This document shows, in pieces, positions 1-64,000 of a DNA stretch of 64,000 bases. The notes beneath the pieces were generated by a model. It was not told the DNA's origin, ran no database searches, and saw only the letters and a program-made list of their open reading frames with translations. Within the stretch, counting starts at the first letter, position 1. The number at the start of each line of letters is the position of its first letter. The position numbers and the translations under genes are program-made. The DNA is taken from contig NZ_JANHAW010000002.1 in the NCBI RefSeq assembly GCF_024464595.1, positions 310,001-374,000 on the forward strand, given 5' to 3'. The DNA comes from Halobellus litoreus. GTDB lineage: Archaea; Halobacteriota; Halobacteria; Halobacteriales; Haloferacaceae.

Positions 1-1128
1 GCGCTGGACCGCGCCGACGCCCTCGTAGGTCATCGGCATCCGGACGTCGCGGTAGACTCTGGTGATGCGTTCGTCGTCTAAGAGCGCTCGCCCCCCGTGG
101 AGCTTCATCGACGTCTCGGCGCACTCGGCGGCGACCTCCGTGGCCTTCGCCTTCGCCATCGCGGCCCAGCGCTCGGCGTCCTCGCCCGCCATCACGTTCT
201 CGACCGCCTGCCACAGGAGCGCGCGGGCGCTCTCGAACTCCATCCGCATCTCCGCGAGGTCGTGCTGCACGGACTGGAAGTCCGCCACCTGCCGGCCGAA
301 CTCCTCGCGGCCGTGGACGAACTCCCAGGCCTCCTCGATGGCGGCCGCGGCGAGGCCGATCCCGTGGGCCGCGACCCGAACCCGACCGGTGTTGAAGAAC
401 TCGGCGACCATCTTGAAGCCCCTGCCGCGCTCGCCCACGAGGTTCTCCGCCGGCACGCGGCAGTCGTCGAAGACGATGTGTGCCTGCTCGGAGGCCCGAT
501 AGGCCATCTTCTCGGGGATCGGTTCGGCCTCGTACCCCGGCGCGTCGGTCGGGACGATGAGAAGCGAGTGGTTGCCGTGGCGGTCGTCGGTGTCTTCCGT
601 CTTCGCGTAGACGGTGATGTAGTCGCCCGAGACGCCGTTGCCGATCCAGTACTTCTCTCCGTTCAGAACCCACTGGTCGCCGTCCAGACGGGCGGTCGCC
701 TCCATCCCCGCGAGGTCGCTGCCGGTGTCGGGTTCGGAGATGGCCATCCCGGTCCGTTTCTCGCCCGCGGCGACGGCGCGGAGGTACTCTTCTTTCTGCG
801 CGTCCGTGCCGAACTCCTGGAGGATCTCGGTGCCGAAGCTCTGGCTGACAATCCCGAGTCCGAGGCCGGCGTCCGCGCGGAAGAACTCCTCGACGGTCGC
901 GACGATCTCGTCGAGCGACCGACCGGGGCCGCCGTACTCGGCGTCGATCTCCTGGGCCACCAGCCCGGCGTCGTGCGCGGCCTCAACGACGTCGACGGGG
1001 TACTCGGCGGACGCGAAGTACTCGCCCGCGACGGGGGCCATCTGTTCCTCAGCGAACGACCGCGCACGGGTCTTCAGTTCGCGTGCACCCTCCGGAACGA
1101 CGGTCGGCGTAAGTATGTCTGATTTCAT
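1..1128 (-). CDS. Acyl-CoA dehydrogenase, C-terminus cut by window edge
   Basis: FAD-dependent acyl-CoA dehydrogenase, which forms the 2,3-enoyl-CoA and passes electrons to an electron-transfer flavoprotein. The reading frame runs from an ATG at 1128 to the first base of the window, 376 residues, so only a short C-terminal end is missing compared with the usual 380-390. A TGMAISEPDTGSD-type flavin/substrate loop lies mid-protein. The final visible stretch, TYEGVGAVQR, places Glu369 at the catalytic-base position of medium-chain type enzymes. It lies 51 bases behind the acyl-CoA ligase on the same strand and is probably the last visible gene of the leftward beta-oxidation operon. Chain-length or aryl specificity cannot be read from sequence. 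Confidence 0.9.
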   Translation of the reverse strand, partial: MKSDILTPTVVPEGARELKTRARSFAEEQMAPVAGEYFASAEYPVDVVEAAHDAGLVAQEIDAEYGGPGRSLDEIVATVEEFFRADAGLGLGIVSQSFGTEILQEFGTDAQKEEYLRAVAAGEKRTGMAISEPDTGSDLAGMEATARLDGDQWVLNGEKYWIGNGVSGDYITVYAKTEDTDDRHGNHSLLIVPTDAPGYEAEPIPEKMAYRASEQAHIVFDDCRVPAENLVGERGRGFKMVAEFFNTGRVRVAAHGIGLAAAAIEEAWEFVHGREEFGRQVADFQSVQHDLAEMRMEFESARALLWQAVENVMAGEDAERWAAMAKAKATEVAAECAETSMKLHGGRALLDDERITRVYRDVRMPMTYEGVGAVQR

Positions 1129-1179
1129 ATTATTTTACGGTAATCTCGGTTATTCGGAACGTCTCTTCGAGCGAGCCAG

Positions 1180-2805
1180 TCAGTCTTCCAGGGGTAATTC
1201 CCCGTGCTTGTCGACGAACTGGTCGCGAAGAGTCTTCTTGTTGAACTTGTGCGTCGTCGTCTTCGGTATCTCATCGACGAAACGGAATACGTCCGGAAGC
1301 CACCACTTCGGGAACGTATCCAGGAGGTGATCCCGGAGCGCCTCCTCGTCGACGCTGGGGTCCTCGACCACGACGAACGCCACCGGTCGTTCCTGCCACT
1401 TCTCGTGGGGGACGCTGACGACGGCCGCCTCGGCGACGCCCGCAGCGTCGATGAGCGAGTTCTCCAGTTCGACCGACGAGATCCACTCCCCGCCGCTCTT
1501 GATCGCGTCGTCGATGCGGTCGACGATGTCGAGGTACCCGTACTGATCGATGGTCCCGACGTCGCCGGTCTTGAACCACCCGTCCTCGGAGAACGACGAC
1601 TCGTTCGCTTCCGGGCGCTTGAAGTAGCCGTCGGTGAGCCACGGCGACCGCGCGTGGATCTCACCCGGCGTCTCTCCGTCGTGCGGGACGGGTTCCCCGT
1701 CCGTGTCGCGCAGTCGAATCCGCGCGCCCGGCGCGGGAATGCCGGCCTTCCGCTTGAGTTCGTAGCGCTGCTCCTCGGGGAGGTCCCGCATCTCTGTCGT
1801 CTCGAAGGTGTTCGCCAGGTGCGGCGACGCCTCGGTCATTCCGTAGCCCTGGTAGATCGGTGCCTCGTACACCTCCTCGTACTTCTGCATCAGCGACGCC
1901 GGGGGTGCGCTCCCGCCCGTGAGGACGCGGTCGAGGGTGTCGAGCGGTTCGCCCTCGGCGGACTCGAGGTAGCTGTCCATCTCGATCCAGACGGTCGGGA
2001 CCGCCGCGGCGACGGTCACGTCCTCGGCGGCGATCAGGTCCGCGACCGCCTGCGGCGACGTGTGCTGCCCCGGGAGGACGAGCTTCGACCCGTAGAACGT
2101 CCCCGAGTAGGGGAAGCCCCAGCCGTTGACGTGGAACATCGGCACCACCGGCATCACGGTGTCGCTCTCGCCGACCCCGAAGACGTCGACGTGGCCGTGA
2201 ACGAGCGTGTGGAGGAACATCCGCCGGTGGCGGTACTGGACGCCCTTCGGGAGGCCGGTCGTGCCCGACGTGTAACACAGGGCGAACTCCCGCTCCTCGT
2301 CGAGTTCCGGCCAGTCGTAGTCGGTGGCGTAGCCCGAGATGAACGACTCGTAGTCCACGACGTCGTCGAGCTCCGTCTCCGGAACCTCGCTGTCGAGGAC
2401 GACGTACTGTTCGACGGTTTCGAGATCGGGGGCGATGGCTTCGACGGTGTCGAGGAACTCGGGATCGACGAACAGCATCCGGTCTTCGGCCTCGTTGATG
2501 ATCTCCACGAGGTGGTGTTCCGGCAGTCGGTGGTTGGTCGTGTGGATGCTTCGACCGCTGCAGGAGGGACCGAAGTACAGTTCGTAGTGGCGGTAGTGAT
2601 TGACCGCCATCACCGAGACGCGGTCCCCCTGGTCGAGCCCGTAGTCGTCGAGCGCGTGGGCGAGCCGACAGATCCGGTCGTACGCGTCCGCGTACGTGTA
2701 CCGGTGGATCGAGCCGTCCGCGAGTTTCGAGACGATCTCCTTGTGGTCGAAGAGGTCGACCGCCCGCTGCAGGAACTTCGTGATCGTGAGTTCGTAATCT
2801 TGCAT
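1180..2805 (-). CDS. AMP-forming fatty/aryl acyl-CoA ligase
   Basis: Adenylate-forming ligase of 541 residues that activates a carboxylic acid to its CoA thioester through an acyl-AMP. The P-loop-like motif YTSGTTGLPKG is at 178-188, the A5 motif YGMTEASP at 321-328, the hinge region DGWFKTGDVG near 408-417, and the C-terminal lysine motif PKTTTHK ends at Lys520. It sits between the DUF35 protein and the acyl-CoA dehydrogenase in a tight operon, so it most likely supplies the CoA ester for the same beta-oxidation pathway. Family similarity is to medium/long-chain FadD or AlkK-type ligases. An aryl-propanoid substrate is possible given the neighbouring aromatic genes, but that is inference. 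Confidence 0.88.
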   Translation of the reverse strand: MQDYELTITKFLQRAVDLFDHKEIVSKLADGSIHRYTYADAYDRICRLAHALDDYGLDQGDRVSVMAVNHYRHYELYFGPSCSGRSIHTTNHRLPEHHLVEIINEAEDRMLFVDPEFLDTVEAIAPDLETVEQYVVLDSEVPETELDDVVDYESFISGYATDYDWPELDEEREFALCYTSGTTGLPKGVQYRHRRMFLHTLVHGHVDVFGVGESDTVMPVVPMFHVNGWGFPYSGTFYGSKLVLPGQHTSPQAVADLIAAEDVTVAAAVPTVWIEMDSYLESAEGEPLDTLDRVLTGGSAPPASLMQKYEEVYEAPIYQGYGMTEASPHLANTFETTEMRDLPEEQRYELKRKAGIPAPGARIRLRDTDGEPVPHDGETPGEIHARSPWLTDGYFKRPEANESSFSEDGWFKTGDVGTIDQYGYLDIVDRIDDAIKSGGEWISSVELENSLIDAAGVAEAAVVSVPHEKWQERPVAFVVVEDPSVDEEALRDHLLDTFPKWWLPDVFRFVDEIPKTTTHKFNKKTLRDQFVDKHGELPLED

Positions 2806-2809
2806 CTGC

Positions 2810-3340
2810 CTATTCCTGTGGTTCGAACCGGTAAAAAACCCGTTCGTGGTCGACCGGACCGTCGATCTCGACGATTTTTAGTTCGACCGGATCGCCGATG
2901 GCGAGGTCGTCGTACTCCGCGTCGTCGATCCGCGCGGACAACTGCACGTCGCCGAGGTCGACGATCCCCGTGACGAACGGGACCTCGTCTTCCATCCCCA
3001 TCGGCGCGCCCGCTCGAACCGTCGAGAACGCGAACAGCTCCCCCTCGTGCGGGAGGTCGACGTACTCCAAGTCCTCGCTCCGACACTCCGGACAGACGAT
3101 CCGCGGCGGGAAGTGTAGTTCGCCGCACTCCTCGCACTGCGTCGTCGTCAACTGTCCGTCCCGGAGGTTGTCGTAGAACTCGACGATCTCGGTCGTTTCC
3201 TGGTTCTGTAGCTCGTAGAAGTCCAGCAGTCGAGGCAACTCGACCGTCTTCGGGATCTCGACGACGTCCCTGTCGGTGCCGCCGTCCGTCTCCGCTCTGT
3301 GCTTCGAGTCGTGTTCGGTTTCGTCGTCGTGTTCGTTCAT
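2810..3340 (-). CDS. DUF35 Zn-ribbon/OB-fold acyl-CoA-associated protein
   Basis: Protein of 176 residues with an acidic, charged N-terminus (about 30 residues), a helix, then a rubredoxin-like zinc ribbon (CEEC...CPEC) and an OB-fold C-terminal half. This is the DUF35/ChsH2-C-like architecture. Such proteins pair with thiolase-fold partners, and in several archaea and actinobacteria the thiolase and DUF35 subunits form one complex. The start ATG overlaps the TGA of the upstream thiolase (ATGA), supporting translational coupling and a stoichiometric partnership. It is not itself expected to be catalytic; the OB fold is thought to hold or channel the acyl-CoA. Confidence 0.85.
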   Translation of the reverse strand: MNEHDDETEHDSKHRAETDGGTDRDVVEIPKTVELPRLLDFYELQNQETTEIVEFYDNLRDGQLTTTQCEECGELHFPPRIVCPECRSEDLEYVDLPHEGELFAFSTVRAGAPMGMEDEVPFVTGIVDLGDVQLSARIDDAEYDDLAIGDPVELKIVEIDGPVDHERVFYRFEPQE

Positions 3341-4536
3341 AGTCGACCTCGCGAGAGGGTCATCACGCTGTGCACCGAGGCGCTGCCACTGAGGTTGTGG
3401 ATCAACCCCGTTTCCGGGTCCGGGACCTGGCGGTCGGGCTCGACGGTCCCGCGGAACTGGTTGAACACTTCGAGGGCCTGGGAGACGCCGGTCGCCCCCA
3501 GCGGGTGTCCGCAGCCGAGCAGTCCGCCGCGGGGGTTGACGGCGATGTCGCCGTCGAGTTCGCTGCGGCCCTCCTCGATGAACTTTCCTCCTTCGCCCTT
3601 CTCGACCCACCCGAGGTCCTCGTACTCGACGATTTCGCTGATCGAGAAGCAGTCGTGGACTTCCGCGACGTCGAGTTCGGCCACGGGGTCGTCGATCCCG
3701 GCCTGGTCGTACGCCTGCTCGGCCGCCGTCGTCGCCTGCGGCCACGCCGACATCGACGGGAGGTTGTTGATGGAGTTGCTCGCGAAACAGGCCTGGCCGC
3801 TGCCGGTGATCCAGGCCGCCTCGTCGGTGACCTCCCGCGCCTTCTCTTCGCTCATCAGGATCAGCCCCGCCGCGCCGTCGGTGACGCCGCTGCAGTCGTA
3901 CAGACACAGCGGCGGCGACAGCTCGAAGGAGTCGACCACGTCGTCGACGGATACCTCCTGTTGGAACTGCGCGAAGGCGTTGGAGGCGGCGTGGGTCTTG
4001 TTCTTCGCGGCGACGAGGGCGAGTTGCTCGCGGGTCGTGTCGTACTCGTGCATATGCCGCTGGGCGATCATCGCGAAGTACGGCGGCGCGTTGAAGCCGT
4101 TGACGCCGTCGAACTCGCGGTCCATCACGTCGGCCATACTGGTCTGGGCCTCGGCGGCGTACTCCCGCGGGAGGTTCATCTTCTCGACGCCCAACACGAG
4201 CGCGGTGTCGATCTGCCCCGCGGCGATCGCGAGCCACGCGTAGCGGAGCGCGGCCTGGCCGCTCGCGCAGGCGAGTTCGGTCCGCGCGATCATACTGTCG
4301 ACGTCGACGCCGAGCAGTTCCGCGACCATCGGCGCGACGTGCGTCTGGAAGGCGAACCGTTCCGGCTGGACGCTCCCGACGAACAACCCCTCGATGTCGT
4401 CGGGGCTGACGTCCGGAACGTCCTCGAACGTGGCCTTGCCGGCCTCCTGGATCAGATCCTTGTAGCTGGCCTCGCGGACGCCCCACTTGGTGTGCCCACC
4501 GCCGACGATGCCGACGTTTCGCGTCATCTCACTCAC
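3337..4536 (-). CDS. Thiolase family protein (SCP-x/acetyl-CoA acyltransferase-like)
   Basis: Thiolase-fold enzyme of 399 residues expected to cleave a 3-ketoacyl-CoA with CoA. Nucleophile Cys90 lies in ELACASGQAA, the HDCF box holds His294, and GHPLGATG is at 343-350 (His344). This is the non-decarboxylating SCP-x-like branch that usually needs a DUF35 partner, which is the next gene. It overlaps the upstream fused dehydrogenase/hydratase by 8 bases and the downstream DUF35 gene by 4, so the three are almost certainly co-translated. True degradative thiolases often have two catalytic cysteines; the second is not obvious in the final 60 residues, so side-chain or ketoacyl specificity remains open. 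Confidence 0.88.
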   Translation of the reverse strand: MSEMTRNVGIVGGGHTKWGVREASYKDLIQEAGKATFEDVPDVSPDDIEGLFVGSVQPERFAFQTHVAPMVAELLGVDVDSMIARTELACASGQAALRYAWLAIAAGQIDTALVLGVEKMNLPREYAAEAQTSMADVMDREFDGVNGFNAPPYFAMIAQRHMHEYDTTREQLALVAAKNKTHAASNAFAQFQQEVSVDDVVDSFELSPPLCLYDCSGVTDGAAGLILMSEEKAREVTDEAAWITGSGQACFASNSINNLPSMSAWPQATTAAEQAYDQAGIDDPVAELDVAEVHDCFSISEIVEYEDLGWVEKGEGGKFIEEGRSELDGDIAVNPRGGLLGCGHPLGATGVSQALEVFNQFRGTVEPDRQVPDPETGLIHNLSGSASVHSVMTLSRGRL

Positions 4537-6475
4537 CCCCGAAGTCGGGCTCTCTGTCCTGGTTGAACGCGGCGACGCCTTCGAGCATGTCGTCCGTCGT
4601 CGCGAGCAGGCCGAAGCCCTGGCTCTCCAGGGTCAGCCCGGTGTCGAGGCTGGCGTTCTGGCCCTCCTGAATCACGTTCTTCGCGACTTCGAGCGCGGTC
4701 TGCGGCCCGTTCGCGAGGTCGTCGACGACGTCGTCGATCAGGGCCTCGAACTCGTCGTCGTCGACCGCGCGGTTGAGGATGCCCCACTCCTCGGCACGCT
4801 CCGCGGAGAGTTGCATCCCGCGGTAGACCATCTCTTTCGTTCGGGGCTCGCCGATGAGGCGGACGAGACGCTGTGTGCCGCCGCCGCCGGGGATCAGGCC
4901 GAGGTCGATCTCGGGGCTGCCGAGCCTCGACCCCTCGGTGGCGTAGCGGAGGTCGCAGGCGAGGGTGATCTCTAATCCCGCCCCGAGACAGAAGCCGTCG
5001 ATCTTCGCGATCGTCGGGCGCGGATACTCGTAGATCGCTTGGACGGTCTCGTCGACGCTCGCGAGGTCGGTCGGCTCCGCGACCGTGAACCCGGTGATGT
5101 CCGCACCGGCCGAGAAGGCCCGCTCGCCCGCGCCCTCGAAGACGACGCAGGCGACGTCCTCGTCGTCGGCGCTTTCGAGGACGCGCTTGACCTCGTCGAA
5201 CATATCCGTCGAGAAGGCGTTGAGCCGTTCCTCGCGGTCGAAGACGACCTCCAGAACGCCCTCGTCGGTCAGTTCGTGGGAGATGTAGTGGTACGGGCCG
5301 CCGTCGCTGTAATCGTAGAAGCCCTCGCCCGCCTTCTCGCCGGTGTGACCGTTCTCGACCAGTTCGACGAGGTAGTCGTCCGGCTCGTAGCGCTCCGCAC
5401 CCGTGCGCTCGTGGAGGTCTCGGAGTTTCTCCAACACGCTGTCGAGGCCGATCTTGTCCGCCGTCCGGCAGGTCCCCTCGGGAAGCCCGCCGCCGAGACG
5501 CATCCCGATGTCGATGTCCTCGGGGTCGGCGACGTCGTCGCCGACGAGGCGCGCGGCCTCGTTTATCATCCGGGCCTCGATGCGGAGCGTGTCGATACCC
5601 TCGCCGTCGGTCGGCTCGTAGTTCACGCCGTCGCCGTCCTCGTAGTCGTAGAAGCCGCTTCCGGTCTTTCGGCCGAGGTTCTCCTCCTCGACCCGCGAAC
5701 GGATCGACTCGGGGACGGGCAGGTCCCACTGATCCCGGGAGTGGGTGAAGATGTCGAGTCCGCCGAAGTCGTTGAGTTCGAACGGCCCCATCGGATAGCC
5801 GCGCTGGAACACCATCGCGGCGTCGACGTCCTGGATCTCGACGTTCCCCTCGTCCAGCATAAACCCGGCCTCGCCCATGTACGGCGTCAGGACGTTGTTG
5901 ACGACGAACTGTGGGATGTCCTTCCGCACTCTGATCGGTGTCTTCCCGAGCGACTCGACGAACTCGATTCCGGCGTCGACGACCGCCGGATCCGTCTGCT
6001 CGCCGGAGGCGACCTCGACGAGGTCCATCTTCACCGGCGGGTTGAAAAAGTGCATCCCGCAGACGTACTCGGGCTGTTCGGTCGCTTCCGCGATGTCGGT
6101 CACGCGGAGGCTCGACGTGTTCGTCGCCATAATCGTCTCGTCGCCGGCGGCCCCGTCGACCTCCGCGAAGATGTCGCGCTTGAGGTCGAGGTCCTCCGGC
6201 GCGGCCTCGATCACGAGGTCGGCGTCGGAAACCGCGTCGGCGAGGTCGACCGTCGTCGAGACCCGGGCCAGCACGTCCTCGGGGTCCTCGTCGATCTGCC
6301 CCTTTTCGGCCAGTTTACCGAGACTCCACTCGATCTGATCGTACCCGTCTTCGACGAGTTCTTCCTCGATGTCGCGCATCACGACGTCGTAGCCGGCGAT
6401 GGCGGCCACTTCGGCGATACCGTGGCCCATACTCCCGGCTCCGAGAACCGCGACGCTCTCGATTTCTGCGTCCAT
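4529..6475 (-). CDS. Fused 3-hydroxyacyl-CoA dehydrogenase / enoyl-CoA hydratase
   Basis: Bifunctional beta-oxidation enzyme of 648 residues. The N-terminal half is NAD-dependent 3-hydroxyacyl-CoA dehydrogenase (GAGSMG at about 12-17, HFFNPP motif, duplicated C-terminal helical domain). From about residue 395 it is a crotonase-fold hydratase with both catalytic glutamates, in GLEITLACD and GSPEIDLG, and an oxyanion region GAGERAFSAGADI. This domain order is the reverse of bacterial FadB/FadJ and is usual in archaea. An ATG exists at 6499, but the TATA-like box at 6499-6506 overlaps it and lies about 28 bases before the ATG at 6475, so I place the start at 6475. It is the first gene of the leftward operon. 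Confidence 0.9.
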   Translation of the reverse strand: MDAEIESVAVLGAGSMGHGIAEVAAIAGYDVVMRDIEEELVEDGYDQIEWSLGKLAEKGQIDEDPEDVLARVSTTVDLADAVSDADLVIEAAPEDLDLKRDIFAEVDGAAGDETIMATNTSSLRVTDIAEATEQPEYVCGMHFFNPPVKMDLVEVASGEQTDPAVVDAGIEFVESLGKTPIRVRKDIPQFVVNNVLTPYMGEAGFMLDEGNVEIQDVDAAMVFQRGYPMGPFELNDFGGLDIFTHSRDQWDLPVPESIRSRVEEENLGRKTGSGFYDYEDGDGVNYEPTDGEGIDTLRIEARMINEAARLVGDDVADPEDIDIGMRLGGGLPEGTCRTADKIGLDSVLEKLRDLHERTGAERYEPDDYLVELVENGHTGEKAGEGFYDYSDGGPYHYISHELTDEGVLEVVFDREERLNAFSTDMFDEVKRVLESADDEDVACVVFEGAGERAFSAGADITGFTVAEPTDLASVDETVQAIYEYPRPTIAKIDGFCLGAGLEITLACDLRYATEGSRLGSPEIDLGLIPGGGGTQRLVRLIGEPRTKEMVYRGMQLSAERAEEWGILNRAVDDDEFEALIDDVVDDLANGPQTALEVAKNVIQEGQNASLDTGLTLESQGFGLLATTDDMLEGVAAFNQDREPDFGGE

Positions 6476-6498
6476 CGAATAGAAATTCGGATCGTTCA

Positions 6499-6506
6499 TA
6501 TTTAAT
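6499..6506 (-). promoter_or_regulatory. TATA-like box of the beta-oxidation operon
   Basis: ATTAAATA read on the minus strand, centred about 27-28 bases before the ATG at 6475. It supports a leaderless transcript starting with that codon and argues against the ATG at 6499. Confidence 0.55.
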
Positions 6507-6581
6507 GTGTCGGTGCGACGCCCTCACACGGACGGTGTGCTACCACCCGTCAGAGACGGCGGCAAGCGGCGTTCGGACCGC

Positions 6582-7604
6582 CTACTCGCCGCTGCGGAGG
6601 CTGGAAAGCCGCTTTCGGAGGTCGTCTCTGCTGTCGTACAGCGATGTGATCGACGGCACGATGCCGTCCCGGAAGTACAGGAAGAGAACGGTGAGCAGCA
6701 GGCCGAACGCGACGGTCCGCCACTGTCCGAAGTTCCCGAGCAGGTTGTCGATGTAGATGATAACCGCAGCGCCGACCAGCGGCCCGTACCGGGACCGCAG
6801 TCCGCCCAACACCAAGATGATGAGGACGAGCACGTCCACGGAGTTGAAACTGAACAGTGACGGGATGATGATACCGGTCGTCTGCCCGTAAAACGGCCCC
6901 ACGAGCCCGATAATGAACGTGCTGATGAACCCCGCGAACATCTTCAGCCTGACGACGTCGACGCCGGTCGCTCGGGCGGCGAACTCGTCCTGACGGATCG
7001 CGTCGAACGCCAGTCCGTACTTCGAGCGGTTCAACCACGTGTACACGCCGAGCACCGCGGCGAAGATGGCCAGCAGCACGTAGAACTGGACCGCGTACGA
7101 GCCCAGCCCGGTCAGCCGTTCGACGGCGGGTAGTTCGAGTCCGCTGAACGGGAAGCCTGTGCTGCCGCGGGTGATATCGCGGAGCCCCACGAGGACTTCC
7201 GAGATGATCATCTGGAAGGCGAACGTCACGATAGCGAGGACGATCACGGTGAACTGGCGGCGTGCGGCCACGTAACAGACCACCGACCCGAAGACGCCAG
7301 CCACGAACGCGCCCAGAAGTAGTGTCACCCAGGGCGAAATCCCGAGATACTGGGCCGTCAGCGCGGTCGTGTACGCGCCGACCGCCGCGATGCCACCCAT
7401 GAAGAGAATCAGCTGATCGGTCTCGCCGAAGACGATGTTGAGCGCCATCGCGAAGATGGCGAAGATCATCACGCGGATGAAGCGCCGCGAGATGTAGGTC
7501 GTCGCGGGGTCGAAGAACAGTAGCGGCACCGCCAGGAGTGCGGCGAACACGATGGCGGTGGTGAGTCTGTCCCGAGTCGCGGTGTCTGCGCCAGTTCGGT
7601 TCAT
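6582..7604 (-). CDS. livM: Liv-type ABC transporter permease LivM
   Basis: Integral membrane permease of 340 residues with 8-9 hydrophobic segments and the conserved LivM stretch around VVCYVAARRQ / YGLAFDAIRQDE. It is one of the two membrane subunits of a branched-chain-amino-acid type (HAAT) importer. Its ATG overlaps the livH stop (ATGA), so the two are co-translated. Liv-type systems also import aromatic acids in some bacteria (for example the hba systems), so the adjacent acyl-CoA ligase makes an aromatic or fatty acid substrate as plausible as an amino acid. Substrate is not readable from sequence. Confidence 0.87.
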   Translation of the reverse strand: MNRTGADTATRDRLTTAIVFAALLAVPLLFFDPATTYISRRFIRVMIFAIFAMALNIVFGETDQLILFMGGIAAVGAYTTALTAQYLGISPWVTLLLGAFVAGVFGSVVCYVAARRQFTVIVLAIVTFAFQMIISEVLVGLRDITRGSTGFPFSGLELPAVERLTGLGSYAVQFYVLLAIFAAVLGVYTWLNRSKYGLAFDAIRQDEFAARATGVDVVRLKMFAGFISTFIIGLVGPFYGQTTGIIIPSLFSFNSVDVLVLIILVLGGLRSRYGPLVGAAVIIYIDNLLGNFGQWRTVAFGLLLTVLFLYFRDGIVPSITSLYDSRDDLRKRLSSLRSGE

Positions 7605-8455
7605 GATATCTGCTCCGGTTTGTAGATCAGCACGGCGATTGCGACGGCGAAGAGCGTCACGGTGGACAGGTACGATCCGAACAGCGCGCCCGCGACCGTG
7701 ATGACGATCCCGAGGATGATGCCCGCGGCGACGGTGCCTCTGATGCTGTCGACACCGCCGACGATCGAGACCATAATCGCGAACGTGGTCAACTCGAAGG
7801 CGCTCGCGGGCGTCACCTCCGCGTCGAGGGCGTAGAGGATTCCCCCCGCCGCGGCGATAGCCGCGCTCAACACGAACACGATCGACTGCACTCGACGGGG
7901 ACGGATGCCGCAGAGGATCGCTCCCGTCTCGTCCTGGATGACGGTCCGCGTAGCGACTCCGAGGTAGGTGTGGTTGAAGAAGTAGTAGATGAGTCCGAAC
8001 AGCACCCCCGCAGACACGATAACCGCCATCGAGGATCCCGTAATTCCAGCGCCGACGACCGACACCGACGGGACGTCGCTCTCGAGGAAGTAGCTCCCGG
8101 CCAGGAAGACGAAGAGCAGCCCCTCGAACAGCAGCGACAGTCCGAGCGTGACGAAGATGCCGAGAAGCACTCGATCTTCGCCTTCCTCCCGGTAGACGAG
8201 CGACAGTACCGATCGGTCCAGCGCGAACGCGAACAGGGCGACGGCGACGACCCCACCGAGTCCGGCGACGAGCAACCCGGGGACGACTCCCAAAAGCAGG
8301 GAACACGCGATGACGGCGATGACGGCGAAAACGCCGAGCATAAGATTGAGAATTCCTCCCAACCCGAAGACGAGCGTGATCCCCAACCCGAGGAGTGAGA
8401 GGATCATTCCCCTCGCCAGTCCGTCGATAAGCAGTTCTACGCCTCTGGCAAACAT
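7601..8455 (-). CDS. livH: Liv-type ABC transporter permease LivH
   Basis: Second permease of the importer, 284 residues with about 8 transmembrane segments. Typical LivH features are the N-terminal GMILSLLGLGITLVFGLGGILN segment and the late GGVDSIRGTVAAG loop that contacts the ATPase. It is first of the leftward livHM pair. The divergent livGF pair starts 118 bases away, and both sides have TATA-like boxes about 29-30 bases before the start codon, so the complex is made from two back-to-back leaderless transcripts. Confidence 0.87.
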   Translation of the reverse strand: MFARGVELLIDGLARGMILSLLGLGITLVFGLGGILNLMLGVFAVIAVIACSLLLGVVPGLLVAGLGGVVAVALFAFALDRSVLSLVYREEGEDRVLLGIFVTLGLSLLFEGLLFVFLAGSYFLESDVPSVSVVGAGITGSSMAVIVSAGVLFGLIYYFFNHTYLGVATRTVIQDETGAILCGIRPRRVQSIVFVLSAAIAAAGGILYALDAEVTPASAFELTTFAIMVSIVGGVDSIRGTVAAGIILGIVITVAGALFGSYLSTVTLFAVAIAVLIYKPEQIS

Positions 8456-8480
8456 AGTGGCTCATCGTCGGACTGTGTGT

Positions 8481-8490
8481 ATAAATATTA
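8481..8490 (-). promoter_or_regulatory. TATA-like box for livH
   Basis: An A/T-only decamer (TAATATTTAT on the minus strand) centred 30 bases before the livH ATG at 8455. It lies in the 118-base divergent region shared with livG. Confidence 0.55.
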
Positions 8491-8539
8491 TGGATGCCGG
8501 AACGCTTCGATCGACTGTCTCCGAACTCCGATCACCGAA

Positions 8540-8548
8540 TTATTTATG
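8540..8548 (+). promoter_or_regulatory. TATA-like box for livG
   Basis: TTATTTATG centred about 29 bases before the GTG start at 8573. It supports that GTG as the first codon of a leaderless mRNA. Confidence 0.5.
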
Positions 8549-8572
8549 TAGAATCGTGGGAAAGCCGAGTCT

Positions 8573-9298
8573 GTGCTAACCGCCACCAACGTAACCAAGC
8601 GATTCGGCGGGCTAGTCGCCGTCGACGACGTCGATTTCTCTATCGGCGACGAGGAGATCGTGGGCCTGATCGGACCGAACGGGGCGGGAAAGACGACCCT
8701 GTTCAACACCATCACGGGCGTCCACGCACCCAACGAGGGTTCGATCACCTTCAACGGGGAGGAACTGGTCGGCAAGACCCCGAACCAGGTGGCCCAACTC
8801 GGCGTCGCCCGGACCTTTCAGGCGGTCCGGACGTTCAACGAATCGAGCGTCCTCGACAACGCAACGGTGGGCGCAGTGTTCGGAAACGACGAGTCCGTTT
8901 CGATGAACGAGGCGACCGAACGCGCTCGCGAGGCGCTCGCGTTCGTCGGGCTCGGCGGCCGCGAGGAAGCGGAGGCCGGGTCGCTGACGATTGCCGATCG
9001 GAAGCAACTCGAACTCGCGAAGGGCCTCGCCGCCGATCCGGACCTCATCCTCGTCGACGAAATCGGCGCGGGTCTCACGCCGGCGGAGATCGAAGAGATC
9101 ACGCAGACGTTGGAACGCGCCCGCGACGAACGCGGCGTGTCGGTGTTCTGGATCGAACACATTATGGAAGCGATAATGAGCGTCACCGACCGAATCATCG
9201 TCCTCAACCGCGGCGAGAAGATCGCCGACGGCACGCCCGAGGAGATCCGTTCGAACGAGCAGGTCACCCAGGCCTACCTGGGGGAGGTCGAGTCGTGA
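8573..9298 (+). CDS. livG: Liv-type ABC transporter ATP-binding protein LivG
   Basis: ATPase of 241 residues. Walker A is GPNGAGKTT near 33-41. The signature region is degenerate (GSLTIADRKQLELAKGL instead of LSGGQ), and Walker B is LILVDEIGAGL. LivG proteins usually carry LSYGxQR, so SLTIADRKQ is a divergent signature although the spacing is normal. GTG start at 8573, fixed by the upstream TATA-like box. Its stop overlaps the GTG of livF (GTGA). It works with LivF as a heterodimeric motor for LivHM. Confidence 0.86.
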   Translation: MLTATNVTKRFGGLVAVDDVDFSIGDEEIVGLIGPNGAGKTTLFNTITGVHAPNEGSITFNGEELVGKTPNQVAQLGVARTFQAVRTFNESSVLDNATVGAVFGNDESVSMNEATERAREALAFVGLGGREEAEAGSLTIADRKQLELAKGLAADPDLILVDEIGAGLTPAEIEEITQTLERARDERGVSVFWIEHIMEAIMSVTDRIIVLNRGEKIADGTPEEIRSNEQVTQAYLGEVES

Positions 9299-9999
9299 CG
9301 CTGATTGACGTCGACGGCCTCGACGTCCACTACGGCGACCTGCAGGTCCTGTGGGACGTCTCCCTCGAAGTCCGCGAGGACGACTCGGTGGTCTCGATCG
9401 TGGGCCCGAACGGGGCCGGCAAGACGACGCTGCTCAAGACGCTCTCGGGCGTCCTGACGCCGTCGGACGGCCGCGTCGAAGTGCTCGGACAGGACGTCGC
9501 CGACGTGCCCGCCAGCGACATCGTCGAGCGCGGGTTCGTCCAGGTGTCCGAAGAGCGAAACCTGTTCGGCGACCTCTCGGTCGAGGCCAACCTCCGGATG
9601 GGTTCGTTCACCAAGCGCGAGACCTTCGCGGAGAACCGGGATATGGTGTTCGAGATGTTTCCCGTGCTGGAAGACCGCCGAAACAAGAAGGCCCGAACCC
9701 TCAGCGGCGGTGAGCAACAGATGCTCGCGATCGGCCGGGGCCTGATGGCGGAGCCGAAAGTGCTGGCGCTCGACGAGCCGTCGAACGCCCTCGCCCCGCA
9801 ACTCGCCGAACAGGTGTTCGAGACGATCGAGGACATCTCCGACGACGTGACGGTCGTGCTCGTCGAGCAACACGTCGACCGAGCGCTGACCCTCGCGGAC
9901 CGCGGATACCTGCTCGAAAACGGCCGCATCGAGACCGAAGGGAGCGGGACGGAACTCCTCGAGAGCGACGCGATCAAAGAAGGCTATCTCCGCGGGTAG
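9295..9999 (+). CDS. livF: Liv-type ABC transporter ATP-binding protein LivF
   Basis: Second ATPase, 234 residues, with Walker A GPNGAGKTT, a canonical signature LSGGEQQMLAIGRGL and Walker B VLALDEPSNAL. It starts with GTG overlapping the livG stop codon. It is the canonical half of the pair, while LivG carries the divergent signature. It converges with the substrate-binding protein gene, whose stop lies 13 bases beyond. The short T-run at about 10010-10014 may help termination on both strands. Confidence 0.87.
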   Translation: MTLIDVDGLDVHYGDLQVLWDVSLEVREDDSVVSIVGPNGAGKTTLLKTLSGVLTPSDGRVEVLGQDVADVPASDIVERGFVQVSEERNLFGDLSVEANLRMGSFTKRETFAENRDMVFEMFPVLEDRRNKKARTLSGGEQQMLAIGRGLMAEPKVLALDEPSNALAPQLAEQVFETIEDISDDVTVVLVEQHVDRALTLADRGYLLENGRIETEGSGTELLESDAIKEGYLRG

Positions 10000-10012
10000 C
10001 TCGACCGGTTTT

Positions 10013-11344
10013 TCAGCCGTCCAGCAGGTCACCCGACGGATCGTACGCCGGCAGCGGTTCGGACCGGAACTCCTCCGTCAGATCGACGCTTCCGTCGGGG
10101 TAGTACTCCGGCGATCCGGACTCGAAGCCGACCATCAACTGGACCAGGTTCCGCAGTTCACCCCACTCGGTGTACTCGATCGGCGAGGCGAACAGCGTGT
10201 CGAACTCGATGTTCCGGATCGAGTCCGCGATCGCGGTCGGGTTCGCCTCCCCGGCGTCCTCGATCGCAGCGGCGAAGAGGTCGGCGACGACGTATCCGAC
10301 CCCGTTCAGCACCCCGAACCACCCCTCGGTCTGGTCGTAGAACCGCTGGGCGACCTCGGCGTACTGATCCGAGAACGGATCCGGTTGCGTCTGTGCGAGG
10401 AAGCCCTGCGTGACCGAGTCGCCGAGGGCGTTGGCGGACAGTTTCGCGTCGCTCCGCCCGATGACGTAGTCCGGGTTGACGTCGGAGAGCCCCTGAAGCT
10501 GGTTGTAGATCGTGAACACGCCCGGCGGGTGGCTCGCCGAGATGAGCAGATCGAGATCGTCGGGCATCGCCCGGAGGTACGTCGTGAACGAACTCTCGCC
10601 GAACGGCGCGACCTCCATATGCACGTTGATGTCGTCAGGGAAGATCGCGTTGATACTCTGTTCCCAAGCCCGACCGTAGGAGTAGTCCGCGATGATGGCA
10701 CCGACGTTCTGGAACCCCTGATCCTCGATGAACTGGTTCACTGCCCGGGCGTTCGTCGGGGCGGGCGCCAGTCCCATCCGGAAGTTGTACCGCGAGTCGC
10801 GGGTCAGGAACTCCGAACTCCCGACGAACTGCGGCACGTGCGGCACCTCGTTCTGTTCGGCGATGGGCGCGACCGTCAGCCCGATGTCGCTCGAAATCGG
10901 GCCCGTGAGCGCCACGGCGTTCTCGGCCTCGATGAGTTCGGTCGCGATCGTGCTCGCCTCGGCCGGATCAAGTTGGGTATCGCGGTCCGCGAAGACGAGA
11001 TCCCGACCGAGCACGCCCCCGTTGGCATTGATCTCGTCGAGTCGGAAGTTGAACCCGTCGACGAACTCCTGCGTCGTCTGCGCGTACGGGCCGGTATAGG
11101 GCTGCAGTCCCCCGATAACGATGTCCTCGCCGCCGCCGTCGCCGCCACCGTCGCCGGCAGTCGCCCCGTTTCCGTCGCCGCTGTCGCCGCCACCGCCGTC
11201 GCCGCCGCTGTCACCGCCACCATCTCCCCCGTTCCCGCCGTTCATACAGCCCGCGAGAGAGCCAGCGACGACGGTCGCACCGGTCAGTTTCAGGAAATTT
11301 CGTCGGTCGGCGCTATTCGATCCACTGGTGTTACCAGATGGCAT
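10013..11344 (-). CDS. Liv-type substrate-binding lipoprotein (Tat)
   Basis: Periplasmic-binding-protein fold I receptor (LivK/Peripla_BP_6 type), 443 residues, expected to sit on the outer face of the membrane and feed LivHMGF. It has a twin-arginine motif RRNFLK at 14-19 and a lipobox LAGC with Cys33. A Gly/Asp/Ser-only tether at about 34-72 precedes the mature receptor starting near DIVIGGLQPYTG. Haloarchaeal binding proteins are typically Tat-exported and lipid-anchored this way. It is transcribed toward livF, separately from both liv pairs, from its own TATA-like box at 11368-11377. Confidence 0.88.
   Translation of the reverse strand: MPSGNTSGSNSADRRNFLKLTGATVVAGSLAGCMNGGNGGDGGGDSGGDGGGGDSGDGNGATAGDGGGDGGGEDIVIGGLQPYTGPYAQTTQEFVDGFNFRLDEINANGGVLGRDLVFADRDTQLDPAEASTIATELIEAENAVALTGPISSDIGLTVAPIAEQNEVPHVPQFVGSSEFLTRDSRYNFRMGLAPAPTNARAVNQFIEDQGFQNVGAIIADYSYGRAWEQSINAIFPDDINVHMEVAPFGESSFTTYLRAMPDDLDLLISASHPPGVFTIYNQLQGLSDVNPDYVIGRSDAKLSANALGDSVTQGFLAQTQPDPFSDQYAEVAQRFYDQTEGWFGVLNGVGYVVADLFAAAIEDAGEANPTAIADSIRNIEFDTLFASPIEYTEWGELRNLVQLMVGFESGSPEYYPDGSVDLTEEFRSEPLPAYDPSGDLLDG
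11129..11245 (-). repeat. Low-complexity Gly/Asp/Ser tether-coding repeat
   Basis: Within the binding-protein gene just after the lipobox Cys codon. Codons are almost only GGC/GGT, GAC and AGC. The two other binding-protein genes in the window carry the same kind of tract with different lengths, consistent with replication slippage. Confidence 0.7.
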
Positions 11345-11367
11345 AGTTGTAACTGTTAATCATCAAC

Positions 11368-11377
11368 ATATATATTT
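11368..11377 (-). promoter_or_regulatory. TATA-like box for the Liv-type binding protein
   Basis: AATATATATG-like run on the minus strand centred 27-28 bases before the ATG at 11344. Confidence 0.55.
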
Positions 11378-11450
11378 TTCTACTATCAGCGATACGTGGC
11401 CGGGTCGTCGGGCAGTCATCCCCGGCGGGTCTCGGCGACGGAACGGTCGC

Positions 11451-13139
11451 CTATTCGTCGTCGACGCCCTCGCGACGCCGAAGCGACTGCCGCCGAACTT
11501 TCCCCGTCGTCGTCGTCGGGATTTCGTCGGTGAACTCGACTTCCCGCGGGTACTCGTACTTGGCGAGGCGGTCCTTGACGTGGGACTGCAACGCTTCGAC
11601 GAGTGCCTCGCTCGGATCGTACCCGTTCGCGAGGACGACGAACGCTTTCGGGATCTCCCCGCGCGTCTCGTGTGGGACCCCAATGACGCCGACGTGTTGG
11701 GCCGCCGGGTGCGTCAGGAGGACCTCTTCGATCTCCTTGGGCGCGATCCGGTACCCCGAACTGATGATGAGGTCGTCCGACCGGGAGTGGAACCTGAAGT
11801 AGCCGTCCTCGTCGACCGACACGAGGTCGTCCGAGAGGAGCCAGCCATCCTGCACGGTTTCGGCCGTCTTCTCGGGCAGGTTGTGATATTCGAGAAACAG
11901 CATCGGATCGCCGTCGTATCTGACCGCGAGTTCCCCGATTTCGTGCGGCTCCTCGATTCGCTCGTGCGTCTCCGGGTCGAGGACGGCGACCTCGTGGCCG
12001 ACCGAGGGAACGCCGAAGTAACCGAGGCGGTGGTCCAGTCCGACCGCAGGGTCGTCACAGACGAGCCCGCCGATCTCGGTCGTTCCGTACCCCTCGATGA
12101 ACGCGGCGTTCTCGAACGTCTCCCCTACCCACTCGATGATGTTCTCGTCGGCGGCTTCGCCGCCCGTCGTCAGTGATTGCAGGCTCGCGAGATCGTACGT
12201 CGCCGCCGGATCCTCGGTCTGCATCATCATCCGGACCGCCGTTGGCGGGAGGTTGAGGTGCGTGACCTCGAACCGCTCGATCAACTCGAATTCCGCTTCG
12301 GGGTCGAACTGATCGCCGGCGTAGCCGACGACCGGCAGGCCGTAAAACATCGCCGGCAGGACCATCCCCGGGAGCGACATAATCCACGACCACTCCGAGA
12401 CGGTGCGCACGACCTGATTCTCATCAGTGCGGTGACACTGAAGGCTGAGGAACTGCGGTAACTCGCCGAGGAGGTGGCGGTGGGCGTGGACGACGCCCTT
12501 CGGCCGTCCCGTCGTCCCGCTCGTGTAGATGATGAACGCCTCGTCGTCGGCTTCGGTCTCCCGGCTCTCGAAATCCGCGCCGTGGCCGTCGGTGGCCGCC
12601 TCGAAATTGACCTCGTCGTCGCGGTCGAAGTCGTCGTAAGTGACGACCAGATCGAGTGAGTCGACCTGATCGCGGATGGACCTGAGCGTGTCGACCGCGG
12701 CCTCGTCGACGAGGAACACCGACGCGTCGCAGTCGGAGAGTCGGTATTCGAGGCCGTCGGAACCGAGGAGAACAGTCAACGGCACGGACACCGCACCGAG
12801 TTTGAACGCCGCGAGGTGCCCGGCGAGGGACTCGACGCACTGCGTCCCGTTTATCGCGATTCGATCACCGACGTCGACGCCCGCCTCGGCGAGGTACGCC
12901 GCGAACCGGTTGGCTTTCCGATCCACTTCCTGAAACGTGTGGGTCGTGTGGTCGCCGTCGGGACGGCCGAGGGACAGCGCGGTGCGGTCCGGGTCGCGGT
13001 CGGCCCACCGCTCACAGGCGTATGCGGCGATGTTGAACGTCTCGGGCACCTCCCATTCGAACCACTCTCGGATCGCTTCGAGCGTCTCGAACTCCCGTTG
13101 ATGAAAATAGTAGTTTTCGAGTTCGACGGTCTCTGTCAT
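11451..13139 (-). CDS. Acyl-CoA synthetase (medium-chain/acetyl-CoA synthetase-like)
   Basis: Adenylate-forming ligase of 562 residues. It has IIYTSGTTGRPKG for phosphate binding, EGYGTTEIGG as A5 motif, DLIISSGYRI as hinge region and PTTTTGKVRRQ as the C-terminal lysine motif, a more canonical A10 than the ligase at 1180. The order and the ISSGYRIxPxExE signature resemble medium-chain/benzoate-type MACS enzymes. The ATG at 13139 is chosen because a TATA-like box lies 27 bases upstream; the open frame extends further but without family similarity. It is the only gene between the Liv receptor and an IclR regulator, so it may activate the acid imported by the Liv system. That link is inference. 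Confidence 0.85.
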   Translation of the reverse strand: MTETVELENYYFHQREFETLEAIREWFEWEVPETFNIAAYACERWADRDPDRTALSLGRPDGDHTTHTFQEVDRKANRFAAYLAEAGVDVGDRIAINGTQCVESLAGHLAAFKLGAVSVPLTVLLGSDGLEYRLSDCDASVFLVDEAAVDTLRSIRDQVDSLDLVVTYDDFDRDDEVNFEAATDGHGADFESRETEADDEAFIIYTSGTTGRPKGVVHAHRHLLGELPQFLSLQCHRTDENQVVRTVSEWSWIMSLPGMVLPAMFYGLPVVGYAGDQFDPEAEFELIERFEVTHLNLPPTAVRMMMQTEDPAATYDLASLQSLTTGGEAADENIIEWVGETFENAAFIEGYGTTEIGGLVCDDPAVGLDHRLGYFGVPSVGHEVAVLDPETHERIEEPHEIGELAVRYDGDPMLFLEYHNLPEKTAETVQDGWLLSDDLVSVDEDGYFRFHSRSDDLIISSGYRIAPKEIEEVLLTHPAAQHVGVIGVPHETRGEIPKAFVVLANGYDPSEALVEALQSHVKDRLAKYEYPREVEFTDEIPTTTTGKVRRQSLRRREGVDDE

Positions 13140-13163
13140 CGTCTGAGTAATGATAACGGTCGG

Positions 13164-13171
13164 TATTAAAA
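13164..13171 (-). promoter_or_regulatory. TATA-like box for the acyl-CoA synthetase
   Basis: TTTTAATA on the minus strand centred about 28 bases upstream of the ATG at 13139. It is used here to set the start. Confidence 0.5.
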
Positions 13172-13280
13172 ATACGGCCGGGCGAGAGTTCGATCGTTGG
13201 GAGCGACGTCCTGCGAGTTGTTCGAACGGCCCTGTCGGGCGGGGCGAGCGGAGTGCCACGATGCGTACTCCCGGGGCAGG

Positions 13281-14042
13281 TCACGGCGCGTACTGGTAGT
13301 TCACGGAGACGATGTTTGCCGATTTCTGGACCTCGTCGGCGAGTTCCTGCCGATACTCCTCGTCGCGAAGGCGGTCCGAGGGGCAGACGACGCCGATTGA
13401 TCCGAGTACCTCCTCGCCGACCTTGATCGGGGCGGCGACCGCGCCCATACCGACGACCTGTTCGTTGCGGTCGATGCCATAGCCCCGCTCGCGGATCGCT
13501 TCGAGTTCCGACCGGAGCGCGTCTTCGTCGGTGATCGTGTGTTCTGTCCGCGCTTCGAGTCCGTGTTCGTCGAGGATCTCCCGAAACGATTCCTCCTCGA
13601 GGTGCGCGAGTATCACCTTCCCGCCCGCGTGGGTGTGAATCGGCGTTTTCAGCCCCGGATAAATCCCGAGTCGGAGCGATTCGGAACCGAACTCGGTGTG
13701 TAGGATGACGAACCGGCCCCGCTCTTCGACGTTGATACTGACCAGCTCACCCGTCTTGTCCACCAGTCGTTCGAGTTCCGGCTTCGCCACGTGGAAGAGT
13801 CGGTTCCGATATTTCACCTGTCCGCCCAACTCCAGCAGCTCGAATCCCAGCCGGTAGCTGCCGTTCTCGTTGATCACGTATCCCATCGAGCGCAGGGTTC
13901 TGAGATAATCGTGTACTGTACTCTTCGGCACGTCGAGCCGTCTGGAAAGCTCCGCGACACCGACCGTCTTCTGCTCTTTCAGCACGTCCATTATCTCGAA
14001 GGCCCGCTGAATCGTCTTGAGTGGTGGGGCGTCGTCGGTCAT
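13281..14042 (-). CDS. IclR-family transcriptional regulator
   Basis: 253-residue regulator with an N-terminal winged helix-turn-helix (about 8-65, RRLDVPKSTVHDYLRTL) and a C-terminal GAF-like effector domain (about 80-250). IclR proteins commonly control aromatic and fatty acid catabolism and bind small carboxylates. It is transcribed toward and just behind the acyl-CoA synthetase and Liv importer, which are the likely targets. It is one of three IclR genes in the window; the recognition helices differ, so separate operators are expected. Confidence 0.87.
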   Translation of the reverse strand: MTDDAPPLKTIQRAFEIMDVLKEQKTVGVAELSRRLDVPKSTVHDYLRTLRSMGYVINENGSYRLGFELLELGGQVKYRNRLFHVAKPELERLVDKTGELVSINVEERGRFVILHTEFGSESLRLGIYPGLKTPIHTHAGGKVILAHLEEESFREILDEHGLEARTEHTITDEDALRSELEAIRERGYGIDRNEQVVGMGAVAAPIKVGEEVLGSIGVVCPSDRLRDEEYRQELADEVQKSANIVSVNYQYAP

Positions 14043-14842
14043 CTCTATCCAGTAGATGTAGCCGGTGTGACCTAAAGACTGCGGTTATCTCGAACGGTAG
14101 TATCGGATATCGTGAATGACGTGCCCATATATCCGTGTCTCCACGACAGCGTGGATGGACCTCGTACCCACCAGTCTGTCCGGCCTTCAGTCCGTTTCTT
14201 TGGTTGTCAACACAATTCCAGTCATCTCGATCGAGCAGTAACCCGTATCGACAGTATCCCGCTACCGGTCGGCGTACGTCGCTTTCGATCGGGGCCTCGC
14301 TCGCCGTCGCTCTCTCGGTTTCCTGCGGATAACTCGAACGCAGATACGGGTTTCCAGAATATCCTAGGCCTCCCTTCGTATACGTACTGGGAGGATTCGG
14401 ACGGCGAGTATTGTCCGTCCAACCCCCATATGACAACTGTCCTCGCGGTGCACAGACGGCGCTTACGAAACTCGATTGGCCGTAGCGTGACCATTCCACG
14501 CACTTCGACCCGGGCCTGGACCGGTTCGTTTTGAATAACGAAAGTACGACTGTTATTTGACCACTCGATGCGGGCGGAACTCGGGGCTATTCGCGGGATG
14601 CTGCCGGTCGAATTAGTTTTCAGAAAATAGTGGTATCCTGTGTGATAGTCTATTAGAGACCATTCAAATACTGTATTCGCTGTCGAATACGACTGAATAA
14701 ATACTACGTTTTATTATATTTCTCGGATCCGATCAAACGGAAATTCGTCCGGTCCGGCTGGGCACCGTCACTCGCCGGTGCGGAAATGTCGAACGTCTCC
14801 CGGACGTAATCTGTTACTCGGGACCGAGTATACCACACAAAG
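14043..14842. other. Intergenic region without recognisable gene
   Basis: About 800 bases. Several open frames exist but none shows protein-like composition or a domain. It turns AT-rich from about 14,530 to 14,740. It contains one clear palindrome (14673-14690). The rest probably holds control sequences for the divergent IclR and SMC-related genes. Confidence 0.5.
14673..14690. promoter_or_regulatory. 18-bp inverted repeat, candidate operator
   Basis: GTATTCG-CTGT-CGAATAC, perfect 7-base arms with a 4-base spacer, about 180 bases before the SMC-related gene in an AT-rich stretch. The size fits a dimeric HTH regulator. Which protein binds is unknown. Confidence 0.35.
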
Positions 14843-14850
14843 TATATATA
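14843..14850 (+). promoter_or_regulatory. TATA box of the SMC-related/rdfA pair
   Basis: TATATATA centred 26-27 bases before the ATG at 14873, a strong archaeal TATA box giving a leaderless transcript. Confidence 0.65.
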
Positions 14851-14872
14851 CCCAACAGCGATTACATCAGGT

Positions 14873-16819
14873 ATGGCGACTTCCGAACAACTGACTGACT
14901 CCGCTCACTTCTCTGTCGAGAACGTCGGCGGCATCGATCACACCGAAGTAGACATCCCACCCGGCGTTACCGTCCTCACCGGCAAAAACGCCACCAATCG
15001 CACCTCCTTCCTCCGCTCGATTATGGCCGCCATGGGCAGCCATCGCGTCTCTCTGAAAGGCGACGCCGACCACGGTCGTGTCGAACTCACCCTCGACGGC
15101 ACCACCTACGAGCGCACTCTCACCCGCGCCGGCGACGGCGTCACCTTCGACGGCGACGCCTACCTCGACGACCCCGCCGTCGCCGACCTCTTCGCCTTCC
15201 TCTTGGAAACCAACGACGCCCGCCAGGCCGCCGCCCGCGGCGAGCAGTTGCGCGACGTCATCATGCGCCCCGTCGACGTCGACGCCATCCGCTCGCAAAT
15301 CCGCTCCCTCGAAGACCAGAAGGGTGACATCAACGACGAACTCGCCCGCATCGAATCCAACAAGCGCGACCTCCCCGACCTCGAACAACAGCGCACCCAA
15401 CTCCGCGAGAAAATCGAGGACAAACGCGAAGAACTCGCCGACCTCGAAGCCGACATCGACGACAGCAGCCGCGACGTCGAAGAAGGCCGCAAAGAGCAAG
15501 CCGAACTCGAAGAGAAACTCCAGGAACTCCGCTCGACCCGCTCGGAACTGGAATCCATCCGCCGCAAAATCGAACGCCAAGAGGAGAGCATCTCCTCGCT
15601 GAAACGCGAGCGCAGCGACCTCGAAGACGACCTCGAAGAACTACCCGAGGCGCCGATGGGCGAGCACCAAAACCTCGAAGCCGACATCGACCGCTTGCGA
15701 ACCGAGCGCCAGGACCTCAACACGGAGATCAACGAGCTTCGGAGCCTCATCCAGTACAACGAGGAACGCCTCGAAGCCGAAGACTACGACCTCTTAGAAG
15801 ACGGCGGCACGGCCGCCGACAGCGGCGAGGGCTCGGTGACCGACCAACTGGTCGCCTCCGAGTCCGAGACCGTGGTGTGTTGGACCTGCGGCTCCTCTGT
15901 CGAGCGCGAACAGATCGAATCGACGATCGAACGGCTGAAACGCCTGCGCACGGAGAAAGTCGACGAGCTGAACGACATCAAAACGAGGCTGGAAGAGAAG
16001 AAGGAGGCCCAGCGGGAGGCGACGAAGAAACAGCGCAAGCGCTCGGAAATCGAACGCAAACTCGACGACATCGAGTCGGAACTCCAGCGGCGCGACGAGC
16101 AGATCGACGCGCTGAAGCAGAACCGCGAGTCGCTGACCGAGGAGGTCGAAGCCTTAGAGTCGGACGTGGAGAACCTCGAATCGGCTGATTTCGAGGAGAT
16201 CCTGTCGCTGCACAAGGAGGCGAACCAACTGGAGTTCGAGATCGACAGTTTGGAATCGGATCTCGAGGAAGTGACCGAAGAGATCGAGTCGATCGAAGCG
16301 GACGTCGAGCGGGCGGACGAACTCCGGGAGGAGCGCTCGGAGCTCGTGGAAGAGCTGACGGATCAGCGGACGAAGATCGATCAGATCGAGGCGGAAGCGG
16401 TCGAATCGTTCAACGAGCATATGGAGTCGATTCTGGAGCTGTTGGGCTACGAGAACATCGAGCGGATCTGGATCGAGCGGATCGAGGGTGCGGGGACGAG
16501 CGAGGGACAGACGCGGTTCGAGTTGCACATTGTGCGGACGACGGAGAACGGGGCGGCCTACGAGGACACGATCGAGCACCTCTCGGAGAGCGAGCGGGAG
16601 GTGACGGGATTGATATTCGCGCTGGCGGGCTATCTGGTGCACGACCTCCACGAGACGGTTCCGTTCATGTTGTTGGATTCGCTGGAAGCGATCGATTCGG
16701 ACCGGATCGCGGACCTCGTCGAGTACTTCGCGGACTACGCGGAGTTCCTGGTGGTGGCGCTGCTGCCGGAAGACGCCCAAGCGCTCGACGAGGAGTTCAC
16801 TCGCGTCACCTCGATCTAA
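14873..16819 (+). CDS. Archaea-specific SMC-related protein (Sph-like)
   Basis: 648-residue SMC/Rad50-like ATPase: an N-terminal nucleotide-binding half, two long coiled-coil stretches (about 140-300 and 345-515) and a C-terminal half with Walker B (MLLDSLEAID, Asp602 and Glu605). The hinge has a CxxC zinc-hook-like pair, Cys336 and Cys339. The signature is LSESE at 570-574. Walker A is degenerate, GKNATNRTS at 37-45, with Arg in place of the P-loop Lys. The protein is much shorter than true SMCs. The next gene is rdfA-like, the same order as sph1-hp24 of Halobacterium. A role in chromosome or cell-shape control is inferred from that pairing. Codon choice changes sharply mid-gene (see findings). 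Confidence 0.85.
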   Translation: MATSEQLTDSAHFSVENVGGIDHTEVDIPPGVTVLTGKNATNRTSFLRSIMAAMGSHRVSLKGDADHGRVELTLDGTTYERTLTRAGDGVTFDGDAYLDDPAVADLFAFLLETNDARQAAARGEQLRDVIMRPVDVDAIRSQIRSLEDQKGDINDELARIESNKRDLPDLEQQRTQLREKIEDKREELADLEADIDDSSRDVEEGRKEQAELEEKLQELRSTRSELESIRRKIERQEESISSLKRERSDLEDDLEELPEAPMGEHQNLEADIDRLRTERQDLNTEINELRSLIQYNEERLEAEDYDLLEDGGTAADSGEGSVTDQLVASESETVVCWTCGSSVEREQIESTIERLKRLRTEKVDELNDIKTRLEEKKEAQREATKKQRKRSEIERKLDDIESELQRRDEQIDALKQNRESLTEEVEALESDVENLESADFEEILSLHKEANQLEFEIDSLESDLEEVTEEIESIEADVERADELREERSELVEELTDQRTKIDQIEAEAVESFNEHMESILELLGYENIERIWIERIEGAGTSEGQTRFELHIVRTTENGAAYEDTIEHLSESEREVTGLIFALAGYLVHDLHETVPFMLLDSLEAIDSDRIADLVEYFADYAEFLVVALLPEDAQALDEEFTRVTSI

Positions 16820-16884
16820 CGGGTCCCCCGGGTGCGCTGGGGTAGCCCAGTACATTTTTGAGGCTCTTCGGCGAAGGGAGGGTA

Positions 16885-17502
16885 ATGCCAGACACGACCG
16901 ACAACCGACCGTCGAGCAAGGTGGCGCGACTGATCGCCGAGTACAACCTCGACGGGTTGGGCGACGAATTGGAGGCCCGCTGGACCGGCGACGGCGTCGA
17001 GCGGACGAGCCTCCGCGATCTCGCGGACTACTTCAACGAGCGGCTTCTCGAACAGACGCTCATCGATGCCGGAATGAACGCACTCGAGAGCGACGTCTCC
17101 ACGATGTATCAGAACCTAACCGACGACGAAGTGAGCACCGGTGTTCGAACCGACACCCGGAGCCGTCTGGAGCAGAACGGGATCGACGCCGACGAACTCG
17201 AATCGGACTTCGTCAGCTATCAGGCGATTCGGTCGTATCTCACCGAGTACCGCGACGCCGAGTACCGCCAGCTCTCGGACGAGGAGAAGGTCGAGAAGGA
17301 CCTTCAGAGCATCCAGCGGTTGATGACACGAACGTTGTCGGTGACCGAAGAGCGAATCGAGAAACTCCGCGAGACCGGCCGGGTCGACGTCGAAGAGTTC
17401 GAGGTACTGTTGGACGTGCAGGTGCTCTGCCAGGAGTGCGGCGAGCAGTACTCCGTCTCGGAATTTCTCGAAAACCGCGGCTGTGCCTGTCAACAGGAGT
17501 AG
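16885..17502 (+). CDS. rdfA: RdfA-like protein (rod-determining factor / Hp24 family)
   Basis: 205-residue protein of the haloarchaeal RdfA/Hp24 family, linked genetically to rod-shape formation in Haloferax. It starts with the conserved SSKVARLIAEYNLDGLGDELEARW segment and continues as charged helices. It ends in a cysteine cluster (CxxC near 187-190 and CxC near the terminus) that could bind zinc. ATG 16885 is chosen because GGAGGG precedes it by 2-8 bases; a longer frame upstream lacks family similarity. It follows the SMC-related gene by 65 bases on the same strand and is probably co-transcribed and functionally paired with it. The biochemical role is unknown. Confidence 0.75.
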   Translation: MPDTTDNRPSSKVARLIAEYNLDGLGDELEARWTGDGVERTSLRDLADYFNERLLEQTLIDAGMNALESDVSTMYQNLTDDEVSTGVRTDTRSRLEQNGIDADELESDFVSYQAIRSYLTEYRDAEYRQLSDEEKVEKDLQSIQRLMTRTLSVTEERIEKLRETGRVDVEEFEVLLDVQVLCQECGEQYSVSEFLENRGCACQQE

Positions 17503-17583
17503 ATAGCAGACGCGTCGCGCTGGAGCGACGGTTTCGACCCGTCATTCGCAGACTCGCCCGATCGTGTGTGATCGGACGAGGGC

Positions 17584-18342
17584 TCACGCCTGCCCGAGTT
17601 TCAACTCGAGTTCGTTGGCGGCGCCGCGGATCTGATCGACGATACCGTCGGCGAGCTGTTGATCTGTCAGCCGGTTCGCCGGACCGACGACGCTGATCGC
17701 GCCGACCACGTCGCCGCCGACGATGATCGCCTTTCCGACCGCGCGTGCCCCTTCGACGGCCTCCTGATCGTTGATCGCGTACCCACGCTCCCGCGTTGCT
17801 TCCAGTTCGTCGAGGAGTTGCGCGCGGGAATCGATCGTGTGGGGCGTCCGCTGTTCGAGGCCGTGTCTGTCGATTATCCCCTCGACGCGCGCTTCGGGCA
17901 AATACGCCAGGATGCTCTTTCCCGATGCCAACTGGTGCAAATACGAGCGCGTCCCGATCCGGGCGTGCGTCTGGACCGCGTGTTCTCCGAGCGCGTAGTC
18001 GAGGTACACCGCACGGCCGTGTTCCTCCGTCACGAGCCACGTCGCTTCGCCGGTCTCGTTCGCCAGTTGCGTGATCGTCTGCTGTCCGATGTCCGCAATG
18101 GCGTGACGGTCACGGGCCGCAATCCCGTGATCGAGGAGTCGAAGCCCCAGATCGTACTTTCCCTCCGTCTTCACGAGATATTCCAGGTCGTACAGCGACG
18201 AGAGGTAGTCGTGCGCGGTACTCGTCGGCACGTCGAGTCTCTCCGTGATCTCAGTGGCACCGAGCGGACCCTCCTTCTGAAGCAATTCGATAATCTCGGA
18301 CACCCGTCGGATCGATTGTAACTTAATAGCGTCGTTTGTCAT
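17584..18342 (-). CDS. IclR-family transcriptional regulator
   Basis: 252-residue IclR regulator: winged HTH at about 6-62 (ERLDVPTSTAHDYLSSLYDL) and an effector-binding domain from about 75 to the end (HQLASGKSILAYLPE, VVGAISVVGPANRL). The ATG at 18342 is preferred because TATAAA (reading toward the gene TTTATA) lies 28 bases before it; an ATG two codons upstream (18348) is possible. Its neighbour at higher coordinates is the GcvT/LigM-like gene, which reads in the same direction and whose 3' end is 550 bases away, so it is the likely local regulator of that catabolic block. Confidence 0.86.
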   Translation of the reverse strand: MTNDAIKLQSIRRVSEIIELLQKEGPLGATEITERLDVPTSTAHDYLSSLYDLEYLVKTEGKYDLGLRLLDHGIAARDRHAIADIGQQTITQLANETGEATWLVTEEHGRAVYLDYALGEHAVQTHARIGTRSYLHQLASGKSILAYLPEARVEGIIDRHGLEQRTPHTIDSRAQLLDELEATRERGYAINDQEAVEGARAVGKAIIVGGDVVGAISVVGPANRLTDQQLADGIVDQIRGAANELELKLGQA

Positions 18343-18367
18343 TGTCATACAGTGCTCTAAGAGAGCG

Positions 18368-18373
18368 TATAAA
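18368..18373 (-). promoter_or_regulatory. TATA box for IclR regulator
   Basis: TTTATA on the minus strand, 28 bases before the chosen ATG at 18342. Confidence 0.5.
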
Positions 18374-18892
18374 CTTAGCTTTGTGGTCTTCATCTCGACA
18401 AATGCCCGACGACACTATCGGAAGAGCGATCAGGCGCGCCACGTATCGCGTGCTCGATGGGCCCCAGACCCACTATCAGGCGAGTTGGGGTAGCCGAAAC
18501 CTGATCGTTCGGCCACGCTTCGAGTCCCCGAAATGAACGACGCGAGACTTGAGAGAGTCGGTCCGATCCGATCATTTCGATCACAGTATCTGTCTATCGG
18601 TGCTCGAGTTCGGGGAGATCCGAGAAGTTCTAACGGACGTACTCTTGTTAGGGCGTCGCCGATCGAGCGGTAATCATCATTATCATTCATCGTATATTAT
18701 CCGACAATATCGGATTATTTGATACGGTTGGGGCCCGCCGCGAGCGGCAGACGGTTTTTGACTCGACGATACGAACCGAACAGTTCTGTGGTCAGCCGAC
18801 GCTGATCGATTCGACGTCGAGACGGCCGCGCTCGCGGCCCACGGAGAGATCGTCTGCAAAAAGCTGGAACGGTCGACGTCCGCTCTCGAACG
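18374..18892. other. Intergenic region, no gene seen
   Basis: About 520 bases between the IclR regulator promoter and the 3' end of the O-demethylase-like gene. No convincing coding sequence or tRNA. It becomes AT-rich near 18,670-18,720, where a palindrome occurs (18699-18715). Confidence 0.5.
18699..18715. promoter_or_regulatory. 17-bp inverted repeat, candidate operator or terminator
   Basis: ATCCGA-CAATA-TCGGAT, perfect 6-base arms. It lies about 180 bases beyond the stop of the O-demethylase-like gene and about 350 bases upstream of the IclR gene, in AT-rich DNA. Confidence 0.3.
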
Positions 18893-20236
18893 CTACTCGC
18901 CTTTCCGTTGATCCGGCGAGTACGGCACCTCACCGACGGTCGCCCGGATCTCGGTCTGCTCGTGCCGTTCGACCTTCGGATTCGGCGAGTCCTCCTCGCC
19001 CCACACGAGCGTGACTTCGGTTCCGGGTTCGCTGTGTTCGACGTCGATACTGCACAGCGAGATGATCGTCCCCGCGTCGTACTCGTAGGACCGCGAGTGC
19101 GAGAGCCCGATCAACTCGTCGCCGTGCAACACTTCGTCGTAGTTCGCCCGGCCCCAAGCGATCCTGGGCAGGTCCATGAACTTCTTCGTCTCGCCGTCGC
19201 GGAACAGGGAGGCGTACACGTCGATGACGTCTTCTTCGTCCCAGGCGAGGGAGACGAGCGTCCGATCCGGATCCTCGACCTTCTCTTCGAGCGCCTCGCG
19301 ACCGACGTAGTCGTGATCGAAGCTGATGAGCTTCTCGTATCCGAGTTCGATCGGATCCATGTAGTACTCGGAGATGTCATCGGAAACGAAGCTCCCGTCG
19401 ATTGAGTAGGTGGCTTCGCGGCTGTCGGCGTCGAGCCACTCGCGATAGTCGCTCATCTCCTCGACGTTGTAGATCGGCGGCACGCCCGGCGGCACCCATC
19501 CGAGCTTCACCGAGAGCGTGTGGTAGGCCTTCGATCCGAGCTGTTCGAGGCCGTAGTCCTGACCGGCCTCGACGATCGCCTCCCGTACCTCGTCGGCGTG
19601 CTCGTAGGGACCGATGAACTCGAAGCCGAACTCCGTCGACATCCCGTGCCCGACAGCGAGGGTGTCGACGCCGGCGAGATCGATCTCCTCGAAGTGATAG
19701 AACGGAATCGAATCCAGGTCCGCGTCGGTGACCTGCTCTAAGACGTCTCGCGCGTTCGGACCCTGTACCTGGAACACGAACTTCTCCGGGTCGCCCTCGT
19801 GTGCGGAGGTTCTGGGCTCGGTCTCGACGGTCGCGTCGTAATCGCCCGTCTCCAGATTGTAGCGAACCCAGTTCGCCGACAGCATTCCGGCGCTGTAGTA
19901 CTCCTCGTCGTCGACCCGCAGCATCGGTCCGTCGCCGATGATATGGCCGTTGGGGTTACACATCACGAGTTGCTTCGCGCGGCCGACCTCGAAGTTCTCG
20001 AAGCTGTTGACGCTGAGGTCGCGCAGCAGGTCGCGCGCGTCCGGTCCGGTCACGCGTAGCGACGTCATATGATGAGAGAGGTTAGCGAGCGAGACGGTCT
20101 CCGTGACGGCCCGCTGTTCGTCGAGCCAGTTCGTCTGCTCGTTCGGGACGACGGGAAAGTTATCCGTGTAGTCGCCGCCCTTGCGACGCAGCACTTCGAC
20201 GGGGTTACCAGACGCCTGAATCTCTTCGGGGTCCAT
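18893..20236 (-). CDS. GcvT-family aminomethyltransferase, LigM-like putative O-demethylase
   Basis: 447-residue member of the GcvT/folate-binding family. Overall length, the N-terminal TDNFPVVPNEQTNWLDEQRA stretch and the domain layout resemble LigM/DesA, which move the methyl group of vanillate, 3-O-methylgallate or syringate to tetrahydrofolate. It stands alone rather than with gcvH/gcvP, which argues against glycine cleavage. The next gene in the same direction upstream is an ACMSD-type amidohydrolase, as seen with lignin-monomer genes. I use the ATG at 20236 because the TATA-like box is 30 bases before it; an ATG at 20257 would add seven residues. Substrate assignment is inference, and dimethylglycine-type demethylation is an alternative. 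Confidence 0.68.
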   Translation of the reverse strand: MDPEEIQASGNPVEVLRRKGGDYTDNFPVVPNEQTNWLDEQRAVTETVSLANLSHHMTSLRVTGPDARDLLRDLSVNSFENFEVGRAKQLVMCNPNGHIIGDGPMLRVDDEEYYSAGMLSANWVRYNLETGDYDATVETEPRTSAHEGDPEKFVFQVQGPNARDVLEQVTDADLDSIPFYHFEEIDLAGVDTLAVGHGMSTEFGFEFIGPYEHADEVREAIVEAGQDYGLEQLGSKAYHTLSVKLGWVPPGVPPIYNVEEMSDYREWLDADSREATYSIDGSFVSDDISEYYMDPIELGYEKLISFDHDYVGREALEEKVEDPDRTLVSLAWDEEDVIDVYASLFRDGETKKFMDLPRIAWGRANYDEVLHGDELIGLSHSRSYEYDAGTIISLCSIDVEHSEPGTEVTLVWGEEDSPNPKVERHEQTEIRATVGEVPYSPDQRKGE

Positions 20237-20260
20237 ACACCGAGGGGGATTCCCCATACA

Positions 20261-20271
20261 CTTAAATATAT
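20261..20271 (-). promoter_or_regulatory. TATA-like box for the GcvT/LigM-like gene
   Basis: ATATATTTAAG on the minus strand centred 30 bases before the ATG at 20236. It is too close to the alternative ATG at 20257, and so decides the start. Confidence 0.55.
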
Positions 20272-20359
20272 CTTACTCGGAACCCACGGAGAAACAAAGC
20301 AGATTATCAAGAAATAATATCTAGAGAGCTATCTGCGCGTTCCGAAATTGCGACGCGGG

Positions 20360-21349
20360 CTACAGATCCAGCAGCCGCTTGATGTTGCCGGAGAGGATCT
20401 TCTCCCTGTCCGCCTCCGAGATGTCGAGGTTCTCGATCAGCGGGATGATCTCGGTCGCCCAGTACCGCCCCTTGTCGGGCCCGAAGGGGTAGTCGGCGCT
20501 GTAGACGACGTTGTCCGCGCCGAAGAACTCCAGTCCGCACTCCAGCGGATAGGACTCTCCTTGACTGCTGACGGCGGTGTCGCCGTAGATCCGATCGAAG
20601 TACGCGTCGAGCGGTTCCGAGAGGTCGGCGATCGCGGGGTTCTGGTACAGTTCCGGCTCCTCGGTCCGCGTCTGATACCACGAGCGGATCCGCCCGATCT
20701 GGTAGGGGAAGGATCCGCCGAGGTGGTGAGAGATGATCTCGAGGTTCTCGTGGCGGTCGAGGACGCCCGAGAAAATGAGGCGAGCCAGCGCGATGTTCGT
20801 GTCGAACGGCCACGCCAGCATCTTGTAGATCCAGGTGTGAGACTGGTCGTAGTCGTGCCAGTCGGCGAGCTGCGGGTGAATCCAGATGGGGATGTCGAGG
20901 TCGTCGACGGTCGCGTAGAACTCCTCGAAGTCGTCGTCATCGAGCATCCGCCCGTCGATGTTCGAGAAGATCTGGACGCCGTGCATCCCGAGGTCGTCGA
21001 TGCACCGGCGAACCTCGTCGACGTACTCGTCGGTGAGGAACGGCACCGTCGCCGTGGGGATGAACCGATCGGGGTGTTCGTCGGCGATTCGTCGGATCTC
21101 GTTGTTCGCGACGCGGGTCGCCTCCAAGGCGTCGTCGGGGTCGATCCCCTGCCAGAGCATCGGCGCGGCGAGGTTGATCACCTGCCGGTCGATCCCGTTC
21201 GCGTCCAGATACTCGATACGGCCCTCGACGTCGAACATCCGCGGTGCGTTGCGAAGGCTATCCAGTTCGGAGGTCGGGTGGACCTGCTCCAGTTCGTCGA
21301 GCGCCTCGCTCGACATTATGTGCGAGGTCGCGTCTATGATCTCGGGCAT
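20360..21349 (-). CDS. Amidohydrolase 2 (ACMSD-type) family protein, putative aromatic acid decarboxylase
   Basis: 329-residue TIM-barrel protein of the ACMSD/amidohydrolase-2 family, whose members perform non-oxidative decarboxylation of aromatic acids (aminocarboxymuconate semialdehyde, gamma-resorcylate, 5-carboxyvanillate). Metal and active-site residues visible are His10, His158 (WIHPQ), His208 (SHHLGG) and Asp286 (SADYPFG). The usual first ligand of the HxH pair is replaced by Thr8. It reads in the same direction as the LigM-like gene 120 bases downstream but has its own TATA-like box. A paralogue lies at 47938-48915. Decarboxylase activity is inferred from family; hydrolase activity is possible. 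Confidence 0.78.
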   Translation of the reverse strand: MPEIIDATSHIMSSEALDELEQVHPTSELDSLRNAPRMFDVEGRIEYLDANGIDRQVINLAAPMLWQGIDPDDALEATRVANNEIRRIADEHPDRFIPTATVPFLTDEYVDEVRRCIDDLGMHGVQIFSNIDGRMLDDDDFEEFYATVDDLDIPIWIHPQLADWHDYDQSHTWIYKMLAWPFDTNIALARLIFSGVLDRHENLEIISHHLGGSFPYQIGRIRSWYQTRTEEPELYQNPAIADLSEPLDAYFDRIYGDTAVSSQGESYPLECGLEFFGADNVVYSADYPFGPDKGRYWATEIIPLIENLDISEADREKILSGNIKRLLDL

Positions 21350-21373
21350 CGTTGGCTGCTTGGTGTGATATTA

Positions 21374-21380
21374 CTTAAAT
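21374..21380 (-). promoter_or_regulatory. TATA-like box for amidohydrolase 1
   Basis: ATTTAAG on the minus strand, 28 bases before the ATG at 21349. It is flanked by a loose ATTAC/GTAAT inverted repeat at 21370-21391 that could be an operator. Confidence 0.45.
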
Positions 21381-21516
21381 CATTGTGTAATTTAGGTGAA
21401 CGAGCGCACGGGCGCGACAGCGGTAAGATAGCAGAAACCGACTAGTGCGGACTTTTCCGATCGGTAGCGCTGATCCGGTCGCAAAGCCTAATACCGTTAC
21501 CCGGATACGTCGTAGT

Positions 21517-22962
21517 ATGTCTCAGGAGCGCGTCGAGCACCGCGGGATGTTCGTCAACGGCAACTACCATCAGATGAGCGACACGTTCTCGGTCGAGGAC
21601 CCCTCGACGGGGGAGGAGATCGCGTCGGTAACGGACGCCGGCGAGAGCGGCGTCGACGCGGCTCTCGACTCTGCAGAGCGCGCACAAGTCGAGTGGGCGG
21701 CGATGGACCCCGTCGAGCGCGGTCGCGTGCTGCGCGACGTCGCCCGTGCGCTGGAAGATCACGTCGAGGAACTGGCCGACATCTCGACGCAGGAGATCGG
21801 GCGTCCGATCGGTCAGTCGAGGGGGCTGGTCGGCAACGCGGTGGACTACGTCGACTACTACGCGGGGATGACCGACAAGATCGAGGGGCAGACGTTTCCG
21901 CTGAAACAGTCGAATCAGGCGTTCAGCCGCAAGGAACCGATCGGAATAAGCGCCCAGATCGTGCCGTGGAACGCGCCGGTGCTGCTGTGTTTCCGCGGCG
22001 TCGCCCCCGCGCTGGCCGCCGGTAACGCCGTCGTGGTTAAACCCTCGCCCTTCGCCCCCGGCGTCATCCTGAAGCTCGCCGAAATCGCGAGCGAGGCGGG
22101 CCTTCCAGACGGGCTGTTCAACGTAGTCCCCGGACTGGTCGAGACCAGCAAGTCCCTGACCACGGACCCGCGCGTCGACCAGATCACGTTCACCGGGTCG
22201 GTCTCGACCGGACAGATCGTCGGCAAGGCGGCGATCGATCAGGTCATCCCGACCGTGCTGGAACTCGGCGGCAAGAGCCCGGCCGTCGTCTTCGACGACG
22301 CCGACCTCGACGACGCGCTCGACGGGGCGATGAAGGCGATCACGCTCGTCAACGGCCAGGTCTGCTTCGCGACGACGCGGATCTTCGTCCACGAGGACGT
22401 CTACGACGAGTTCAAATCCCGGTACGTCGACGCCGTCGAGTCGATCACCCTGGGTCCGGGGTCGGAGAACCCCGATCTGGGCCCGGTGATCTCCCCGGAG
22501 GCGGTCGAAGAGATCGATAGCTACGTCCAGAACGCGGCCGACGGCGGTGCGAGCGTGCTCACGGGCGGACGGCCAGCGGACCGCGACGGTAACTTCTACG
22601 AGCCGACGGTCATCGAGGGCGTCGACGACGACGCACCGATCTCGTGTGAGGAGGTGTTCGGACCGGTGATCAACCTCTACTCCTTCTCCGACGAGGAGGA
22701 GGCCATCCGCCGGGCGAACGACACGGAGTACGGCCTCTACGCGACCGTCTGGACGAACACGCTGGACCGCGCCCACCGCGTGGCCAACGGGATCGAGGCG
22801 GGCAGCGTGATGGTCAACCAGTACGCCGGCTCACGCCCGCAGACGCCGTTCGGCGGCTACAAGAAGAGCGGGCTCGGTCGCGAGAAGGGAATGCAGGCGG
22901 TCGATCACTACACGCAGTTGAAGACGGTCAACGTCGACATCGGCTCCGTCGGCGACGAGTAA
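21517..22962 (+). CDS. Aldehyde dehydrogenase (NAD(P)+-dependent)
   Basis: 481-residue ALDH superfamily enzyme oxidising an aldehyde to the carboxylate. Oxyanion Asn152 (PWNAP), general base Glu249 (ELGGKSP) and nucleophile Cys283 (NGQVCFAT) are all present. It ends with the standard FGGYKKSGLGREKG stretch. ATG 21517 is preceded by a weak TATA-like TAATACC about 26 bases upstream; the frame is open for 24 more codons but without ALDH similarity. It is divergent from amidohydrolase 1 and convergent with the ThDP enzyme, whose product could be an aldehyde, so the two may act in sequence (inference). Confidence 0.88.
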   Translation: MSQERVEHRGMFVNGNYHQMSDTFSVEDPSTGEEIASVTDAGESGVDAALDSAERAQVEWAAMDPVERGRVLRDVARALEDHVEELADISTQEIGRPIGQSRGLVGNAVDYVDYYAGMTDKIEGQTFPLKQSNQAFSRKEPIGISAQIVPWNAPVLLCFRGVAPALAAGNAVVVKPSPFAPGVILKLAEIASEAGLPDGLFNVVPGLVETSKSLTTDPRVDQITFTGSVSTGQIVGKAAIDQVIPTVLELGGKSPAVVFDDADLDDALDGAMKAITLVNGQVCFATTRIFVHEDVYDEFKSRYVDAVESITLGPGSENPDLGPVISPEAVEEIDSYVQNAADGGASVLTGGRPADRDGNFYEPTVIEGVDDDAPISCEEVFGPVINLYSFSDEEEAIRRANDTEYGLYATVWTNTLDRAHRVANGIEAGSVMVNQYAGSRPQTPFGGYKKSGLGREKGMQAVDHYTQLKTVNVDIGSVGDE

Positions 22963-22997
22963 GGCATCTCGTTCGGCTCTCTCGGTTTCTCCCCGTC

Positions 22998-24743
22998 CTA
23001 CGGTCGCTCGACCTTCACGTCGAGCACCGCGGGCGTTCCGTCCTCGACGGCCTCGACGGCGTCCGTCAGCGCTCCCGGCAGTTCGTCGGGGTCGTCGACG
23101 ACGCGCGTGTGGGCGTCGACCAGCGTCGCCGGGGCCGAGAGATCCATCGTGGTCTCGATGTGGCTCTCCGGCACGGCGTCCGCGGCGGCCGCCCCGTCGG
23201 GGTACTGCGCCGTCGTCGCGCCCTCGACGGCGTTCCACCCCTGGTTGTCGTAGACGACGGTGAGGGTCGGTGCGTCGTACTCGGCGGCGAGCAGAGCACA
23301 CGCGGAGGGGTTCGCGAACAGGTAGGAGCCGTCGCCGACGAGCGAGATCACGCGGCTGTCGGGGCTGGCCAACTTCGCGCCGACGCCCGCCCCGCCCGCC
23401 CAGCCGAGGCCCGCACCGCCCTTCCAGAAGTAGCTTCCCGGCTCCGAGAGTCGTATTTGCGACATAATCGCGGGGCGGCTGGTGACCGCGTCTTCGACGA
23501 CGATCGTCTCCTCGTCGACGATCGATTCGACCGCGTCCGAGAGCACCGTCGGCGTGAGTCGGCCCGCCTCGGTGTCGGCCGAGAGGCGGGCTTCCGCGTC
23601 CGCCCGCCGCTCGGCGGCGACGTCCCGCCAGAATGACAGACCGTCCTCGTTCGCAGCGTCGAGACGGTCGGCGACGGCCGACAGCGTCGCCGCGGCGTCC
23701 GCCTGGATCGACTCGTCGACCGCGAACGGCCACCGGGGGAACGCGGGTTTCGTCGGGTCGGGATCGATCTGGACGACGGTCGCGTGGGTCGCGACGGCGT
23801 CCCCGTCGGGGATCCAGGGGACGTCGGTGTCGGCGAGGATCACGAGGTCCGCGCGCTCCAGTGCTACCGTCGGATCGTAGCCGACGTGCTGCCCGTGGTC
23901 CCGGGGGAAACAGAGCGTCGTCGGGGTCTGCTCGACGACGCCGGCACCGGCCGCTTCGGCGAACGTCACGAGCGCCTCGACGCGCTCTTCGGCCGGCGCT
24001 CGACCGAGGTCGCTCGTGATCACGGCGGGCCGGTCCGCGTCCCGGACGAGATCGAGGAGTCGATCGGTCTCGTCGCCGTCGGCGCCGCCGGGACCGACTC
24101 GGCGGCGCGCGGCGGTCGCTGGCGTCGGCTCCACGGTCTCGCTGAGCGCCTCGCGGGTCGCCGTGACGTAGACGGGGCCGGCCGGCTCGGAAACGGCGCG
24201 CTCCAGTCCCCGGCGGACCGTCTCGGCCGGATCGGCCGGCGGTCGGTACTGGTCCACCCACCGGCAGTACTCCCGGACGATTCCCGGCTGATCGAAGACG
24301 TCCTGGAAGTAGTGGACGGGGTGGTCGCGGGAACCGGAGTGGCCGGCGTCGGTCACGGGCGCGAGGCCCGCGAGCACGTACACCGGCGCGCCGGCTCGGT
24401 GGGCGTTGTGCATCGCCGCGCCGAGGTTCTGGGTCCCGACGTCGACGTGGACCAAGACGACCTGCGGCTCACCCGTCACGGCGGCGTAGCCGTGCGCGGC
24501 GCTCATCGCGGCGAACTCGTGGGGACAGGAGACGATGCCGGGGATCGCGTCTTCGTCTCCGGCCCGCCTGACAGCGGCGGCCGCCTCCAGGAGCGGGGTG
24601 TGGTCGGTCCCGAGGTTCGCGAAGACGTACTCGACACCGTGGCGGTGGAACGAGCGAAGGAACCTCTCTGCGGCGGTACGGTCGGCTGTCGTGGGGTCCG
24701 GTTCGGATGCTGACACGTGGGTGCTCTCTCCTACGTGAGACAC
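22998..24743 (-). CDS. Thiamine diphosphate-dependent enzyme (acetolactate synthase/benzoylformate decarboxylase-like)
   Basis: 581-residue ThDP enzyme with the three usual domains: Pyr domain with the activating Glu in CPHEFAAMSAAHGYA (about residue 76), central nucleotide-like domain, and PP domain with the cofactor motif GDGSYLF...DNQGWN. No FAD-binding or quinone features are evident. Placement among aromatic genes beside an aldehyde dehydrogenase suggests decarboxylation of a 2-oxo acid to an aldehyde, as in mandelate or phenylpyruvate catabolism. An acetolactate-synthase-like carboligase cannot be excluded. GTG start at 24743 with ATAATTAT about 21 bases upstream; no ATG is in a better place. 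Confidence 0.75.
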   Translation of the reverse strand: MSHVGESTHVSASEPDPTTADRTAAERFLRSFHRHGVEYVFANLGTDHTPLLEAAAAVRRAGDEDAIPGIVSCPHEFAAMSAAHGYAAVTGEPQVVLVHVDVGTQNLGAAMHNAHRAGAPVYVLAGLAPVTDAGHSGSRDHPVHYFQDVFDQPGIVREYCRWVDQYRPPADPAETVRRGLERAVSEPAGPVYVTATREALSETVEPTPATAARRRVGPGGADGDETDRLLDLVRDADRPAVITSDLGRAPAEERVEALVTFAEAAGAGVVEQTPTTLCFPRDHGQHVGYDPTVALERADLVILADTDVPWIPDGDAVATHATVVQIDPDPTKPAFPRWPFAVDESIQADAAATLSAVADRLDAANEDGLSFWRDVAAERRADAEARLSADTEAGRLTPTVLSDAVESIVDEETIVVEDAVTSRPAIMSQIRLSEPGSYFWKGGAGLGWAGGAGVGAKLASPDSRVISLVGDGSYLFANPSACALLAAEYDAPTLTVVYDNQGWNAVEGATTAQYPDGAAAADAVPESHIETTMDLSAPATLVDAHTRVVDDPDELPGALTDAVEAVEDGTPAVLDVKVERP

Positions 24744-24760
24744 TCACTGTCGATCCTGAT

Positions 24761-24768
24761 ATAATTAT
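24761..24768 (-). promoter_or_regulatory. TATA-like box for the ThDP enzyme
   Basis: ATAATTAT, centred about 22 bases before the GTG at 24743. It is the only AT run in the region. Confidence 0.4.
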
Positions 24769-24872
24769 GCCGACGTGGTTTCGCCCACGGAATCGGACAG
24801 TGTGCCCGACGAGGGGCGGTCATCGCCGTGAAAACGAGGTCCGCAGCGACGTGGGAACGCCCGGAGAAAGGG

Positions 24873-24938
24873 GTGCCGTGACAGATACCGGGACTGAGTG
24901 CCGTGACAGCTACGGAGACGGGGTGCCCTGAAACGGAG
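24873..24938. repeat. Short tandem repeat, 25-bp period
   Basis: Imperfect tandem copies beginning GTGCC at 24873, 24898 and 24923 (two full units and a partial third). They lie directly after the 3' end of the ABC permease gene. No coding or structural role is evident. Confidence 0.55.
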
Positions 24939-25760
24939 TTAGCGCGGCCCGGTGCCCATCGAGGACTTGACGTCCTCGCGCCAGGAGAAGAGGTACTGTT
25001 CGGTCTTGCTGAAGACGCCGTATTCGATGATCATCATCACGATCACGAACAGGACGACGTACTGGAGCACGCCGACCATCGAGAACCGACTCATGTTGTC
25101 TCGGATCAGGAAACCGATCCCGACGTTCGAGATGACGACCTCCGCGAGGATGGTCACCTTCCACGCGACCGAGAACGTGAACCGGATGCTCGAAAAGATC
25201 TCGGGGAGGATCGACGAGAACAGGACTCGTTTGTACACCCGAGTCCGCGACACGCCGAACGCACTCGACATATTGAGCAGGTCCGAATCGACGTTCTCGA
25301 CGCCGCTCTGGATCATATCCACGACGAACGGGGCCGTGATGACCGCCGTCGCGAGCATCGGCGTCGTGTCGCTGATCCCGAACGCCATCGCGGTAAAGAT
25401 GACGACGAACAGCCCCGGCACCGCCATCCCGACCAGGACGTAGTAGCGGAGCACCCGTCCCCAGAAGTTGCTTACCCCGAGCGCGATGCCGCCGACGATG
25501 CCGACGACGAGCGCGGCGACGAACCCGTACACGATCCGCTGCATCGACGCGACGAAGTGCATCACCCACTCGCCGGCCTGGAGCATCTCGTACATCGACG
25601 CCCCCACCAGGAGCGGGGAGGCGATGAGGTCGGTGATGGCGAAGACGCGGGCGCTCAGTTCCCAGACGAGGATGAGGAGGAGGATCGACTCGACGAAGAC
25701 GACTCTCCGGTTGCCGAGGAGGACTCCTTCCACCGTCCCGCGTAGCTGTGAGGTACTCAT
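24939..25760 (-). CDS. ABC transporter permease (SsuC/TauC family), system B
   Basis: 273-residue permease with about 6 membrane segments and the EAA-like loop MSSAFGVSRTRVYKRVLFSSILPEI that docks on the ATPase. It belongs to the nitrate/sulfonate/taurine importer family. It follows the binding protein by 6 bases on the same strand. The cognate ATPase and a second, different permease are on the divergent transcript (27509-29280), so the membrane domain may be a heterodimer. Family members also carry phthalate-type aromatic acids in actinobacteria, which would fit the region; the substrate is not determined. Confidence 0.86.
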   Translation of the reverse strand: MSTSQLRGTVEGVLLGNRRVVFVESILLLILVWELSARVFAITDLIASPLLVGASMYEMLQAGEWVMHFVASMQRIVYGFVAALVVGIVGGIALGVSNFWGRVLRYYVLVGMAVPGLFVVIFTAMAFGISDTTPMLATAVITAPFVVDMIQSGVENVDSDLLNMSSAFGVSRTRVYKRVLFSSILPEIFSSIRFTFSVAWKVTILAEVVISNVGIGFLIRDNMSRFSMVGVLQYVVLFVIVMMIIEYGVFSKTEQYLFSWREDVKSSMGTGPR

Positions 25761-25766
25761 CAGCCC

Positions 25767-27008
25767 TCAGACCATCTCTTCGAGGTCAGAAACCGTCATG
25801 AACGTGAGGTGATCCTGCCAGCCCGAGGGAACCTGTCCCAGGTCCTCCATCACGTTCATAACGCTCCGGGCGTCCTCGACGGACTGTTCGTCGAGGCCGA
25901 CTTCGGAGTACAGCGCCGAGCGCGAGAGGCTCTCGATCTGGTCGACCTCGTTGCCGGAGAACAGGTCCATCAGGAACCGCGCTTCCTCCTGGCTCTCGGC
26001 TTCGAGCGTCTCCTGTCCTGCTGGGTCCTCGGCGATCTCCGGAATGTTTTCTTGGACGTAGTTGAGACCCTCACTCCACATATTGATCATATTCAGGAGC
26101 ACTTCGGGGTTCTCCTCGGCGAAGTCGAGTCTCGTCGAGAGGCTGACGAGTGGCGGTCGGCCCCATCCCTCTTCGAGGTAGTCGTTCCAGATCCACAGCA
26201 GCGGTTTGAGCTCCCCGTTGACGATTTCGGTGAGCCCCGCCGACGAGGCCGAGTGGACGGCCGTCGCGAGGTCCCCGCGGAGCGTGAGTTGCGGCATCGT
26301 GCCGCGGTCGGTCGTCTGGACGTTGAAGTCGCCGCCGTCCTGCGCCAGGTTGTATCCGTACTTCTCCTGGATGATGTTCTGGAGGTGCGGCACCGCGCCG
26401 GCGGCCCAGCCGGGGATCCCGAAGCGCGCGCCCTCGTCGACGATCTTGTCGAGGGACGCCTGGACGCTGCCGGTCTCGTCCGGATCGTACGGACCGCCGA
26501 CCTCGACCCACGGGGTCGAGACGACGCCCTCGATGTTCCCGAACGTGACCAACTGCTGATCCTGTTCGACGCCCAGGCGCGCGTCCTCGACCCAACTCAC
26601 GGTCCCCATATCGATCTGTCCGGAGGCGAAGAGCGTCGCGTCCTCGAACGTGAGTTCGTAGTCGAGTTGGTACCCGTCCTCCGCGAAGCGGGGCTGGATG
26701 AGGTCGTTTTCGGCGAGGTAGTACTCCATCACGATGTTCACCGGCATCCCGACCGGGGGTGTCGCGAACGACACCGTGGTCAGGTCACCGCTGCCGCCGG
26801 AGTCGCCACCGCCGTCTCCGCCGCTGTCCCCACCGCCATCGCCGCTTCCGCCGCTGTCACCGTCTCCGCCGCTATCGCCGTCTCCGCCGCCATCGCCGTT
26901 TCCACCGCTCGTACAGCCTGCGAGGGTCGCTGCGACCGCACTGGCGCCGGTCGCCTTGATGAATTTCCGCCTGTCGATACGACTGAATGGCTGCCCGTCC
27001 TGTGTCAT
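25767..27008 (-). CDS. ABC substrate-binding lipoprotein (NMT1/TauA-like, Tat), system B
   Basis: 413-residue NMT1/TauA-family receptor. It has twin-arginine motif RRKFIK at 13-18 and lipobox LAGC with Cys32. A 41-residue Gly/Asp/Ser tether follows at about 35-75, then the mature domain (VSFATPPVGMPVNIVMEYYLAENDL) typical of periplasmic-binding fold II. It is expected to be exported folded and anchored outside the membrane. It is first gene of the leftward transcript of system B. Length is above the usual 320-340 for the family, partly because of the tether. Confidence 0.86.
   Translation of the reverse strand: MTQDGQPFSRIDRRKFIKATGASAVAATLAGCTSGGNGDGGGDGDSGGDGDSGGSGDGGGDSGGDGGGDSGGSGDLTTVSFATPPVGMPVNIVMEYYLAENDLIQPRFAEDGYQLDYELTFEDATLFASGQIDMGTVSWVEDARLGVEQDQQLVTFGNIEGVVSTPWVEVGGPYDPDETGSVQASLDKIVDEGARFGIPGWAAGAVPHLQNIIQEKYGYNLAQDGGDFNVQTTDRGTMPQLTLRGDLATAVHSASSAGLTEIVNGELKPLLWIWNDYLEEGWGRPPLVSLSTRLDFAEENPEVLLNMINMWSEGLNYVQENIPEIAEDPAGQETLEAESQEEARFLMDLFSGNEVDQIESLSRSALYSEVGLDEQSVEDARSVMNVMEDLGQVPSGWQDHLTFMTVSDLEEMV
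26784..26906 (-). repeat. Low-complexity Gly/Asp/Ser tether-coding repeat
   Basis: Tract of near-repeated GGC/GAC/AGC codons following the lipobox region of the system B receptor. It is the longest of the three such tethers in the window. Confidence 0.7.
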
Positions 27009-27508
27009 ACGGTATCAAGTCAGCATCAATCATCAAAAACCCATCGGTCACGGACAGCGGTGCACTGCGAAGGCGGTCGAGTGTCGGGACCGATTTTTTC
27101 GAATCGCCTGCGATCGGACGCACGCGTGAGTGGACGGGCAATCGAGTAAATCGGTGCGCACGATTGCGGTATCAGCGGATCCGAGGTTGTATACGGGATC
27201 TGGTGAGCTGGCACGAGAGCACGTACGCAGGTGTAGGGGTCGGATGCTGCGGTTTCACGGGTGACACTCCCAACACACGTCGTCTAGCGAGCAGTAATGG
27301 GAGGCGGACCTTCGACGGGGAGACGTGTCTCTGAAACGCGATTTATGGGGGCGGAAATACTAATTCGTTGACGCTGTGGGTTGGTGTCTCGTAGCAAACC
27401 TAAAGTACACCCAATAACTATTGAGGCTCACAGCTATGACCCGAACCAGATCTCTCACAGTCCGTCCACGCTCGTATTCGGCGGCCGGAGCCGACGGAGG
27501 TGGCTCGT
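27009..27508. other. Divergent intergenic region of system B
   Basis: 500 bases between the receptor and ATPase genes. No coding sequence recognised. It contains a small palindrome CAATA-AC-TATTG at 27412-27423 and a Shine-Dalgarno-like GGAGGTG at 27497-27503. Promoters in both directions are expected, but no box is as clear as elsewhere. Confidence 0.45.
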
Positions 27509-28306
27509 ATGGCGTCTGAAGTGCAACAGTCCGACGAGGGCCCCGAGGCCGCGGGCGTCGCCCACGGAACGTCGGCTGCCGGTGCGATCCACGTCAGGAA
27601 CCTCACGAAGGTGTTCGACACCGAGGAAGGGACGGAGACGGTCTTCGAAGACGTGAGCTTCGACATCGAACCCGGATCGTTCGTGACGCTCATCGGCCGC
27701 TCCGGGAGCGGCAAGTCGACGATGCTGAACATCATTAGCGGCGTCCTCGAACCGACTGAGGGGCGCGTCGAGTTCGAGGCGACCGAAGAGGGCGACGTGA
27801 CGCTCGGACACGTGTTCCAGTCGCCCCGGCTGCTCCCGTGGAACACCTGCGTCGAGAACATCGAGTACGTCCACGAGAACAACCCCGATTACACGAGAGC
27901 GCTGGCCGAGGAGTACCTCGATCTCGTCGGCCTCTCGAACCACTACGACAAGTACCCCTCGCAGCTCTCCGGCGGGCAGCGACAGCGCGTCGGAATCACC
28001 CGCGCGCTCAGCATCGACCCCGAGATTCTCGTTATGGACGAACCGTTCAGCAACCTCGACGAGATCACCGCCGAGTCGCTCCGCGAGGAACTCATCGACA
28101 TCTGGCAGCAACTCGGGAAGACGGTGTTCTTCGTCACCCACGACATCACCGAGGCGATCGAACTCTCCGACCGGATCCTGATGCTCGGCAACGGCGAGAT
28201 ATTCGACGATATGTCGATCGAACTCGATCGACCGCGCGACGTCGACTCCGAGGAGTTCCTGAAGGTTCGACAGGACGCGATCAACCGGTTCCACGCGATC
28301 AAGTGA
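27509..28306 (+). CDS. ABC transporter ATP-binding protein (SsuB/TauB family), system B
   Basis: 265-residue ATPase: Walker A GRSGSGKST, Q-loop VFQSPRLLPWN, signature LSGGQRQRVGI, Walker B ILVMDEPFSNLDE and switch His in VTHDITEA. Start ATG 27509 is preceded by GGAGGTG at 27497-27503, one of the few strong ribosome-binding sites here, so this gene probably has a 5' leader. A permease gene follows after 164 bases. It drives the importer with the receptor and permease at 24939-27008. Confidence 0.87.
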   Translation: MASEVQQSDEGPEAAGVAHGTSAAGAIHVRNLTKVFDTEEGTETVFEDVSFDIEPGSFVTLIGRSGSGKSTMLNIISGVLEPTEGRVEFEATEEGDVTLGHVFQSPRLLPWNTCVENIEYVHENNPDYTRALAEEYLDLVGLSNHYDKYPSQLSGGQRQRVGITRALSIDPEILVMDEPFSNLDEITAESLREELIDIWQQLGKTVFFVTHDITEAIELSDRILMLGNGEIFDDMSIELDRPRDVDSEEFLKVRQDAINRFHAIK

Positions 28307-28470
28307 GTGATTCGATGAGACGCACAGATTCACGCCCCACGCAAAGAATTAAGTCTGTCACCGTGATTCGTGAGGATATGCGAGTGAGACTATCGCCAGT
28401 ACACAGCAATCGAACACCCATCGACGACGGCCGTCGGTCGTCGTCGACCGGGCCGGCGGAGTGAGAGTCG

Positions 28471-29280
28471 ATGGCGACAAGCACCCGATCGATTCCGACG
28501 CCGCTCCGTTCGACTATCGGGGACAAGTGGGCCGCGGCGATCATCAGCGTCGTCCTCGGGCTCGCCGCTTGGTGGCTCGTTACGGTGATCTTTCCGCGGG
28601 GGCTCTTCCCCGGACCGATAGAGACGGTGAACGCCTCGGCGGAACTGCTCGCCTCGGGCATCGTCTGGACGCATATGGAGGCCACGTTCTTCCGGACGTT
28701 CCTCGGATTCATCGGGGCGTTCTTCGTCGGCGGGGCGCTCGGCATCGCGATGGGAATCAACAATTTCGGCGAACACTTCTCGACGCCGATCATCATCATC
28801 GCACTGTCCGTGCCCGGCATCGCGTGGGCCGCGATCACGACGATCATCTTCGGATTCGGCGTCGCCGCCCCGGTGGTCGCCACTGCGGTCACCGTGTTCC
28901 CGTACATCTCGCTTCGAATCTGGAAGGGCGTCGAGGACATCGATCCCAACCTCATTCGGATGAGCCGCTCGTTCGACATCTCGAAGGGGCGCTTGCTCCG
29001 TCGGATGATCCTCCCGAGTATCGCACCGGCGCTTTTCACCGCCGTCCGGTTCGGACTCGCCATCTCCTGGAAGATCGAGACGCAGGCGGAGATCTTCGCC
29101 TCGAATTCGGGCGTCGGGTACCGGGCGATAGAGGCCTTCTCGCGCTACCAGTACGACACCGCGATGGCGTGGGCCGCCGTGTTCGTCGTCATCGTCTTCC
29201 TCCTGGAGATGGCGGTCCTCCGTCCGCTCGAACGGAAGGTCTTCGCCTACCGCAAGGAGGCGGACTTCGGCGTTCTCTGA
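28471..29280 (+). CDS. ABC transporter permease (SsuC/TauC family), system B, second permease
   Basis: 269-residue permease with about 6 membrane segments and the ATPase-contact loop MSRSFDISKGRLLRRMILPSIAPAL. It is clearly different from the permease at 24939, not a recent copy. Together with that gene it gives system B two membrane subunits for one ATPase. It is followed by a UspA-family gene in the same direction after 81 bases, which has its own TATA box. Confidence 0.85.
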   Translation: MATSTRSIPTPLRSTIGDKWAAAIISVVLGLAAWWLVTVIFPRGLFPGPIETVNASAELLASGIVWTHMEATFFRTFLGFIGAFFVGGALGIAMGINNFGEHFSTPIIIIALSVPGIAWAAITTIIFGFGVAAPVVATAVTVFPYISLRIWKGVEDIDPNLIRMSRSFDISKGRLLRRMILPSIAPALFTAVRFGLAISWKIETQAEIFASNSGVGYRAIEAFSRYQYDTAMAWAAVFVVIVFLLEMAVLRPLERKVFAYRKEADFGVL

Positions 29281-29330
29281 CCGGTCCCGTTCGTTCCCTT
29301 TCGCGACGGTCGATCCCGCTCGGAGGGAGT

Positions 29331-29338
29331 ATTATATA
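29331..29338 (+). promoter_or_regulatory. TATA box for UspA gene
   Basis: ATTATATA centred 27 bases before the ATG at 29362. Confidence 0.6.
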
Positions 29339-29361
29339 CGTGGACGGCGAACCGTCGTCGT

Positions 29362-29889
29362 ATGTCCGTTCTCGCAGCAACAGACGGAACGACCGTCCCG
29401 GACCGCGTCGTCGAAGTGGCGGCAGATCTCGCAGCACAGTACGGAGAGGAACTCGTCGTCCTGCACGTGATCCCGGAGGACGTCTTCGAGGAGCAGCGGA
29501 AATCCTCCGTCGAGAGCACGTCGGACCTCGCGCTGACCTTCGCCCCGGAGATCACGTACCGGGAACTCGGCGATCAGACGGGGACGCCCGGCGGCAGCGA
29601 CGCCCGCTATTCGCTCGAACACGCCCAGCGCGACGCGGCCGGCGTGGCGGAGGACGTGACGACGCGGACTGTCGAGGACCTCGACGCGGTCGAGGCGGTT
29701 TCCTACCACGGACGCGTCGGCGACGTGACCGAGGAGATCCTGCACGTCGCGGACGAGGCGGACCCGCGGTATCTCGTCGTCGGCGGGCGGAAGCGGACGC
29801 CCGTTGGAAAGGCCATCTTCGGGAGCGTGACGCAGTCGCTCCTGTTGGAAGCCGACCGGCCGGTCGTCACGGTGATGAGCGAGGAGTAG
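29362..29889 (+). CDS. Universal stress protein family (UspA)
   Basis: 175-residue UspA-fold protein: N-terminal beta strand MSVLAATDG, and an ATP-binding motif near the end (VVGGRKRTPVGKAIFGSVTQSLLLEADRPVVTV) matching the Gx2Gx9G(S/T) pattern. UspA proteins bind nucleotides and are found in many haloarchaeal loci with transporters. A SDR gene starts 8 bases after its stop, so the two are probably co-transcribed. A specific role is unknown. Confidence 0.82.
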   Translation: MSVLAATDGTTVPDRVVEVAADLAAQYGEELVVLHVIPEDVFEEQRKSSVESTSDLALTFAPEITYRELGDQTGTPGGSDARYSLEHAQRDAAGVAEDVTTRTVEDLDAVEAVSYHGRVGDVTEEILHVADEADPRYLVVGGRKRTPVGKAIFGSVTQSLLLEADRPVVTVMSEE

Positions 29890-29897
29890 TCGATCAA

Positions 29898-30626
29898 ATG
29901 AACGCTGAAAACACAGCCGTCGTGACGGGTGCGGCGACCGGAATCGGACGAGCGATCGCGGAGCGACTCGCGGCCGACGGCGCCCACGTCGTCGTGGCGG
30001 ACATCGCCGACGGGAGCGAGACGGTCGCCCGCATCGAGGAGGCGGGCGGCAGTGCCGAGTTCCGCGAGGCCGACGTCACCGACGAGGACGCGATGCGGTC
30101 GCTGTTCGCGAGACTCGACCTCGACGTCCTCGTCAACAACGCGGCGTACTACGCGCCGCTGGTCACGGACAAGAAACGCTTCGACGAGATCTCCGCCGAG
30201 GAGTGGGACACGGTGCTCGCGGTGAACGCGAAGGGGACGTTCCTCGCCTCGAAACACGCCCTCGACGCCTTCGACGACGGCGGGAGCATCGTGAACATCT
30301 CGTCGTCGGTCGTCACGATGGGCGTCCCGGGATTCCTCCACTACGTCGCCTCGAAGGGCGCGGTGCTCGCGATGACCCGCGCGATGGCGGCCGAAGTCGG
30401 CGACATCGGCGTTCGCGTCAACGCCGTGATGCCCGGGTTCACCTGGTCGGAGGCGTCACAGCAGGCCGGCGACGAGTACCTGGAGGACTACGTCGACAAC
30501 CAGGACCTCGACCGCGTGGTCGAACCGGAAGACATCGCGGGGGTGGTCTCGTTTCTCGCCGGCCCCGACAGCGGCGTGATGACCGGGCAGGCGATCAACG
30601 CCGATCCGGGGCTGTCGTACTACTGA
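29898..30626 (+). CDS. Short-chain dehydrogenase/reductase (SDR)
   Basis: 242-residue classical SDR. The NAD(P)-binding motif TGAATGIG is near 10-17, with NNA at the beta4 motif (VLVNNAAYY). The catalytic Ser is in NISSSVV and YxxxK is in YVASKGA. A glycine-rich C-terminus ends the protein. An acidic residue after beta2 (VADIAD) points to NAD(H) preference. In this setting it might oxidise an alcohol or dihydrodiol of an aromatic intermediate, but SDRs are too varied to assign a substrate. Confidence 0.85.
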
Positions 30627-30660
30627 CGCGGGTTGCGCCGGGATTGCGTTCTCCGGCCAG

Positions 30661-31569
30661 TCAACTCAGAAGCGTCACGCCGATCGCGCCCGCAACGGCG
30701 ACGAGCGCGCCTGCGACGAGCCGCGGTGTGATCCGTTCGAGGTCGTCGCTCACGAAGACGATCGAGAGGAAGATGACGACGAGCGGGCTCGACTGGACCA
30801 GCGGGACGACAAGCGACACCGGTTCTAACTCCAGCGCGCCGTAGTACCCGAGCAGAAAGAGCGTGTTCGCGAGACCGGCTCCGACGAGCCACGGGAGTTC
30901 GCGGCGCTCGACCGACCGGAGATCCGGGAGTCCCTCCGTCCACCAGAGATACAGCAGGAACCCGAGGCCGGCGCTGACCGTCTTGACCGTTAGCCCGGTG
31001 AGGACCGCCGCGCCCTCGGCGAACCCGAGTTTCGCGAACGTCGGCTCGATGCCGTAGAAGAACGCCGCCGCGAACGGGAACGCGAGACCCACGTACCCCG
31101 CGCCACCGTCATCGGCGTCGGAACGCCCGTGTTCGTGGGTGATGATCCCGATTCCGAGGACGATGGCGACCATCGAGAGCAGGTGGCCGCCGGTGACGAT
31201 CTCCCCGAGCACCACGACCGCGATGAGCGAGGCGTGCAGCGGCTGCGAGGCCTTGATCGGTTCGGCGCGACTGGAGCCGATGCGCTTGATCCCCTCGAAA
31301 TGCATCGCGCGGCCGACCATCGTCCCCAGCAACCCCGCGGCCGTGAACGCACCGAGCGATCGGAGCGTGAGGTCCTGGATCGGCGACCCCAGCAGGAACG
31401 CCGCGGGCACCAGAGCGAGGACGTTCACCGCGAGCACCACGACCAGGGCGTCCGAGGAGTCGCTGGTGATTGTACCGTAGCGGATCGACAGCGACTGTAC
31501 CGCCAGCGCGACCGCCCCGAACGCGGCCAGGAGGATCCCCAGGGTGAGGACCCCGTCAGTCGGGATCAT
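30661..31569 (-). CDS. EamA/DMT-family transporter
   Basis: 302-residue membrane protein with 10 predicted helices in two EamA repeats, typical of drug/metabolite transporters. It converges with the SDR gene (34-base gap). Family members export amino acids or metabolites or import sugar phosphates. In a catabolic region it may relieve accumulation of intermediates. The substrate cannot be read. Confidence 0.8.
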   Translation of the reverse strand: MIPTDGVLTLGILLAAFGAVALAVQSLSIRYGTITSDSSDALVVVLAVNVLALVPAAFLLGSPIQDLTLRSLGAFTAAGLLGTMVGRAMHFEGIKRIGSSRAEPIKASQPLHASLIAVVVLGEIVTGGHLLSMVAIVLGIGIITHEHGRSDADDGGAGYVGLAFPFAAAFFYGIEPTFAKLGFAEGAAVLTGLTVKTVSAGLGFLLYLWWTEGLPDLRSVERRELPWLVGAGLANTLFLLGYYGALELEPVSLVVPLVQSSPLVVIFLSIVFVSDDLERITPRLVAGALVAVAGAIGVTLLS

Positions 31570-31740
31570 CGTATCGCTCCCGGGTCGATGACGACACGAC
31601 CGCGTCTCGGAGAGTCGGGACTCTCATCAGCACTGCGTTGCATCGTTAGCGAGGTGGATGTGATGCGACATAACGGTTGGCATCGATCGGGTTCGACGGC
31701 GATCAGAGTGGAGCGGAGGCGACCGAGGAGTCAGTGAAGA

Positions 31741-32502
31741 TTACCGCCACCGCATAATGCGGTGTTCGGCCGCGCGGAGACTCTCTTGGCCGACGATGAT
31801 CAGGACGACCGGAACGACGACCCAGCCGAGGAGCAGGTCAACGCGCTGCTGTTGGAACCAGTAGTTGACCATATACCCGACGCCGGAGCCCGCACCGAAC
31901 ACCTCCGCGATGAACAGCACCTTCCAGGAGACGACGAGCCCCCAGTACATCGACGGGAAGAGGTACTGAAGCACCTGCGGGAGCAAGATGTCACGGTAGC
32001 GCTGGAGTCGACTCGCGCCGAAGAAGTCCGCCATCTCCGTGATCTCGGGGTCGAGTTCCTGCGTGCCCTCCCACATATTCAGGATCACGAACGGGACGCC
32101 GACGATCACGACAGTCAGGACCGGCACCCACTCGGAGATCCCGAGCGCGATGATGAGTGCGAACGCGACGGCGATAGACGGCACCGAGAGGCCCAGAACG
32201 ATCCACGCGCGGAGGAACGCCTCCGCTTCCTTCCGGAGACCCATCGCCGTGCCGACGACCGTGCCGACGACGACGGAGATGGCGAACCCGGCGAGGAGTC
32301 GACGGAACGTGTCGAAGATGTTGCTCTGGTAGCTACCGAACTGGGGGTCGGTGACCACCGTCTGGGTCGCCACGATCAGTTCGACCAAGCCGGGGAGAAC
32401 GTACGAGGGAAAGAATTGCGAGCCGAGCTGCCAGGCGGCGAGCAGTACCACTGCGACGGCAGCCTTCTTTTCGATATTTCGTTCTTGGATGTAAGAATAC
32501 AT
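31741..32502 (-). CDS. ABC transporter permease (SsuC/TauC family), system C
   Basis: 253-residue permease with about 6 membrane segments and docking loop MADFFGASRLQRYRDILLPQVLQYL. It is second gene of the leftward transcript of system C, 25 bases after the binding protein. It has the same position and orientation as the permease at 24939 in system B, indicating that the two systems share an ancestral layout. Confidence 0.85.
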   Translation of the reverse strand: MYSYIQERNIEKKAAVAVVLLAAWQLGSQFFPSYVLPGLVELIVATQTVVTDPQFGSYQSNIFDTFRRLLAGFAISVVVGTVVGTAMGLRKEAEAFLRAWIVLGLSVPSIAVAFALIIALGISEWVPVLTVVIVGVPFVILNMWEGTQELDPEITEMADFFGASRLQRYRDILLPQVLQYLFPSMYWGLVVSWKVLFIAEVFGAGSGVGYMVNYWFQQQRVDLLLGWVVVPVVLIIVGQESLRAAEHRIMRWR

Positions 32503-32527
32503 AGGGGATGTCGAGACGTTGAAGCCG

Positions 32528-33619
32528 TTACTGTGGGTTCCGGAGGACGTCGTCCTGCGACGGCATCTCCTCGAGGAAGTCGTAGCTGCTCATCAGTTCG
32601 ACGAACTGCCAGGTGGCGTCGCGGTAGTCGTCGGTGGTGGTGTCGCGGAAGATCTGTCCGTCGTTCGCCCACTCGTCGACGACGTCGACCTTCGCCTGAT
32701 TGTCGATCGCGGCGGTCTCGCCGTACTCGTCGAGGATCGACACGGTGTTCTCCCGCCAGTGTTCCGTCGCGCTCTGTCCGCCGCGGAGGAGCGCGGCGGC
32801 GGTCTCGGTGTTGTTCTCGTACCAGTCGGAGTAGCTCCACCACGAGGTGAGCGGCAGCGTGTACCCCGTCCGTTCCCGCCACATCGCGTTCAGCTGGGTC
32901 AGCCGACGATACGTGTCGGGGTCCGATTCCATCGTGATCGTCAGCCCGCTCACGTTGATGACGCCGTCGATCTCCTCGTCCTGCAGGAGCCCGAGGAGGG
33001 CGGGCGGTGCGGCGGTCGTGGTCCCGAAGTCCTGCCGCAGTCGGAGGCCGGACTCCTCGGCAACGACAGCCTGGAACGCCTGAACCGTCGAGGACCCCCA
33101 CGACCACACCCCGATCCGCTGGCCTTCGAGGTCGCCGATCGACTCGTACTCGCTTCCCGCCCGCGTGTACAGCGCGTTGATGCTCTGGAGACAGCCGTCC
33201 CAGCCGAAGGTGACGAGGTCTTCCCCCTTGATGTAGTTGCCCATATAGGGAATCATCGAGACCATGTTGACGTCCACTTCCCCGCTCGTCAGCGACTGCA
33301 CCTGCGCGCTAAACGGCGCGTAATCGACCGTGAGATCGATTCCCTCCGCCTCGAAGACGCCGGCGTCGGTCGCGGCCTCGTACATCGGATAGTGGATGGT
33401 CCCCTCCGGCAGTTGGATCCGCACGGCCGTCAGATCGTCTCCCGCGGAGCCGGTAGTGGTGCCCTCCGAGCCGCCGTCTCCACCGCCGCCGCCGCTGTCG
33501 CCGCCACCGCCGCCGTCTCCGCCATCTCCGCCGTTCCCGCCGCTGCTACAACCGGCCAGTCCGGCGACTCCGACTGCGCCTGATCCAGCGATGAACCGCC
33601 TTCTGCTAACACGAGGCAT
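32528..33619 (-). CDS. ABC substrate-binding lipoprotein (NMT1/TauA-like, Tat), system C
   Basis: 363-residue receptor of the NMT1/TauA family. Twin-arginine RRRFIAG is near the N-terminus and lipobox LAGC has Cys24. A Gly-rich tether follows (about 25-62), then fold-II receptor domain starting TAVRIQLPEG. It is first gene of the leftward system C transcript. The TATA-like box 27 bases upstream and a palindrome between box and start (33625-33640) suggest repressor control. Confidence 0.85.
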   Translation of the reverse strand: MPRVSRRRFIAGSGAVGVAGLAGCSSGGNGGDGGDGGGGGDSGGGGGDGGSEGTTTGSAGDDLTAVRIQLPEGTIHYPMYEAATDAGVFEAEGIDLTVDYAPFSAQVQSLTSGEVDVNMVSMIPYMGNYIKGEDLVTFGWDGCLQSINALYTRAGSEYESIGDLEGQRIGVWSWGSSTVQAFQAVVAEESGLRLRQDFGTTTAAPPALLGLLQDEEIDGVINVSGLTITMESDPDTYRRLTQLNAMWRERTGYTLPLTSWWSYSDWYENNTETAAALLRGGQSATEHWRENTVSILDEYGETAAIDNQAKVDVVDEWANDGQIFRDTTTDDYRDATWQFVELMSSYDFLEEMPSQDDVLRNPQ

Positions 33620-33624
33620 AATAC

Positions 33625-33640
33625 CTCGAATCTTTTCGAG
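33625..33640. promoter_or_regulatory. 16-bp inverted repeat, candidate operator of system C receptor
   Basis: CTCGAA-TCTT-TTCGAG, perfect 6-base arms, just inside the TATA-like box (33643-33650) and 6 bases before the start codon, where a bound repressor would block initiation. Confidence 0.4.
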
Positions 33641-33642
33641 TG

Positions 33643-33650
33643 TAATAAAA
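33643..33650 (-). promoter_or_regulatory. TATA-like box for system C receptor
   Basis: TTTTATTA on the minus strand, 27-28 bases before the ATG at 33619. Confidence 0.55.
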
Positions 33651-33855
33651 TCACCGGGACAATCGTGAACGTCCGTGCGCGGAACGGTCGACGGGGCGCG
33701 GAGCCGAGGCGGTGGGTAGCCCGACGCAGTGTCGCGGAACAGCTATGGAAAGATTATTATCCTCCGACCGTCTTGTGCTATCTGTTCACACGATCTATGT
33801 ACCGATACGATCTCTGCGCGGGTATTCTATTCGAAGACGGGTCGGGAGGCGGGCG

Positions 33856-34662
33856 ATGACTGCGACCGGCGAGGGGGCGGCCTCGACCGGGGAGTCCGCC
33901 ACGGCGGGAGCGACGCTCGAACTCCGAGACATCGTCAAACACTTCGAAAAACCCGGACAGGGTCAAATTCTCGTCCTCGACGAGGTCGACCTCGACGTCG
34001 AAGCGGGCGCGTTCATCTCACTCCTCGGTCCCTCCGGCTGCGGAAAGACGACGCTGATGAACGTCGTCTCCGGGCTCATCGAACCGGACCGAGGGACGAT
34101 GCGACGGGGCGGCCGCGACGTCTCTCCCGACGACCTCTCGCTCGGGTACATCTTTCAGGAACCGCGGCTGCTCAACTGGAAGACAGTCGCAGGGAACATC
34201 GAGTTCGCGCTCGAAGCCCGGGACGTCCCGGAGGCCGAGTGGGACGAGCGAGTCGAGCGCTATCTGGAGATGGTCAACCTGGCCGACGAGGGGGACAACT
34301 ACCCGACGCGACTCTCCGGCGGGATGAAACAGCGCGTCGCGATCGCGAGAGCGCTCGCGACGGAGCCGGAGATTATGCTGATGGACGAACCGTTCAGCAG
34401 CCTCGACGAGATCACTGCGCGCGACCTCCGCGAGGAACTGCTGGACATCTGGAAGCGCGAGGAGAAGACCATCCTGTTCGTCACCCACGACATCAACGAG
34501 GCGGTGTTTCTCTCCGACTACATCTACATGATGAACACCGACGGCGAGATGTTCGCCCGCCGTGACATCGACATCGACAGGCCGCGGAAGTACGACGACC
34601 CGGACATCGCCCAGCGCGAGGCCGAACTGTACACGGAGTTCCACGAGCAAGTGGTGGACTGA
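33856..34662 (+). CDS. ABC transporter ATP-binding protein (SsuB/TauB family), system C
   Basis: 268-residue ATPase: Walker A GPSGCGKTT, Q-loop IFQEPRLLNWK, signature LSGGMKQRVAI, Walker B IMLMDEPFSSLDE, switch His in VTHDINEA. The ATG at 33856 follows a Shine-Dalgarno-like GGGAGGCGGG; the upstream frame is open but has no family similarity. It is translationally close to the downstream permease (1-base gap). It is divergent from the receptor and first permease, as in system B. Confidence 0.87.
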   Translation: MTATGEGAASTGESATAGATLELRDIVKHFEKPGQGQILVLDEVDLDVEAGAFISLLGPSGCGKTTLMNVVSGLIEPDRGTMRRGGRDVSPDDLSLGYIFQEPRLLNWKTVAGNIEFALEARDVPEAEWDERVERYLEMVNLADEGDNYPTRLSGGMKQRVAIARALATEPEIMLMDEPFSSLDEITARDLREELLDIWKREEKTILFVTHDINEAVFLSDYIYMMNTDGEMFARRDIDIDRPRKYDDPDIAQREAELYTEFHEQVVD

Positions 34663-34663
34663 G

Positions 34664-35452
34664 ATGGATCGGCTGACACGGAGCCTCTACACCGTCGCGT
34701 CGATCATCACGCTCCTGGCGCTGTGGTACGTCGGCGGCGTCACGCTCCCGGAGGTCGTCCCGGGACTCCCGGAGACGTACGCCGCGCTCGTCGTCGTACT
34801 CACGACGCCGGGCCCGTACGATCATATGTTCTACTACCACGTCTGGAAGACGATCCAGATGCTCTTCGCCTCTCTCCTCGTCTCGATGATCGTGGGCACC
34901 CTCTTAGGCGTCGCGCTCGGTCGCAGCGAAACGCTCGAAAGCACGCTCGCGACGTGGGTGTACGCGTGGCTGGCGATCCCCTCGCTGGTGATCGTGTTCG
35001 TGTCGGCCATCTGGATCGGGTTCGACGCGAGCAGCGGCTACTTCGCCATCCCCCTCGTGATCACCCCGTTCGTGGGGCTGAATATGTGGGAGGGCGCTCG
35101 AAACCTCGACGACGACCTCGCGGAGATGGCGGAGTTCTTCGGGGCGGGGCGCGTCCAGACCTTCACGGACATCATCATCCCGCAGCTCGCCCCGTTCCTG
35201 TTCGCCAGCTTCCGCTCGGCGCTCTCGATCGGGTGGAAGATCACGCTGCTCGTGGAGGCGTTCCTCCTGACGCGGGGCGTGGGGTTCATGTTCCGACGGT
35301 ACTTCGACCAGTACGACCTCCCGACGATGATGAGTTGGCTCATCATCTTCGTGGTCTTCCTCATCGTCGTCGAGTACGGCGTCCTCGCTCCGCTGCACGA
35401 GCGCGTGATGGAGTGGCGACCCGACGCCGAGGGCGTGAGAGTGACGGAGTAG
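34664..35452 (+). CDS. ABC transporter permease (SsuC/TauC family), system C, second permease
   Basis: 262-residue permease with about 6 hydrophobic segments and ATPase-contact loop MAEFFGAGRVQTFTDIIIPQLAPFL. It starts 1 base after the ATPase stop. With the permease at 31741 it gives system C two membrane subunits, repeating the arrangement of system B. Confidence 0.85.
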   Translation: MDRLTRSLYTVASIITLLALWYVGGVTLPEVVPGLPETYAALVVVLTTPGPYDHMFYYHVWKTIQMLFASLLVSMIVGTLLGVALGRSETLESTLATWVYAWLAIPSLVIVFVSAIWIGFDASSGYFAIPLVITPFVGLNMWEGARNLDDDLAEMAEFFGAGRVQTFTDIIIPQLAPFLFASFRSALSIGWKITLLVEAFLLTRGVGFMFRRYFDQYDLPTMMSWLIIFVVFLIVVEYGVLAPLHERVMEWRPDAEGVRVTE

Positions 35453-36104
35453 ACCGAGCGGGCGGTTCCTCGATCGCGAGTTCTGGACTGCGGTTCTCGT
35501 CTGCGTGCGTGCCTCCAGTTCCGGAAAGCGCGATCTGCGTCACGCTTCAGTCCTCCAGGATTTCGTTCTCGGTAGGGGATACAGTCACACGTCCTGAAAG
35601 ACGGACGCGGAACAACGGAACGTCCGCTCGACAGAGATTCAGCTCTCGAAAATTCGAATGGCTACCGTTTCAAATATGAAAACAAACTCCCGGGCACGTA
35701 CCGGAGATCGATATCCCAAACATCCTCGCAAACATCGGTACATCTGTTATCTCATAGAACAATAGTGATGATTCGAGCACGCTGACACGGTGTTTCCGTG
35801 TCTCTCTCGTCACTCCCTCCTCACGAACGGCCGACTACGGATCCCGGCAGTATCGTGATCGCTTTCGATTCTCCGTTTTGAGATACAGAATTCTCTCACT
35901 TTGTAGTAGCCGTTGGAACAGACCGGCAGAGGCCGAGTGCAATCACCCTCGTCGGTACCCCCTCGGCGTCGGGTCGGACGTTGAGTGCGGCGTCCGGCCC
36001 GCTGTCGACTATTGCGACCGCCGTCGAGAGCGCGAGGAACTCGTGTGGGCAGACGACGAACTCCGGGAGGTCGCCTCCGCCCGGGACGGGTGGACAGACC
36101 CGTA
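35453..36104. other. Intergenic region, no gene seen
   Basis: About 650 bases after the system C permease. Lower GC than the genes, no domain-bearing frame, no tRNA. A 29-codon frame near 35,675 has no support. The promoter of the symporter gene lies at its right end. Confidence 0.5.
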
Positions 36105-36114
36105 CATATATATC
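36105..36114 (+). promoter_or_regulatory. TATA box upstream of the SLC13-type symporter
   Basis: CATATATATC, with a transcription start expected near 36,136. This gives a short 5' leader before the ATG at 36151 or 36178. Confidence 0.5.
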
Positions 36115-36177
36115 GTCGATAATCGAGAAACGAGTTGTGCGCGTACTGAGATGCGAAGGGGGACGCAGTCTCGGAGA

Positions 36178-37575
36178 ATGACGCGGCTCGCTACTGAACG
36201 GGTTCCGGACTTCGCGACGCTCTCGGTTCCGTTAGCGGTGCTCGCCGCGGGGGCCGTTCGGCTCGGCTCGCCGTTCGCGCCGGCGGGAGCGACGATGTTA
36301 GCGATCACTACGCTCTGTATCGTCCTCTGGGTCGGGAACCTCGTCCCACCGGCGTACACGGGCGTGCTCTGTCTGGGGCTCGTCGGGTTCGCGTTCTCCC
36401 TCGACCTCGCGCTGTCGGGATTCAGTTCGCCGGCGACCTGGCTGATCGCGTTCGGCTTGGTGATGGGCGAAGCGACGCGTCGGAGCGGGCTCGCGGAGTG
36501 GGCCGGTCGCTGGGTCATCCACCGCGTCACGCTCGAATCGCCCGCGGCGAAACCCGCGCGAACGTACCGCCGGCTGTTGGTCGGCCTGTCCGCGGCGGGG
36601 CTGTTCCTCGTGTTGGTCATCCCGGTCGGCATCGTCCGCGTGCTGGTGCTCGCGCCAGTCGTGCTCGAAGTCGGCGAGCGGTTCGACTCACCGCGGGTGC
36701 GACTCGGCCTGTTCTTCGGTCCCATTCTGGTCACGTATCTCGGGACCTTCGCCGTCCTCACGGGCGGCTCGCCGAACATCATCGTGCTCGGCATCCTCGA
36801 ATCGGTCGCGGGGACCTCGATTCCCTGGACCGAGTGGTTCGCTCTGATGTTTCCGGTGATGGGCCTCGGACGACTTCTCCTAATCAGCGGCGTCGTCTAC
36901 GCGATGTACCGGCCGCCGTCGGACCTGCAGTTGACGGACACCGCGAGCGAACTGCGGTCGATGTCGAAGTCGGAACGCCGGATGTTCGGCTTTCTCGTGG
37001 CCGGCGTCGCCGTGTGGGTGACCGACGTGTTCCACGGCTTCCATCCGGTGTACGGCGCGCTGCTGGTGGTCGTGCTCGTGTTCCTCCCGCGCGTCGGCAT
37101 CGCGGACTTCGAGGAGACCGTCGGCGAGGTCGACTTCTCGATCCTGTTCTTCGTCGCCGCCGTGCTGGCGATCGGCGAGGGACTGACGCGAACGAACGTC
37201 GCCGGCGCGCTCGCGGAGGCGATGTTGACCGTCGTCCCGACGGACGCCTCGCTGTTCGTCGTCCTCGCGATCGTGTTCTCCGCGACCGTCGCGCTGATGG
37301 TCGTGATGGGCGGACTCGCGGCCGTGAGCGTCGCGACGCCGATCGTGGTCGCGCTCGCGTCGGACGCGGGAGTTCCGCTGGTCCCGGTCGTGTTGGCGTC
37401 GACGGCCGCGCTGGGCGTCCCGTTCATCCCGTATCAGTCGGCCGTGCTCGTCGTCATCTTGGCGTACGACATCGTCGACGCGCGGGAACTGATCCGCGTC
37501 ACCGGCGTCGTCGCGATCGCGACCGCGGGGCTCCTGATCCCGGTGCAACTCGGAATCCTCTCGGCGGTGTTCTGA
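36178..37575 (+). CDS. SLC13/DASS-family anion symporter
   Basis: 465-residue membrane protein with about 11-12 helices. The SNT-like motif region appears as LTGGSPNIIVLG (residues about 195-206) and its C-terminal partner is around PFIPYQSAVLVV, fitting divalent-anion:Na+ symporters (DASS) that carry dicarboxylates or sulfate. The start is uncertain: ATG 36178 has a weak GGAGA before it, while ATG 36151 would add nine residues. The gene precedes the aldehyde:ferredoxin oxidoreductase in the same direction. Import of a dicarboxylic aromatic breakdown product is possible but unproven. Confidence 0.75.
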   Translation: MTRLATERVPDFATLSVPLAVLAAGAVRLGSPFAPAGATMLAITTLCIVLWVGNLVPPAYTGVLCLGLVGFAFSLDLALSGFSSPATWLIAFGLVMGEATRRSGLAEWAGRWVIHRVTLESPAAKPARTYRRLLVGLSAAGLFLVLVIPVGIVRVLVLAPVVLEVGERFDSPRVRLGLFFGPILVTYLGTFAVLTGGSPNIIVLGILESVAGTSIPWTEWFALMFPVMGLGRLLLISGVVYAMYRPPSDLQLTDTASELRSMSKSERRMFGFLVAGVAVWVTDVFHGFHPVYGALLVVVLVFLPRVGIADFEETVGEVDFSILFFVAAVLAIGEGLTRTNVAGALAEAMLTVVPTDASLFVVLAIVFSATVALMVVMGGLAAVSVATPIVVALASDAGVPLVPVVLASTAALGVPFIPYQSAVLVVILAYDIVDARELIRVTGVVAIATAGLLIPVQLGILSAVF

Positions 37576-37611
37576 CAGCGCGAACACTGGCCCGTCGAGC
37601 GGCGGGGACAG

Positions 37612-37715
37612 AGCGGTAGACCGACCGGGTGAGACGGAGCAGTAGGCCGACCGGGTGGGCCAGGGCGGTAGGCCGGCAGTGTGGACCGGTGCGGTAGCGA
37701 GGCTCGTTCGGGTGG
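37612..37715. repeat. Tandem repeat, four degenerate 26-bp units
   Basis: Units start at 37612, 37638, 37664 and 37690. The first three share a GCGGTAGGCCG-like core and decay toward the fourth. They lie between the symporter and the oxidoreductase, ending 44 bases before the latter's start. No open reading frame uses them convincingly. Confidence 0.65.
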
Positions 37716-37759
37716 CCGTGTGCGACGGACTTTTGTACTCGCTCGCGTATCTTCGGACG

Positions 37760-39430
37760 ATGCTACACGCCAACGGTTCGCTGTTGACGGTCGACGTGGG
37801 CGACCGTACCGCGGAGACGACGAACATCGACGACGAACTCGAGGAATTCATCGGTGGGCGGGGAGTCTCGACGAAATTAGCGCACGACCGGATCCCCTTC
37901 GACGCAGACCCGCTCGGCCCGGAAAACCGGGTCTACCTCGCCTCGGGCCCCCTCCAGCAGTCATCGATGAGTTTCACCGGCCGGATGAACATGACCGGCC
38001 TCTCGCCGCTGACCGACGGAGTACTCTCCTCGAACGCCGGCGGCTACCTCTCGCGGAACTTCGTCGGCACCGGTCACTCCGTTGTCGAGGTCGCCGGCGA
38101 GAGCGACGACCTCCTCGCAATCCACGTCACCGACGAGGGCGTCGAGTTCGAGGAGGTGCCGGAACTGGCGGGTGCGACCGTCCCCGAGGTGACCGAAGAA
38201 ATGAACGAGCGGTACGGCCTCGAGGCGGAGAACCTCGTCACGATCGGTCCCGCGGGCGAGAACGAGGTCCGGTTCGCCGCCGCGATGACCTACGACGAGC
38301 GGGCGTTCGGCCGCGGCGGCCTGGGTGCGATCCTCGGCTCGAAGAACGTCAAGTGCCTCACCTTCGAGGGCGATTCCGCCCCCGACGTCGACCTGCCGAA
38401 CGAGGACGTGCATATGGACGTGCACCGTCAGGCGGCCACGAGCGACGACATCTTCCGCCGACAGGGGACGACCCACCTCGTGCAGATTCTCAACGACAAC
38501 TTCTCGCTGCCGACGCGGTACTTCTCGGAGATGTCGTTCGAGCACGCCGAGAAGATCAACGGCGACCGCGTCGAGGAGAAAAAGTACAAGAAGGCGGCGT
38601 GTTCGGTCTGTGCGTTCGCCTGTAAACTCCCGACCCGCGACGAGGAGCGCGGCGTGGAAACAGAGGGTCCGGAGTTCGAGACCGTAATGGCCTTCGGCAG
38701 TAACTCCGGCGTCGGCGACATCGTCGACGTCATGAAGTCCAACGGCCTCTGTGACGATCTGGGGATGGACACCATCTCCTGTGGAAACACCATCGCCGCC
38801 TACCTCGCGAGCGAGGACGAGTTCGGCAACGTCGAGTTGATCCACGAACTCATCGAGAAGATCGCCCGTCGCGAGGGCGTCGGCGACAAACTCGCCGAGG
38901 GCATCGACCGCATCCACGAAGACCTCAACGTCGAGAACTGGACCGTCAAAGGGATGGACTTCGCCGCCCACGACGGCCGCGTCGTCCACGGACAGGGACT
39001 CTCCTACGCGGTCGCGAACCGCGGTGCCGACCACATGTACTCGACGCTGATGATTCCGGAGTACAACGACGTCATCCCCGCTGAAGGGACTGCTGGAAAG
39101 GCCGACTTCCTGATCGATCACGAGAACCGCAACGCGGTCCGCGACTGTGCGGTACTCTGCCAGTTCGGGCTCGGTCGCGTCATCGAGGAGGAGGTCTTCG
39201 AGGCGCTCTTCGACGAGGACTACGAGGACATCCTCGCCATCGGCGACCGCATCGTGAACCTCGAACGGCACTTCAGCAACCAGCGCGGCCGCGACGCCGC
39301 CGACGACCGCCTGCCCTACGACCTGCCCGACCTCGACTCCTCGATCAAAGAGTACTACGACGCGCGCGGTTGGAACGACGACGGCGTCGTCCCCGGTGAC
39401 CTCGTCGCCGACTACGCGCAGGCGGACTGA
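37760..39430 (+). CDS. Aldehyde:ferredoxin oxidoreductase family protein
   Basis: 556-residue tungsten/molybdenum-pterin enzyme of the AOR family, interconverting aldehydes and carboxylic acids with ferredoxin. The [4Fe-4S] ligands appear as Cys281-x2-Cys284-x3-Cys288 (CSVCAFACK) with the distal Cys467 (VLCQF). Pterin-binding GRGGLGA is near 185-190. The N-terminus matches the family (LLTVDVG...GGRGVSTKL). It is shorter than the 605-residue Pyrococcus enzyme. ATG 37760 begins the homologous region; the frame continues upstream through the tandem repeats without similarity. It could oxidise aromatic aldehydes or reduce acids; direction and substrate are unknown. Confidence 0.83.
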   Translation: MLHANGSLLTVDVGDRTAETTNIDDELEEFIGGRGVSTKLAHDRIPFDADPLGPENRVYLASGPLQQSSMSFTGRMNMTGLSPLTDGVLSSNAGGYLSRNFVGTGHSVVEVAGESDDLLAIHVTDEGVEFEEVPELAGATVPEVTEEMNERYGLEAENLVTIGPAGENEVRFAAAMTYDERAFGRGGLGAILGSKNVKCLTFEGDSAPDVDLPNEDVHMDVHRQAATSDDIFRRQGTTHLVQILNDNFSLPTRYFSEMSFEHAEKINGDRVEEKKYKKAACSVCAFACKLPTRDEERGVETEGPEFETVMAFGSNSGVGDIVDVMKSNGLCDDLGMDTISCGNTIAAYLASEDEFGNVELIHELIEKIARREGVGDKLAEGIDRIHEDLNVENWTVKGMDFAAHDGRVVHGQGLSYAVANRGADHMYSTLMIPEYNDVIPAEGTAGKADFLIDHENRNAVRDCAVLCQFGLGRVIEEEVFEALFDEDYEDILAIGDRIVNLERHFSNQRGRDAADDRLPYDLPDLDSSIKEYYDARGWNDDGVVPGDLVADYAQAD

Positions 39431-39548
39431 CGGAACCTCTCTCCGGTCGCTTTACCGCGTTCACCCCACACCGCCATCGCCGTCTGACCCACGGCGATTC
39501 GGCTCCTCGGGAGGACGGCGAAAACGACTCCCGAGGACCGGTACTCGG

Positions 39549-40592
39549 TCAGTCGTCGTTCTCGGGCTCCTGTGACTTGTACCGGTCGCGGAGGTGGTGG
39601 GCCCCCTCGTCGGACCAGTCGGTCTCGTCGGTGGGCACGTAATCGTACTGTCGGCGGGCGTGCTGTCCGGCCTTGCCGCCCCACCAGACGAACCCGTCAG
39701 AGCCGTCTTCGGGGGTCCACGTGATCGTCTCCCACTCGGGGTCGAAGATCAGGTAGCCGCCGGCGAAGATCTCCACCTTGTTGCCGGAGGGTTCGAGGTA
39801 GTAGTTGAAGTGCGCCTGGCTGATACCGTGCCGGGCGGGGCCGCCCACGAACTCGATGTCGCGTTCCCTGAGGAGGTCGGCGGCGCGTTCGAGTTCCCCG
39901 CGGTAGCCGCCGTCCATGTAGTAGGCGACGTGGTCGATCTTGTCGACGACGTTTGCGTCCGGCGGTGGCGTGATGAAGGCGACTTCGTGGACGAGCGGAC
40001 TCACGCTCATCCACGCGCCGACCTGGTTTCCGTCGGGATCCAGCCCCTCCTCGCGGAGTTCGAACCCGAGGACGTGCTCGAAGAAGTCGACGCACTCGGG
40101 GACGTTGCTCACGTTGAAATTCACGTGGTCGATGCGGCGGAAGCCCGCACCGCGTTCCGGTTTGCGGGCGGGCTGGTTCTTCAACCGTGGCTTGTTCTCG
40201 TCTGCGACCGTGTCGAACGCGCGGTCGACATCGTAGACCAGTTCCATATACTCGGGCGTCGCGCCCGGGTAGTCGAACCTGAGGGCGCGCCCCTGGCCGG
40301 GTTCGGCTCCGTCCTCGACCCACTCGGTGTCGTATCCAGCATCCTCGATCCGCTTCTCGAAGTCCTCGAAGTCGCTCTCGTCTTCGAGCATCCAGGCGAC
40401 GTGCTTGCAGCCCCAAGTGTCGCCGTCGCGGATGATGAGGGTGTAATCCTGCCAGTCGCCGAAGGCCGCCAGGTAGTACGCGTCCGCCTCCTCGTGGCGG
40501 ACGTACATCCCCATCGTGTCGCGGAAGTGTTCCAGCGACGCCTCCAGATCCGGACAGTACAGTTCTGCGTGTGCAAGGGTTGCAATACCCAT
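39549..40592 (-). CDS. Extradiol ring-cleavage dioxygenase, VOC superfamily (copy 1)
   Basis: 347-residue two-module VOC enzyme resembling catechol 2,3-dioxygenase. The Fe(II) triad of the C-terminal module is complete: His156 (RIDHVNF), His221 (KIDHVAYYM), Glu274 (KVEIFAGG), with the family Tyr in HFNYYLEPSGN. It would open an ortho-diol next to the hydroxyls. It carries a 60-residue C-terminal extension beyond the usual 305-315, with aromatic and charged residues. It is divergent from copy 2, sharing a 146-base control region. Two different dioxygenases suggest two diol substrates. Confidence 0.82.
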   Translation of the reverse strand: MGIATLAHAELYCPDLEASLEHFRDTMGMYVRHEEADAYYLAAFGDWQDYTLIIRDGDTWGCKHVAWMLEDESDFEDFEKRIEDAGYDTEWVEDGAEPGQGRALRFDYPGATPEYMELVYDVDRAFDTVADENKPRLKNQPARKPERGAGFRRIDHVNFNVSNVPECVDFFEHVLGFELREEGLDPDGNQVGAWMSVSPLVHEVAFITPPPDANVVDKIDHVAYYMDGGYRGELERAADLLRERDIEFVGGPARHGISQAHFNYYLEPSGNKVEIFAGGYLIFDPEWETITWTPEDGSDGFVWWGGKAGQHARRQYDYVPTDETDWSDEGAHHLRDRYKSQEPENDD

Positions 40593-40612
40593 ATGTCGAG
40601 TCGATAATTATG

Positions 40613-40622
40613 TTATTTATTT
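40613..40622 (-). promoter_or_regulatory. TATA-like box for dioxygenase copy 1
   Basis: AAATAAATAA on the minus strand, centred 25-26 bases before the ATG at 40592. Confidence 0.55.
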
Positions 40623-40667
40623 GTTACTATGGTTTCGAGTGTCTGGGAAGCAGAAACAACAATTTGT

Positions 40668-40677
40668 CTACCGGTAG
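40668..40677. promoter_or_regulatory. 10-bp perfect palindrome between divergent dioxygenase genes
   Basis: CTACCGGTAG, roughly midway between the two TATA boxes. It is a plausible shared operator, though short enough to occur by chance. Confidence 0.3.
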
Positions 40678-40710
40678 CCAATACCCAAAGTTGCTCATCT
40701 TAGAAAAATG

Positions 40711-40718
40711 TATATAAG
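40711..40718 (+). promoter_or_regulatory. TATA box for dioxygenase copy 2
   Basis: TATATAAG centred 25 bases before the ATG at 40739, one of the best TATA boxes in the window. It implies strong leaderless expression. Confidence 0.65.
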
Positions 40719-40738
40719 AGAACTACTAACCGTTTTGT

Positions 40739-41683
40739 ATGGCCGAACTAGCCAAACTTGGACATATAGCGTTCGAGACGCCCGATCTCGAGGAGTCCCT
40801 GTGGTTCTTCCGGGACCTAATGGGGATGAAAGTCGTCGAACGCGACGACGACACCGCGTATCTCTGTGCGCTCCGGGATTACGAACACCACACGATGAGC
40901 CTCACGGAGGGCGAGCGGGGGGCGGTCGACCACATCGGCTTCCGCGCGAAGGATCCCGAGTCCGTCGAGGAGTACTACGACCGGTTCGAGGAACTCGGTC
41001 GGGACGTCTGGTGGACCGAGGACGGCCACGAGGCCGGGATCGGCGACTCGATCATGTTCGAATCGGAGTCGGGCCACCGGTTCGAGATCTACTACGAGAT
41101 GGAGAAGCCGGACATCGACGGCGAGCAGCGCTCGAACATCCCGATGCGTCGGTACAGCCCCGAGTACGCGAACCGGGTCTACCCCCAGCGCATCGACCAC
41201 ACGCACGTCCAAGACGGCAATCCGGAGGCGACCTCCCGGCTCTTCGAGGAGGAGTTCGGGATGGGCCTCAACGAGGTCTTCAAGTCCGAAGACGGCACGA
41301 CCTGGGGCTGGTGGCACGCGACGACGCCGCTGCCGCACGACATCGCCGTCCATCGGCTCGAAGAGGACGAGACCGAGTTCCACCACATCGCCTACCACCT
41401 CGACCACCTCCAGGACCTGTGGGACGCCGCGGACATCCTCTCGGAGAACAACGTCGAGATCGACGGCGGCCCGGGCAAACACGCCATCACGAACGCGAAC
41501 TATCTCTACGTGAACGACCCCGCCAGCGGCATCCGCCTGGAACTGTTCGCCGGGCCGGGCTACCTCAACTTCGAACCCGACTGGGAGACGGTCGTCTGGC
41601 AGGAGGACATCGGCTCGGAGTCCGATCACCAGTGGTTCGGCACGCAGTACAGCCTCGGCGGCATTCCGTACACGGACCGCTGA
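40739..41683 (+). CDS. Extradiol ring-cleavage dioxygenase, VOC superfamily (copy 2)
   Basis: 314-residue enzyme of catechol 2,3-dioxygenase length. The Fe(II) triad is His154 (RIDHTHV), His216 (FHHIAYHL) and Glu268 (RLELFAGPG), all in the C-terminal module, and the N-terminal module is the usual non-metal-binding copy. It would convert catechol or a substituted diol to a 2-hydroxymuconate semialdehyde-type product, the substrate for the aldehyde dehydrogenase or decarboxylation branch encoded nearby. It is convergent with the hydratase gene (30-base gap). Confidence 0.84.
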   Translation: MAELAKLGHIAFETPDLEESLWFFRDLMGMKVVERDDDTAYLCALRDYEHHTMSLTEGERGAVDHIGFRAKDPESVEEYYDRFEELGRDVWWTEDGHEAGIGDSIMFESESGHRFEIYYEMEKPDIDGEQRSNIPMRRYSPEYANRVYPQRIDHTHVQDGNPEATSRLFEEEFGMGLNEVFKSEDGTTWGWWHATTPLPHDIAVHRLEEDETEFHHIAYHLDHLQDLWDAADILSENNVEIDGGPGKHAITNANYLYVNDPASGIRLELFAGPGYLNFEPDWETVVWQEDIGSESDHQWFGTQYSLGGIPYTDR

Positions 41684-41713
41684 GTCGCGGCGTCGGAAAC
41701 GCCCCGTTCTGCA

Positions 41714-42496
41714 CTATTCTTCGGCGAGTCGAGCGTTGACCGTCCCGATCGAGGTGAACTCGACGGAGACGACGTCGCCCGGGGCCAGATCGACCGCGGG
41801 CGTCAGCGAACCGCTCAGGACGACGTGCCCGGACTCGATCCGTTCGTCGAGGTCCGACAGCGTGTTCGCGAGCCACGCGACCGACCGGGCGGGGTGATCG
41901 AGGACGGCCGCGCCGACGCCGGAGGATTCGAGCGTGCCGTTCTTGTAGAGTTTGACGCCTTCCAGCGAGAGGTCCGTGTTGGCGAGACTCGTCTGCTCGC
42001 CGGCGACGTAGAGCGCCGAGGAGGCGTTGTCGGCGATCGTGTCCTGAATCCGAATGTCCCAGTCGCGCACGCGGCTGTCGATGACCTCGACGACGGGGAG
42101 TACGGAACCAGTGGCGTCGAGCACGTCCAGATACGTCACCGGCGGTTCGAGCGGTTCCTCCATCACGAAGCCGATCTCGGGTTCGATCCGCGGCTGGATC
42201 AGGTCCTCGCCGGGGATCTCGCGACCCTCGACGAACATCGTGTCCAGCAGTCGACCGTAGTCGGGTTCGTCGACACCCAGCTGCTCCTGAATACCGTCGC
42301 TGGTCAGCCCGATCTTGTGGCCGACGATCTCGGCGCCATCGTCGAGTCGGCGGTCGATGAAGCGCGTCTGAATGTCGTAGGCGTCCGCCATCGACAGGTC
42401 GTGCTCGGCGGTGAGCCGGCCGATCGGCGACTTGGTTCGAAGCGCGTCGTAGAGCGCGTCGGCCAACTCCTCGCGTGTCTCGTCTGGGACTGCCAT
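41714..42496 (-). CDS. 2-oxopent-4-enoate hydratase / 4-oxalocrotonate decarboxylase family (copy 1)
   Basis: 260-residue FAH-fold enzyme of the XylJ/XylI (MhpD/DmpE) family. Metal-binding acidic pair Glu106/Glu108 is in RIEPEIGFVM, VGHKIGLTS is near 58-66, and a second acidic cluster lies in LPVVEVIDSR. The family either hydrates 2-hydroxypenta-2,4-dienoate to 4-hydroxy-2-oxovalerate or decarboxylates 4-oxalocrotonate. Its paralogue at 46921 probably does the other step, as XylI and XylJ do in bacteria; which is which cannot be told here. Confidence 0.82.
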   Translation of the reverse strand: MAVPDETREELADALYDALRTKSPIGRLTAEHDLSMADAYDIQTRFIDRRLDDGAEIVGHKIGLTSDGIQEQLGVDEPDYGRLLDTMFVEGREIPGEDLIQPRIEPEIGFVMEEPLEPPVTYLDVLDATGSVLPVVEVIDSRVRDWDIRIQDTIADNASSALYVAGEQTSLANTDLSLEGVKLYKNGTLESSGVGAAVLDHPARSVAWLANTLSDLDERIESGHVVLSGSLTPAVDLAPGDVVSVEFTSIGTVNARLAEE

Positions 42497-42619
42497 AGGC
42501 TCGCTACCGCCGGCGGCGTCAAATAGGTTGGTGATCCGGTCGGTCCCGCGGTCGGGTCGCCGCCGAAGTGACTCGGCGCCGCCGACTCGAGAGCGCTATC
42601 TGCGACGCGGATCCCGGGC

Positions 42620-42626
42620 TTTTATG
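42620..42626 (+). promoter_or_regulatory. TATA-like box for small VOC protein
   Basis: TTTTATG centred 28 bases before the ATG at 42651. Confidence 0.45.
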
Positions 42627-42650
42627 CGATATTACCACCGAGGAACCGGT

Positions 42651-43037
42651 ATGGACGTCATCCACAGCGCGATCTGGGTATCGGACGTCGAGGAAACGCT
42701 TGACTTCTACGTCGGCGCGCTCGGCCTGGAGAAGACGAACGAGTTCGTCGGCGGCGACGACGCCCGCAACGTCTACGTCCGCGGCGAGAGCGAGACGGAG
42801 ATCCAGTTCAAACACAACCCGGATCACGACCTCGGGGAGCCGTCCACCCGACGATTCGACCACCTCGCTATCGAGGTCGACGACACCGACGGCGCGGTCG
42901 AGCGACTGCGAGAGGAGACCGACACCGAACTCCTGCGGGGTCCGCTCGACTCCACCGGCGCGAGCGCGCGCGTGGCGTTCATCACGGACCCCGACGGACA
43001 CGTCATCGAACTGGTCGAACCGCGCGAGGACCTCTGA
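42651..43037 (+). CDS. Single-module VOC (glyoxalase/dioxygenase fold) protein
   Basis: 128-residue one-module vicinal-oxygen-chelate protein. N-terminal MDVIHSAIWVSD and C-terminal FITDPDGHVIELVE are typical, with candidate metal ligands His5, Glu/Gln in EIQFKH, His (FDHLAIE) and Glu (VIELVE). Such proteins can be glyoxalases, isomerases or small dioxygenases. Its place among meta-cleavage genes suggests action on a pathway intermediate or detoxification of an aldehyde by-product, but no reaction can be assigned. The TATA-like box supports the ATG at 42651. Confidence 0.75.
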   Translation: MDVIHSAIWVSDVEETLDFYVGALGLEKTNEFVGGDDARNVYVRGESETEIQFKHNPDHDLGEPSTRRFDHLAIEVDDTDGAVERLREETDTELLRGPLDSTGASARVAFITDPDGHVIELVEPREDL

Positions 43038-43114
43038 GGTAGGTCGACGACGACAATCGAACCGGACAGACGGACGGAAAAGTCGAGGCCGAACCGCGGA
43101 GTCGAACCGACAGG

Positions 43115-44173
43115 TCAGTCGTCCGAGGCGGCTTCCGCGGCCGCCCCGGACTCCTTCTCTTCGGCGAGCCGCGAGGCGACGTCGGTGATGAGGTCCTCCT
43201 GCCCGCCGACGACCTCCATCTCGCCCAGTTTGACCAGGATCTCGCGGGGGTCGATGTCGTACTTCTCGCCCGCGCGCCGGGTGTGTCGGAGGAACGACGA
43301 GTAGACGCCGGCGTAGCCGAGCATCAGCGAGTCGTTGTCGAGCTCCGGCATCTCGTCGTCGTCGATCATCGGGACGAGGACGTCCTCGGCGGCGTCCATC
43401 ACGCCGAAGAAGTCCGGGTTGATGTCGTAGCCGGCCTTCTCCAGGACCCCGACGAGGACTTCGATTTGCGCGTTGCCCGACCCGGCACCGAGGCCGCGGA
43501 GGCAGCCGTCGGTCGTCACCGCGCCCTCTTCGAGCGCCGCGAGCGTGTTGCCGATGCCGAGCCCCAGGTTGTTGTGCGCGTGGAAGCCGACGTCGATGGA
43601 GAGTTCGTCGACGAGCAGACTGATGCGGTCCCGGACGTCGTTGGGAAGCAGCGCGCCCGCGGAGTCCATCAGATAGACGGCGTCGGCGCCGTACTCCTCC
43701 ATCAGTTTCGCCTCCTTCAGGATCCGCTCGGGCTCGGCCATATGCGAGAGCATCAGCAGGCCGTTCGCCTCCAGGCCGCGGTCCTTGACGTAGCCGAAGT
43801 GGTCCTCGGAGATGTCGGCCTCGGTGACGTGGGTCGCGATCCGACAGATGTCCGCCCCGTGGTCGACGGCCATATCGAGTTCCTCGACCGTTCCGATGCC
43901 CGGGAGCAGGAGTACCGAGAGTTCGGTGTCGGTGAGTTCGGGCACGACGGCGTCGAGGTACTCCTCGGTCGTGGCCGCCGAGAAGCCGTAGTTGATCGAG
44001 GAGCCGCCCATCCCGTCGCCGTGTGAGACCTCGACGACGTCCATGTCAGCGGCGTCGAGGGCCGCCGCGACGTCGGCCATCTCCGCGGGGGTGAACTGGT
44101 GGTCGACGGCGTGCATCCCGTCGCGGAGCGTCATATCGACCAGCCGGACGTCCGAATCAGTCATCGCTGACAC
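43115..44173 (-). CDS. 4-hydroxy-2-oxovalerate aldolase
   Basis: 352-residue DRE-TIM metallolyase (DmpG/MhpE/XylK family) that splits 4-hydroxy-2-oxovalerate into pyruvate and acetaldehyde. Active-site motif TLRDGMHA is near the N-terminus, metal-binding HAHNNLGLG is near 198-206, and the C-terminal helical domain that docks the dehydrogenase partner is present. It overlaps the upstream acetaldehyde dehydrogenase gene by 17 bases (8 if the second ATG at 44164 is used), fitting the known channeling complex of these two enzymes. Confidence 0.9.
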   Translation of the reverse strand: MSAMTDSDVRLVDMTLRDGMHAVDHQFTPAEMADVAAALDAADMDVVEVSHGDGMGGSSINYGFSAATTEEYLDAVVPELTDTELSVLLLPGIGTVEELDMAVDHGADICRIATHVTEADISEDHFGYVKDRGLEANGLLMLSHMAEPERILKEAKLMEEYGADAVYLMDSAGALLPNDVRDRISLLVDELSIDVGFHAHNNLGLGIGNTLAALEEGAVTTDGCLRGLGAGSGNAQIEVLVGVLEKAGYDINPDFFGVMDAAEDVLVPMIDDDEMPELDNDSLMLGYAGVYSSFLRHTRRAGEKYDIDPREILVKLGEMEVVGGQEDLITDVASRLAEEKESGAAAEAASDD

Positions 44174-45101
44174 CTCCGATCGCGTCGGCGTCGACTTCGT
44201 GCGTTGCTACCCGTTCGGCCGCTCCGAGTGCTGCGCTTGTCATAATGTCCAGATTGCCCGCATACGGTGGGAGATGCTGCCCCTCGCCCTCGACTTCGAG
44301 CATCGTCGTGAGGATGATCTTGTCTTCGAGGTCGAACGCGACGTCGTCCTGATCTTTCACCGTCGGTTCGAGCGTGACGTCGTACCCGGGGACGTACTCC
44401 CGGACCGCCGATTCGATCCGCGAGACGGAGTCTTTGACCTCGCCGACGTCCGTGTCCTCGTGAACCATCGTGTAGACGGTGTTCCGCATCATGATCGGCG
44501 GCTCCGCCGGGTTCAGCGTGATGATCGCCTTCCCCTCGTCGGCGCCGCCGACCTCCTCCAGGCCGGCCGCCGTCGTCTGCGTGAACTTGTCGATGTTCTG
44601 TCTCGTCCCCGGGCCGGCGCTCTTCGAGGCGATGTGCGAGAGCATTTCGGCATATTTGACGTCCGCGACGCGGTCGACCGCGTGGACGAGCGGAATCGTC
44701 GCCTGTCCCCCGCAGGTGACCATATTGATGTTCTCGTGGCCGCTTTCGACGACGTCGTCGACGTTGACGACCGGGACCGTGTAGGGGCCGATCGCCGCCG
44801 GCGTGAGGTCGACCGCGAACAGGCCGAGGTCCTCGTAGACCGGGGCGTGCTGCTCGTGGATGCCCGCGCTCGTGGCCTCGAAGACGAGGTCGAACTCGTC
44901 GGCGTGCTCTTTGACGCTGTCGATGCCGTCGGTGCCGACACCGACGCCCTCGTCGACGGCCGCCTGGAGCCCCTCCGATTCCTCGACCGGGAAGATGCCG
45001 ATCATCCGCTGGAGATCGATCTCGTCCCCGCGGTCGAGTATCTTGTACATCAGGTCGGTTCCGATGTTACCCGGACCGACGATCGCCGCATCTAACGACA
45101 T
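44157..45101 (-). CDS. Acetaldehyde dehydrogenase (acylating)
   Basis: 314-residue DmpF/MhpF/XylQ-type enzyme that oxidises acetaldehyde to acetyl-CoA with NAD+ and CoA. Rossmann motif VGPGNIGTDLM is at the N-terminus, and catalytic Cys is in NMVTCGGQATIP near residue 131. It forms a channeling complex with the aldolase encoded next. It is first gene of the leftward pair, with a TATA-like box at 45127-45133 and a palindrome (45110-45126) between box and start. Confidence 0.9.
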   Translation of the reverse strand: MSLDAAIVGPGNIGTDLMYKILDRGDEIDLQRMIGIFPVEESEGLQAAVDEGVGVGTDGIDSVKEHADEFDLVFEATSAGIHEQHAPVYEDLGLFAVDLTPAAIGPYTVPVVNVDDVVESGHENINMVTCGGQATIPLVHAVDRVADVKYAEMLSHIASKSAGPGTRQNIDKFTQTTAAGLEEVGGADEGKAIITLNPAEPPIMMRNTVYTMVHEDTDVGEVKDSVSRIESAVREYVPGYDVTLEPTVKDQDDVAFDLEDKIILTTMLEVEGEGQHLPPYAGNLDIMTSAALGAAERVATHEVDADAIGGVSDD

Positions 45102-45109
45102 ACGTTCCG

Positions 45110-45126
45110 GTACGAATCTATCGTAC
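45110..45126. promoter_or_regulatory. 17-bp inverted repeat, candidate operator of the aldolase/dehydrogenase pair
   Basis: GTACGA-ATCTA-TCGTAC, perfect 6-base arms. It lies between the TATA-like box and the ATG at 45101, a repressing position. Confidence 0.42.
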
Positions 45127-45133
45127 TAATAAC
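45127..45133 (-). promoter_or_regulatory. TATA-like box for acetaldehyde dehydrogenase
   Basis: GTTATTA on the minus strand, about 29 bases before the ATG at 45101. Confidence 0.45.
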
Positions 45134-45264
45134 TTCGCTTGGCACTGGTGGGACGCACCGGGTTCCGGCGGCTGGCGGAGCCGAAAGACGGGAGGAGCGA
45201 AGTCGAGACCGACGATCCCGGCGAGGTCGGACGACAGCCGCGGGGAGCCGTCGGGCCGCCCCGC

Positions 45265-46749
45265 TCAGAACAGGTAGTCGCGCGGCTCCCGCTGGACCGA
45301 GGTCCACTTCGTCTCGGTGAACTCGTCGATGATCCACTTGCCGTTGTACCGCCCGAGGCCGGAGTCCTTCACACCGCCGAACGGCACGTGCGGCTCGACG
45401 TTGACCGGCTGGTCGTTGACGTGCATCATCCCGACGTCGATCCGATCGGCCACGTCGCGAGCGTGTCCGCGATCTGCGGAGTGGACGGAGCCGGCGAGGC
45501 CGTACTCGGTGGCGTTCGCGAGTTCGACCGCCTCCTCGTCGTCACCGAACGGGATGATCGGCGCGACGGGGCCGAAGTGCTCGTTACACGCCGCGGCCAT
45601 ATCGTTCGTGACGTCGGTGATGACGGTCGGCTCGACGAACAGGCCGTCGGACTCGCCGCCGGTGAGGAGCGTCCCGCCCTCCTCGACCGTGCGCTCGACG
45701 TAGTCCATCATCTCGTCGCGCTGGGACGCGTTGATGATCGGCCCGATCACGACGTCGTCGTCGGTGGGATCGCCGATCTTCAGCTCGGAAGCGCGCTCGG
45801 CCAGGCGTTCGGCGTACTCGTCGTAGAGAGACTCGTGGACCAGGTGGCGGTTGATCGAGATGCACACCTGTCCCTGGTTCCAGAAGGACCCGAAGACGCC
45901 GGCGTCGACCGCCTGATCGAGGTCGGCGTCTTCGAGGACGACGTGCGGGTTGTTGCCGCCGAGTTCGAGGGCGGGGAAGGCGAAGTGCTCGATGGCGTTC
46001 TCGCCGACGAGTCGACCCGCGCCGGTCGATCCGGTGAACGCGACGACGTCGCAGTCGGGGTGGGCCGCCGTGCGATCGCCCGCGACGGACCCTCGTCCGG
46101 GGACGACGTTGAGCACGCCGTCGGGGAGGCCGGCCTTCTCGAAGAGCCGAGCGAGCAGCAGGCCGCCGGAGATCGTCGACTCCTGGGCGGGCTTGAGCAC
46201 GACGCTGTTCCCGAGTGCGATCGCGGGCGCGACCGCGCGGATCGAGAGCTTCATCGGGACGTTCCACGGCGAGATCACGCCGACGACGCCGACGGGCTCC
46301 TTCCGGATGATGTTCTCCTTGCCGGGGATCTTCGACTGATTGTGACCGCCGGAAGAGCGGAACGCGAAGGACGCGGCGTCGTGGACGAAGGTGACGGTCC
46401 CGCCGTGCTCGATGTCCTGCCGCGGCTTCGCGGCCCCCGTCTCGACGGCGAGGATCTCTCGGATCTCCGCCTCGTACTCGTCGATCAGGTCGGCCGTCCG
46501 GCGGACGACCGCGGCGCGCTCGTCGGGCGTCGTCTCCGCCCACGCCGTCTGTGCGCGGGTCGCCGCCTCGAACGCGCGATCGACGTCCTCCTCGGTCGCG
46601 GCCGGAACCTCAGTAATCGACTCCTGCGTCGTCGGGTTTCGGATGTCGATCCGATCTCGCCCTTCGGGCGTCTCCCAGTCGCCGTCGATGTAGAGTCCGC
46701 CCCAGGGCGCGTCGATCGAGATCTCCTGGTCGTGGTCGGCTTCTTGCAT
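45265..46749 (-). CDS. Aldehyde dehydrogenase, candidate 2-hydroxymuconate semialdehyde dehydrogenase
   Basis: 494-residue ALDH with Asn163 (SPWNVP), Glu262 (LELGGNNP) and Cys296 (NQGQVCIS). The LxLGGNNPxxV and NQGQxC stretches match the benzaldehyde/vanillin-dehydrogenase branch as much as XylG-type enzymes. Position inside the meta-cleavage gene group, next to the decarboxylase-type gene, favours oxidation of the ring-cleavage semialdehyde. Oxidation of an aryl aldehyde is the alternative. It is divergent from the hydratase/decarboxylase copy 2 with a palindromic operator candidate in between. Confidence 0.83.
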   Translation of the reverse strand: MQEADHDQEISIDAPWGGLYIDGDWETPEGRDRIDIRNPTTQESITEVPAATEEDVDRAFEAATRAQTAWAETTPDERAAVVRRTADLIDEYEAEIREILAVETGAAKPRQDIEHGGTVTFVHDAASFAFRSSGGHNQSKIPGKENIIRKEPVGVVGVISPWNVPMKLSIRAVAPAIALGNSVVLKPAQESTISGGLLLARLFEKAGLPDGVLNVVPGRGSVAGDRTAAHPDCDVVAFTGSTGAGRLVGENAIEHFAFPALELGGNNPHVVLEDADLDQAVDAGVFGSFWNQGQVCISINRHLVHESLYDEYAERLAERASELKIGDPTDDDVVIGPIINASQRDEMMDYVERTVEEGGTLLTGGESDGLFVEPTVITDVTNDMAAACNEHFGPVAPIIPFGDDEEAVELANATEYGLAGSVHSADRGHARDVADRIDVGMMHVNDQPVNVEPHVPFGGVKDSGLGRYNGKWIIDEFTETKWTSVQREPRDYLF

Positions 46750-46774
46750 ACGTCGTGGACAACGATCGCAACGA

Positions 46775-46782
46775 GTAAAATG
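46775..46782 (-). promoter_or_regulatory. TATA-like box for the semialdehyde dehydrogenase
   Basis: CATTTTAC on the minus strand, centred about 29 bases before the ATG at 46749. Confidence 0.45.
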
Positions 46783-46827
46783 ATGTCGACCCCGGAACCG
46801 CTTGTGAAATTAAATAGACCGCGTGTA

Positions 46828-46847
46828 TGTAACTTAATTCAGTTACA
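46828..46847. promoter_or_regulatory. 20-bp inverted repeat, candidate operator
   Basis: TGTAACT-N6-AGTTACA with perfect 7-base arms and an AT-only-but-one spacer. It is midway in the 171-base divergent region between the semialdehyde dehydrogenase and the hydratase/decarboxylase. It is the longest-armed palindrome in the catabolic block apart from those at 14673 and 49772. Confidence 0.45.
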
Positions 46848-46883
46848 CTGACCTCGCAGTCGCGGTCGAAAATCCGCCTGTCG

Positions 46884-46893
46884 AAAGTATAAT
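46884..46893 (+). promoter_or_regulatory. TATA-like box for hydratase/decarboxylase copy 2
   Basis: AAAGTATAAT centred about 31 bases before the ATG at 46921. A GGAG lies 4-7 bases before the ATG. Confidence 0.5.
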
Positions 46894-46920
46894 GAGCGCA
46901 CCGGCGAACCGTAGGAGTGT

Positions 46921-47706
46921 ATGCCACTCAGCCAGGACGAGGTCGACCGCCTCGCGACGAAACTCCACGAGGCCTACGACGAGAAGGAACCGATCGAACC
47001 GCTGACCGACGACGTCGAGTTCTCCACTGAGGACGCCTACCGTATCCAGTTCGAGGTGTTCGATCGACTCAGCGCGGGCGGCCGCGACGACGTCGTGGGC
47101 CACAAACTCGGTCTCGTCAGCGAGGCGAAGCAGGAGCAACTGGGCATTCCGGAGCCGATCTTCGGCTACGTCGCCCACGAGACGGTACTCGAGAACGAGC
47201 CCGTCCCGACCGACGAGATGATCGCCCCGCGGATCGAGGCCGAGATCGGGTTCATCCTCGACGAGGATCTGACGGCCCCGGTCTCGACGATGGACGTCCT
47301 CACGGCGACGCGGGCAGTCGTCCCCGTGGTCGAGATCCTCGAGAGCCGGTATCAGGGCTGGTCGATCCCCTCCGCCCAGGACGTCATCGCGGATCTCACC
47401 TCCGCCGGCAAGGTCATCGTCGGCGAGCAGTACCGCGACGTGACGGACGTCGACCTGAAGATGGAGAGCGTCGCCGTGTCGGTGAACGGCGAGGTCGAAG
47501 CCACCGGTATCGGCGGCGACATTATGGGGAATCCCGCTCGACCCGTCGCCTGGCTCGCAGACCGACTGGCCGACGTCGACGACGGCCTCCGCGAGGGCGA
47601 ACTCGTAATGAGCGGCGGTATCTCGGCCGCCATCGACATCGAACCCGGCGACGTCTACACCGTCGAGTTCGCGAATCTCGGTACGATGGAAATCCGCGCG
47701 GATTAG
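46921..47706 (+). CDS. 2-oxopent-4-enoate hydratase / 4-oxalocrotonate decarboxylase family (copy 2)
   Basis: 261-residue paralogue of the gene at 41714, with the same RIEAEIGFIL metal motif, VGHKLGLVS and VVPVVEILESRYQ. Differences around the active site (IPEPIFGYV against VDEPDYGRL in copy 1) suggest a different substrate. Because it is divergently paired with the semialdehyde dehydrogenase, it is the better candidate for 4-oxalocrotonate decarboxylase, leaving the hydratase role to copy 1. This split is inference. Confidence 0.8.
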   Translation: MPLSQDEVDRLATKLHEAYDEKEPIEPLTDDVEFSTEDAYRIQFEVFDRLSAGGRDDVVGHKLGLVSEAKQEQLGIPEPIFGYVAHETVLENEPVPTDEMIAPRIEAEIGFILDEDLTAPVSTMDVLTATRAVVPVVEILESRYQGWSIPSAQDVIADLTSAGKVIVGEQYRDVTDVDLKMESVAVSVNGEVEATGIGGDIMGNPARPVAWLADRLADVDDGLREGELVMSGGISAAIDIEPGDVYTVEFANLGTMEIRAD

Positions 47707-47721
47707 CGCGTCGACCCAGAC

Positions 47722-47738
47722 GTTTTCCAGCTGAAAAC
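47722..47738. repeat. Inverted repeat after hydratase/decarboxylase copy 2, possible terminator
   Basis: GTTTTC-CAGCT-GAAAAC, followed at 47744-47757 by TTTTC-TCCG-GAAAA. Either could form a weak terminator hairpin for the convergent genes. The half-site TTTTC/GAAAA also resembles the palindrome at the nearby IclR gene (49772-49790). Confidence 0.35.
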
Positions 47739-47937
47739 TCTGCTTTTCTCCGGAAAACGGGCTATAGAACCCGTATAACGTCAATATTCGGAGCACACCC
47801 ACTCGTAGATAACATATGTACGCCTGTTTTCTGTCTCCGTGCAGTTCCCGCCTCAAGCGTCGTTTCGGCCCGTCGTTCTGTGTGTGAAAACCGGCTGGGT
47901 TCGTCGAGGCGGGAGTTGTGGTTTCTGACGTAGATCC

Positions 47938-48915
47938 CTAGGAGATCAGGGAGTAGAGATTACCGGCGAAGATATTCTCCCGGGTGTCGCCGTCGACGTC
48001 CATCCGGTCGACGGCGTCTATGGTGTACTCGACGGTCTGCCGGCCCCGCTCGGGGCTGAAGGGGTAGTCGGTCCCGAAGACGACGTTGCCGTCGTCGAAG
48101 AACGACTCCGCGCATTCGAGCGCAGGTGTCGAGCCGGAGACGGCCGTGTCGGCGTTGAACTTCTTGAAGTACTCCTCGGCGGGCTTCGACAGTTCGGCGG
48201 CGTGTTCGTGGTACCCCTGATAGTTCTCGGGATAGGTCATCCGCTGCTCGTAGAACATTTCGATCCGACGACCGTAGAACGGAACCATCCCGCCGCCGTG
48301 GTGGGAGACGATCTCCAGGTCGGGGTACTCCTCCATCACTCCCCCGAAGACCAGTCGCGACAGCGCGAGCGTCGTGTCGAACGGCCAGCCGAACAGCCGG
48401 TGTTCCATGTACTCGGAGGCCCAGTCGTACCACTCCCAGAGTTGCGGGTGCATCCACAGCGGGGTGTCCGTGTCCTCCGCGCGCTCGAAGAGCGGCCAGA
48501 ACCGATCGTCGTCGAGCGGCCGGCCGTCGATGTTCGAGAAGATCTGGACGCCGGCCATATCGAGCTCGTCGACGCACCGGTCGAACTCCGCGAGGAACTC
48601 CTCGCTCACCGTCGGAATCGTCCCGACCGGGATGAAGTCGTCCGGGTGTTCGTCCGCAAGGCGACGGATCTCGTCGTTGGCTAGGCGGGTGATGTCCAGC
48701 GCGAGGTCGTGGTCCATCCCCTGGAACATCGTCGGCAGCGCGAGCGTGATGACCTGCTTGTCGACGCCGTAGTCGGCCATATCCTGCTTCCGTTGGTCGT
48801 GGTCCCAGAGGAACTCCGGCCGGCCGGAGAGGCCCTGAAAGCCGAACTTCTCCGTGAGGTCCTCGAAGAAGCCTTCCGTCAGCACGTGCGTGTAGCCATC
48901 GACGATTTCCGGCAT
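47938..48915 (-). CDS. Amidohydrolase 2 (ACMSD-type) family protein, putative aromatic acid decarboxylase (copy 2)
   Basis: 325-residue paralogue of the gene at 20360; both start MPEI(I/V)D and keep the same order of motifs. Visible active-site residues are His10, His156 (WMHPQ), His205 (SHHGGGM) and Asp283 (GTDYPFS). The first ligand of the canonical HxH pair is replaced, here by Tyr8. The family performs metal-dependent decarboxylation or hydrolysis. Located between the meta-cleavage genes and an IclR regulator that reads in the same direction, it is likely part of that regulon. Confidence 0.78.
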   Translation of the reverse strand: MPEIVDGYTHVLTEGFFEDLTEKFGFQGLSGRPEFLWDHDQRKQDMADYGVDKQVITLALPTMFQGMDHDLALDITRLANDEIRRLADEHPDDFIPVGTIPTVSEEFLAEFDRCVDELDMAGVQIFSNIDGRPLDDDRFWPLFERAEDTDTPLWMHPQLWEWYDWASEYMEHRLFGWPFDTTLALSRLVFGGVMEEYPDLEIVSHHGGGMVPFYGRRIEMFYEQRMTYPENYQGYHEHAAELSKPAEEYFKKFNADTAVSGSTPALECAESFFDDGNVVFGTDYPFSPERGRQTVEYTIDAVDRMDVDGDTRENIFAGNLYSLIS

Positions 48916-48938
48916 ATACGGGTAGTACGCGCGACCGA

Positions 48939-48957
48939 AGTGATAATTGTTCTCACT
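48939..48957. promoter_or_regulatory. Inverted repeat upstream of amidohydrolase copy 2
   Basis: AGTGA-N9-TCACT with an AT-rich spacer that overlaps the probable TATA region of the gene starting at 48915. Candidate operator. Confidence 0.3.
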
Positions 48958-48975
48958 ACGTCTCGCAGTCTCGCC

Positions 48976-49743
48976 TCACTGCCGGGCGTACTTGATGTCG
49001 AGGGCGAGTTCGTGCGCGGTGCTCTCGACCTCGGCGGTGATGTCGTCGTCGAAGCCGGCGTTACCCAGCCGCTTCGTCGGCGCGGAGATGCTGATCGCTC
49101 CCAGGACGTCGCCGCCGAGTTTGACGGGCGCGCCGATGCAGGTGAGTCCCTCGGTCCGCTCCTCGTCGTCGGTCGCGTACCCCCGCTCGCGGATCGTTTC
49201 CAGCTCCTCGAACAGCTCCTCGCGGTCGGTGATCGTGTTCTCGGTCGCCTCCGGCAACCCCCACTCGTCGACGATCGACTCGACGCGGTCGCGAGGGAGC
49301 GACGCGAGAATCGCCTTTCCGATCCCGATGTTGTGCAGTCGGAGCCGGTAGCCGACGTGCGTGTCGAGGTGGACCGCGTAGTTCCCGCGCGACTGGTACA
49401 GATACACCGCCCGTCCGCCCTCCTCGGTCGCGAGGTTCGCGAGCATTCCCGTGTCGCTGGCCAACTGGTCGATCTTCGACCGGCCGTACTGGTACAGCGG
49501 GGACCGACTCCGAACGTGGCCGCCGAGCGAGAGGAACTTCAGACTGAGCGAGTACTCGTCGCCCTCTTTCTCGACGTAGCCGTGCTCTCGAAGCGTGCTG
49601 AGGTGGTTGTGGATGCCGCTCTTGCTCATCTCCAGCCGGTCTTCGAGTTCGTTGAGCCGGAATCCGTCGTCGGTGTCGAGCGTTTCGATCAACCGCAGCG
49701 TCTTTTCGCTCGTCCGAACGGGGTGGTTGGCCTTCTTCGTCAT
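48976..49743 (-). CDS. IclR-family transcriptional regulator
   Basis: 255-residue IclR protein: winged HTH (about 10-65, EDRLEMSKSGIHNHLSTL) and effector domain from about 80 (IGIGKAILASLPRDRV, VLGAISISAPTKRL). It is the third of its family here and the closest regulator to the meta-cleavage genes. ATG 49743 is selected because similarity begins there; nine further codons are open. A 19-base palindrome 29-47 bases upstream may serve autoregulation. Confidence 0.87.
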   Translation of the reverse strand: MTKKANHPVRTSEKTLRLIETLDTDDGFRLNELEDRLEMSKSGIHNHLSTLREHGYVEKEGDEYSLSLKFLSLGGHVRSRSPLYQYGRSKIDQLASDTGMLANLATEEGGRAVYLYQSRGNYAVHLDTHVGYRLRLHNIGIGKAILASLPRDRVESIVDEWGLPEATENTITDREELFEELETIRERGYATDDEERTEGLTCIGAPVKLGGDVLGAISISAPTKRLGNAGFDDDITAEVESTAHELALDIKYARQ

Positions 49744-49771
49744 ACGTATCCGATGCGGCCCGAGACACATA

Positions 49772-49790
49772 CATTTTCTGTGTGAAAATG
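49772..49790. promoter_or_regulatory. 19-bp inverted repeat, candidate IclR operator
   Basis: CATTTTC-TGTGT-GAAAATG, perfect 7-base arms, 29-47 bases upstream of the IclR start, at or just beyond the TATA position. A degenerate relative containing CTGTGTGTGAAAA is at 47879-47891. Confidence 0.45.
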
Positions 49791-49922
49791 AATTATTCTA
49801 GTAGGTATAACAATAGTACTTAAATTGTTTAGTTCGAATTGATGCGAGTACAAATTGGTTTAAACGTTTGATAAACAACTTTTGCGGTATCTCGGCCCCT
49901 GTCAAAATTTTTATTACAATCG

Positions 49923-49939
49923 TAGTTAAATTCTAACTA
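49923..49939. promoter_or_regulatory. 17-bp inverted repeat upstream of glutamate dehydrogenase
   Basis: TAGTTA-AATTC-TAACTA, perfect 6-base arms in AT-rich DNA about 90 bases before the GDH start. It may bind a nitrogen or catabolic regulator; the base composition makes chance occurrence possible. Confidence 0.3.
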
Positions 49940-49999
49940 GAATATTTGAGACAATCTGGACTCCCGTCCGCCGGTCGGCGCGAAGACACTTCGGTAGTC

Positions 50000-50008
50000 C
50001 TTAAATTC
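50000..50008 (+). promoter_or_regulatory. TATA-like box for glutamate dehydrogenase
   Basis: CTTAAATTC centred 26 bases before the ATG at 50030. It selects that start over a longer upstream frame. Confidence 0.6.
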
Positions 50009-50029
50009 CCCCCGATTGAACTCCTCGAT

Positions 50030-51280
50030 ATGTCCGAACCGAACCCCTTCGAAAGCCTCCAAGAGCAGGTCGACGACGCCGCGGCGTATCTCGATATCGA
50101 CGACGACGTCATCACTCGCCTGAAACACCCGGAACGCGTTCTCGAAGCGAATTTGACGGTCGAACTCGACGACGGCTCGCTCCAACGGTTCACGGGATTC
50201 CGATCACAGTTCAACGGCGATCGGGGGCCGTACAAGGGCGGAATTCGGTACCATCCGGAGGTCTCCAGAGACGAGGTCAAGGCGCTCTCGGGATGGATGG
50301 CGTACAAGTGCGCGATCGTCGATATCCCCTTCGGCGGTGGCAAGGGCGGAATCGTCGTCGACCCCGACGAGTACTCCGAGGCGGAGCTCGAACGACTGAC
50401 GCGGGCGTTCGCGGCCGAGTTGCGTCCGCTGGTCGGCCCCGACCGCGACATCCCCGCACCGGACGTGAACACGGGGCAGCGGGAGATGAACTGGTTCAAA
50501 GACACCTACGAGACGCTCGAACGGACGACCGCGCCGGGAGTCATCACCGGCAAGGCGATCAGTTCCGGCGGGAGCGCAGGTCGCGTGGAGGCCACCGGCC
50601 GCTCGACGATGCTCGCCGCCCGGGAGGCGTTCGACTACCTCGACCGGGACCTTGCGGACGCGACGGTCGCCGTGCAGGGGTACGGAAACGCGGGCTCGAT
50701 CGCTGCGAAACTCATCGAGGACAGCGGGGCGACCGTCGTCGCCGTCTCCGACTCGTCCGGCGGCATCTACGACCCCGACGGACTGGACGCGCGGGCAGTC
50801 AAGACGTTCAAGAACGAGACCGGGAGCGTCACGGGCTATGCGGACGCCCAGGAACTGACCAACGAGGAACTCCTCACGCTCGACGTCGACCTCCTCGTCC
50901 CGGCAGCGCTGGAGAACGCCATCGACGGCGACCTGGCCAAAGAGGTCGCCGCCGAGGTCATCGTCGAGGCCGCGAACGGTCCCCTCACCCCGCGCGCGGA
51001 CGACGTCCTCACCGAACGCGACGTCTACGTCGTTCCCGACATCCTCGCCAACGCCGGCGGCGTCACCGTCTCGTACTTCGAGTGGGTGCAGAACCGCCAG
51101 CGCTTCGCCTGGACCGAAGCGCGCGTGAACGACGAACTCGAATCGGTGATCACCGACGCGTTCGACGACCTGGTCGCCGCGTACGAGGACAACGAGTTGC
51201 CGAACTTCCGGACGGCGGCGTACGTCGTCGCGACCCGCCGCATCGTCGACTCGTACCTCGAAGGCGGGAACTGGCCGTAG
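50030..51280 (+). CDS. Glutamate dehydrogenase
   Basis: 416-residue Glu/Leu/Phe/Val-family dehydrogenase that interconverts glutamate with 2-oxoglutarate and ammonia. Substrate-binding [12 protein letters not shown] is near 68-79, catalytic Lys105 is in PFGGGKGG, and the Rossmann motif [11 protein letters not shown] is near 218. The C-terminal NxxGV motif ([15 protein letters not shown]) is present. Length is normal for the hexameric enzyme. The upstream AT-rich region (49,744-50,029) holds its promoter. NAD or NADP preference cannot be settled by eye. It appears unlinked to the catabolic genes. Confidence 0.92.
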
Positions 51281-51379
51281 TCTCGCCGGGTCACGGTGAT
51301 CGGGCCCGATCGCGCCGATCGAACGACGGTCGTCTCCGACCCGAGCGATTCAAGTCGGTTCCGGGCGGGGATGCATACA

Positions 51380-52303
51380 ATGCGTCAGGACCACCTCATC
51401 TCCGCGACGCAACTGTCGCGGGCCGACATCGAGGCGGTGCTCGACCGCGCGGCGGAGATCGACGCCGATCCGAGCGCCTTGAACGGGCGACACGAGGGCG
51501 CGATACTCGGCCTCTGCTTCTTCGAGCCGAGCACCCGCACGCGGATGAGCTTCGACACCGCGATGAAACGACTCGGCGGCCGCACGATCGATATGGGCTC
51601 GGTCGAGTCGTCGTCGGTGAAGAAGGGCGAAACGCTGGCCGACACGATGCGCGTCCTCGAAGGGTACGCCGACGCGCTCGTCCTCAGACACCCGTCCGAG
51701 GGCTCGGCGAAGATGGCCACCGAGTTCGTCGACGTCCCGCTCGTCAACGCCGGCGACGGCGCGGGCCAACATCCCACACAGACCCTGCTCGACCTCTACA
51801 CGATGCGGCAGAACGTCGGCCTCGACGACGTCACGGTCGGGATTATGGGCGACCTCAAGTACGGGCGAACGGTCCACTCTCTCGCGGCCGCGCTGACGAA
51901 CTTCGACACCCGACAGCACTTCATCAGCCCCGAGAGCCTCCGCCTCCCGCGGAGCGTCCGCTACGACCTCCACGAGTCCGGCGCACAGGTCCGAGAGCAC
52001 ACCGCACTGGAGGAGGTGCTCTCGGAACTCGACATCCTGTACGTCACCCGGATCCAGCGGGAGCGCTTCCCAGACGAGAACGAGTATCTGAAAGTGGCCG
52101 GCGAGTACCAGATCGACGCCGAAGACCTCGAAGCAGCGAAGGACTCTCTGACCGTGATGCACCCGCTGCCGCGCGTCGACGAGATCGCGCCCGACGTCGA
52201 CCAGACCGAGCACGCGACGTACTTCGAACAGGCGCACAACGGCGTCCCGGTTCGGATGGCGCTTCTGGATATGCTGCTGTCCGAGGAGGGGGACGACCGA
52301 TGA
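51380..52303 (+). CDS. pyrB: Aspartate carbamoyltransferase catalytic subunit
   Basis: 307-residue ATCase catalytic chain, which condenses carbamoyl phosphate with aspartate in pyrimidine synthesis. The carbamoyl-phosphate site STRTR is at 51-55, [17 protein letters not shown] is near 128-144, [11 protein letters not shown] is in the aspartate domain and HPLPRVDEI is the late loop. An ATG three codons earlier (51371) is possible. The stop codon overlaps the pyrI start (ATGA). It would assemble with PyrI into the classical dodecamer. Confidence 0.95.
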
Positions 52304-52770
52304 GCGACACCGACCGCGAACTCCGCGTCTCGAAGATTCGGAACGGCACCGTCATCGACCACCTGGCGGCCGGACAGGCGCTGAACGTCCTCGCGCTCCT
52401 CGGCATCGACGGCTCCGGCGGCGAGAGCGTCTCGATCGGGATGAACGTCCCGTCGGACAAACTCGCGAAGAAGGACATCGTGAAGGTCGAAGACAGGGAG
52501 TTGAGCCAATCGGAGGTCGACGTCCTTGCGGTGATCGCCCCCGAGGCGACGATCAACATCGTCCGGGAGTACGAAGTCGTCGAGAAGAAGCGGATCGACC
52601 GCCCCGAGTCGGTCGACGGCGTCCTCTCGTGTCCGAACCGGAACTGCATCACCAACGCCGATGAACCGATCCACACGCGCTTTTCAGTCCTCGAGGACGC
52701 ACTCCGCTGTGACTACTGCGGCGAAATCGTCCGCGAGGAGGAAGTCCCGACGCGCCTGGACGTCGCCTGA
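52300..52770 (+). CDS. pyrI: Aspartate carbamoyltransferase regulatory subunit
   Basis: 156-residue regulatory chain that binds nucleotides in the N-terminal domain ([22 protein letters not shown]) and zinc in the C-terminal domain with Cys111, Cys116 (CPNRNC), Cys137 and Cys140 (CDYC). It gives the holoenzyme feedback control by CTP and ATP. It is translationally coupled to pyrB by a 4-base overlap. Confidence 0.95.
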
Positions 52771-52901
52771 ACGATCGACGCCGACTCGGTCTCGCTCGCT
52801 CCGGCGGCACCCGTCGGCCGTCGCCCGGGGTCGCCCGCCCTCGGTGGCGCAATCTCGCGAGGAGGGAAACCACTTTGTACCGAGGGGATGTAGGGACGGA
52901 T

Positions 52902-53009
52902 ATGTCCGGAAAATCCAAGTTCATCCTGGTACTGGCCCTCATCGCACTCGTCTACTTCGTCGTCTCCGGCGGCGAGGACCCCGTCGAGGTCGAGGTCGAC
53001 GACGAGTAA
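52902..53009 (+). CDS. Small single-pass membrane protein (35 aa)
   Basis: ATG to TAA, 35 residues: a basic start (MSGKSK), one hydrophobic helix of about 16 residues and an acidic tail ending EVEVDDE. Orientation would put the acidic tail outside. Composition is typical of real haloarchaeal small membrane proteins. No ribosome-binding site is obvious, so it may be leaderless. Function unknown; no family recognised. Confidence 0.5.
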   Translation: MSGKSKFILVLALIALVYFVVSGGEDPVEVEVDDE

Positions 53010-53203
53010 CTCCTTCGGATCGACTAGTTACGGCGGCCTCGTCGTCTGAGGCCCTCCGCATACAGTCCACACGATAGCGAACAGCGACGTCTTCGTCCGG
53101 CTCGATCGAGCGTCAGCGACCAGTCTCTCTCGCCGCGTCCGACGCGTTCGTCAGGATCGGGTCGTGCCGACGGACTCATACCCCTCGCCCCGAAACGCGG
53201 GGT

Positions 53204-54052
53204 ATGTACGGCATCGTCACGCGGAACGCCGAGGAGGTCGACTGGGGCGAGTTCGAGGTCGGCTTCTACGAGGTCAAGGACGTGACCGGGCGGGCCGCGG
53301 CACCCCTCTCGGACGGGGTGAATATGATCTCGTGCTTCGGCGACAACGCGGCGGCCGACGCCGATCCCGACCTCGTCGCGGTCGACGCCGACGGCACGCC
53401 GGCGACCCGCGAGCAGCCCTACTTCGACTGGTCGCACATCTGTCCGACGCACGAGGAGTACCGCGCCGGCCTGCTCGAAATCGTCTCCGACTGTGCGGCC
53501 GAGAACGACCACGTCCGTCTGGACGACGTCGGCTTTCCGCGCGAGGGCTACTGCCGCTGTGACCGCTGTGAGCGACGCTTCGAGGAGAGCGACCACGACG
53601 ACCGCTTCGACTGGCGGGCCGCGGAGATCACCGACTTCGTCGCCGACGCGGCGGCCCGCGTCCCCGGCCGGGTCTACCTGACGCTGTACCCCGACCCGTA
53701 CCCCGGTCACCTCCACCGCCGCGAGGGCATCGACGTCGAAGCGCTCGCGGAACACGTCGACGAGTTCGTCGTGCCGCTGTACGACACCGCCTACGCGACG
53801 ACCTACTGGCTGGAGACCATCGCGAAGGGGTTCGAGAGCCTGCTCGATCCGCTCAGGACGCCCTTTTCGGTCGAGCTGTACGCCGTGGACGTCGACCTCG
53901 ACGATCTGGTCGGGGCGACGGCCGTCGCGGAAACGTACGCGAAGGACGTGTACTTCGGCTACGACGCCTCGAACGCGGCCGCGGCGATCCGCCGGAAGGG
54001 AGCCGAGGAGCGAACCGGCGTCACGCACCGACCCGACAGCGGGACGCAGTGA
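53204..54052 (+). CDS. Conserved hypothetical protein, probable TIM-barrel with CxCxxC motif
   Basis: 282-residue soluble protein. The stretch VRLDDVGFPREGYCRCDRCE, followed by a barrel-like alternation of strands and helices (VYLTLYPDPYPGH, EFVVPLYDTAY, VYFGYDASNAA), resembles uncharacterised glycoside-hydrolase-like TIM barrels, which often carry a D-x-x-x-F/Y-P...CxCxxC segment. Candidate acidic catalytic residues are the Asp pair in LDDVGFP. No signal peptide. It stands alone between a small membrane protein and the men operon. Function not assigned. Confidence 0.7.
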   Translation: MYGIVTRNAEEVDWGEFEVGFYEVKDVTGRAAAPLSDGVNMISCFGDNAAADADPDLVAVDADGTPATREQPYFDWSHICPTHEEYRAGLLEIVSDCAAENDHVRLDDVGFPREGYCRCDRCERRFEESDHDDRFDWRAAEITDFVADAAARVPGRVYLTLYPDPYPGHLHRREGIDVEALAEHVDEFVVPLYDTAYATTYWLETIAKGFESLLDPLRTPFSVELYAVDVDLDDLVGATAVAETYAKDVYFGYDASNAAAAIRRKGAEERTGVTHRPDSGTQ

Positions 54053-54072
54053 CGGAGGCGAGGGAGCGCCCG

Positions 54073-54186
54073 TCAGATCGCGCCGGCGAGGTACGCGACG
54101 ACTACCATTCCGACGACGAACACGAGCGCAGCGAACACGAACAGTCCGGCGACGAGGCGGCGTTGTTCCGGGGTCGGCTCGGCCAT
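54073..54186 (-). CDS. Small single-pass membrane protein (37 aa)
   Basis: 37 residues: a charged N-terminus MAEPTPEQRR followed by one long hydrophobic helix to the end (LVAGLFVFAALVFVVG...). It lies 76 bases downstream of menC in the same direction, so it may be co-transcribed with the men genes. A similar N-terminal PTPEQRR-helix pattern occurs in many haloarchaeal small membrane proteins. Function unknown. Confidence 0.5.
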   Translation of the reverse strand: MAEPTPEQRRLVAGLFVFAALVFVVGMVVVAYLAGAI

Positions 54187-54262
54187 ATCCGGAGCTACGG
54201 ATCGGGTTCGTAAATACTCGCTGGCGACCGATCGAGGCGACACTGAGACTCGGTGACAGTAG

Positions 54263-55306
54263 TCATCCGGACGGGTCGCGGAGGGCCGCGAAGGCGTCGC
54301 CCGCGAGCCCCGGGCCCTCCGGAACGTGTATCCGACCGTCTTCTACGGGGGCCGGGTCGGGCGCGAGGTCGTCCGCGAGCATCGATCCCGTCGCGAGGCC
54401 ACAGGCGGTCCTGTCGGGGAGCGCCGCGGCGACGTGCACCGCACCCGCGCGTGCCACGACGGCGTCTATCGTAGTCGTGACGACGCTCTTCACGCCGCGC
54501 TGGGAGGCCCGACGTGCCACGTCGAGCGTCCGGATCGGACCGCCGAGCGCCATCGGCTTGCAGACGACCACGTCGGCCGCGTCGGCGTCGAAGATCCGCT
54601 CCGGCCCGAGCGCCGCTACCGACTCGTCGAGCGCGATTTCGACGCCGCGCCCTCGGAGGTCGGCGTGCGCTTCGACTTCGGACGCTCCGAGCGGCTGTTC
54701 CACGTAGGCGAAGTCCAGGTCGGCGGCGACGTCGATCAGTCGGATCGCCGTCCCCACGTCCCACGCGCCGTTGGCGTCCGCCCGGAGCTCGACGCCGTCG
54801 CCGGCGGCGTCGCGAACCGCCCGGAGGCGCGCCTCGTCGACGTCCGGGTCGCGCGCGCCGACTTTCACCTTGATCGCGCCGAACCCCTCGTCGACCGCCT
54901 CTCGGGTCGCTTCGGCGGTCGCGTCCACCGATCCGTCGCCGACAGTCGCGTTCACCGGGACGGTTTCGGGGGGATCGCGATCGGCGAGAAACGCCGCCAG
55001 CGACTCGTCGACCGCGCGGGCCGCCGCGTCGGCGACCGCGAGTTCGACGCCGTGGCGGGCGGCCGGGTGGGACGGACGCCCCGCGTCGTCGAGTTCCCCG
55101 AGGATCGATTCGGGACGCCGGCCGGCGGCGAGTGCGGCGACGCAGTCCTCGTGTGATTCGGTCCACCCCGGCAGCGGCGTCGCTTCCCCGAGGCCGACGA
55201 CGCCCCCGCGCTCGACGCGAACGAGAAACCCGTCCCGGCGACTGATCGCCCCGGCAGCGGTCGAGAGCGGCGACCGGAGATCGAGCGAGAACGGTTCGTA
55301 CTGCAT
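54263..55306 (-). CDS. menC: o-Succinylbenzoate synthase
   Basis: 347-residue enolase-superfamily enzyme that dehydrates SHCHC to o-succinylbenzoate in menaquinone synthesis. The catalytic lysines are in IKVKVG, and metal ligands are Asp (RADANGAW), Glu (VEQPL) and Asp (IALDES). The second lysine is in VVCKPMALGG. Operon context rather than sequence alone separates it from other muconate-lactonising-type members. Its ATG overlaps the last base of the menA stop (TGATG). Confidence 0.88.
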   Translation of the reverse strand: MQYEPFSLDLRSPLSTAAGAISRRDGFLVRVERGGVVGLGEATPLPGWTESHEDCVAALAAGRRPESILGELDDAGRPSHPAARHGVELAVADAAARAVDESLAAFLADRDPPETVPVNATVGDGSVDATAEATREAVDEGFGAIKVKVGARDPDVDEARLRAVRDAAGDGVELRADANGAWDVGTAIRLIDVAADLDFAYVEQPLGASEVEAHADLRGRGVEIALDESVAALGPERIFDADAADVVVCKPMALGGPIRTLDVARRASQRGVKSVVTTTIDAVVARAGAVHVAAALPDRTACGLATGSMLADDLAPDPAPVEDGRIHVPEGPGLAGDAFAALRDPSG

Positions 55307-56256
55307 CACAGCGGCAGCGTCGTGAACGACAGTCCGACGGCGAACAGGACGGCGTAGGCGGCGAGCAGTCGCCCGGTCCGTTCCAGCGTCGGATTGAGTA
55401 CCTTCCCCTCCGTCTCTTCGAGTACCGTTCGCGTGATGCCGACGGCGTACGGGAGCGTGAGATACGGGAGTGCGACCGCGGCGGTGAATCCGGGCTGACG
55501 AACGAACCACAGGGGCACGGCGTACGCCAGAAGCAACATCGAGAGGAACTCCGCGCGGGCGAACCCGTAGCCGAACCGGACGGCGAGCGTCCGCTTGCCG
55601 GTGGTGGCGTCCTCTTCCTTGTCACGGACGTTGTTGACGACGAGGATGTCCGTCGACAGCGCCGCGACGGGAAGCGCCGCGACGAGGACGGCGAGCGGGA
55701 GCGTCTCCGGCGGGATGCCGACCGGGAACGGGGCCGCGAGCACCGCCGCGGCTTGGACGTAGTAGGTCCCGGCGACGGCGACGAGACCGAAGAACACGAA
55801 GACGAACAGGTCGCCGAGACCGTGGTAACCGAGCGGGTAGGGGCCGCCGGTGTAGGCGATGCCGGAGGCGACCGAGAGGAGTCCGATCACGAGGATCGGC
55901 ACGCCGCCGACGTAGACCAGATAGGTGCCCAAGAGAATCGACGCGGCGAAGGTGAGATACATCGCGCGCTTGACCGTCTCGGGGTCGATCAACCCCCCGG
56001 CCGTGACGCGGGTGAACCCCTCACGTTCCTCCGTGTCCGCGCCCTTGACGTGATCGTAGTAATCGTTGGCGAAGTTGGTGCCGATCTGTATGAGGCCGGC
56101 ACCGACCAGCGCCGCAAGGGCTGGCAAGACGGCAAAGACGCCGTCGTGAACGGCGATTCCGGTGCCGACGACGACCGGTGAGGCGGCCGCCGGCAGCGTC
56201 TGCGGGCGGGCCGCCATCACCCACGCTTGGCGTTTCGTGACCTCCTGCGTACTCAT
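55306..56256 (-). CDS. menA: 1,4-dihydroxy-2-naphthoate polyprenyltransferase
   Basis: 316-residue UbiA-superfamily membrane enzyme with about 8-9 helices that joins the polyprenyl tail to DHNA. Both Asp-rich motifs are seen: NDYYDHVKGAD near 64-74 and NNVRDKEED. The ATG at 56256 starts the homologous region (MSTQEVTKRQAWVMAARPQTLPAA); longer open frames upstream run into the hairpin repeats. It is separated from menB, the expected upstream neighbour, by the 1.4-kb island at 56298-57687. Confidence 0.92.
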   Translation of the reverse strand: MSTQEVTKRQAWVMAARPQTLPAAASPVVVGTGIAVHDGVFAVLPALAALVGAGLIQIGTNFANDYYDHVKGADTEEREGFTRVTAGGLIDPETVKRAMYLTFAASILLGTYLVYVGGVPILVIGLLSVASGIAYTGGPYPLGYHGLGDLFVFVFFGLVAVAGTYYVQAAAVLAAPFPVGIPPETLPLAVLVAALPVAALSTDILVVNNVRDKEEDATTGKRTLAVRFGYGFARAEFLSMLLLAYAVPLWFVRQPGFTAAVALPYLTLPYAVGITRTVLEETEGKVLNPTLERTGRLLAAYAVLFAVGLSFTTLPL

Positions 56257-56297
56257 TATCTCTCTGTCCGAACGGCGAGGGTGTGAAGTTTGTCCTT

Positions 56298-56347
56298 CCA
56301 CCTTTTTCCACGGAGGGGTCCTGCGGACCCCTCCGCGCAAAAACCTG
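56298..56347. repeat. Left inverted-repeat module of the men-operon island
   Basis: CCACCTTTTT (56298-56307), a perfect hairpin (56311-56335, 11-base arms, loop TGC) and CCGCGCAAAAACCTG (56333-56347). The outer and inner blocks recur in reverse complement at 57678-57687 and 57618-57632. A third shared block, GGAGGGAAAAA, is at 56400-56410. Confidence 0.7.
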
Positions 56348-56374
56348 TCTTGCTGAGCGAAGCGAAGCAAGGCT

Positions 56375-56397
56375 CGTGAGACGCAAAGCGTCTCACG
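56375..56397. repeat. Perfect hairpin, 10-base arms
   Basis: CGTGAGACGC-AAA-GCGTCTCACG. It is present only on the left side of the island, in the extra 52 bases that separate the second and third shared blocks there. Confidence 0.65.
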
Positions 56398-56588
56398 GTG
56401 GAGGGAAAAAGGCCGCTCGCTCGGCCTCCGGCCTCGCTCGCGGTGGAATATACTAGAAACCGAGGTGAGACGAGTGTTCGAGGCTGTTGGTTCACGAAGG
56501 CGATGAAGTACCCAGGAGAGACCGTGCATATCGAGCACCGAGTTCGTGATTAAAAACTTATAGTATCAACTCGGAACAGGTAGCGTAG

Positions 56589-57050
56589 ATGTTTGACCGG
56601 ATCCGCGAAATGGTCGCCACTGAGGACAGCACCAAGGGCTACGAAATAAACCCCCAAGAGGTGATTACCACGTTCGAGAGGTTCCTTGAGAGAGAGGGGG
56701 TGACAGTGAACCAGAATAGACCAGATGTTATGGACGAGTTCGCTGAAATAGTTTATAGATATGACAATATTGGTTCTGAACTACAACACGCTCGGGAGAA
56801 CATAGGGGACGAGAATGGGATCTCGTTGCTTGATCAGATGGACAATGATCAGTTTGACCGGTGGCAGAAAAACCACGAGCAGACCATCGAAGAGATCGAA
56901 TCACTAAACGAGGATGTAATAGAACTACTGAACAAGGTTGATGTTGATGAGTCACGGCTCGACGAATCAGGTCGATTTTCTGAAGTGACTGCGTTTATCC
57001 AACGAGTGAATGATGCGTATCTGGTATTCAGCGACACCTCCGACACGTAG
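56589..57050 (+). CDS. Orphan hypothetical protein in AT-rich island
   Basis: 153-residue acidic, mostly helical protein (MFDRIREMVATED..., several EEIESLNEDVIELLNK-like helices) with no membrane segment or signal peptide. Codon use is clearly more AT-rich than the flanking men genes, indicating recent acquisition. TATA-like sequence near 56,550-56,562 precedes it by 25-35 bases. No family recognised. Orientation is opposite to the men operon. Confidence 0.6.
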   Translation: MFDRIREMVATEDSTKGYEINPQEVITTFERFLEREGVTVNQNRPDVMDEFAEIVYRYDNIGSELQHARENIGDENGISLLDQMDNDQFDRWQKNHEQTIEEIESLNEDVIELLNKVDVDESRLDESGRFSEVTAFIQRVNDAYLVFSDTSDT

Positions 57051-57149
57051 AATACCACAAGGGGAGAACCTGCGGGATTTCCGTAATCGTATCCCTGTAT
57101 CGTTCGTCTGATACTCTGTTATCCGACCAATCTGTTTATCTCTATTTCA

Positions 57150-57487
57150 TCAATGTATCCTAATGGTTAGATGCAGAGTCCCGCCATCAGGTTTCCAAAG
57201 ATCTTGATTAGATAATCCGTCCGCCGTCTCAATAGATACTTCGTGAGTTCTCCGATGATTCCCTACACGTTCATATCTGGTCCGTTCATCCGTAGATAAC
57301 TCGAACTCTTCTTGGAACACTTCAGCTCCTGAGCTTCTATCAGTAATTTCGACCGTTCCGTTTACAGTCTCATCAGATGCGTTGTTTAACAAGACATCAT
57401 ATCCGAGTAGCGGGCTACACAACCGGATACGCCAACAAGAGACAGGAGGCCGACTTGCGAGAGGAGATATCGTCGATTTATCCTCAT
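57150..57487 (-). pseudogene. Frameshifted lipoprotein gene
   Basis: ATG at 57487 begins a clear export signal, MRINRRYLLSQVGLLSLVGVSGC (Tat-like RR and lipobox VSGC, Cys23 at 57419-57421), but that frame stops ten codons later. The mature domain continues in another frame from about 57419 to 57150 (SPLLGYDVLLNNASDETVNGTVEI..., a beta-rich Ig-like pattern). Removing one TG from the TGTG at the junction would join them exactly, giving VSGCSPLLGYDV. So this is a 2-base expansion, a phase switch or a sequencing error. The domain, about 90 residues, resembles haloarchaeal lipoproteins of unknown role. Confidence 0.65.
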
Positions 57488-57575
57488 CGATAAAAATGCA
57501 GACTAATTGTAAGTGTCTTCTCCTGTACTGAGCGTTTCACAGAATATGACTGGATTTGTGTCTCACTGACTTGTC

Positions 57576-57605
57576 CCGCGAGGGGAGCGCAAGCGAGCCT
57601 CGCGG
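57576..57605. terminator. Hairpin followed by T-run
   Basis: CCGCGAGG ... CCTCGCGG (8-base perfect arms, 14-base loop) followed by CATTTTT on the plus strand. It could terminate plus-strand transcription from the island. Confidence 0.45.
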
Positions 57606-57617
57606 CATTTTTCCCTC

Positions 57618-57687
57618 CAGGTTTTTGCGCGGTGGGTTCCCGCAGCGAGCGCAGCGAGCGAGGAAACCCACCGCGTCAAAAAGGTGG
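57618..57687. repeat. Right inverted-repeat module of the men-operon island
   Basis: CAGGTTTTTGCGCGG (57618-57632), a large hairpin with arms 57629-57640 and 57662-57674 (one unpaired base) and AAAAAGGTGG (57678-57687). The 15-base and 10-base blocks are exact reverse complements of blocks at 56333-56347 and 56298-56307. GCGGCATTTTTCCCTCC at 57602-57618 is the counterpart of the left third block. It ends 2 bases from the menB stop codon. Confidence 0.7.
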
Positions 57688-57688
57688 G

Positions 57689-58606
57689 TTAGTAGTGCCA
57701 GGGATAGCCCGAAAAGTCCGGATCCCGCTTTTCGAGGAACGCGTCCCGCCCCTCCTGGGCCTCCTCGGTCATATACGCCAGGCGCGTCGCCTCCCCGGAG
57801 AAGATCTGCTGGCCGACGAGCCCGTCGTCGGTCAGGTTGAACGCGTACTTGAGCATTCGTATCGCGGTAGGCGATTTATCGGTCATCTCGGCCGCCCATT
57901 CCAGTGCGACCTCCTCTAGTTCCTCGTGGGGAATCGCCTCGTTCGCCATCCCCATCTCGACGGCCTCCTCCGCGGAGTAGGTCTTGCCGCGGAAGAACAC
58001 CTCCCGAGCCTTCTTCTGGCCGACCTGCTTCGCGAGGTACGCCGAACCGAAGCCGCCGTCGAACGACGCCACGTCGGGATCGGTCTGCAGGAACTTCGCG
58101 TGCTCTGCCGAGGCGAGCGTCAGATCACAGATGACGTGCAGCGAGTGTCCGCCGCCGACCGCCCACCCCGGGACGACGGCGACGACGGGCTTGGGCATAA
58201 ACCGGATGAGGCGCTGCACCTCCAGGATGTGGAGCCGACCCGCTTTCGCCTCGCGGACGAGCGGGTCGTCGGCCTCGTCGGCCTCGTCGTCGTCGCGGTA
58301 CTCGTATCCCGACTCGCCCCGGACGGACTGGTCACCGCCGGCGCAGAACGCCCACCCGCCGTCCTTCGACGATGGGCCGTTGCCGGTCAGGAGCACGCAC
58401 CCGACGTCGGCGCGCTTCCGGGCGTCGTCGAGGGCGGCGTAGAGTTCGTCGACGGTGCCGGGTCGGAACGCGTTTCGCTTCTCGGGCCGATCGAAGGCGA
58501 TCCGAACCGCGCTCTCGTCGACCGCCCGGTGGTACGTGATGTCGTCGAAGGCGTCGGCACCCGCTATCTGCTCCCAGCGCGCGTCGTCGAAGAGTTCCGA
58601 GACCAT
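57689..58606 (-). CDS. menB: 1,4-dihydroxy-2-naphthoyl-CoA synthase
   Basis: 305-residue crotonase-family enzyme that cyclises o-succinylbenzoyl-CoA to DHNA-CoA. Diagnostic features are FCAGGDQSVRGESGY, GWAVGGGHSLHVICDLTLAS and the C-terminal EGRDAFLEKRDPDFSGYPW typical of MenB. It has a short insertion rich in Asp/Glu after the GGDQ motif, common in halophiles. It follows menD by 63 bases on the same strand. Confidence 0.93.
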   Translation of the reverse strand: MVSELFDDARWEQIAGADAFDDITYHRAVDESAVRIAFDRPEKRNAFRPGTVDELYAALDDARKRADVGCVLLTGNGPSSKDGGWAFCAGGDQSVRGESGYEYRDDDEADEADDPLVREAKAGRLHILEVQRLIRFMPKPVVAVVPGWAVGGGHSLHVICDLTLASAEHAKFLQTDPDVASFDGGFGSAYLAKQVGQKKAREVFFRGKTYSAEEAVEMGMANEAIPHEELEEVALEWAAEMTDKSPTAIRMLKYAFNLTDDGLVGQQIFSGEATRLAYMTEEAQEGRDAFLEKRDPDFSGYPWHY

Positions 58607-58669
58607 ACCGAGAGAGCGCCCGGAGTCCGCAAAAAGATTCGTTTCGGGTCCGCGGCCGGGGGCGGTCGC

Positions 58670-60466
58670 TCACGTCGTCTCGTCGAGCACCCGCTCGACC
58701 GCCCGCTGGCGCAGGTCTTCGCGAACCTCGTGGCTCGACTCCGCGTCGGTCACGACCTCGACGACGTGGGAGCCGTCGCGACGCGTCGCCTCGGCGTACG
58801 CCTCGCGGAACCCCTCTCGATCCTCGCCCTCCACGCGCGCGAACGAGAGGTCGTAGAGGTCCTCCGTCGGCCCGAAGTCGAGGCCGTGCGGCGTCACGAA
58901 CTGCGGGGTGAACGGCGGGTCGTACGCCTCGATCGGGAGCATATGGAAGATGCCGCCGCCGTCGTTGTTGACGAGGACGACCGTCGCCTCGACGTCGCAG
59001 CGGCCGAGCGCGAGCAGCCCGTTCATATCGTGGTAATAGGCCAGATCGCCCGTAACGAGCGTTAGATCGTCTGTGGTCGCCGAACCGGCCCCGAGGGCGG
59101 TCGAGACGATGCCGTCGATGCCGGAGGCGCCGCGATTGCCGAGCGGGGTCAGCGACCCCGTCGTCGGTGCGCCGAACCGGTCCAGGTCGCGGACGGGCAT
59201 CGAGTTCGAGACGAAGACGGTGGCGGGGTCCGGCGCGAGGTCGACGACGTCGGCGAGGATTCGGCCCTCGCAGAACGCGTCCTCCGCATCGAGGACCGCC
59301 GCGTGTGCCGCTTCGGCGCCGGTCCAGCGCTCGCGCCATGCGTCGCTGCCGGGGCCGGCGAGCAGCCGGGAAAGGCGACCCAGCAGGCGCGACGGATCCG
59401 CGACGATCAGATCCGTCGCGGTGAATTCCGCCTCGCGCCACCCGGCGGCCGGGTCGACGACGTACTGGCGAGCGTCGACGGCCGCGAGGTACTTGCGGAG
59501 CGGTTTCGACGTCGGCGACGCGCCGACGCGAACCACGACGTCCGGGTCCGGCCACGCCTCGCGGACGCGCTCGCCGAGGAAGCCGTCGTATCCGCCGATC
59601 ACCGGGGTCGTGCGAACCAGCCCGCCGTACCTGACACCCGAGAGCGGGTCTGCCAGGACGGGAAAGCCACTCGCGTGAGCGAACGCCGCGACGGCCTCGG
59701 AATCGAGTCCGGGCGCGTCCGCGGGTCCGGCGACGAGCAGCCCGCGCGGTTCCGAGAGCTCCGACGCGAGTTCCCGCAGCGCGTCGTCGTCGAGTTCGGG
59801 GACCCCCGCGGCCGCGTCGACGAACGGTCCGTCCCGGCCCTCGATGGCGGGAGCCGGGAGGTCCGCGGGCACGTCGCCCTCCACGGGCGTGGGCTCCAGC
59901 GGTTTCCGGAACGGGAAATTCAAGTGCACCGGCCCGGCCGGGGTGCCGGTCGCCTTGGCCACCGCGCGGGCCGCCGTCGTCCGGAGCGAGCGGAGCTTCC
60001 GCGGCGTCGCCTCCGGTTCGGCGACGTCTCGATACCATCGGACCGCGTCGCCGTAGAGCTTCTCCTGGTCGATCGTCTGGTTCGCGCCCGAGTCCCGGAT
60101 CTCGGGCGGGCGATCCGCAGTCAGGAGCAGCAGCGGCACGCGGGACTGCGAGGCCTCGATGACTGCCGGGTGGTAGTTCGCGGCGGCCGTCCCCGACGTG
60201 CACACCAGCGGCGTCACCTCTCCCGTCCGTCGGGCGCGGCCGAGCGCGAAGTACGCCGAGGAGCGCTCGTCGAGGTGCGAAAAGACGTGGACGTCCTCGT
60301 GTCGGTCGAAGGCGACGGTCAGCGGTGTCGAGCGACTCCCCGGAGAGAGACAGACGGCGTCGACGCCGGCGGCGACGAGTTCGTCGACGAGCACGCGGGC
60401 CCAGAGCGCGTTGCGGTTGGGGTCGCGGTTTCGGTCGGGCCCGTCGCCAGAATTCCGTCCGGTCAT
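58670..60466 (-). CDS. menD: 2-succinyl-5-enolpyruvyl-6-hydroxy-3-cyclohexene-1-carboxylate synthase
   Basis: 598-residue ThDP enzyme using isochorismate and 2-oxoglutarate. The N-terminal SPGSRSTPLTVAF and HLDERSSAYFALGRA motifs are characteristic of MenD, with CTSGTAAANYHPAVIEAS following. The ThDP motif GDLAYYHDMNGLL...NNDGGGIF is in the C-terminal third. The first 20 residues are acidic and poorly conserved, so a slightly later start is possible. It lies 52 bases after menF. Confidence 0.94.
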   Translation of the reverse strand: MTGRNSGDGPDRNRDPNRNALWARVLVDELVAAGVDAVCLSPGSRSTPLTVAFDRHEDVHVFSHLDERSSAYFALGRARRTGEVTPLVCTSGTAAANYHPAVIEASQSRVPLLLLTADRPPEIRDSGANQTIDQEKLYGDAVRWYRDVAEPEATPRKLRSLRTTAARAVAKATGTPAGPVHLNFPFRKPLEPTPVEGDVPADLPAPAIEGRDGPFVDAAAGVPELDDDALRELASELSEPRGLLVAGPADAPGLDSEAVAAFAHASGFPVLADPLSGVRYGGLVRTTPVIGGYDGFLGERVREAWPDPDVVVRVGASPTSKPLRKYLAAVDARQYVVDPAAGWREAEFTATDLIVADPSRLLGRLSRLLAGPGSDAWRERWTGAEAAHAAVLDAEDAFCEGRILADVVDLAPDPATVFVSNSMPVRDLDRFGAPTTGSLTPLGNRGASGIDGIVSTALGAGSATTDDLTLVTGDLAYYHDMNGLLALGRCDVEATVVLVNNDGGGIFHMLPIEAYDPPFTPQFVTPHGLDFGPTEDLYDLSFARVEGEDREGFREAYAEATRRDGSHVVEVVTDAESSHEVREDLRQRAVERVLDETT

Positions 60467-60518
60467 CGTCGGCCTGCCCGTGCGGGGTCGGTAGATATCC
60501 TGCCTCGTCCGCGGTCGG

Positions 60519-61874
60519 TCATCGTTCCTCCCGCTCCAGTTCGTCCAGTATCGGCCGGTACTTCAACTGCACTTCGTCCCACTCTCGGTCCGGGTCGGAG
60601 TCGGCGACGATGCCGACGCCCGCGAACAGCGTCGCGGTGTCGCCGCGGACCACCGCCGAGCGGAGCGCGACGGCGAACGTCCCGTATCCCGCGGCGTCGA
60701 TCCAGCCGACCGGCGCGGCGTACCAGCCGCGGTCGAACGGCTCCGTGTCCCGGATCGTCTCCAGGGCTCGTTCCGGCGGAAGCCCCCCGACCGCGGGCGT
60801 CGGGTGCAGCGCCTCGACCAGCGAGAGGACGTGCTCGTCGCGGTCCAGCGTCGCCGTGATCGGCGTCCAGAGGTGCTGGACGGTCGCGAGGCGTTTGATC
60901 CGGCGGGACCCGGCGCTGACGGTGCCCGCGAACGGCGAGAGCTGTTCCTCGATCGTCTCGGCGACGAGGTCGTGCTCGTGGGCGTTCTTCTCGTCCCGCG
61001 CGAGTTCCTGTGCGAGCCACTCGTCTTCGGCCGGCGTCTCGCCGCGGCCCGTCGTCCCCGCGAGCGCGTCGGTCTCGACGGTCCGGCCGCGAAGCGAGAC
61101 GAGTCGCTCGGGAGTCGCTCCGAAGAACGAGGGTTGCGGACGCGACTCCGAGGGCTCGGGTTCGACCAGGAACCGGTAGCACTCCGGATAGGCCCGGCCG
61201 AGGCGGCTGAGAACGTCCGGGAGCGAGAGCCGCCCCGCCAGGTCGACGTCGAGCGCCTGCGCGAGGACGACCTTCCGGAGGTCGCCCGATCGGATGCGCG
61301 AGACGACGGCCTCGACGCCCGAACGCCACTCGGACCGCGGGGTGGTACGTCGCCGGTCGGTGACACCGGGCGGATCGACCGACGGGTCCGGGTCGGCGAG
61401 GGTGGCGATCCGGTCCCGCTCTCGGTCGAGTCGGGATTCGACGGTCTCGGGGTCGACGTCTCTCCCCACCGCGTTCACCGTCAGCCACGCGTCGTCGTCG
61501 GTCCAGGTGACCTGTACGCGCGGGAAGACGAACCTCGCGCCGGGGAAATCCTCCCACGGGGACCCCGACGCGCTGTCGCCGTGGAAGGCGAACCCGCCGA
61601 ACAGCCTGGGTCGGGCGGCCTCCGTCCCGGCGTGGACGTCGCCGGAGGCGAAGAGCGATTCCGACGCCTCGCGGATCGAGGCGAAGCGATCCGATCCGTC
61701 CGCGGTGAGCGTCGCCGCCGCACCGCTGCCGACGACGGTCGCCTCTCCCGGAGCGCTCCAGACGGTTCGGGGGGCGTCGGCATCACGCAGAACGGCGCGG
61801 AACGACGGCGTCGCGATGGGGACCGAGCGGCTGACGAGTGTAGTCTCCGCCGCGTCGGTCCGCAACGATTCCAT
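60519..61874 (-). CDS. menF: Isochorismate synthase
   Basis: 451-residue chorismate-binding enzyme converting chorismate to isochorismate. C-terminal motifs are KVVLAQALDVDL, FFGATPERLVSLRGR, LAGTTGRGETPAEDE, HPTPAVGGLPPERAL and FAGVGIVADSDPDREWDE. I use the ATG at 61874 because a TATA-like TTTATTT lies 30 bases upstream; a GTG at 61895 would add seven residues but is too close to that box. It is the first gene of the leftward men operon. Confidence 0.92.
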   Translation of the reverse strand: MESLRTDAAETTLVSRSVPIATPSFRAVLRDADAPRTVWSAPGEATVVGSGAAATLTADGSDRFASIREASESLFASGDVHAGTEAARPRLFGGFAFHGDSASGSPWEDFPGARFVFPRVQVTWTDDDAWLTVNAVGRDVDPETVESRLDRERDRIATLADPDPSVDPPGVTDRRRTTPRSEWRSGVEAVVSRIRSGDLRKVVLAQALDVDLAGRLSLPDVLSRLGRAYPECYRFLVEPEPSESRPQPSFFGATPERLVSLRGRTVETDALAGTTGRGETPAEDEWLAQELARDEKNAHEHDLVAETIEEQLSPFAGTVSAGSRRIKRLATVQHLWTPITATLDRDEHVLSLVEALHPTPAVGGLPPERALETIRDTEPFDRGWYAAPVGWIDAAGYGTFAVALRSAVVRGDTATLFAGVGIVADSDPDREWDEVQLKYRPILDELEREER

Positions 61875-61900
61875 TACCTGAGTTGAGGACGCCACGCTCT

Positions 61901-61907
61901 TTTATTT
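61901..61907 (-). promoter_or_regulatory. TATA-like box of the men operon
   Basis: AAATAAA on the minus strand, 30 bases before the menF ATG at 61874. Confidence 0.55.
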
Positions 61908-61946
61908 GACTATACCGGGGCCGTCGCCGAGACGGGTCGGCGCGGA

Positions 61947-62540
61947 TCAACCGTACCGTTCCTCGTTCCAGGGGTTCGCCGAGGCGGAGTAGCCGCGCTG
62001 CTCCCAGTATCCCCGCTCGGACTCGGTGAGGAACTCGACGCCGTCGACCCACTTTGCTCCTTTGTAGGCGTACTTGTGCGGCGTGAGGACTCGAAGCGGA
62101 CCGCCGTGGGGTTCGGGCAGCGGCTCGCCGTCCAGCCGGTAGGCGAAAAGCACCGACTCGCGCATACAGTCCGAGAGCGGAAGGTCCGTGGTGTAGCCGT
62201 CGAGAGCGTGAAAGAGCACGTGCGTCGCGTCGTCTCGAACCCCGGCCGCCGCCGCCAGCGTCGGAAACGGGACCCCGGTGAATTCGCGGTCGAACGTACT
62301 CCATCCCGTGACGCAGTGGAAGTCCTGTCGCTGGGTCGTCGCGGGGAGGTCCCGGAACTCCTCGAAGTCGAACGTGCGCTCCGTCTCGACGGCACCCCAG
62401 ACGTCGAACGACCACGTTTCGCGCTTCCAGGAGGGCGTCCCGCTCTTCGAGAGCACGGGGAAGTCCTCAGTCTCGCGCTGTCCCGGTGGGAGGCGAGAGT
62501 CACCGAACTCCTCGTAGATGTCCGTCACGTCCTCGTCCAT
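61947..62540 (-). CDS. Sulfite-oxidase-fold molybdopterin oxidoreductase (MsrP/YedY-like catalytic domain)
   Basis: 197-residue oxidoreductase with the molybdopterin fold of sulfite oxidases. Cofactor-ligand Cys76 is in RQDFHCVTGWS, and there is a conserved LPLSDCM and LRVLTPHKYAYKGAKWVDGVEFL. There is no Tat signal or haem domain, so it is cytoplasmic unless partnered. ATG 62540 is preferred to one at 62564, which would add eight basic residues. Substrate (sulfite, methionine sulfoxide or other) is unknown. An inverted repeat (62567-62611) lies just upstream. Confidence 0.8.
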   Translation of the reverse strand: MDEDVTDIYEEFGDSRLPPGQRETEDFPVLSKSGTPSWKRETWSFDVWGAVETERTFDFEEFRDLPATTQRQDFHCVTGWSTFDREFTGVPFPTLAAAAGVRDDATHVLFHALDGYTTDLPLSDCMRESVLFAYRLDGEPLPEPHGGPLRVLTPHKYAYKGAKWVDGVEFLTESERGYWEQRGYSASANPWNEERYG

Positions 62541-62566
62541 ACCTGTTCTCCTGGCGCGAGGCACCT

Positions 62567-62611
62567 TACGCTGCCGTTCTTGATCGCTAGCTGGACGGTG
62601 CTGGCAGCGTA
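62567..62611. promoter_or_regulatory. Widely spaced inverted repeat upstream of the sulfite-oxidase-fold gene
   Basis: TACGCTGCC (62567-62575) and GGCAGCGTA (62603-62611), perfect 9-base arms 27 bases apart. Either a leader hairpin or a paired operator site. Confidence 0.35.
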
Positions 62612-62737
62612 GCCGCGACCGACACTGATTCTGTCTCCAGGGAATGCGGTAAATGAGAATAATTATGCGCTGATTAAAAAATCTGTATTCCTATTTTGGT
62701 AACTATACTTTTCTTATCCCGGAAACTTCGCCGCAGG

Positions 62738-62746
62738 CTTTAAATA
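62738..62746 (+). promoter_or_regulatory. TATA-like box for the ribbon-helix-helix gene
   Basis: CTTTAAATA centred about 33 bases before the ATG at 62775. Confidence 0.5.
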
Positions 62747-62774
62747 ACCCGGCTCCAAACCCCCTCACGTTCAG

Positions 62775-62984
62775 ATGCCCAAGGTGAACATCAACGTCCC
62801 CGAACACCTCGAGATGCAGATCGCACAACTCGTCGACCAGGGCGAGTTCGTCAACCGGGAGGAAGCCATCGAGGAACTGCTCTCCACAGGTCTGCGAGCG
62901 TTCAAAACGAGCGGCCCGATGGACGAAGACGATCGCTTCGAAGACGACGGAATGATGGGCCACGAGGACGAGTACGTCTTCTGA
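62775..62984 (+). CDS. Ribbon-helix-helix (CopG-like) small protein
   Basis: 69 residues. The N-terminal MPKVNINVPEHLEMQIAQLVDQGEFVNREEAIEELL fits a ribbon-helix-helix DNA-binding domain, followed by an acidic tail with DEDDRFEDDGMMGHEDEYVF. It is the type of small, highly conserved haloarchaeal RHH protein that dimerises to bind DNA. It is followed by the UPF0058 gene 54 bases on, which has its own TATA-like box. Targets unknown. Confidence 0.8.
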   Translation: MPKVNINVPEHLEMQIAQLVDQGEFVNREEAIEELLSTGLRAFKTSGPMDEDDRFEDDGMMGHEDEYVF

Positions 62985-63008
62985 CCGTGTCAGTTCCCAC
63001 CAATAATC

Positions 63009-63016
63009 CTTAAATC
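63009..63016 (+). promoter_or_regulatory. TATA-like box for the UPF0058 gene
   Basis: CTTAAATC centred 26 bases before the ATG at 63039. Confidence 0.5.
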
Positions 63017-63038
63017 GATCTCTTACGTATCCACGTCT

Positions 63039-63317
63039 ATGCACAAAGACGAGCTCTTGGAACTGCACGAGCAGATGGTGACCATCAAGGACAACTTCGC
63101 CGCGCGCGAAAACGTCGACGGCAGCATCTTCGACAAGTACGAGAACCTCGACGTCGACCCCTCACACGTGCACAAGTCCAAGAGCGAGCACAAACACGCC
63201 GTCTTCGTGCTCGGAAACGCGCTCGCGACCGCGATGAGCGAGGACGAGTTCTCGAACGCCGGGCGCGTGGGCAAACGGATGGAGGAACTCGCCAAAGACG
63301 CCGAGGGGAAACTCTGA
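63039..63317 (+). CDS. UPF0058 family protein
   Basis: 92-residue helical protein of the archaeal UPF0058 family (MHKDELLELHEQMVTIKDNF..., SEHKHAVFVLGNALATAMSEDEF). Function is unknown, although it is nearly universal in haloarchaea and found in some methanogens. It contains a His-rich SEHKHAVFVLG helix. Leaderless start supported by the TATA-like box. Confidence 0.88.
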   Translation: MHKDELLELHEQMVTIKDNFAARENVDGSIFDKYENLDVDPSHVHKSKSEHKHAVFVLGNALATAMSEDEFSNAGRVGKRMEELAKDAEGKL

Positions 63318-63416
63318 TTTTCGGTCCGGACGCCAGGCAGCGACTCTCGCGACGTGCATACACACCCCGGTGGTAGTCCGATGACCGTCTCCGGGTTCCC
63401 GGTCGAAACGACGTAG

Positions 63417-63426
63417 TTTCTTAACC
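63417..63426 (+). promoter_or_regulatory. TATA-like box for the rhomboid gene
   Basis: TTTCTTAACC centred 28 bases before the ATG at 63449. Confidence 0.45.
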
Positions 63427-63448
63427 GCCCGGTCTCTCCCCACAGACG

Positions 63449-64000
63449 ATGGAGTCCCTCCCGGCGGAGTTGCTGCTACGCGTCGGCGTCGTGGCCGCAC
63501 TGCTTTTCTCTCTCGGGGTCGTTTTCGTCGTCGATCGGCCGTCTACGTTCGGCGCGCGACTCCGGCGACGGTTCGTCCTCGGCGTCCCGTGGGGCACGCT
63601 CGTCTCCGCCGGGTTCGTGCTCGCGGTCTATCTCTTCCTCCAGGGCGGGTACGAGTACTGGTACTCCCCCGTCACGATCCCGTTCCGTGCCTGGTCGTAC
63701 TTATATCCGCTCGGAATCGCCAGCGCCGCGTTCTCACACAGCGGCGCGGGACATCTCATTGGCAACCTCGTCGGGACGCTGACGCTCGCGCCGCTGGCGG
63801 AATACGCCTGGGGACACTTCCCGCGCGAGCGCGGGTCACAGTCGTTCGGTTCACTGCGGACGAACCCCTACGTCCGGGCGTTCGCTGTCTTTCCGGCCGC
63901 CGTACTCGTCGTGGGGCTACTCACCTCGATATTCGCGATCGGTCCAATCATCGGCTTTTCCGGCGTCGTCTTCGCGTTCGCCGGCGTCGCCCTCGTCAAC
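63449..64000 (+). CDS. Rhomboid-family intramembrane serine protease, C-terminus cut by window edge
   Basis: 184 residues visible. Several membrane segments, the HxxxN motif GHLIGN (His102, Asn106) and the nucleophile motif GFSG with Ser171 followed by VVFAFAG show a rhomboid protease. The catalytic His expected in a later helix lies beyond the window. It has an extra N-terminal helix (about 9-28) before the core. Substrates in haloarchaea are unknown; a role in surface glycoprotein handling has been suggested for a Haloferax homologue. Confidence 0.85.
   Translation, partial: MESLPAELLLRVGVVAALLFSLGVVFVVDRPSTFGARLRRRFVLGVPWGTLVSAGFVLAVYLFLQGGYEYWYSPVTIPFRAWSYLYPLGIASAAFSHSGAGHLIGNLVGTLTLAPLAEYAWGHFPRERGSQSFGSLRTNPYVRAFAVFPAAVLVVGLLTSIFAIGPIIGFSGVVFAFAGVALVN

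Follow-up and report, generated by a model that had tools for sequence, protein, structure and literature searches.

Halobellus litoreus possesses a real, conserved set of ring-opening genes, which is best read from its enzyme families as a meta-cleavage pathway leading from aromatics to pyruvate and acetyl-CoA. We consider it probable that these genes form a haloarchaeal module in which two entry enzymes converge on 2-hydroxymuconate-6-semialdehyde (HMS), the substrates, step order and regulation being inferred. At the first entry, catechol from a toluene-4-monooxygenase (T4MO)-like system would be opened by the dioxygenase DioA; at the second, a carboxylated catechol, most simply protocatechuate (2,3-cleavage) and perhaps formed by a LigM/DesA-like O-demethylase, would be opened by DioB, and AmidoH would take the carboxyl group off the product to yield HMS. 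ALDH would convert HMS to 2-hydroxymuconate, whose ketonisation to 4-oxalocrotonate would proceed spontaneously or with a small VOC protein. Decarboxylation by HydB and hydration by HydA would follow, after which HOA would cleave the product into pyruvate and acetaldehyde, and AcDH would form acetyl-CoA. It is unlikely that a protocatechuate 2,3-type meta pathway, a metal-dependent VOC tautomerase in place of 4-oxalocrotonate tautomerase (4-OT) and a toluene monooxygenase (TMO)/catechol 2,3-dioxygenase (C23O) route from benzene or phenol to acetyl-CoA all hold together.

Meta-cleavage chemistry is known mainly from bacteria and, among archaea, from the heat-loving Saccharolobus. The open literature describes haloarchaea that grow on benzene, phenolics and benzoates, and the genes involved are mostly of the gentisate or ortho type; neither a complete meta pathway nor a toluene monooxygenase was found there for haloarchaea, most subscription papers lying outside the scope of the search. 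The H. litoreus genome offers specific candidate genes for both. If true, the proposal would explain aerobic loss of BTEX and phenol at near-saturating salt, place a second archaeal lineage beside the Saccharolobus example and provide a source of salt-stable ring-cleavage enzymes. In addition, the linkage between the VOC protein and HOA makes the replacement of 4-OT directly testable.

Gene content, conservation and promoters of the cluster

The cluster and its surroundings (Table 1) were analyzed in a 64,000-nucleotide stretch of the genome, hereafter the window. Each gene placed at 39549–47706 by a first-pass annotation was recovered there as an intact ORF, and the list proved to be short of two members of the conserved cluster, AmidoH and the IclR-family regulator. 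Gene order and strands are retained in eight Halobellus-like genomes (synteny comparison), and the same cluster genes occur, rearranged, in other haloarchaeal families. Chance ORFs were ruled out by the 80–99% identity of the cluster in related genomes.

Table 1. Features of the window discussed in the text
Feature	Position	Strand	Basis
LigM/DesA-like tetrahydrofolate-dependent aryl O-demethylase	18893–20257	-	5tl4 LigM match
Second amidohydrolase, gamma-resorcylate decarboxylase/ACMSD/LigW-like	20360–21349	-	adjoins O-demethylase
DASS/CitMHS-type anion transporter	36142–37575	+	syntenic neighbour
Aldehyde:ferredoxin oxidoreductase (AOR) family	37760–39430	+	syntenic neighbour
Cluster (enzymes and IclR regulator)	39549–49770		
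DioA, type I extradiol dioxygenase, catechol 2,3-dioxygenase-like	39549–40592	-	profile, PDB match, residues
DioB, second type I extradiol dioxygenase	40739–41683	+	profiles, linkage to AmidoH
HydA, 2-oxopent-4-enoate hydratase-like, FAA hydrolase family	41714–42496	-	TIGR03220
Small VOC protein, glyoxalase I-fold	42651–43037	+	invariance, fold match, HOA linkage
HOA, 4-hydroxy-2-oxovalerate aldolase	43115–44173	-	TIGR03217, DmpG_comm domain
AcDH, acylating acetaldehyde dehydrogenase	44157–45101	-	TIGR03215
ALDH	45265–46749	-	Aldedh 1.3e-163, cluster position conserved
ALDH/HydB divergent promoter region	46749–46921		two conserved TATA-like elements and dyad
HydB, 4-oxalocrotonate decarboxylase-like, FAA hydrolase family	46921–47706	+	TIGR03218
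AmidoH, ACMSD/LigW-type decarboxylase	47938–48915	-	Pfam Amidohydro_2, profile vs PDB
IclR-family regulator	48976–49770	-	family match; palindrome upstream

The previously described layout of several small transcripts, with divergent genes under separate TATA boxes, is backed by conserved promoter footprints. TATA-like boxes occur 25–35 nt upstream of the start codons of DioB, HydA, VOC, AcDH and AmidoH, and these boxes, like those in the ALDH/HydB divergent promoter, are kept at fixed positions in six to eight Halobellus-like genomes. The dyad between ALDH and HydB (TGTAACT-N6-AGTTACA, 46828–46847) is partly conserved as GTAAC-N8-GTTAC, and a conserved palindrome, CATTTTCACACAGAAAATG, immediately precedes the IclR start codon; a search of the upstream regions for an operator common to all genes turned up only these two elements. 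The IclR protein probably controls these several short transcripts.

The dioxygenases and the decarboxylase AmidoH

Both dioxygenases are type I extradiol enzymes with a two-domain VOC fold (Pfam PF00903/PF22247), and the intact Fe(II) triads attributed to them were confirmed as His156/His221/Glu274 in DioA, with His202 and Tyr264, and as His154/His216/Glu268 in DioB, with His200 and Tyr257, the residues of both enzymes being aligned to MndD and XylE. The site residues of DioB are invariant across 18 orthologues. DioB scores 245 bits with TIGR03211 (cut-off 320, not reached) and 193 bits with HpaD; together with its linkage to AmidoH, this leads us to propose a carboxylated-catechol (protocatechuate 2,3-type) dioxygenase. 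AmidoH, in profile comparison with the PDB, matches ACMSD (1.3e-36) and 5-carboxyvanillate decarboxylase (1.7e-35); residues H10, H156, H206, D283 and R217 are invariant, and its AlphaFold model is of low confidence (pLDDT 65.9). Identification as a 4-oxalomesaconate hydratase (3.4e-12) or a LigY-type hydrolase was rejected on far weaker scores. 3-Hydroxyanthranilate dioxygenase is a cupin; since both dioxygenases are of the VOC type, 3-hydroxyanthranilate/ACMS chemistry was also ruled out.

DioB and AmidoH are rare (27 and 28 of 391 genomes, respectively), and among the 22 genomes that have AmidoH at 59% identity or above, 20 have the two genes linked: in 13 they are no more than 300 bp apart, and in 7 they share a cluster. 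This pairing in the conserved core makes a carboxylated catechol probable as at least one of the substrates. An extradiol dioxygenase tied to an ACMSD-like decarboxylase and accompanied by HMS-processing enzymes is the gene combination of PraA/PraH and OpaC/OpaD, and the analogy points to a carboxylated catechol that would be cleaved and then decarboxylated. Meta-cleavage to pyruvate and acetyl-CoA, as first annotated, is retained as the best reading, except that a plain catechol route is set aside because AmidoH belongs to the conserved core. A pre-cleavage decarboxylase would need no tight coupling to one dioxygenase clade, and the linkage in 20 of 22 genomes makes it improbable that both dioxygenases are catechol/alkylcatechol 2,3-dioxygenases with AmidoH acting elsewhere, e.g., feeding catechols from aromatic acids in the style of LigW or 2,3-dihydroxybenzoate decarboxylase. 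DioA and DioB are, moreover, only about 34% identical, so that a shared substrate is less expected. This alternative would nevertheless fit the nearly equal closeness of AmidoH to 5-carboxyvanillate decarboxylase, a ring-acid enzyme, and to ACMSD, as well as the alignment of DioB, which does not retain R243 and R293, presumably the carboxylate-binding arginines of homoprotocatechuate dioxygenase (HPCD).

The identity of the carboxylated catechol is a separate matter. In the tree, the window DioB occupies a long, Halobellus-only branch, sister to an AmidoH-adjacent clade of other families, and another paralogue of the same genome (L010 on contig C1) groups with that clade; the substrate of the window DioB may therefore have changed. 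Protocatechuate could give way to another vicinal diol, for instance 2,3-dihydroxybenzoate, gallate or the 3-O-methylgallate formed from syringate, with the lower enzymes shared, which we regard as possible and rather doubtful. Oxalomesaconate and pyruvate/oxaloacetate are the usual outcome of gallate-type cleavage, and such products would bypass HOA/AcDH. On the other hand, the O-demethylase, which matches LigM (PDB 5tl4) at 1.8e-98 over 440 residues, gives a slightly better score against DesA, the syringate enzyme (432 bits, equivalog cut-off 800), than against LigM (411 bits, cut-off 580), both falling short of the cut-offs, and 2,3-dihydroxybenzoate is the substrate of OpaC/OpaD (PMC6362003). 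For protocatechuate, the O-demethylase would be a possible source; it is not linked in all genomes.

Several observations count against the two-entry model. One genome (G275) has the cluster without DioB, and HOA is absent from six genomes that have DioB, suggesting that the DioB/AmidoH pair can work without the HOA lower pathway. Furthermore, DioA, DioB, ALDH, HydA and HydB are family-level matches only, below the NCBIfam equivalog cut-offs.

Proposed catechol supply, lower pathway and ketonisation

DioA scores 272 bits against the C23O model TIGR03211, under the 320-bit equivalog cut-off, and is thus a C23O relative rather than a certified C23O; its closest PDB entry is 3lm4 (1.5e-45). It is a rare add-on to the cluster, occurring there in only two of the eight Halobellus-like genomes examined. 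Elsewhere in the genome (L007, C1:1.02 Mb), a DioA paralogue with 92% identity directly adjoins genes for the subunits TmoA, E, D, C and B, which Pfam assigns to the alpha, beta, effector, Rieske and TmoB components; together they make up a complete T4MO-like hydroxylase of the benzene/phenol type. TmoA matches T4MO alpha (3ri7) at 5e-142 and carries two ExxH diiron motifs (DELRH and DEARH); no TmoF reductase was present among the genes read beside it. The same linkage of DioA and TMO occurs in Halobellus rarus, Haloglomus halophilum and Natronolimnohabitans. The earlier remark on the lack of a visible ring hydroxylase therefore applies to the window and not to the genome. A flavin hydroxylase gene lies 0.3 kb beyond the window edge.

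HOA, with its DmpG communication domain, and AcDH exceed their equivalog cut-offs (468 versus 286 bits for TIGR03217 and 378 versus 282 bits for TIGR03215, respectively) and, as annotated, overlap, sharing 17 bases; by these profiles they are a bona fide aldolase/dehydrogenase pair. ALDH, proposed to be the HMS dehydrogenase, reaches 330 bits with TIGR03216 (cut-off 693). HydA scores higher with TIGR03220 (257 bits) than with the decarboxylase model (211 bits), and HydB gives a near tie (191.5 bits with TIGR03218 and 189.8 bits with TIGR03220).

The lack of a tautomerase, noted earlier for the region, holds for the genome at the profile cut-offs: the best PF01361 score was 17.9 bits against a cut-off of 22, PF14552 gave no match, and 11 of 15 cluster genomes had no match over the cut-off. 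The VOC gene adjoins HOA in 18 of 21 HOA-bearing genomes. Taken together, these results make spontaneous or VOC-assisted tautomerisation likely, and the VOC protein, which has an invariant metal site (H5-Q52-H71-E120), is a candidate tautomerase or helper. We lean slightly toward its being a mere glyoxalase-like aldehyde detoxifier outside the pathway, with purely spontaneous tautomerisation: the closest solved structures are glyoxalase I (E. coli GlxI, 1f9z), remoter homologues (46–53%) occur in genomes without DioB, and isomerisation was spontaneous in extracts of two bacteria according to a Saccharolobus study (PMC7820114). What a detoxifier would leave unexplained is that orthologues of at least 56% identity are restricted to HOA-bearing genomes, always beside HOA, and that the basic residues K28, K54, R96 and R107 are invariant.

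Comparison with known systems

The haloarchaeal gentisate route (Haloferax D1227, Haloarcula D1; PMC6140281) is a distinct pathway that does not include the cluster genes. The meta genes do not replace it, as a gentisate-dioxygenase-family gene lies 16 kb beyond the window. The bacterial xyl/dmp operons share the lower-pathway enzyme families and reaction order; the haloarchaeal promoters are split, the hydroxylase is on another contig, neither 4-OT nor a C23O ferredoxin is seen, and the decarboxylase is extra.

In Pseudomonas PTH10, the dioxygenase and ACMSD-like decarboxylase OpaC/OpaD convert 2,3-dihydroxybenzoate to HMS, and PraH of Paenibacillus plays the same decarboxylase role for protocatechuate (PMC6362003). 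The haloarchaeal cluster differs from pra (Paenibacillus JJ-1b) and opa in lacking a tautomerase gene, in being split into several short transcripts where those form a single unit, and in its IclR regulator. It resembles them, by enzyme types and gene linkage rather than by direct sequence comparison with PraA/PraH, in the extradiol dioxygenase and ACMSD-like decarboxylase leading to HMS and in the HMS dehydrogenase, decarboxylase, hydratase, aldolase and AcDH that follow.

The phenol meta pathway of Saccharolobus (Sulfolobus) solfataricus combines TmoABCDE (Sso1225-1233) with the C23O Sso1223 (PMC7820114, PMC3859572). It is likewise an archaeal system with a T4MO-type hydroxylase adjoining a C23O, and no tautomerase is assigned, isomerisation being taken as spontaneous. 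Its last steps have non-orthologous candidates and no known acetaldehyde dehydrogenase (PMC7820114), whereas in the haloarchaeon the lower pathway is gathered in one cluster, which encodes the HOA/AcDH pair along with an ACMSD-like decarboxylase and a conserved VOC protein.

Cluster composition and conservation

The genome comprises 3.86 Mb in 10 contigs, with the window at positions 310001–374000 of contig C2; its nearest relatives mark it as a Halobellus-like haloarchaeon. Every cluster gene named in the first-pass annotation is an intact open reading frame, and the Fe(II) triads it noted in two type I extradiol dioxygenases, DioA and DioB, are complete and accompanied by the catalytic His and Tyr. 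Its inventory omitted two members of the cluster, the ACMSD/LigW-type decarboxylase AmidoH and an IclR regulator. All functions given here are inferred from sequence, linkage and precedent. Of the two hydratase/decarboxylase-family proteins, HydA has a hydratase score clearly ahead (257 versus 211 bits with curated models), and HydB gives nearly a tie between the hydratase and decarboxylase models. The 4-hydroxy-2-oxovalerate aldolase (HOA) and acylating acetaldehyde dehydrogenase (AcDH) both exceed curated equivalog cut-offs; the aldehyde dehydrogenase (ALDH) reached family membership, not a specific assignment.

Coordinates of the catabolic features (window positions unless a locus is given)
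Feature	Position	Strand	Description
LigM/DesA-like O-demethylase	18893–20257		LigM, 1.8e-98; below NCBIfam equivalog cut-offs
DioA	39549–40592	-	type I extradiol dioxygenase
DioB	40739–41683	+	type I extradiol dioxygenase
AmidoH	47938–48915	-	ACMSD/LigW-type decarboxylase
IclR	48976–49770	-	regulator
TMO set (contig C1)	L007:5826–9583		TmoB, Rieske TmoC, effector TmoD, beta TmoE, alpha TmoA

In eight Halobellus-like genomes the genes run (AOR)-DioB-HydA-VOC-HOA-AcDH-ALDH-HydB-AmidoH-IclR, with GDH and PyrB next, apart from two local exceptions (DioB is absent from one, and a contig begins within the cluster in another); in genomes from other haloarchaeal families the same genes occur in rearranged order. 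TATA-like elements lie at a constant distance before DioB, HydA, AcDH, AmidoH and the gene for VOC, a small glyoxalase I-fold protein, and also occur in the divergent ALDH/HydB region. All are kept in 6–8 genomes and therefore support several short transcripts, as had been proposed. A conserved palindrome immediately precedes the IclR start codon. Between the divergent ALDH/HydB promoters lies a perfect dyad, TGTAACT-N6-AGTTACA (46828–46847), partly conserved in relatives.

DioB, AmidoH and the surrounding aromatic genes

Of 391 Halobacteria searched, 27 have a DioB-type gene and 28 have AmidoH. Where AmidoH was at least 59% identical (22 genomes), DioB was directly adjacent (37–286 bp) in 13 and in the same cluster in seven, G275 and G094 being the exceptions. 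A profile of 19 AmidoH proteins was nearest, among characterised structures, to ACMS decarboxylase (1.3e-36) and 5-carboxyvanillate decarboxylase (1.7e-35), with 4-oxalomesaconate hydratase far weaker (3.4e-12). In Pseudomonas PTH10, the extradiol dioxygenase and ACMSD-like decarboxylase OpaC/OpaD convert 2,3-dihydroxybenzoate to 2-hydroxymuconate-6-semialdehyde (HMS), and the related decarboxylase PraH acts in a protocatechuate 2,3-route in Paenibacillus (PMC6362003). Given these structures and precedents, the linked pair is best read as a carboxylated-catechol module: DioB would open the ring and AmidoH would then decarboxylate the product to HMS. This reading is tempered by the DioB tree: the window protein belongs to a long branch that contains only Halobellus and is the sister of the AmidoH-adjacent clade, and the C1 paralogue from the same genome groups with that clade. 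The pair also occurs in two genomes without HOA (G026, L058; G311, L059) and so may feed another lower route. Two further extradiol paralogues on contig C3 (L008:9649–14820 and L009:9635–10576) lack the catalytic His200 equivalent; one is grouped with an HpcH-type aldolase, a VOC protein, an AMP ligase and an amidohydrolase.

Protocatechuate might be supplied by the LigM/DesA-like O-demethylase, which adjoins a second decarboxylase-family amidohydrolase. These two genes, with those for an IclR regulator, an ALDH and a TPP enzyme, form a possible methoxylated-aromatic cluster (17584–24743). A flavin hydroxylase-family gene (L065:16616–17860, with CoA ligase and thioesterase-like neighbours) and a gentisate-dioxygenase-family gene (L065:1805–2959) lie 0.3 and 16 kb beyond the window edge, carrying the region further left. 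This side of the contig therefore looks like an aromatic-catabolism region in which gentisate-type and meta-type genes occur together.

A toluene-4-monooxygenase-like set beside a DioA paralogue

Far fewer Halobacteria carry DioA (6 of 391), which lies inside the window cluster in only two Halobellus-like genomes. No ring hydroxylase had been seen in the window; elsewhere in the genome, at 1.02 Mb on C1, a DioA paralogue (92%) directly adjoins a complete toluene-4-monooxygenase (T4MO)-like set, which would be the catechol source for DioA. TmoA matches the T4MO alpha subunit at 5e-142, retains both ExxH motifs and occurs in 4 of 391 Halobacteria searched. The linkage recurs in Halobellus rarus, in Haloglomus halophilum, where TMO, DioA and lower-pathway genes share a single 21 kb stretch, and in one Natronolimnohabitans, where HOA and AcDH adjoin the TMO/DioA genes before the contig ends.

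Two further genes lie next to the C1 set: one for an IclR regulator and one for a phenol sensor domain of the MopR/DmpR type that stands alone (XylR_N plus V4R; L007:3894–4682; MopR, 4.6e-32), with no AAA+ and no obvious DNA-binding domain; sigma-54 is not expected in such an archaeon. In another haloarchaeon, a 442-aa reading frame, possibly an inserted element, separates TmoE from TmoA (L064:10447–11775), and the TmoA and DioA matches there each contain one TAA in the search read-out. In Halobellus rufus, the neighbours of DioA are a GcvT-family protein, two PEP-utilising mobile domain proteins and a DHDPS-family gene (L013:10001–20393); the last may be the nahE-like gene that has been reported from this species.

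Tautomerisation and comparison with Saccharolobus

The genome-wide search suggested at first pass found no 4-oxalocrotonate tautomerase over the cut-off, and PF01361 had no match over the cut-off in 11 of 15 cluster-bearing genomes. VOC has an invariant His-Gln-His-Glu site and invariant Lys and Arg residues, and its orthologues (at least 56% identity; 48 genomes searched) were found only in HOA-bearing genomes (18 of 21), always beside HOA. A metal-assisted enol-keto shift by VOC would fit glyoxalase-type chemistry. Spontaneous tautomerisation, as taken for Saccharolobus (PMC7820114), remains the simpler explanation.

The closest archaeal system is the phenol meta pathway of Saccharolobus solfataricus, which has TMO and C23O and was demonstrated by metabolites and transcripts (PMC7820114, PMC3859572). 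The upper part is common to both, whereas the proposed haloarchaeal pathway is distinguished by bona fide HOA and AcDH, a decarboxylase and VOC, with its lower-pathway genes in a compact cluster.
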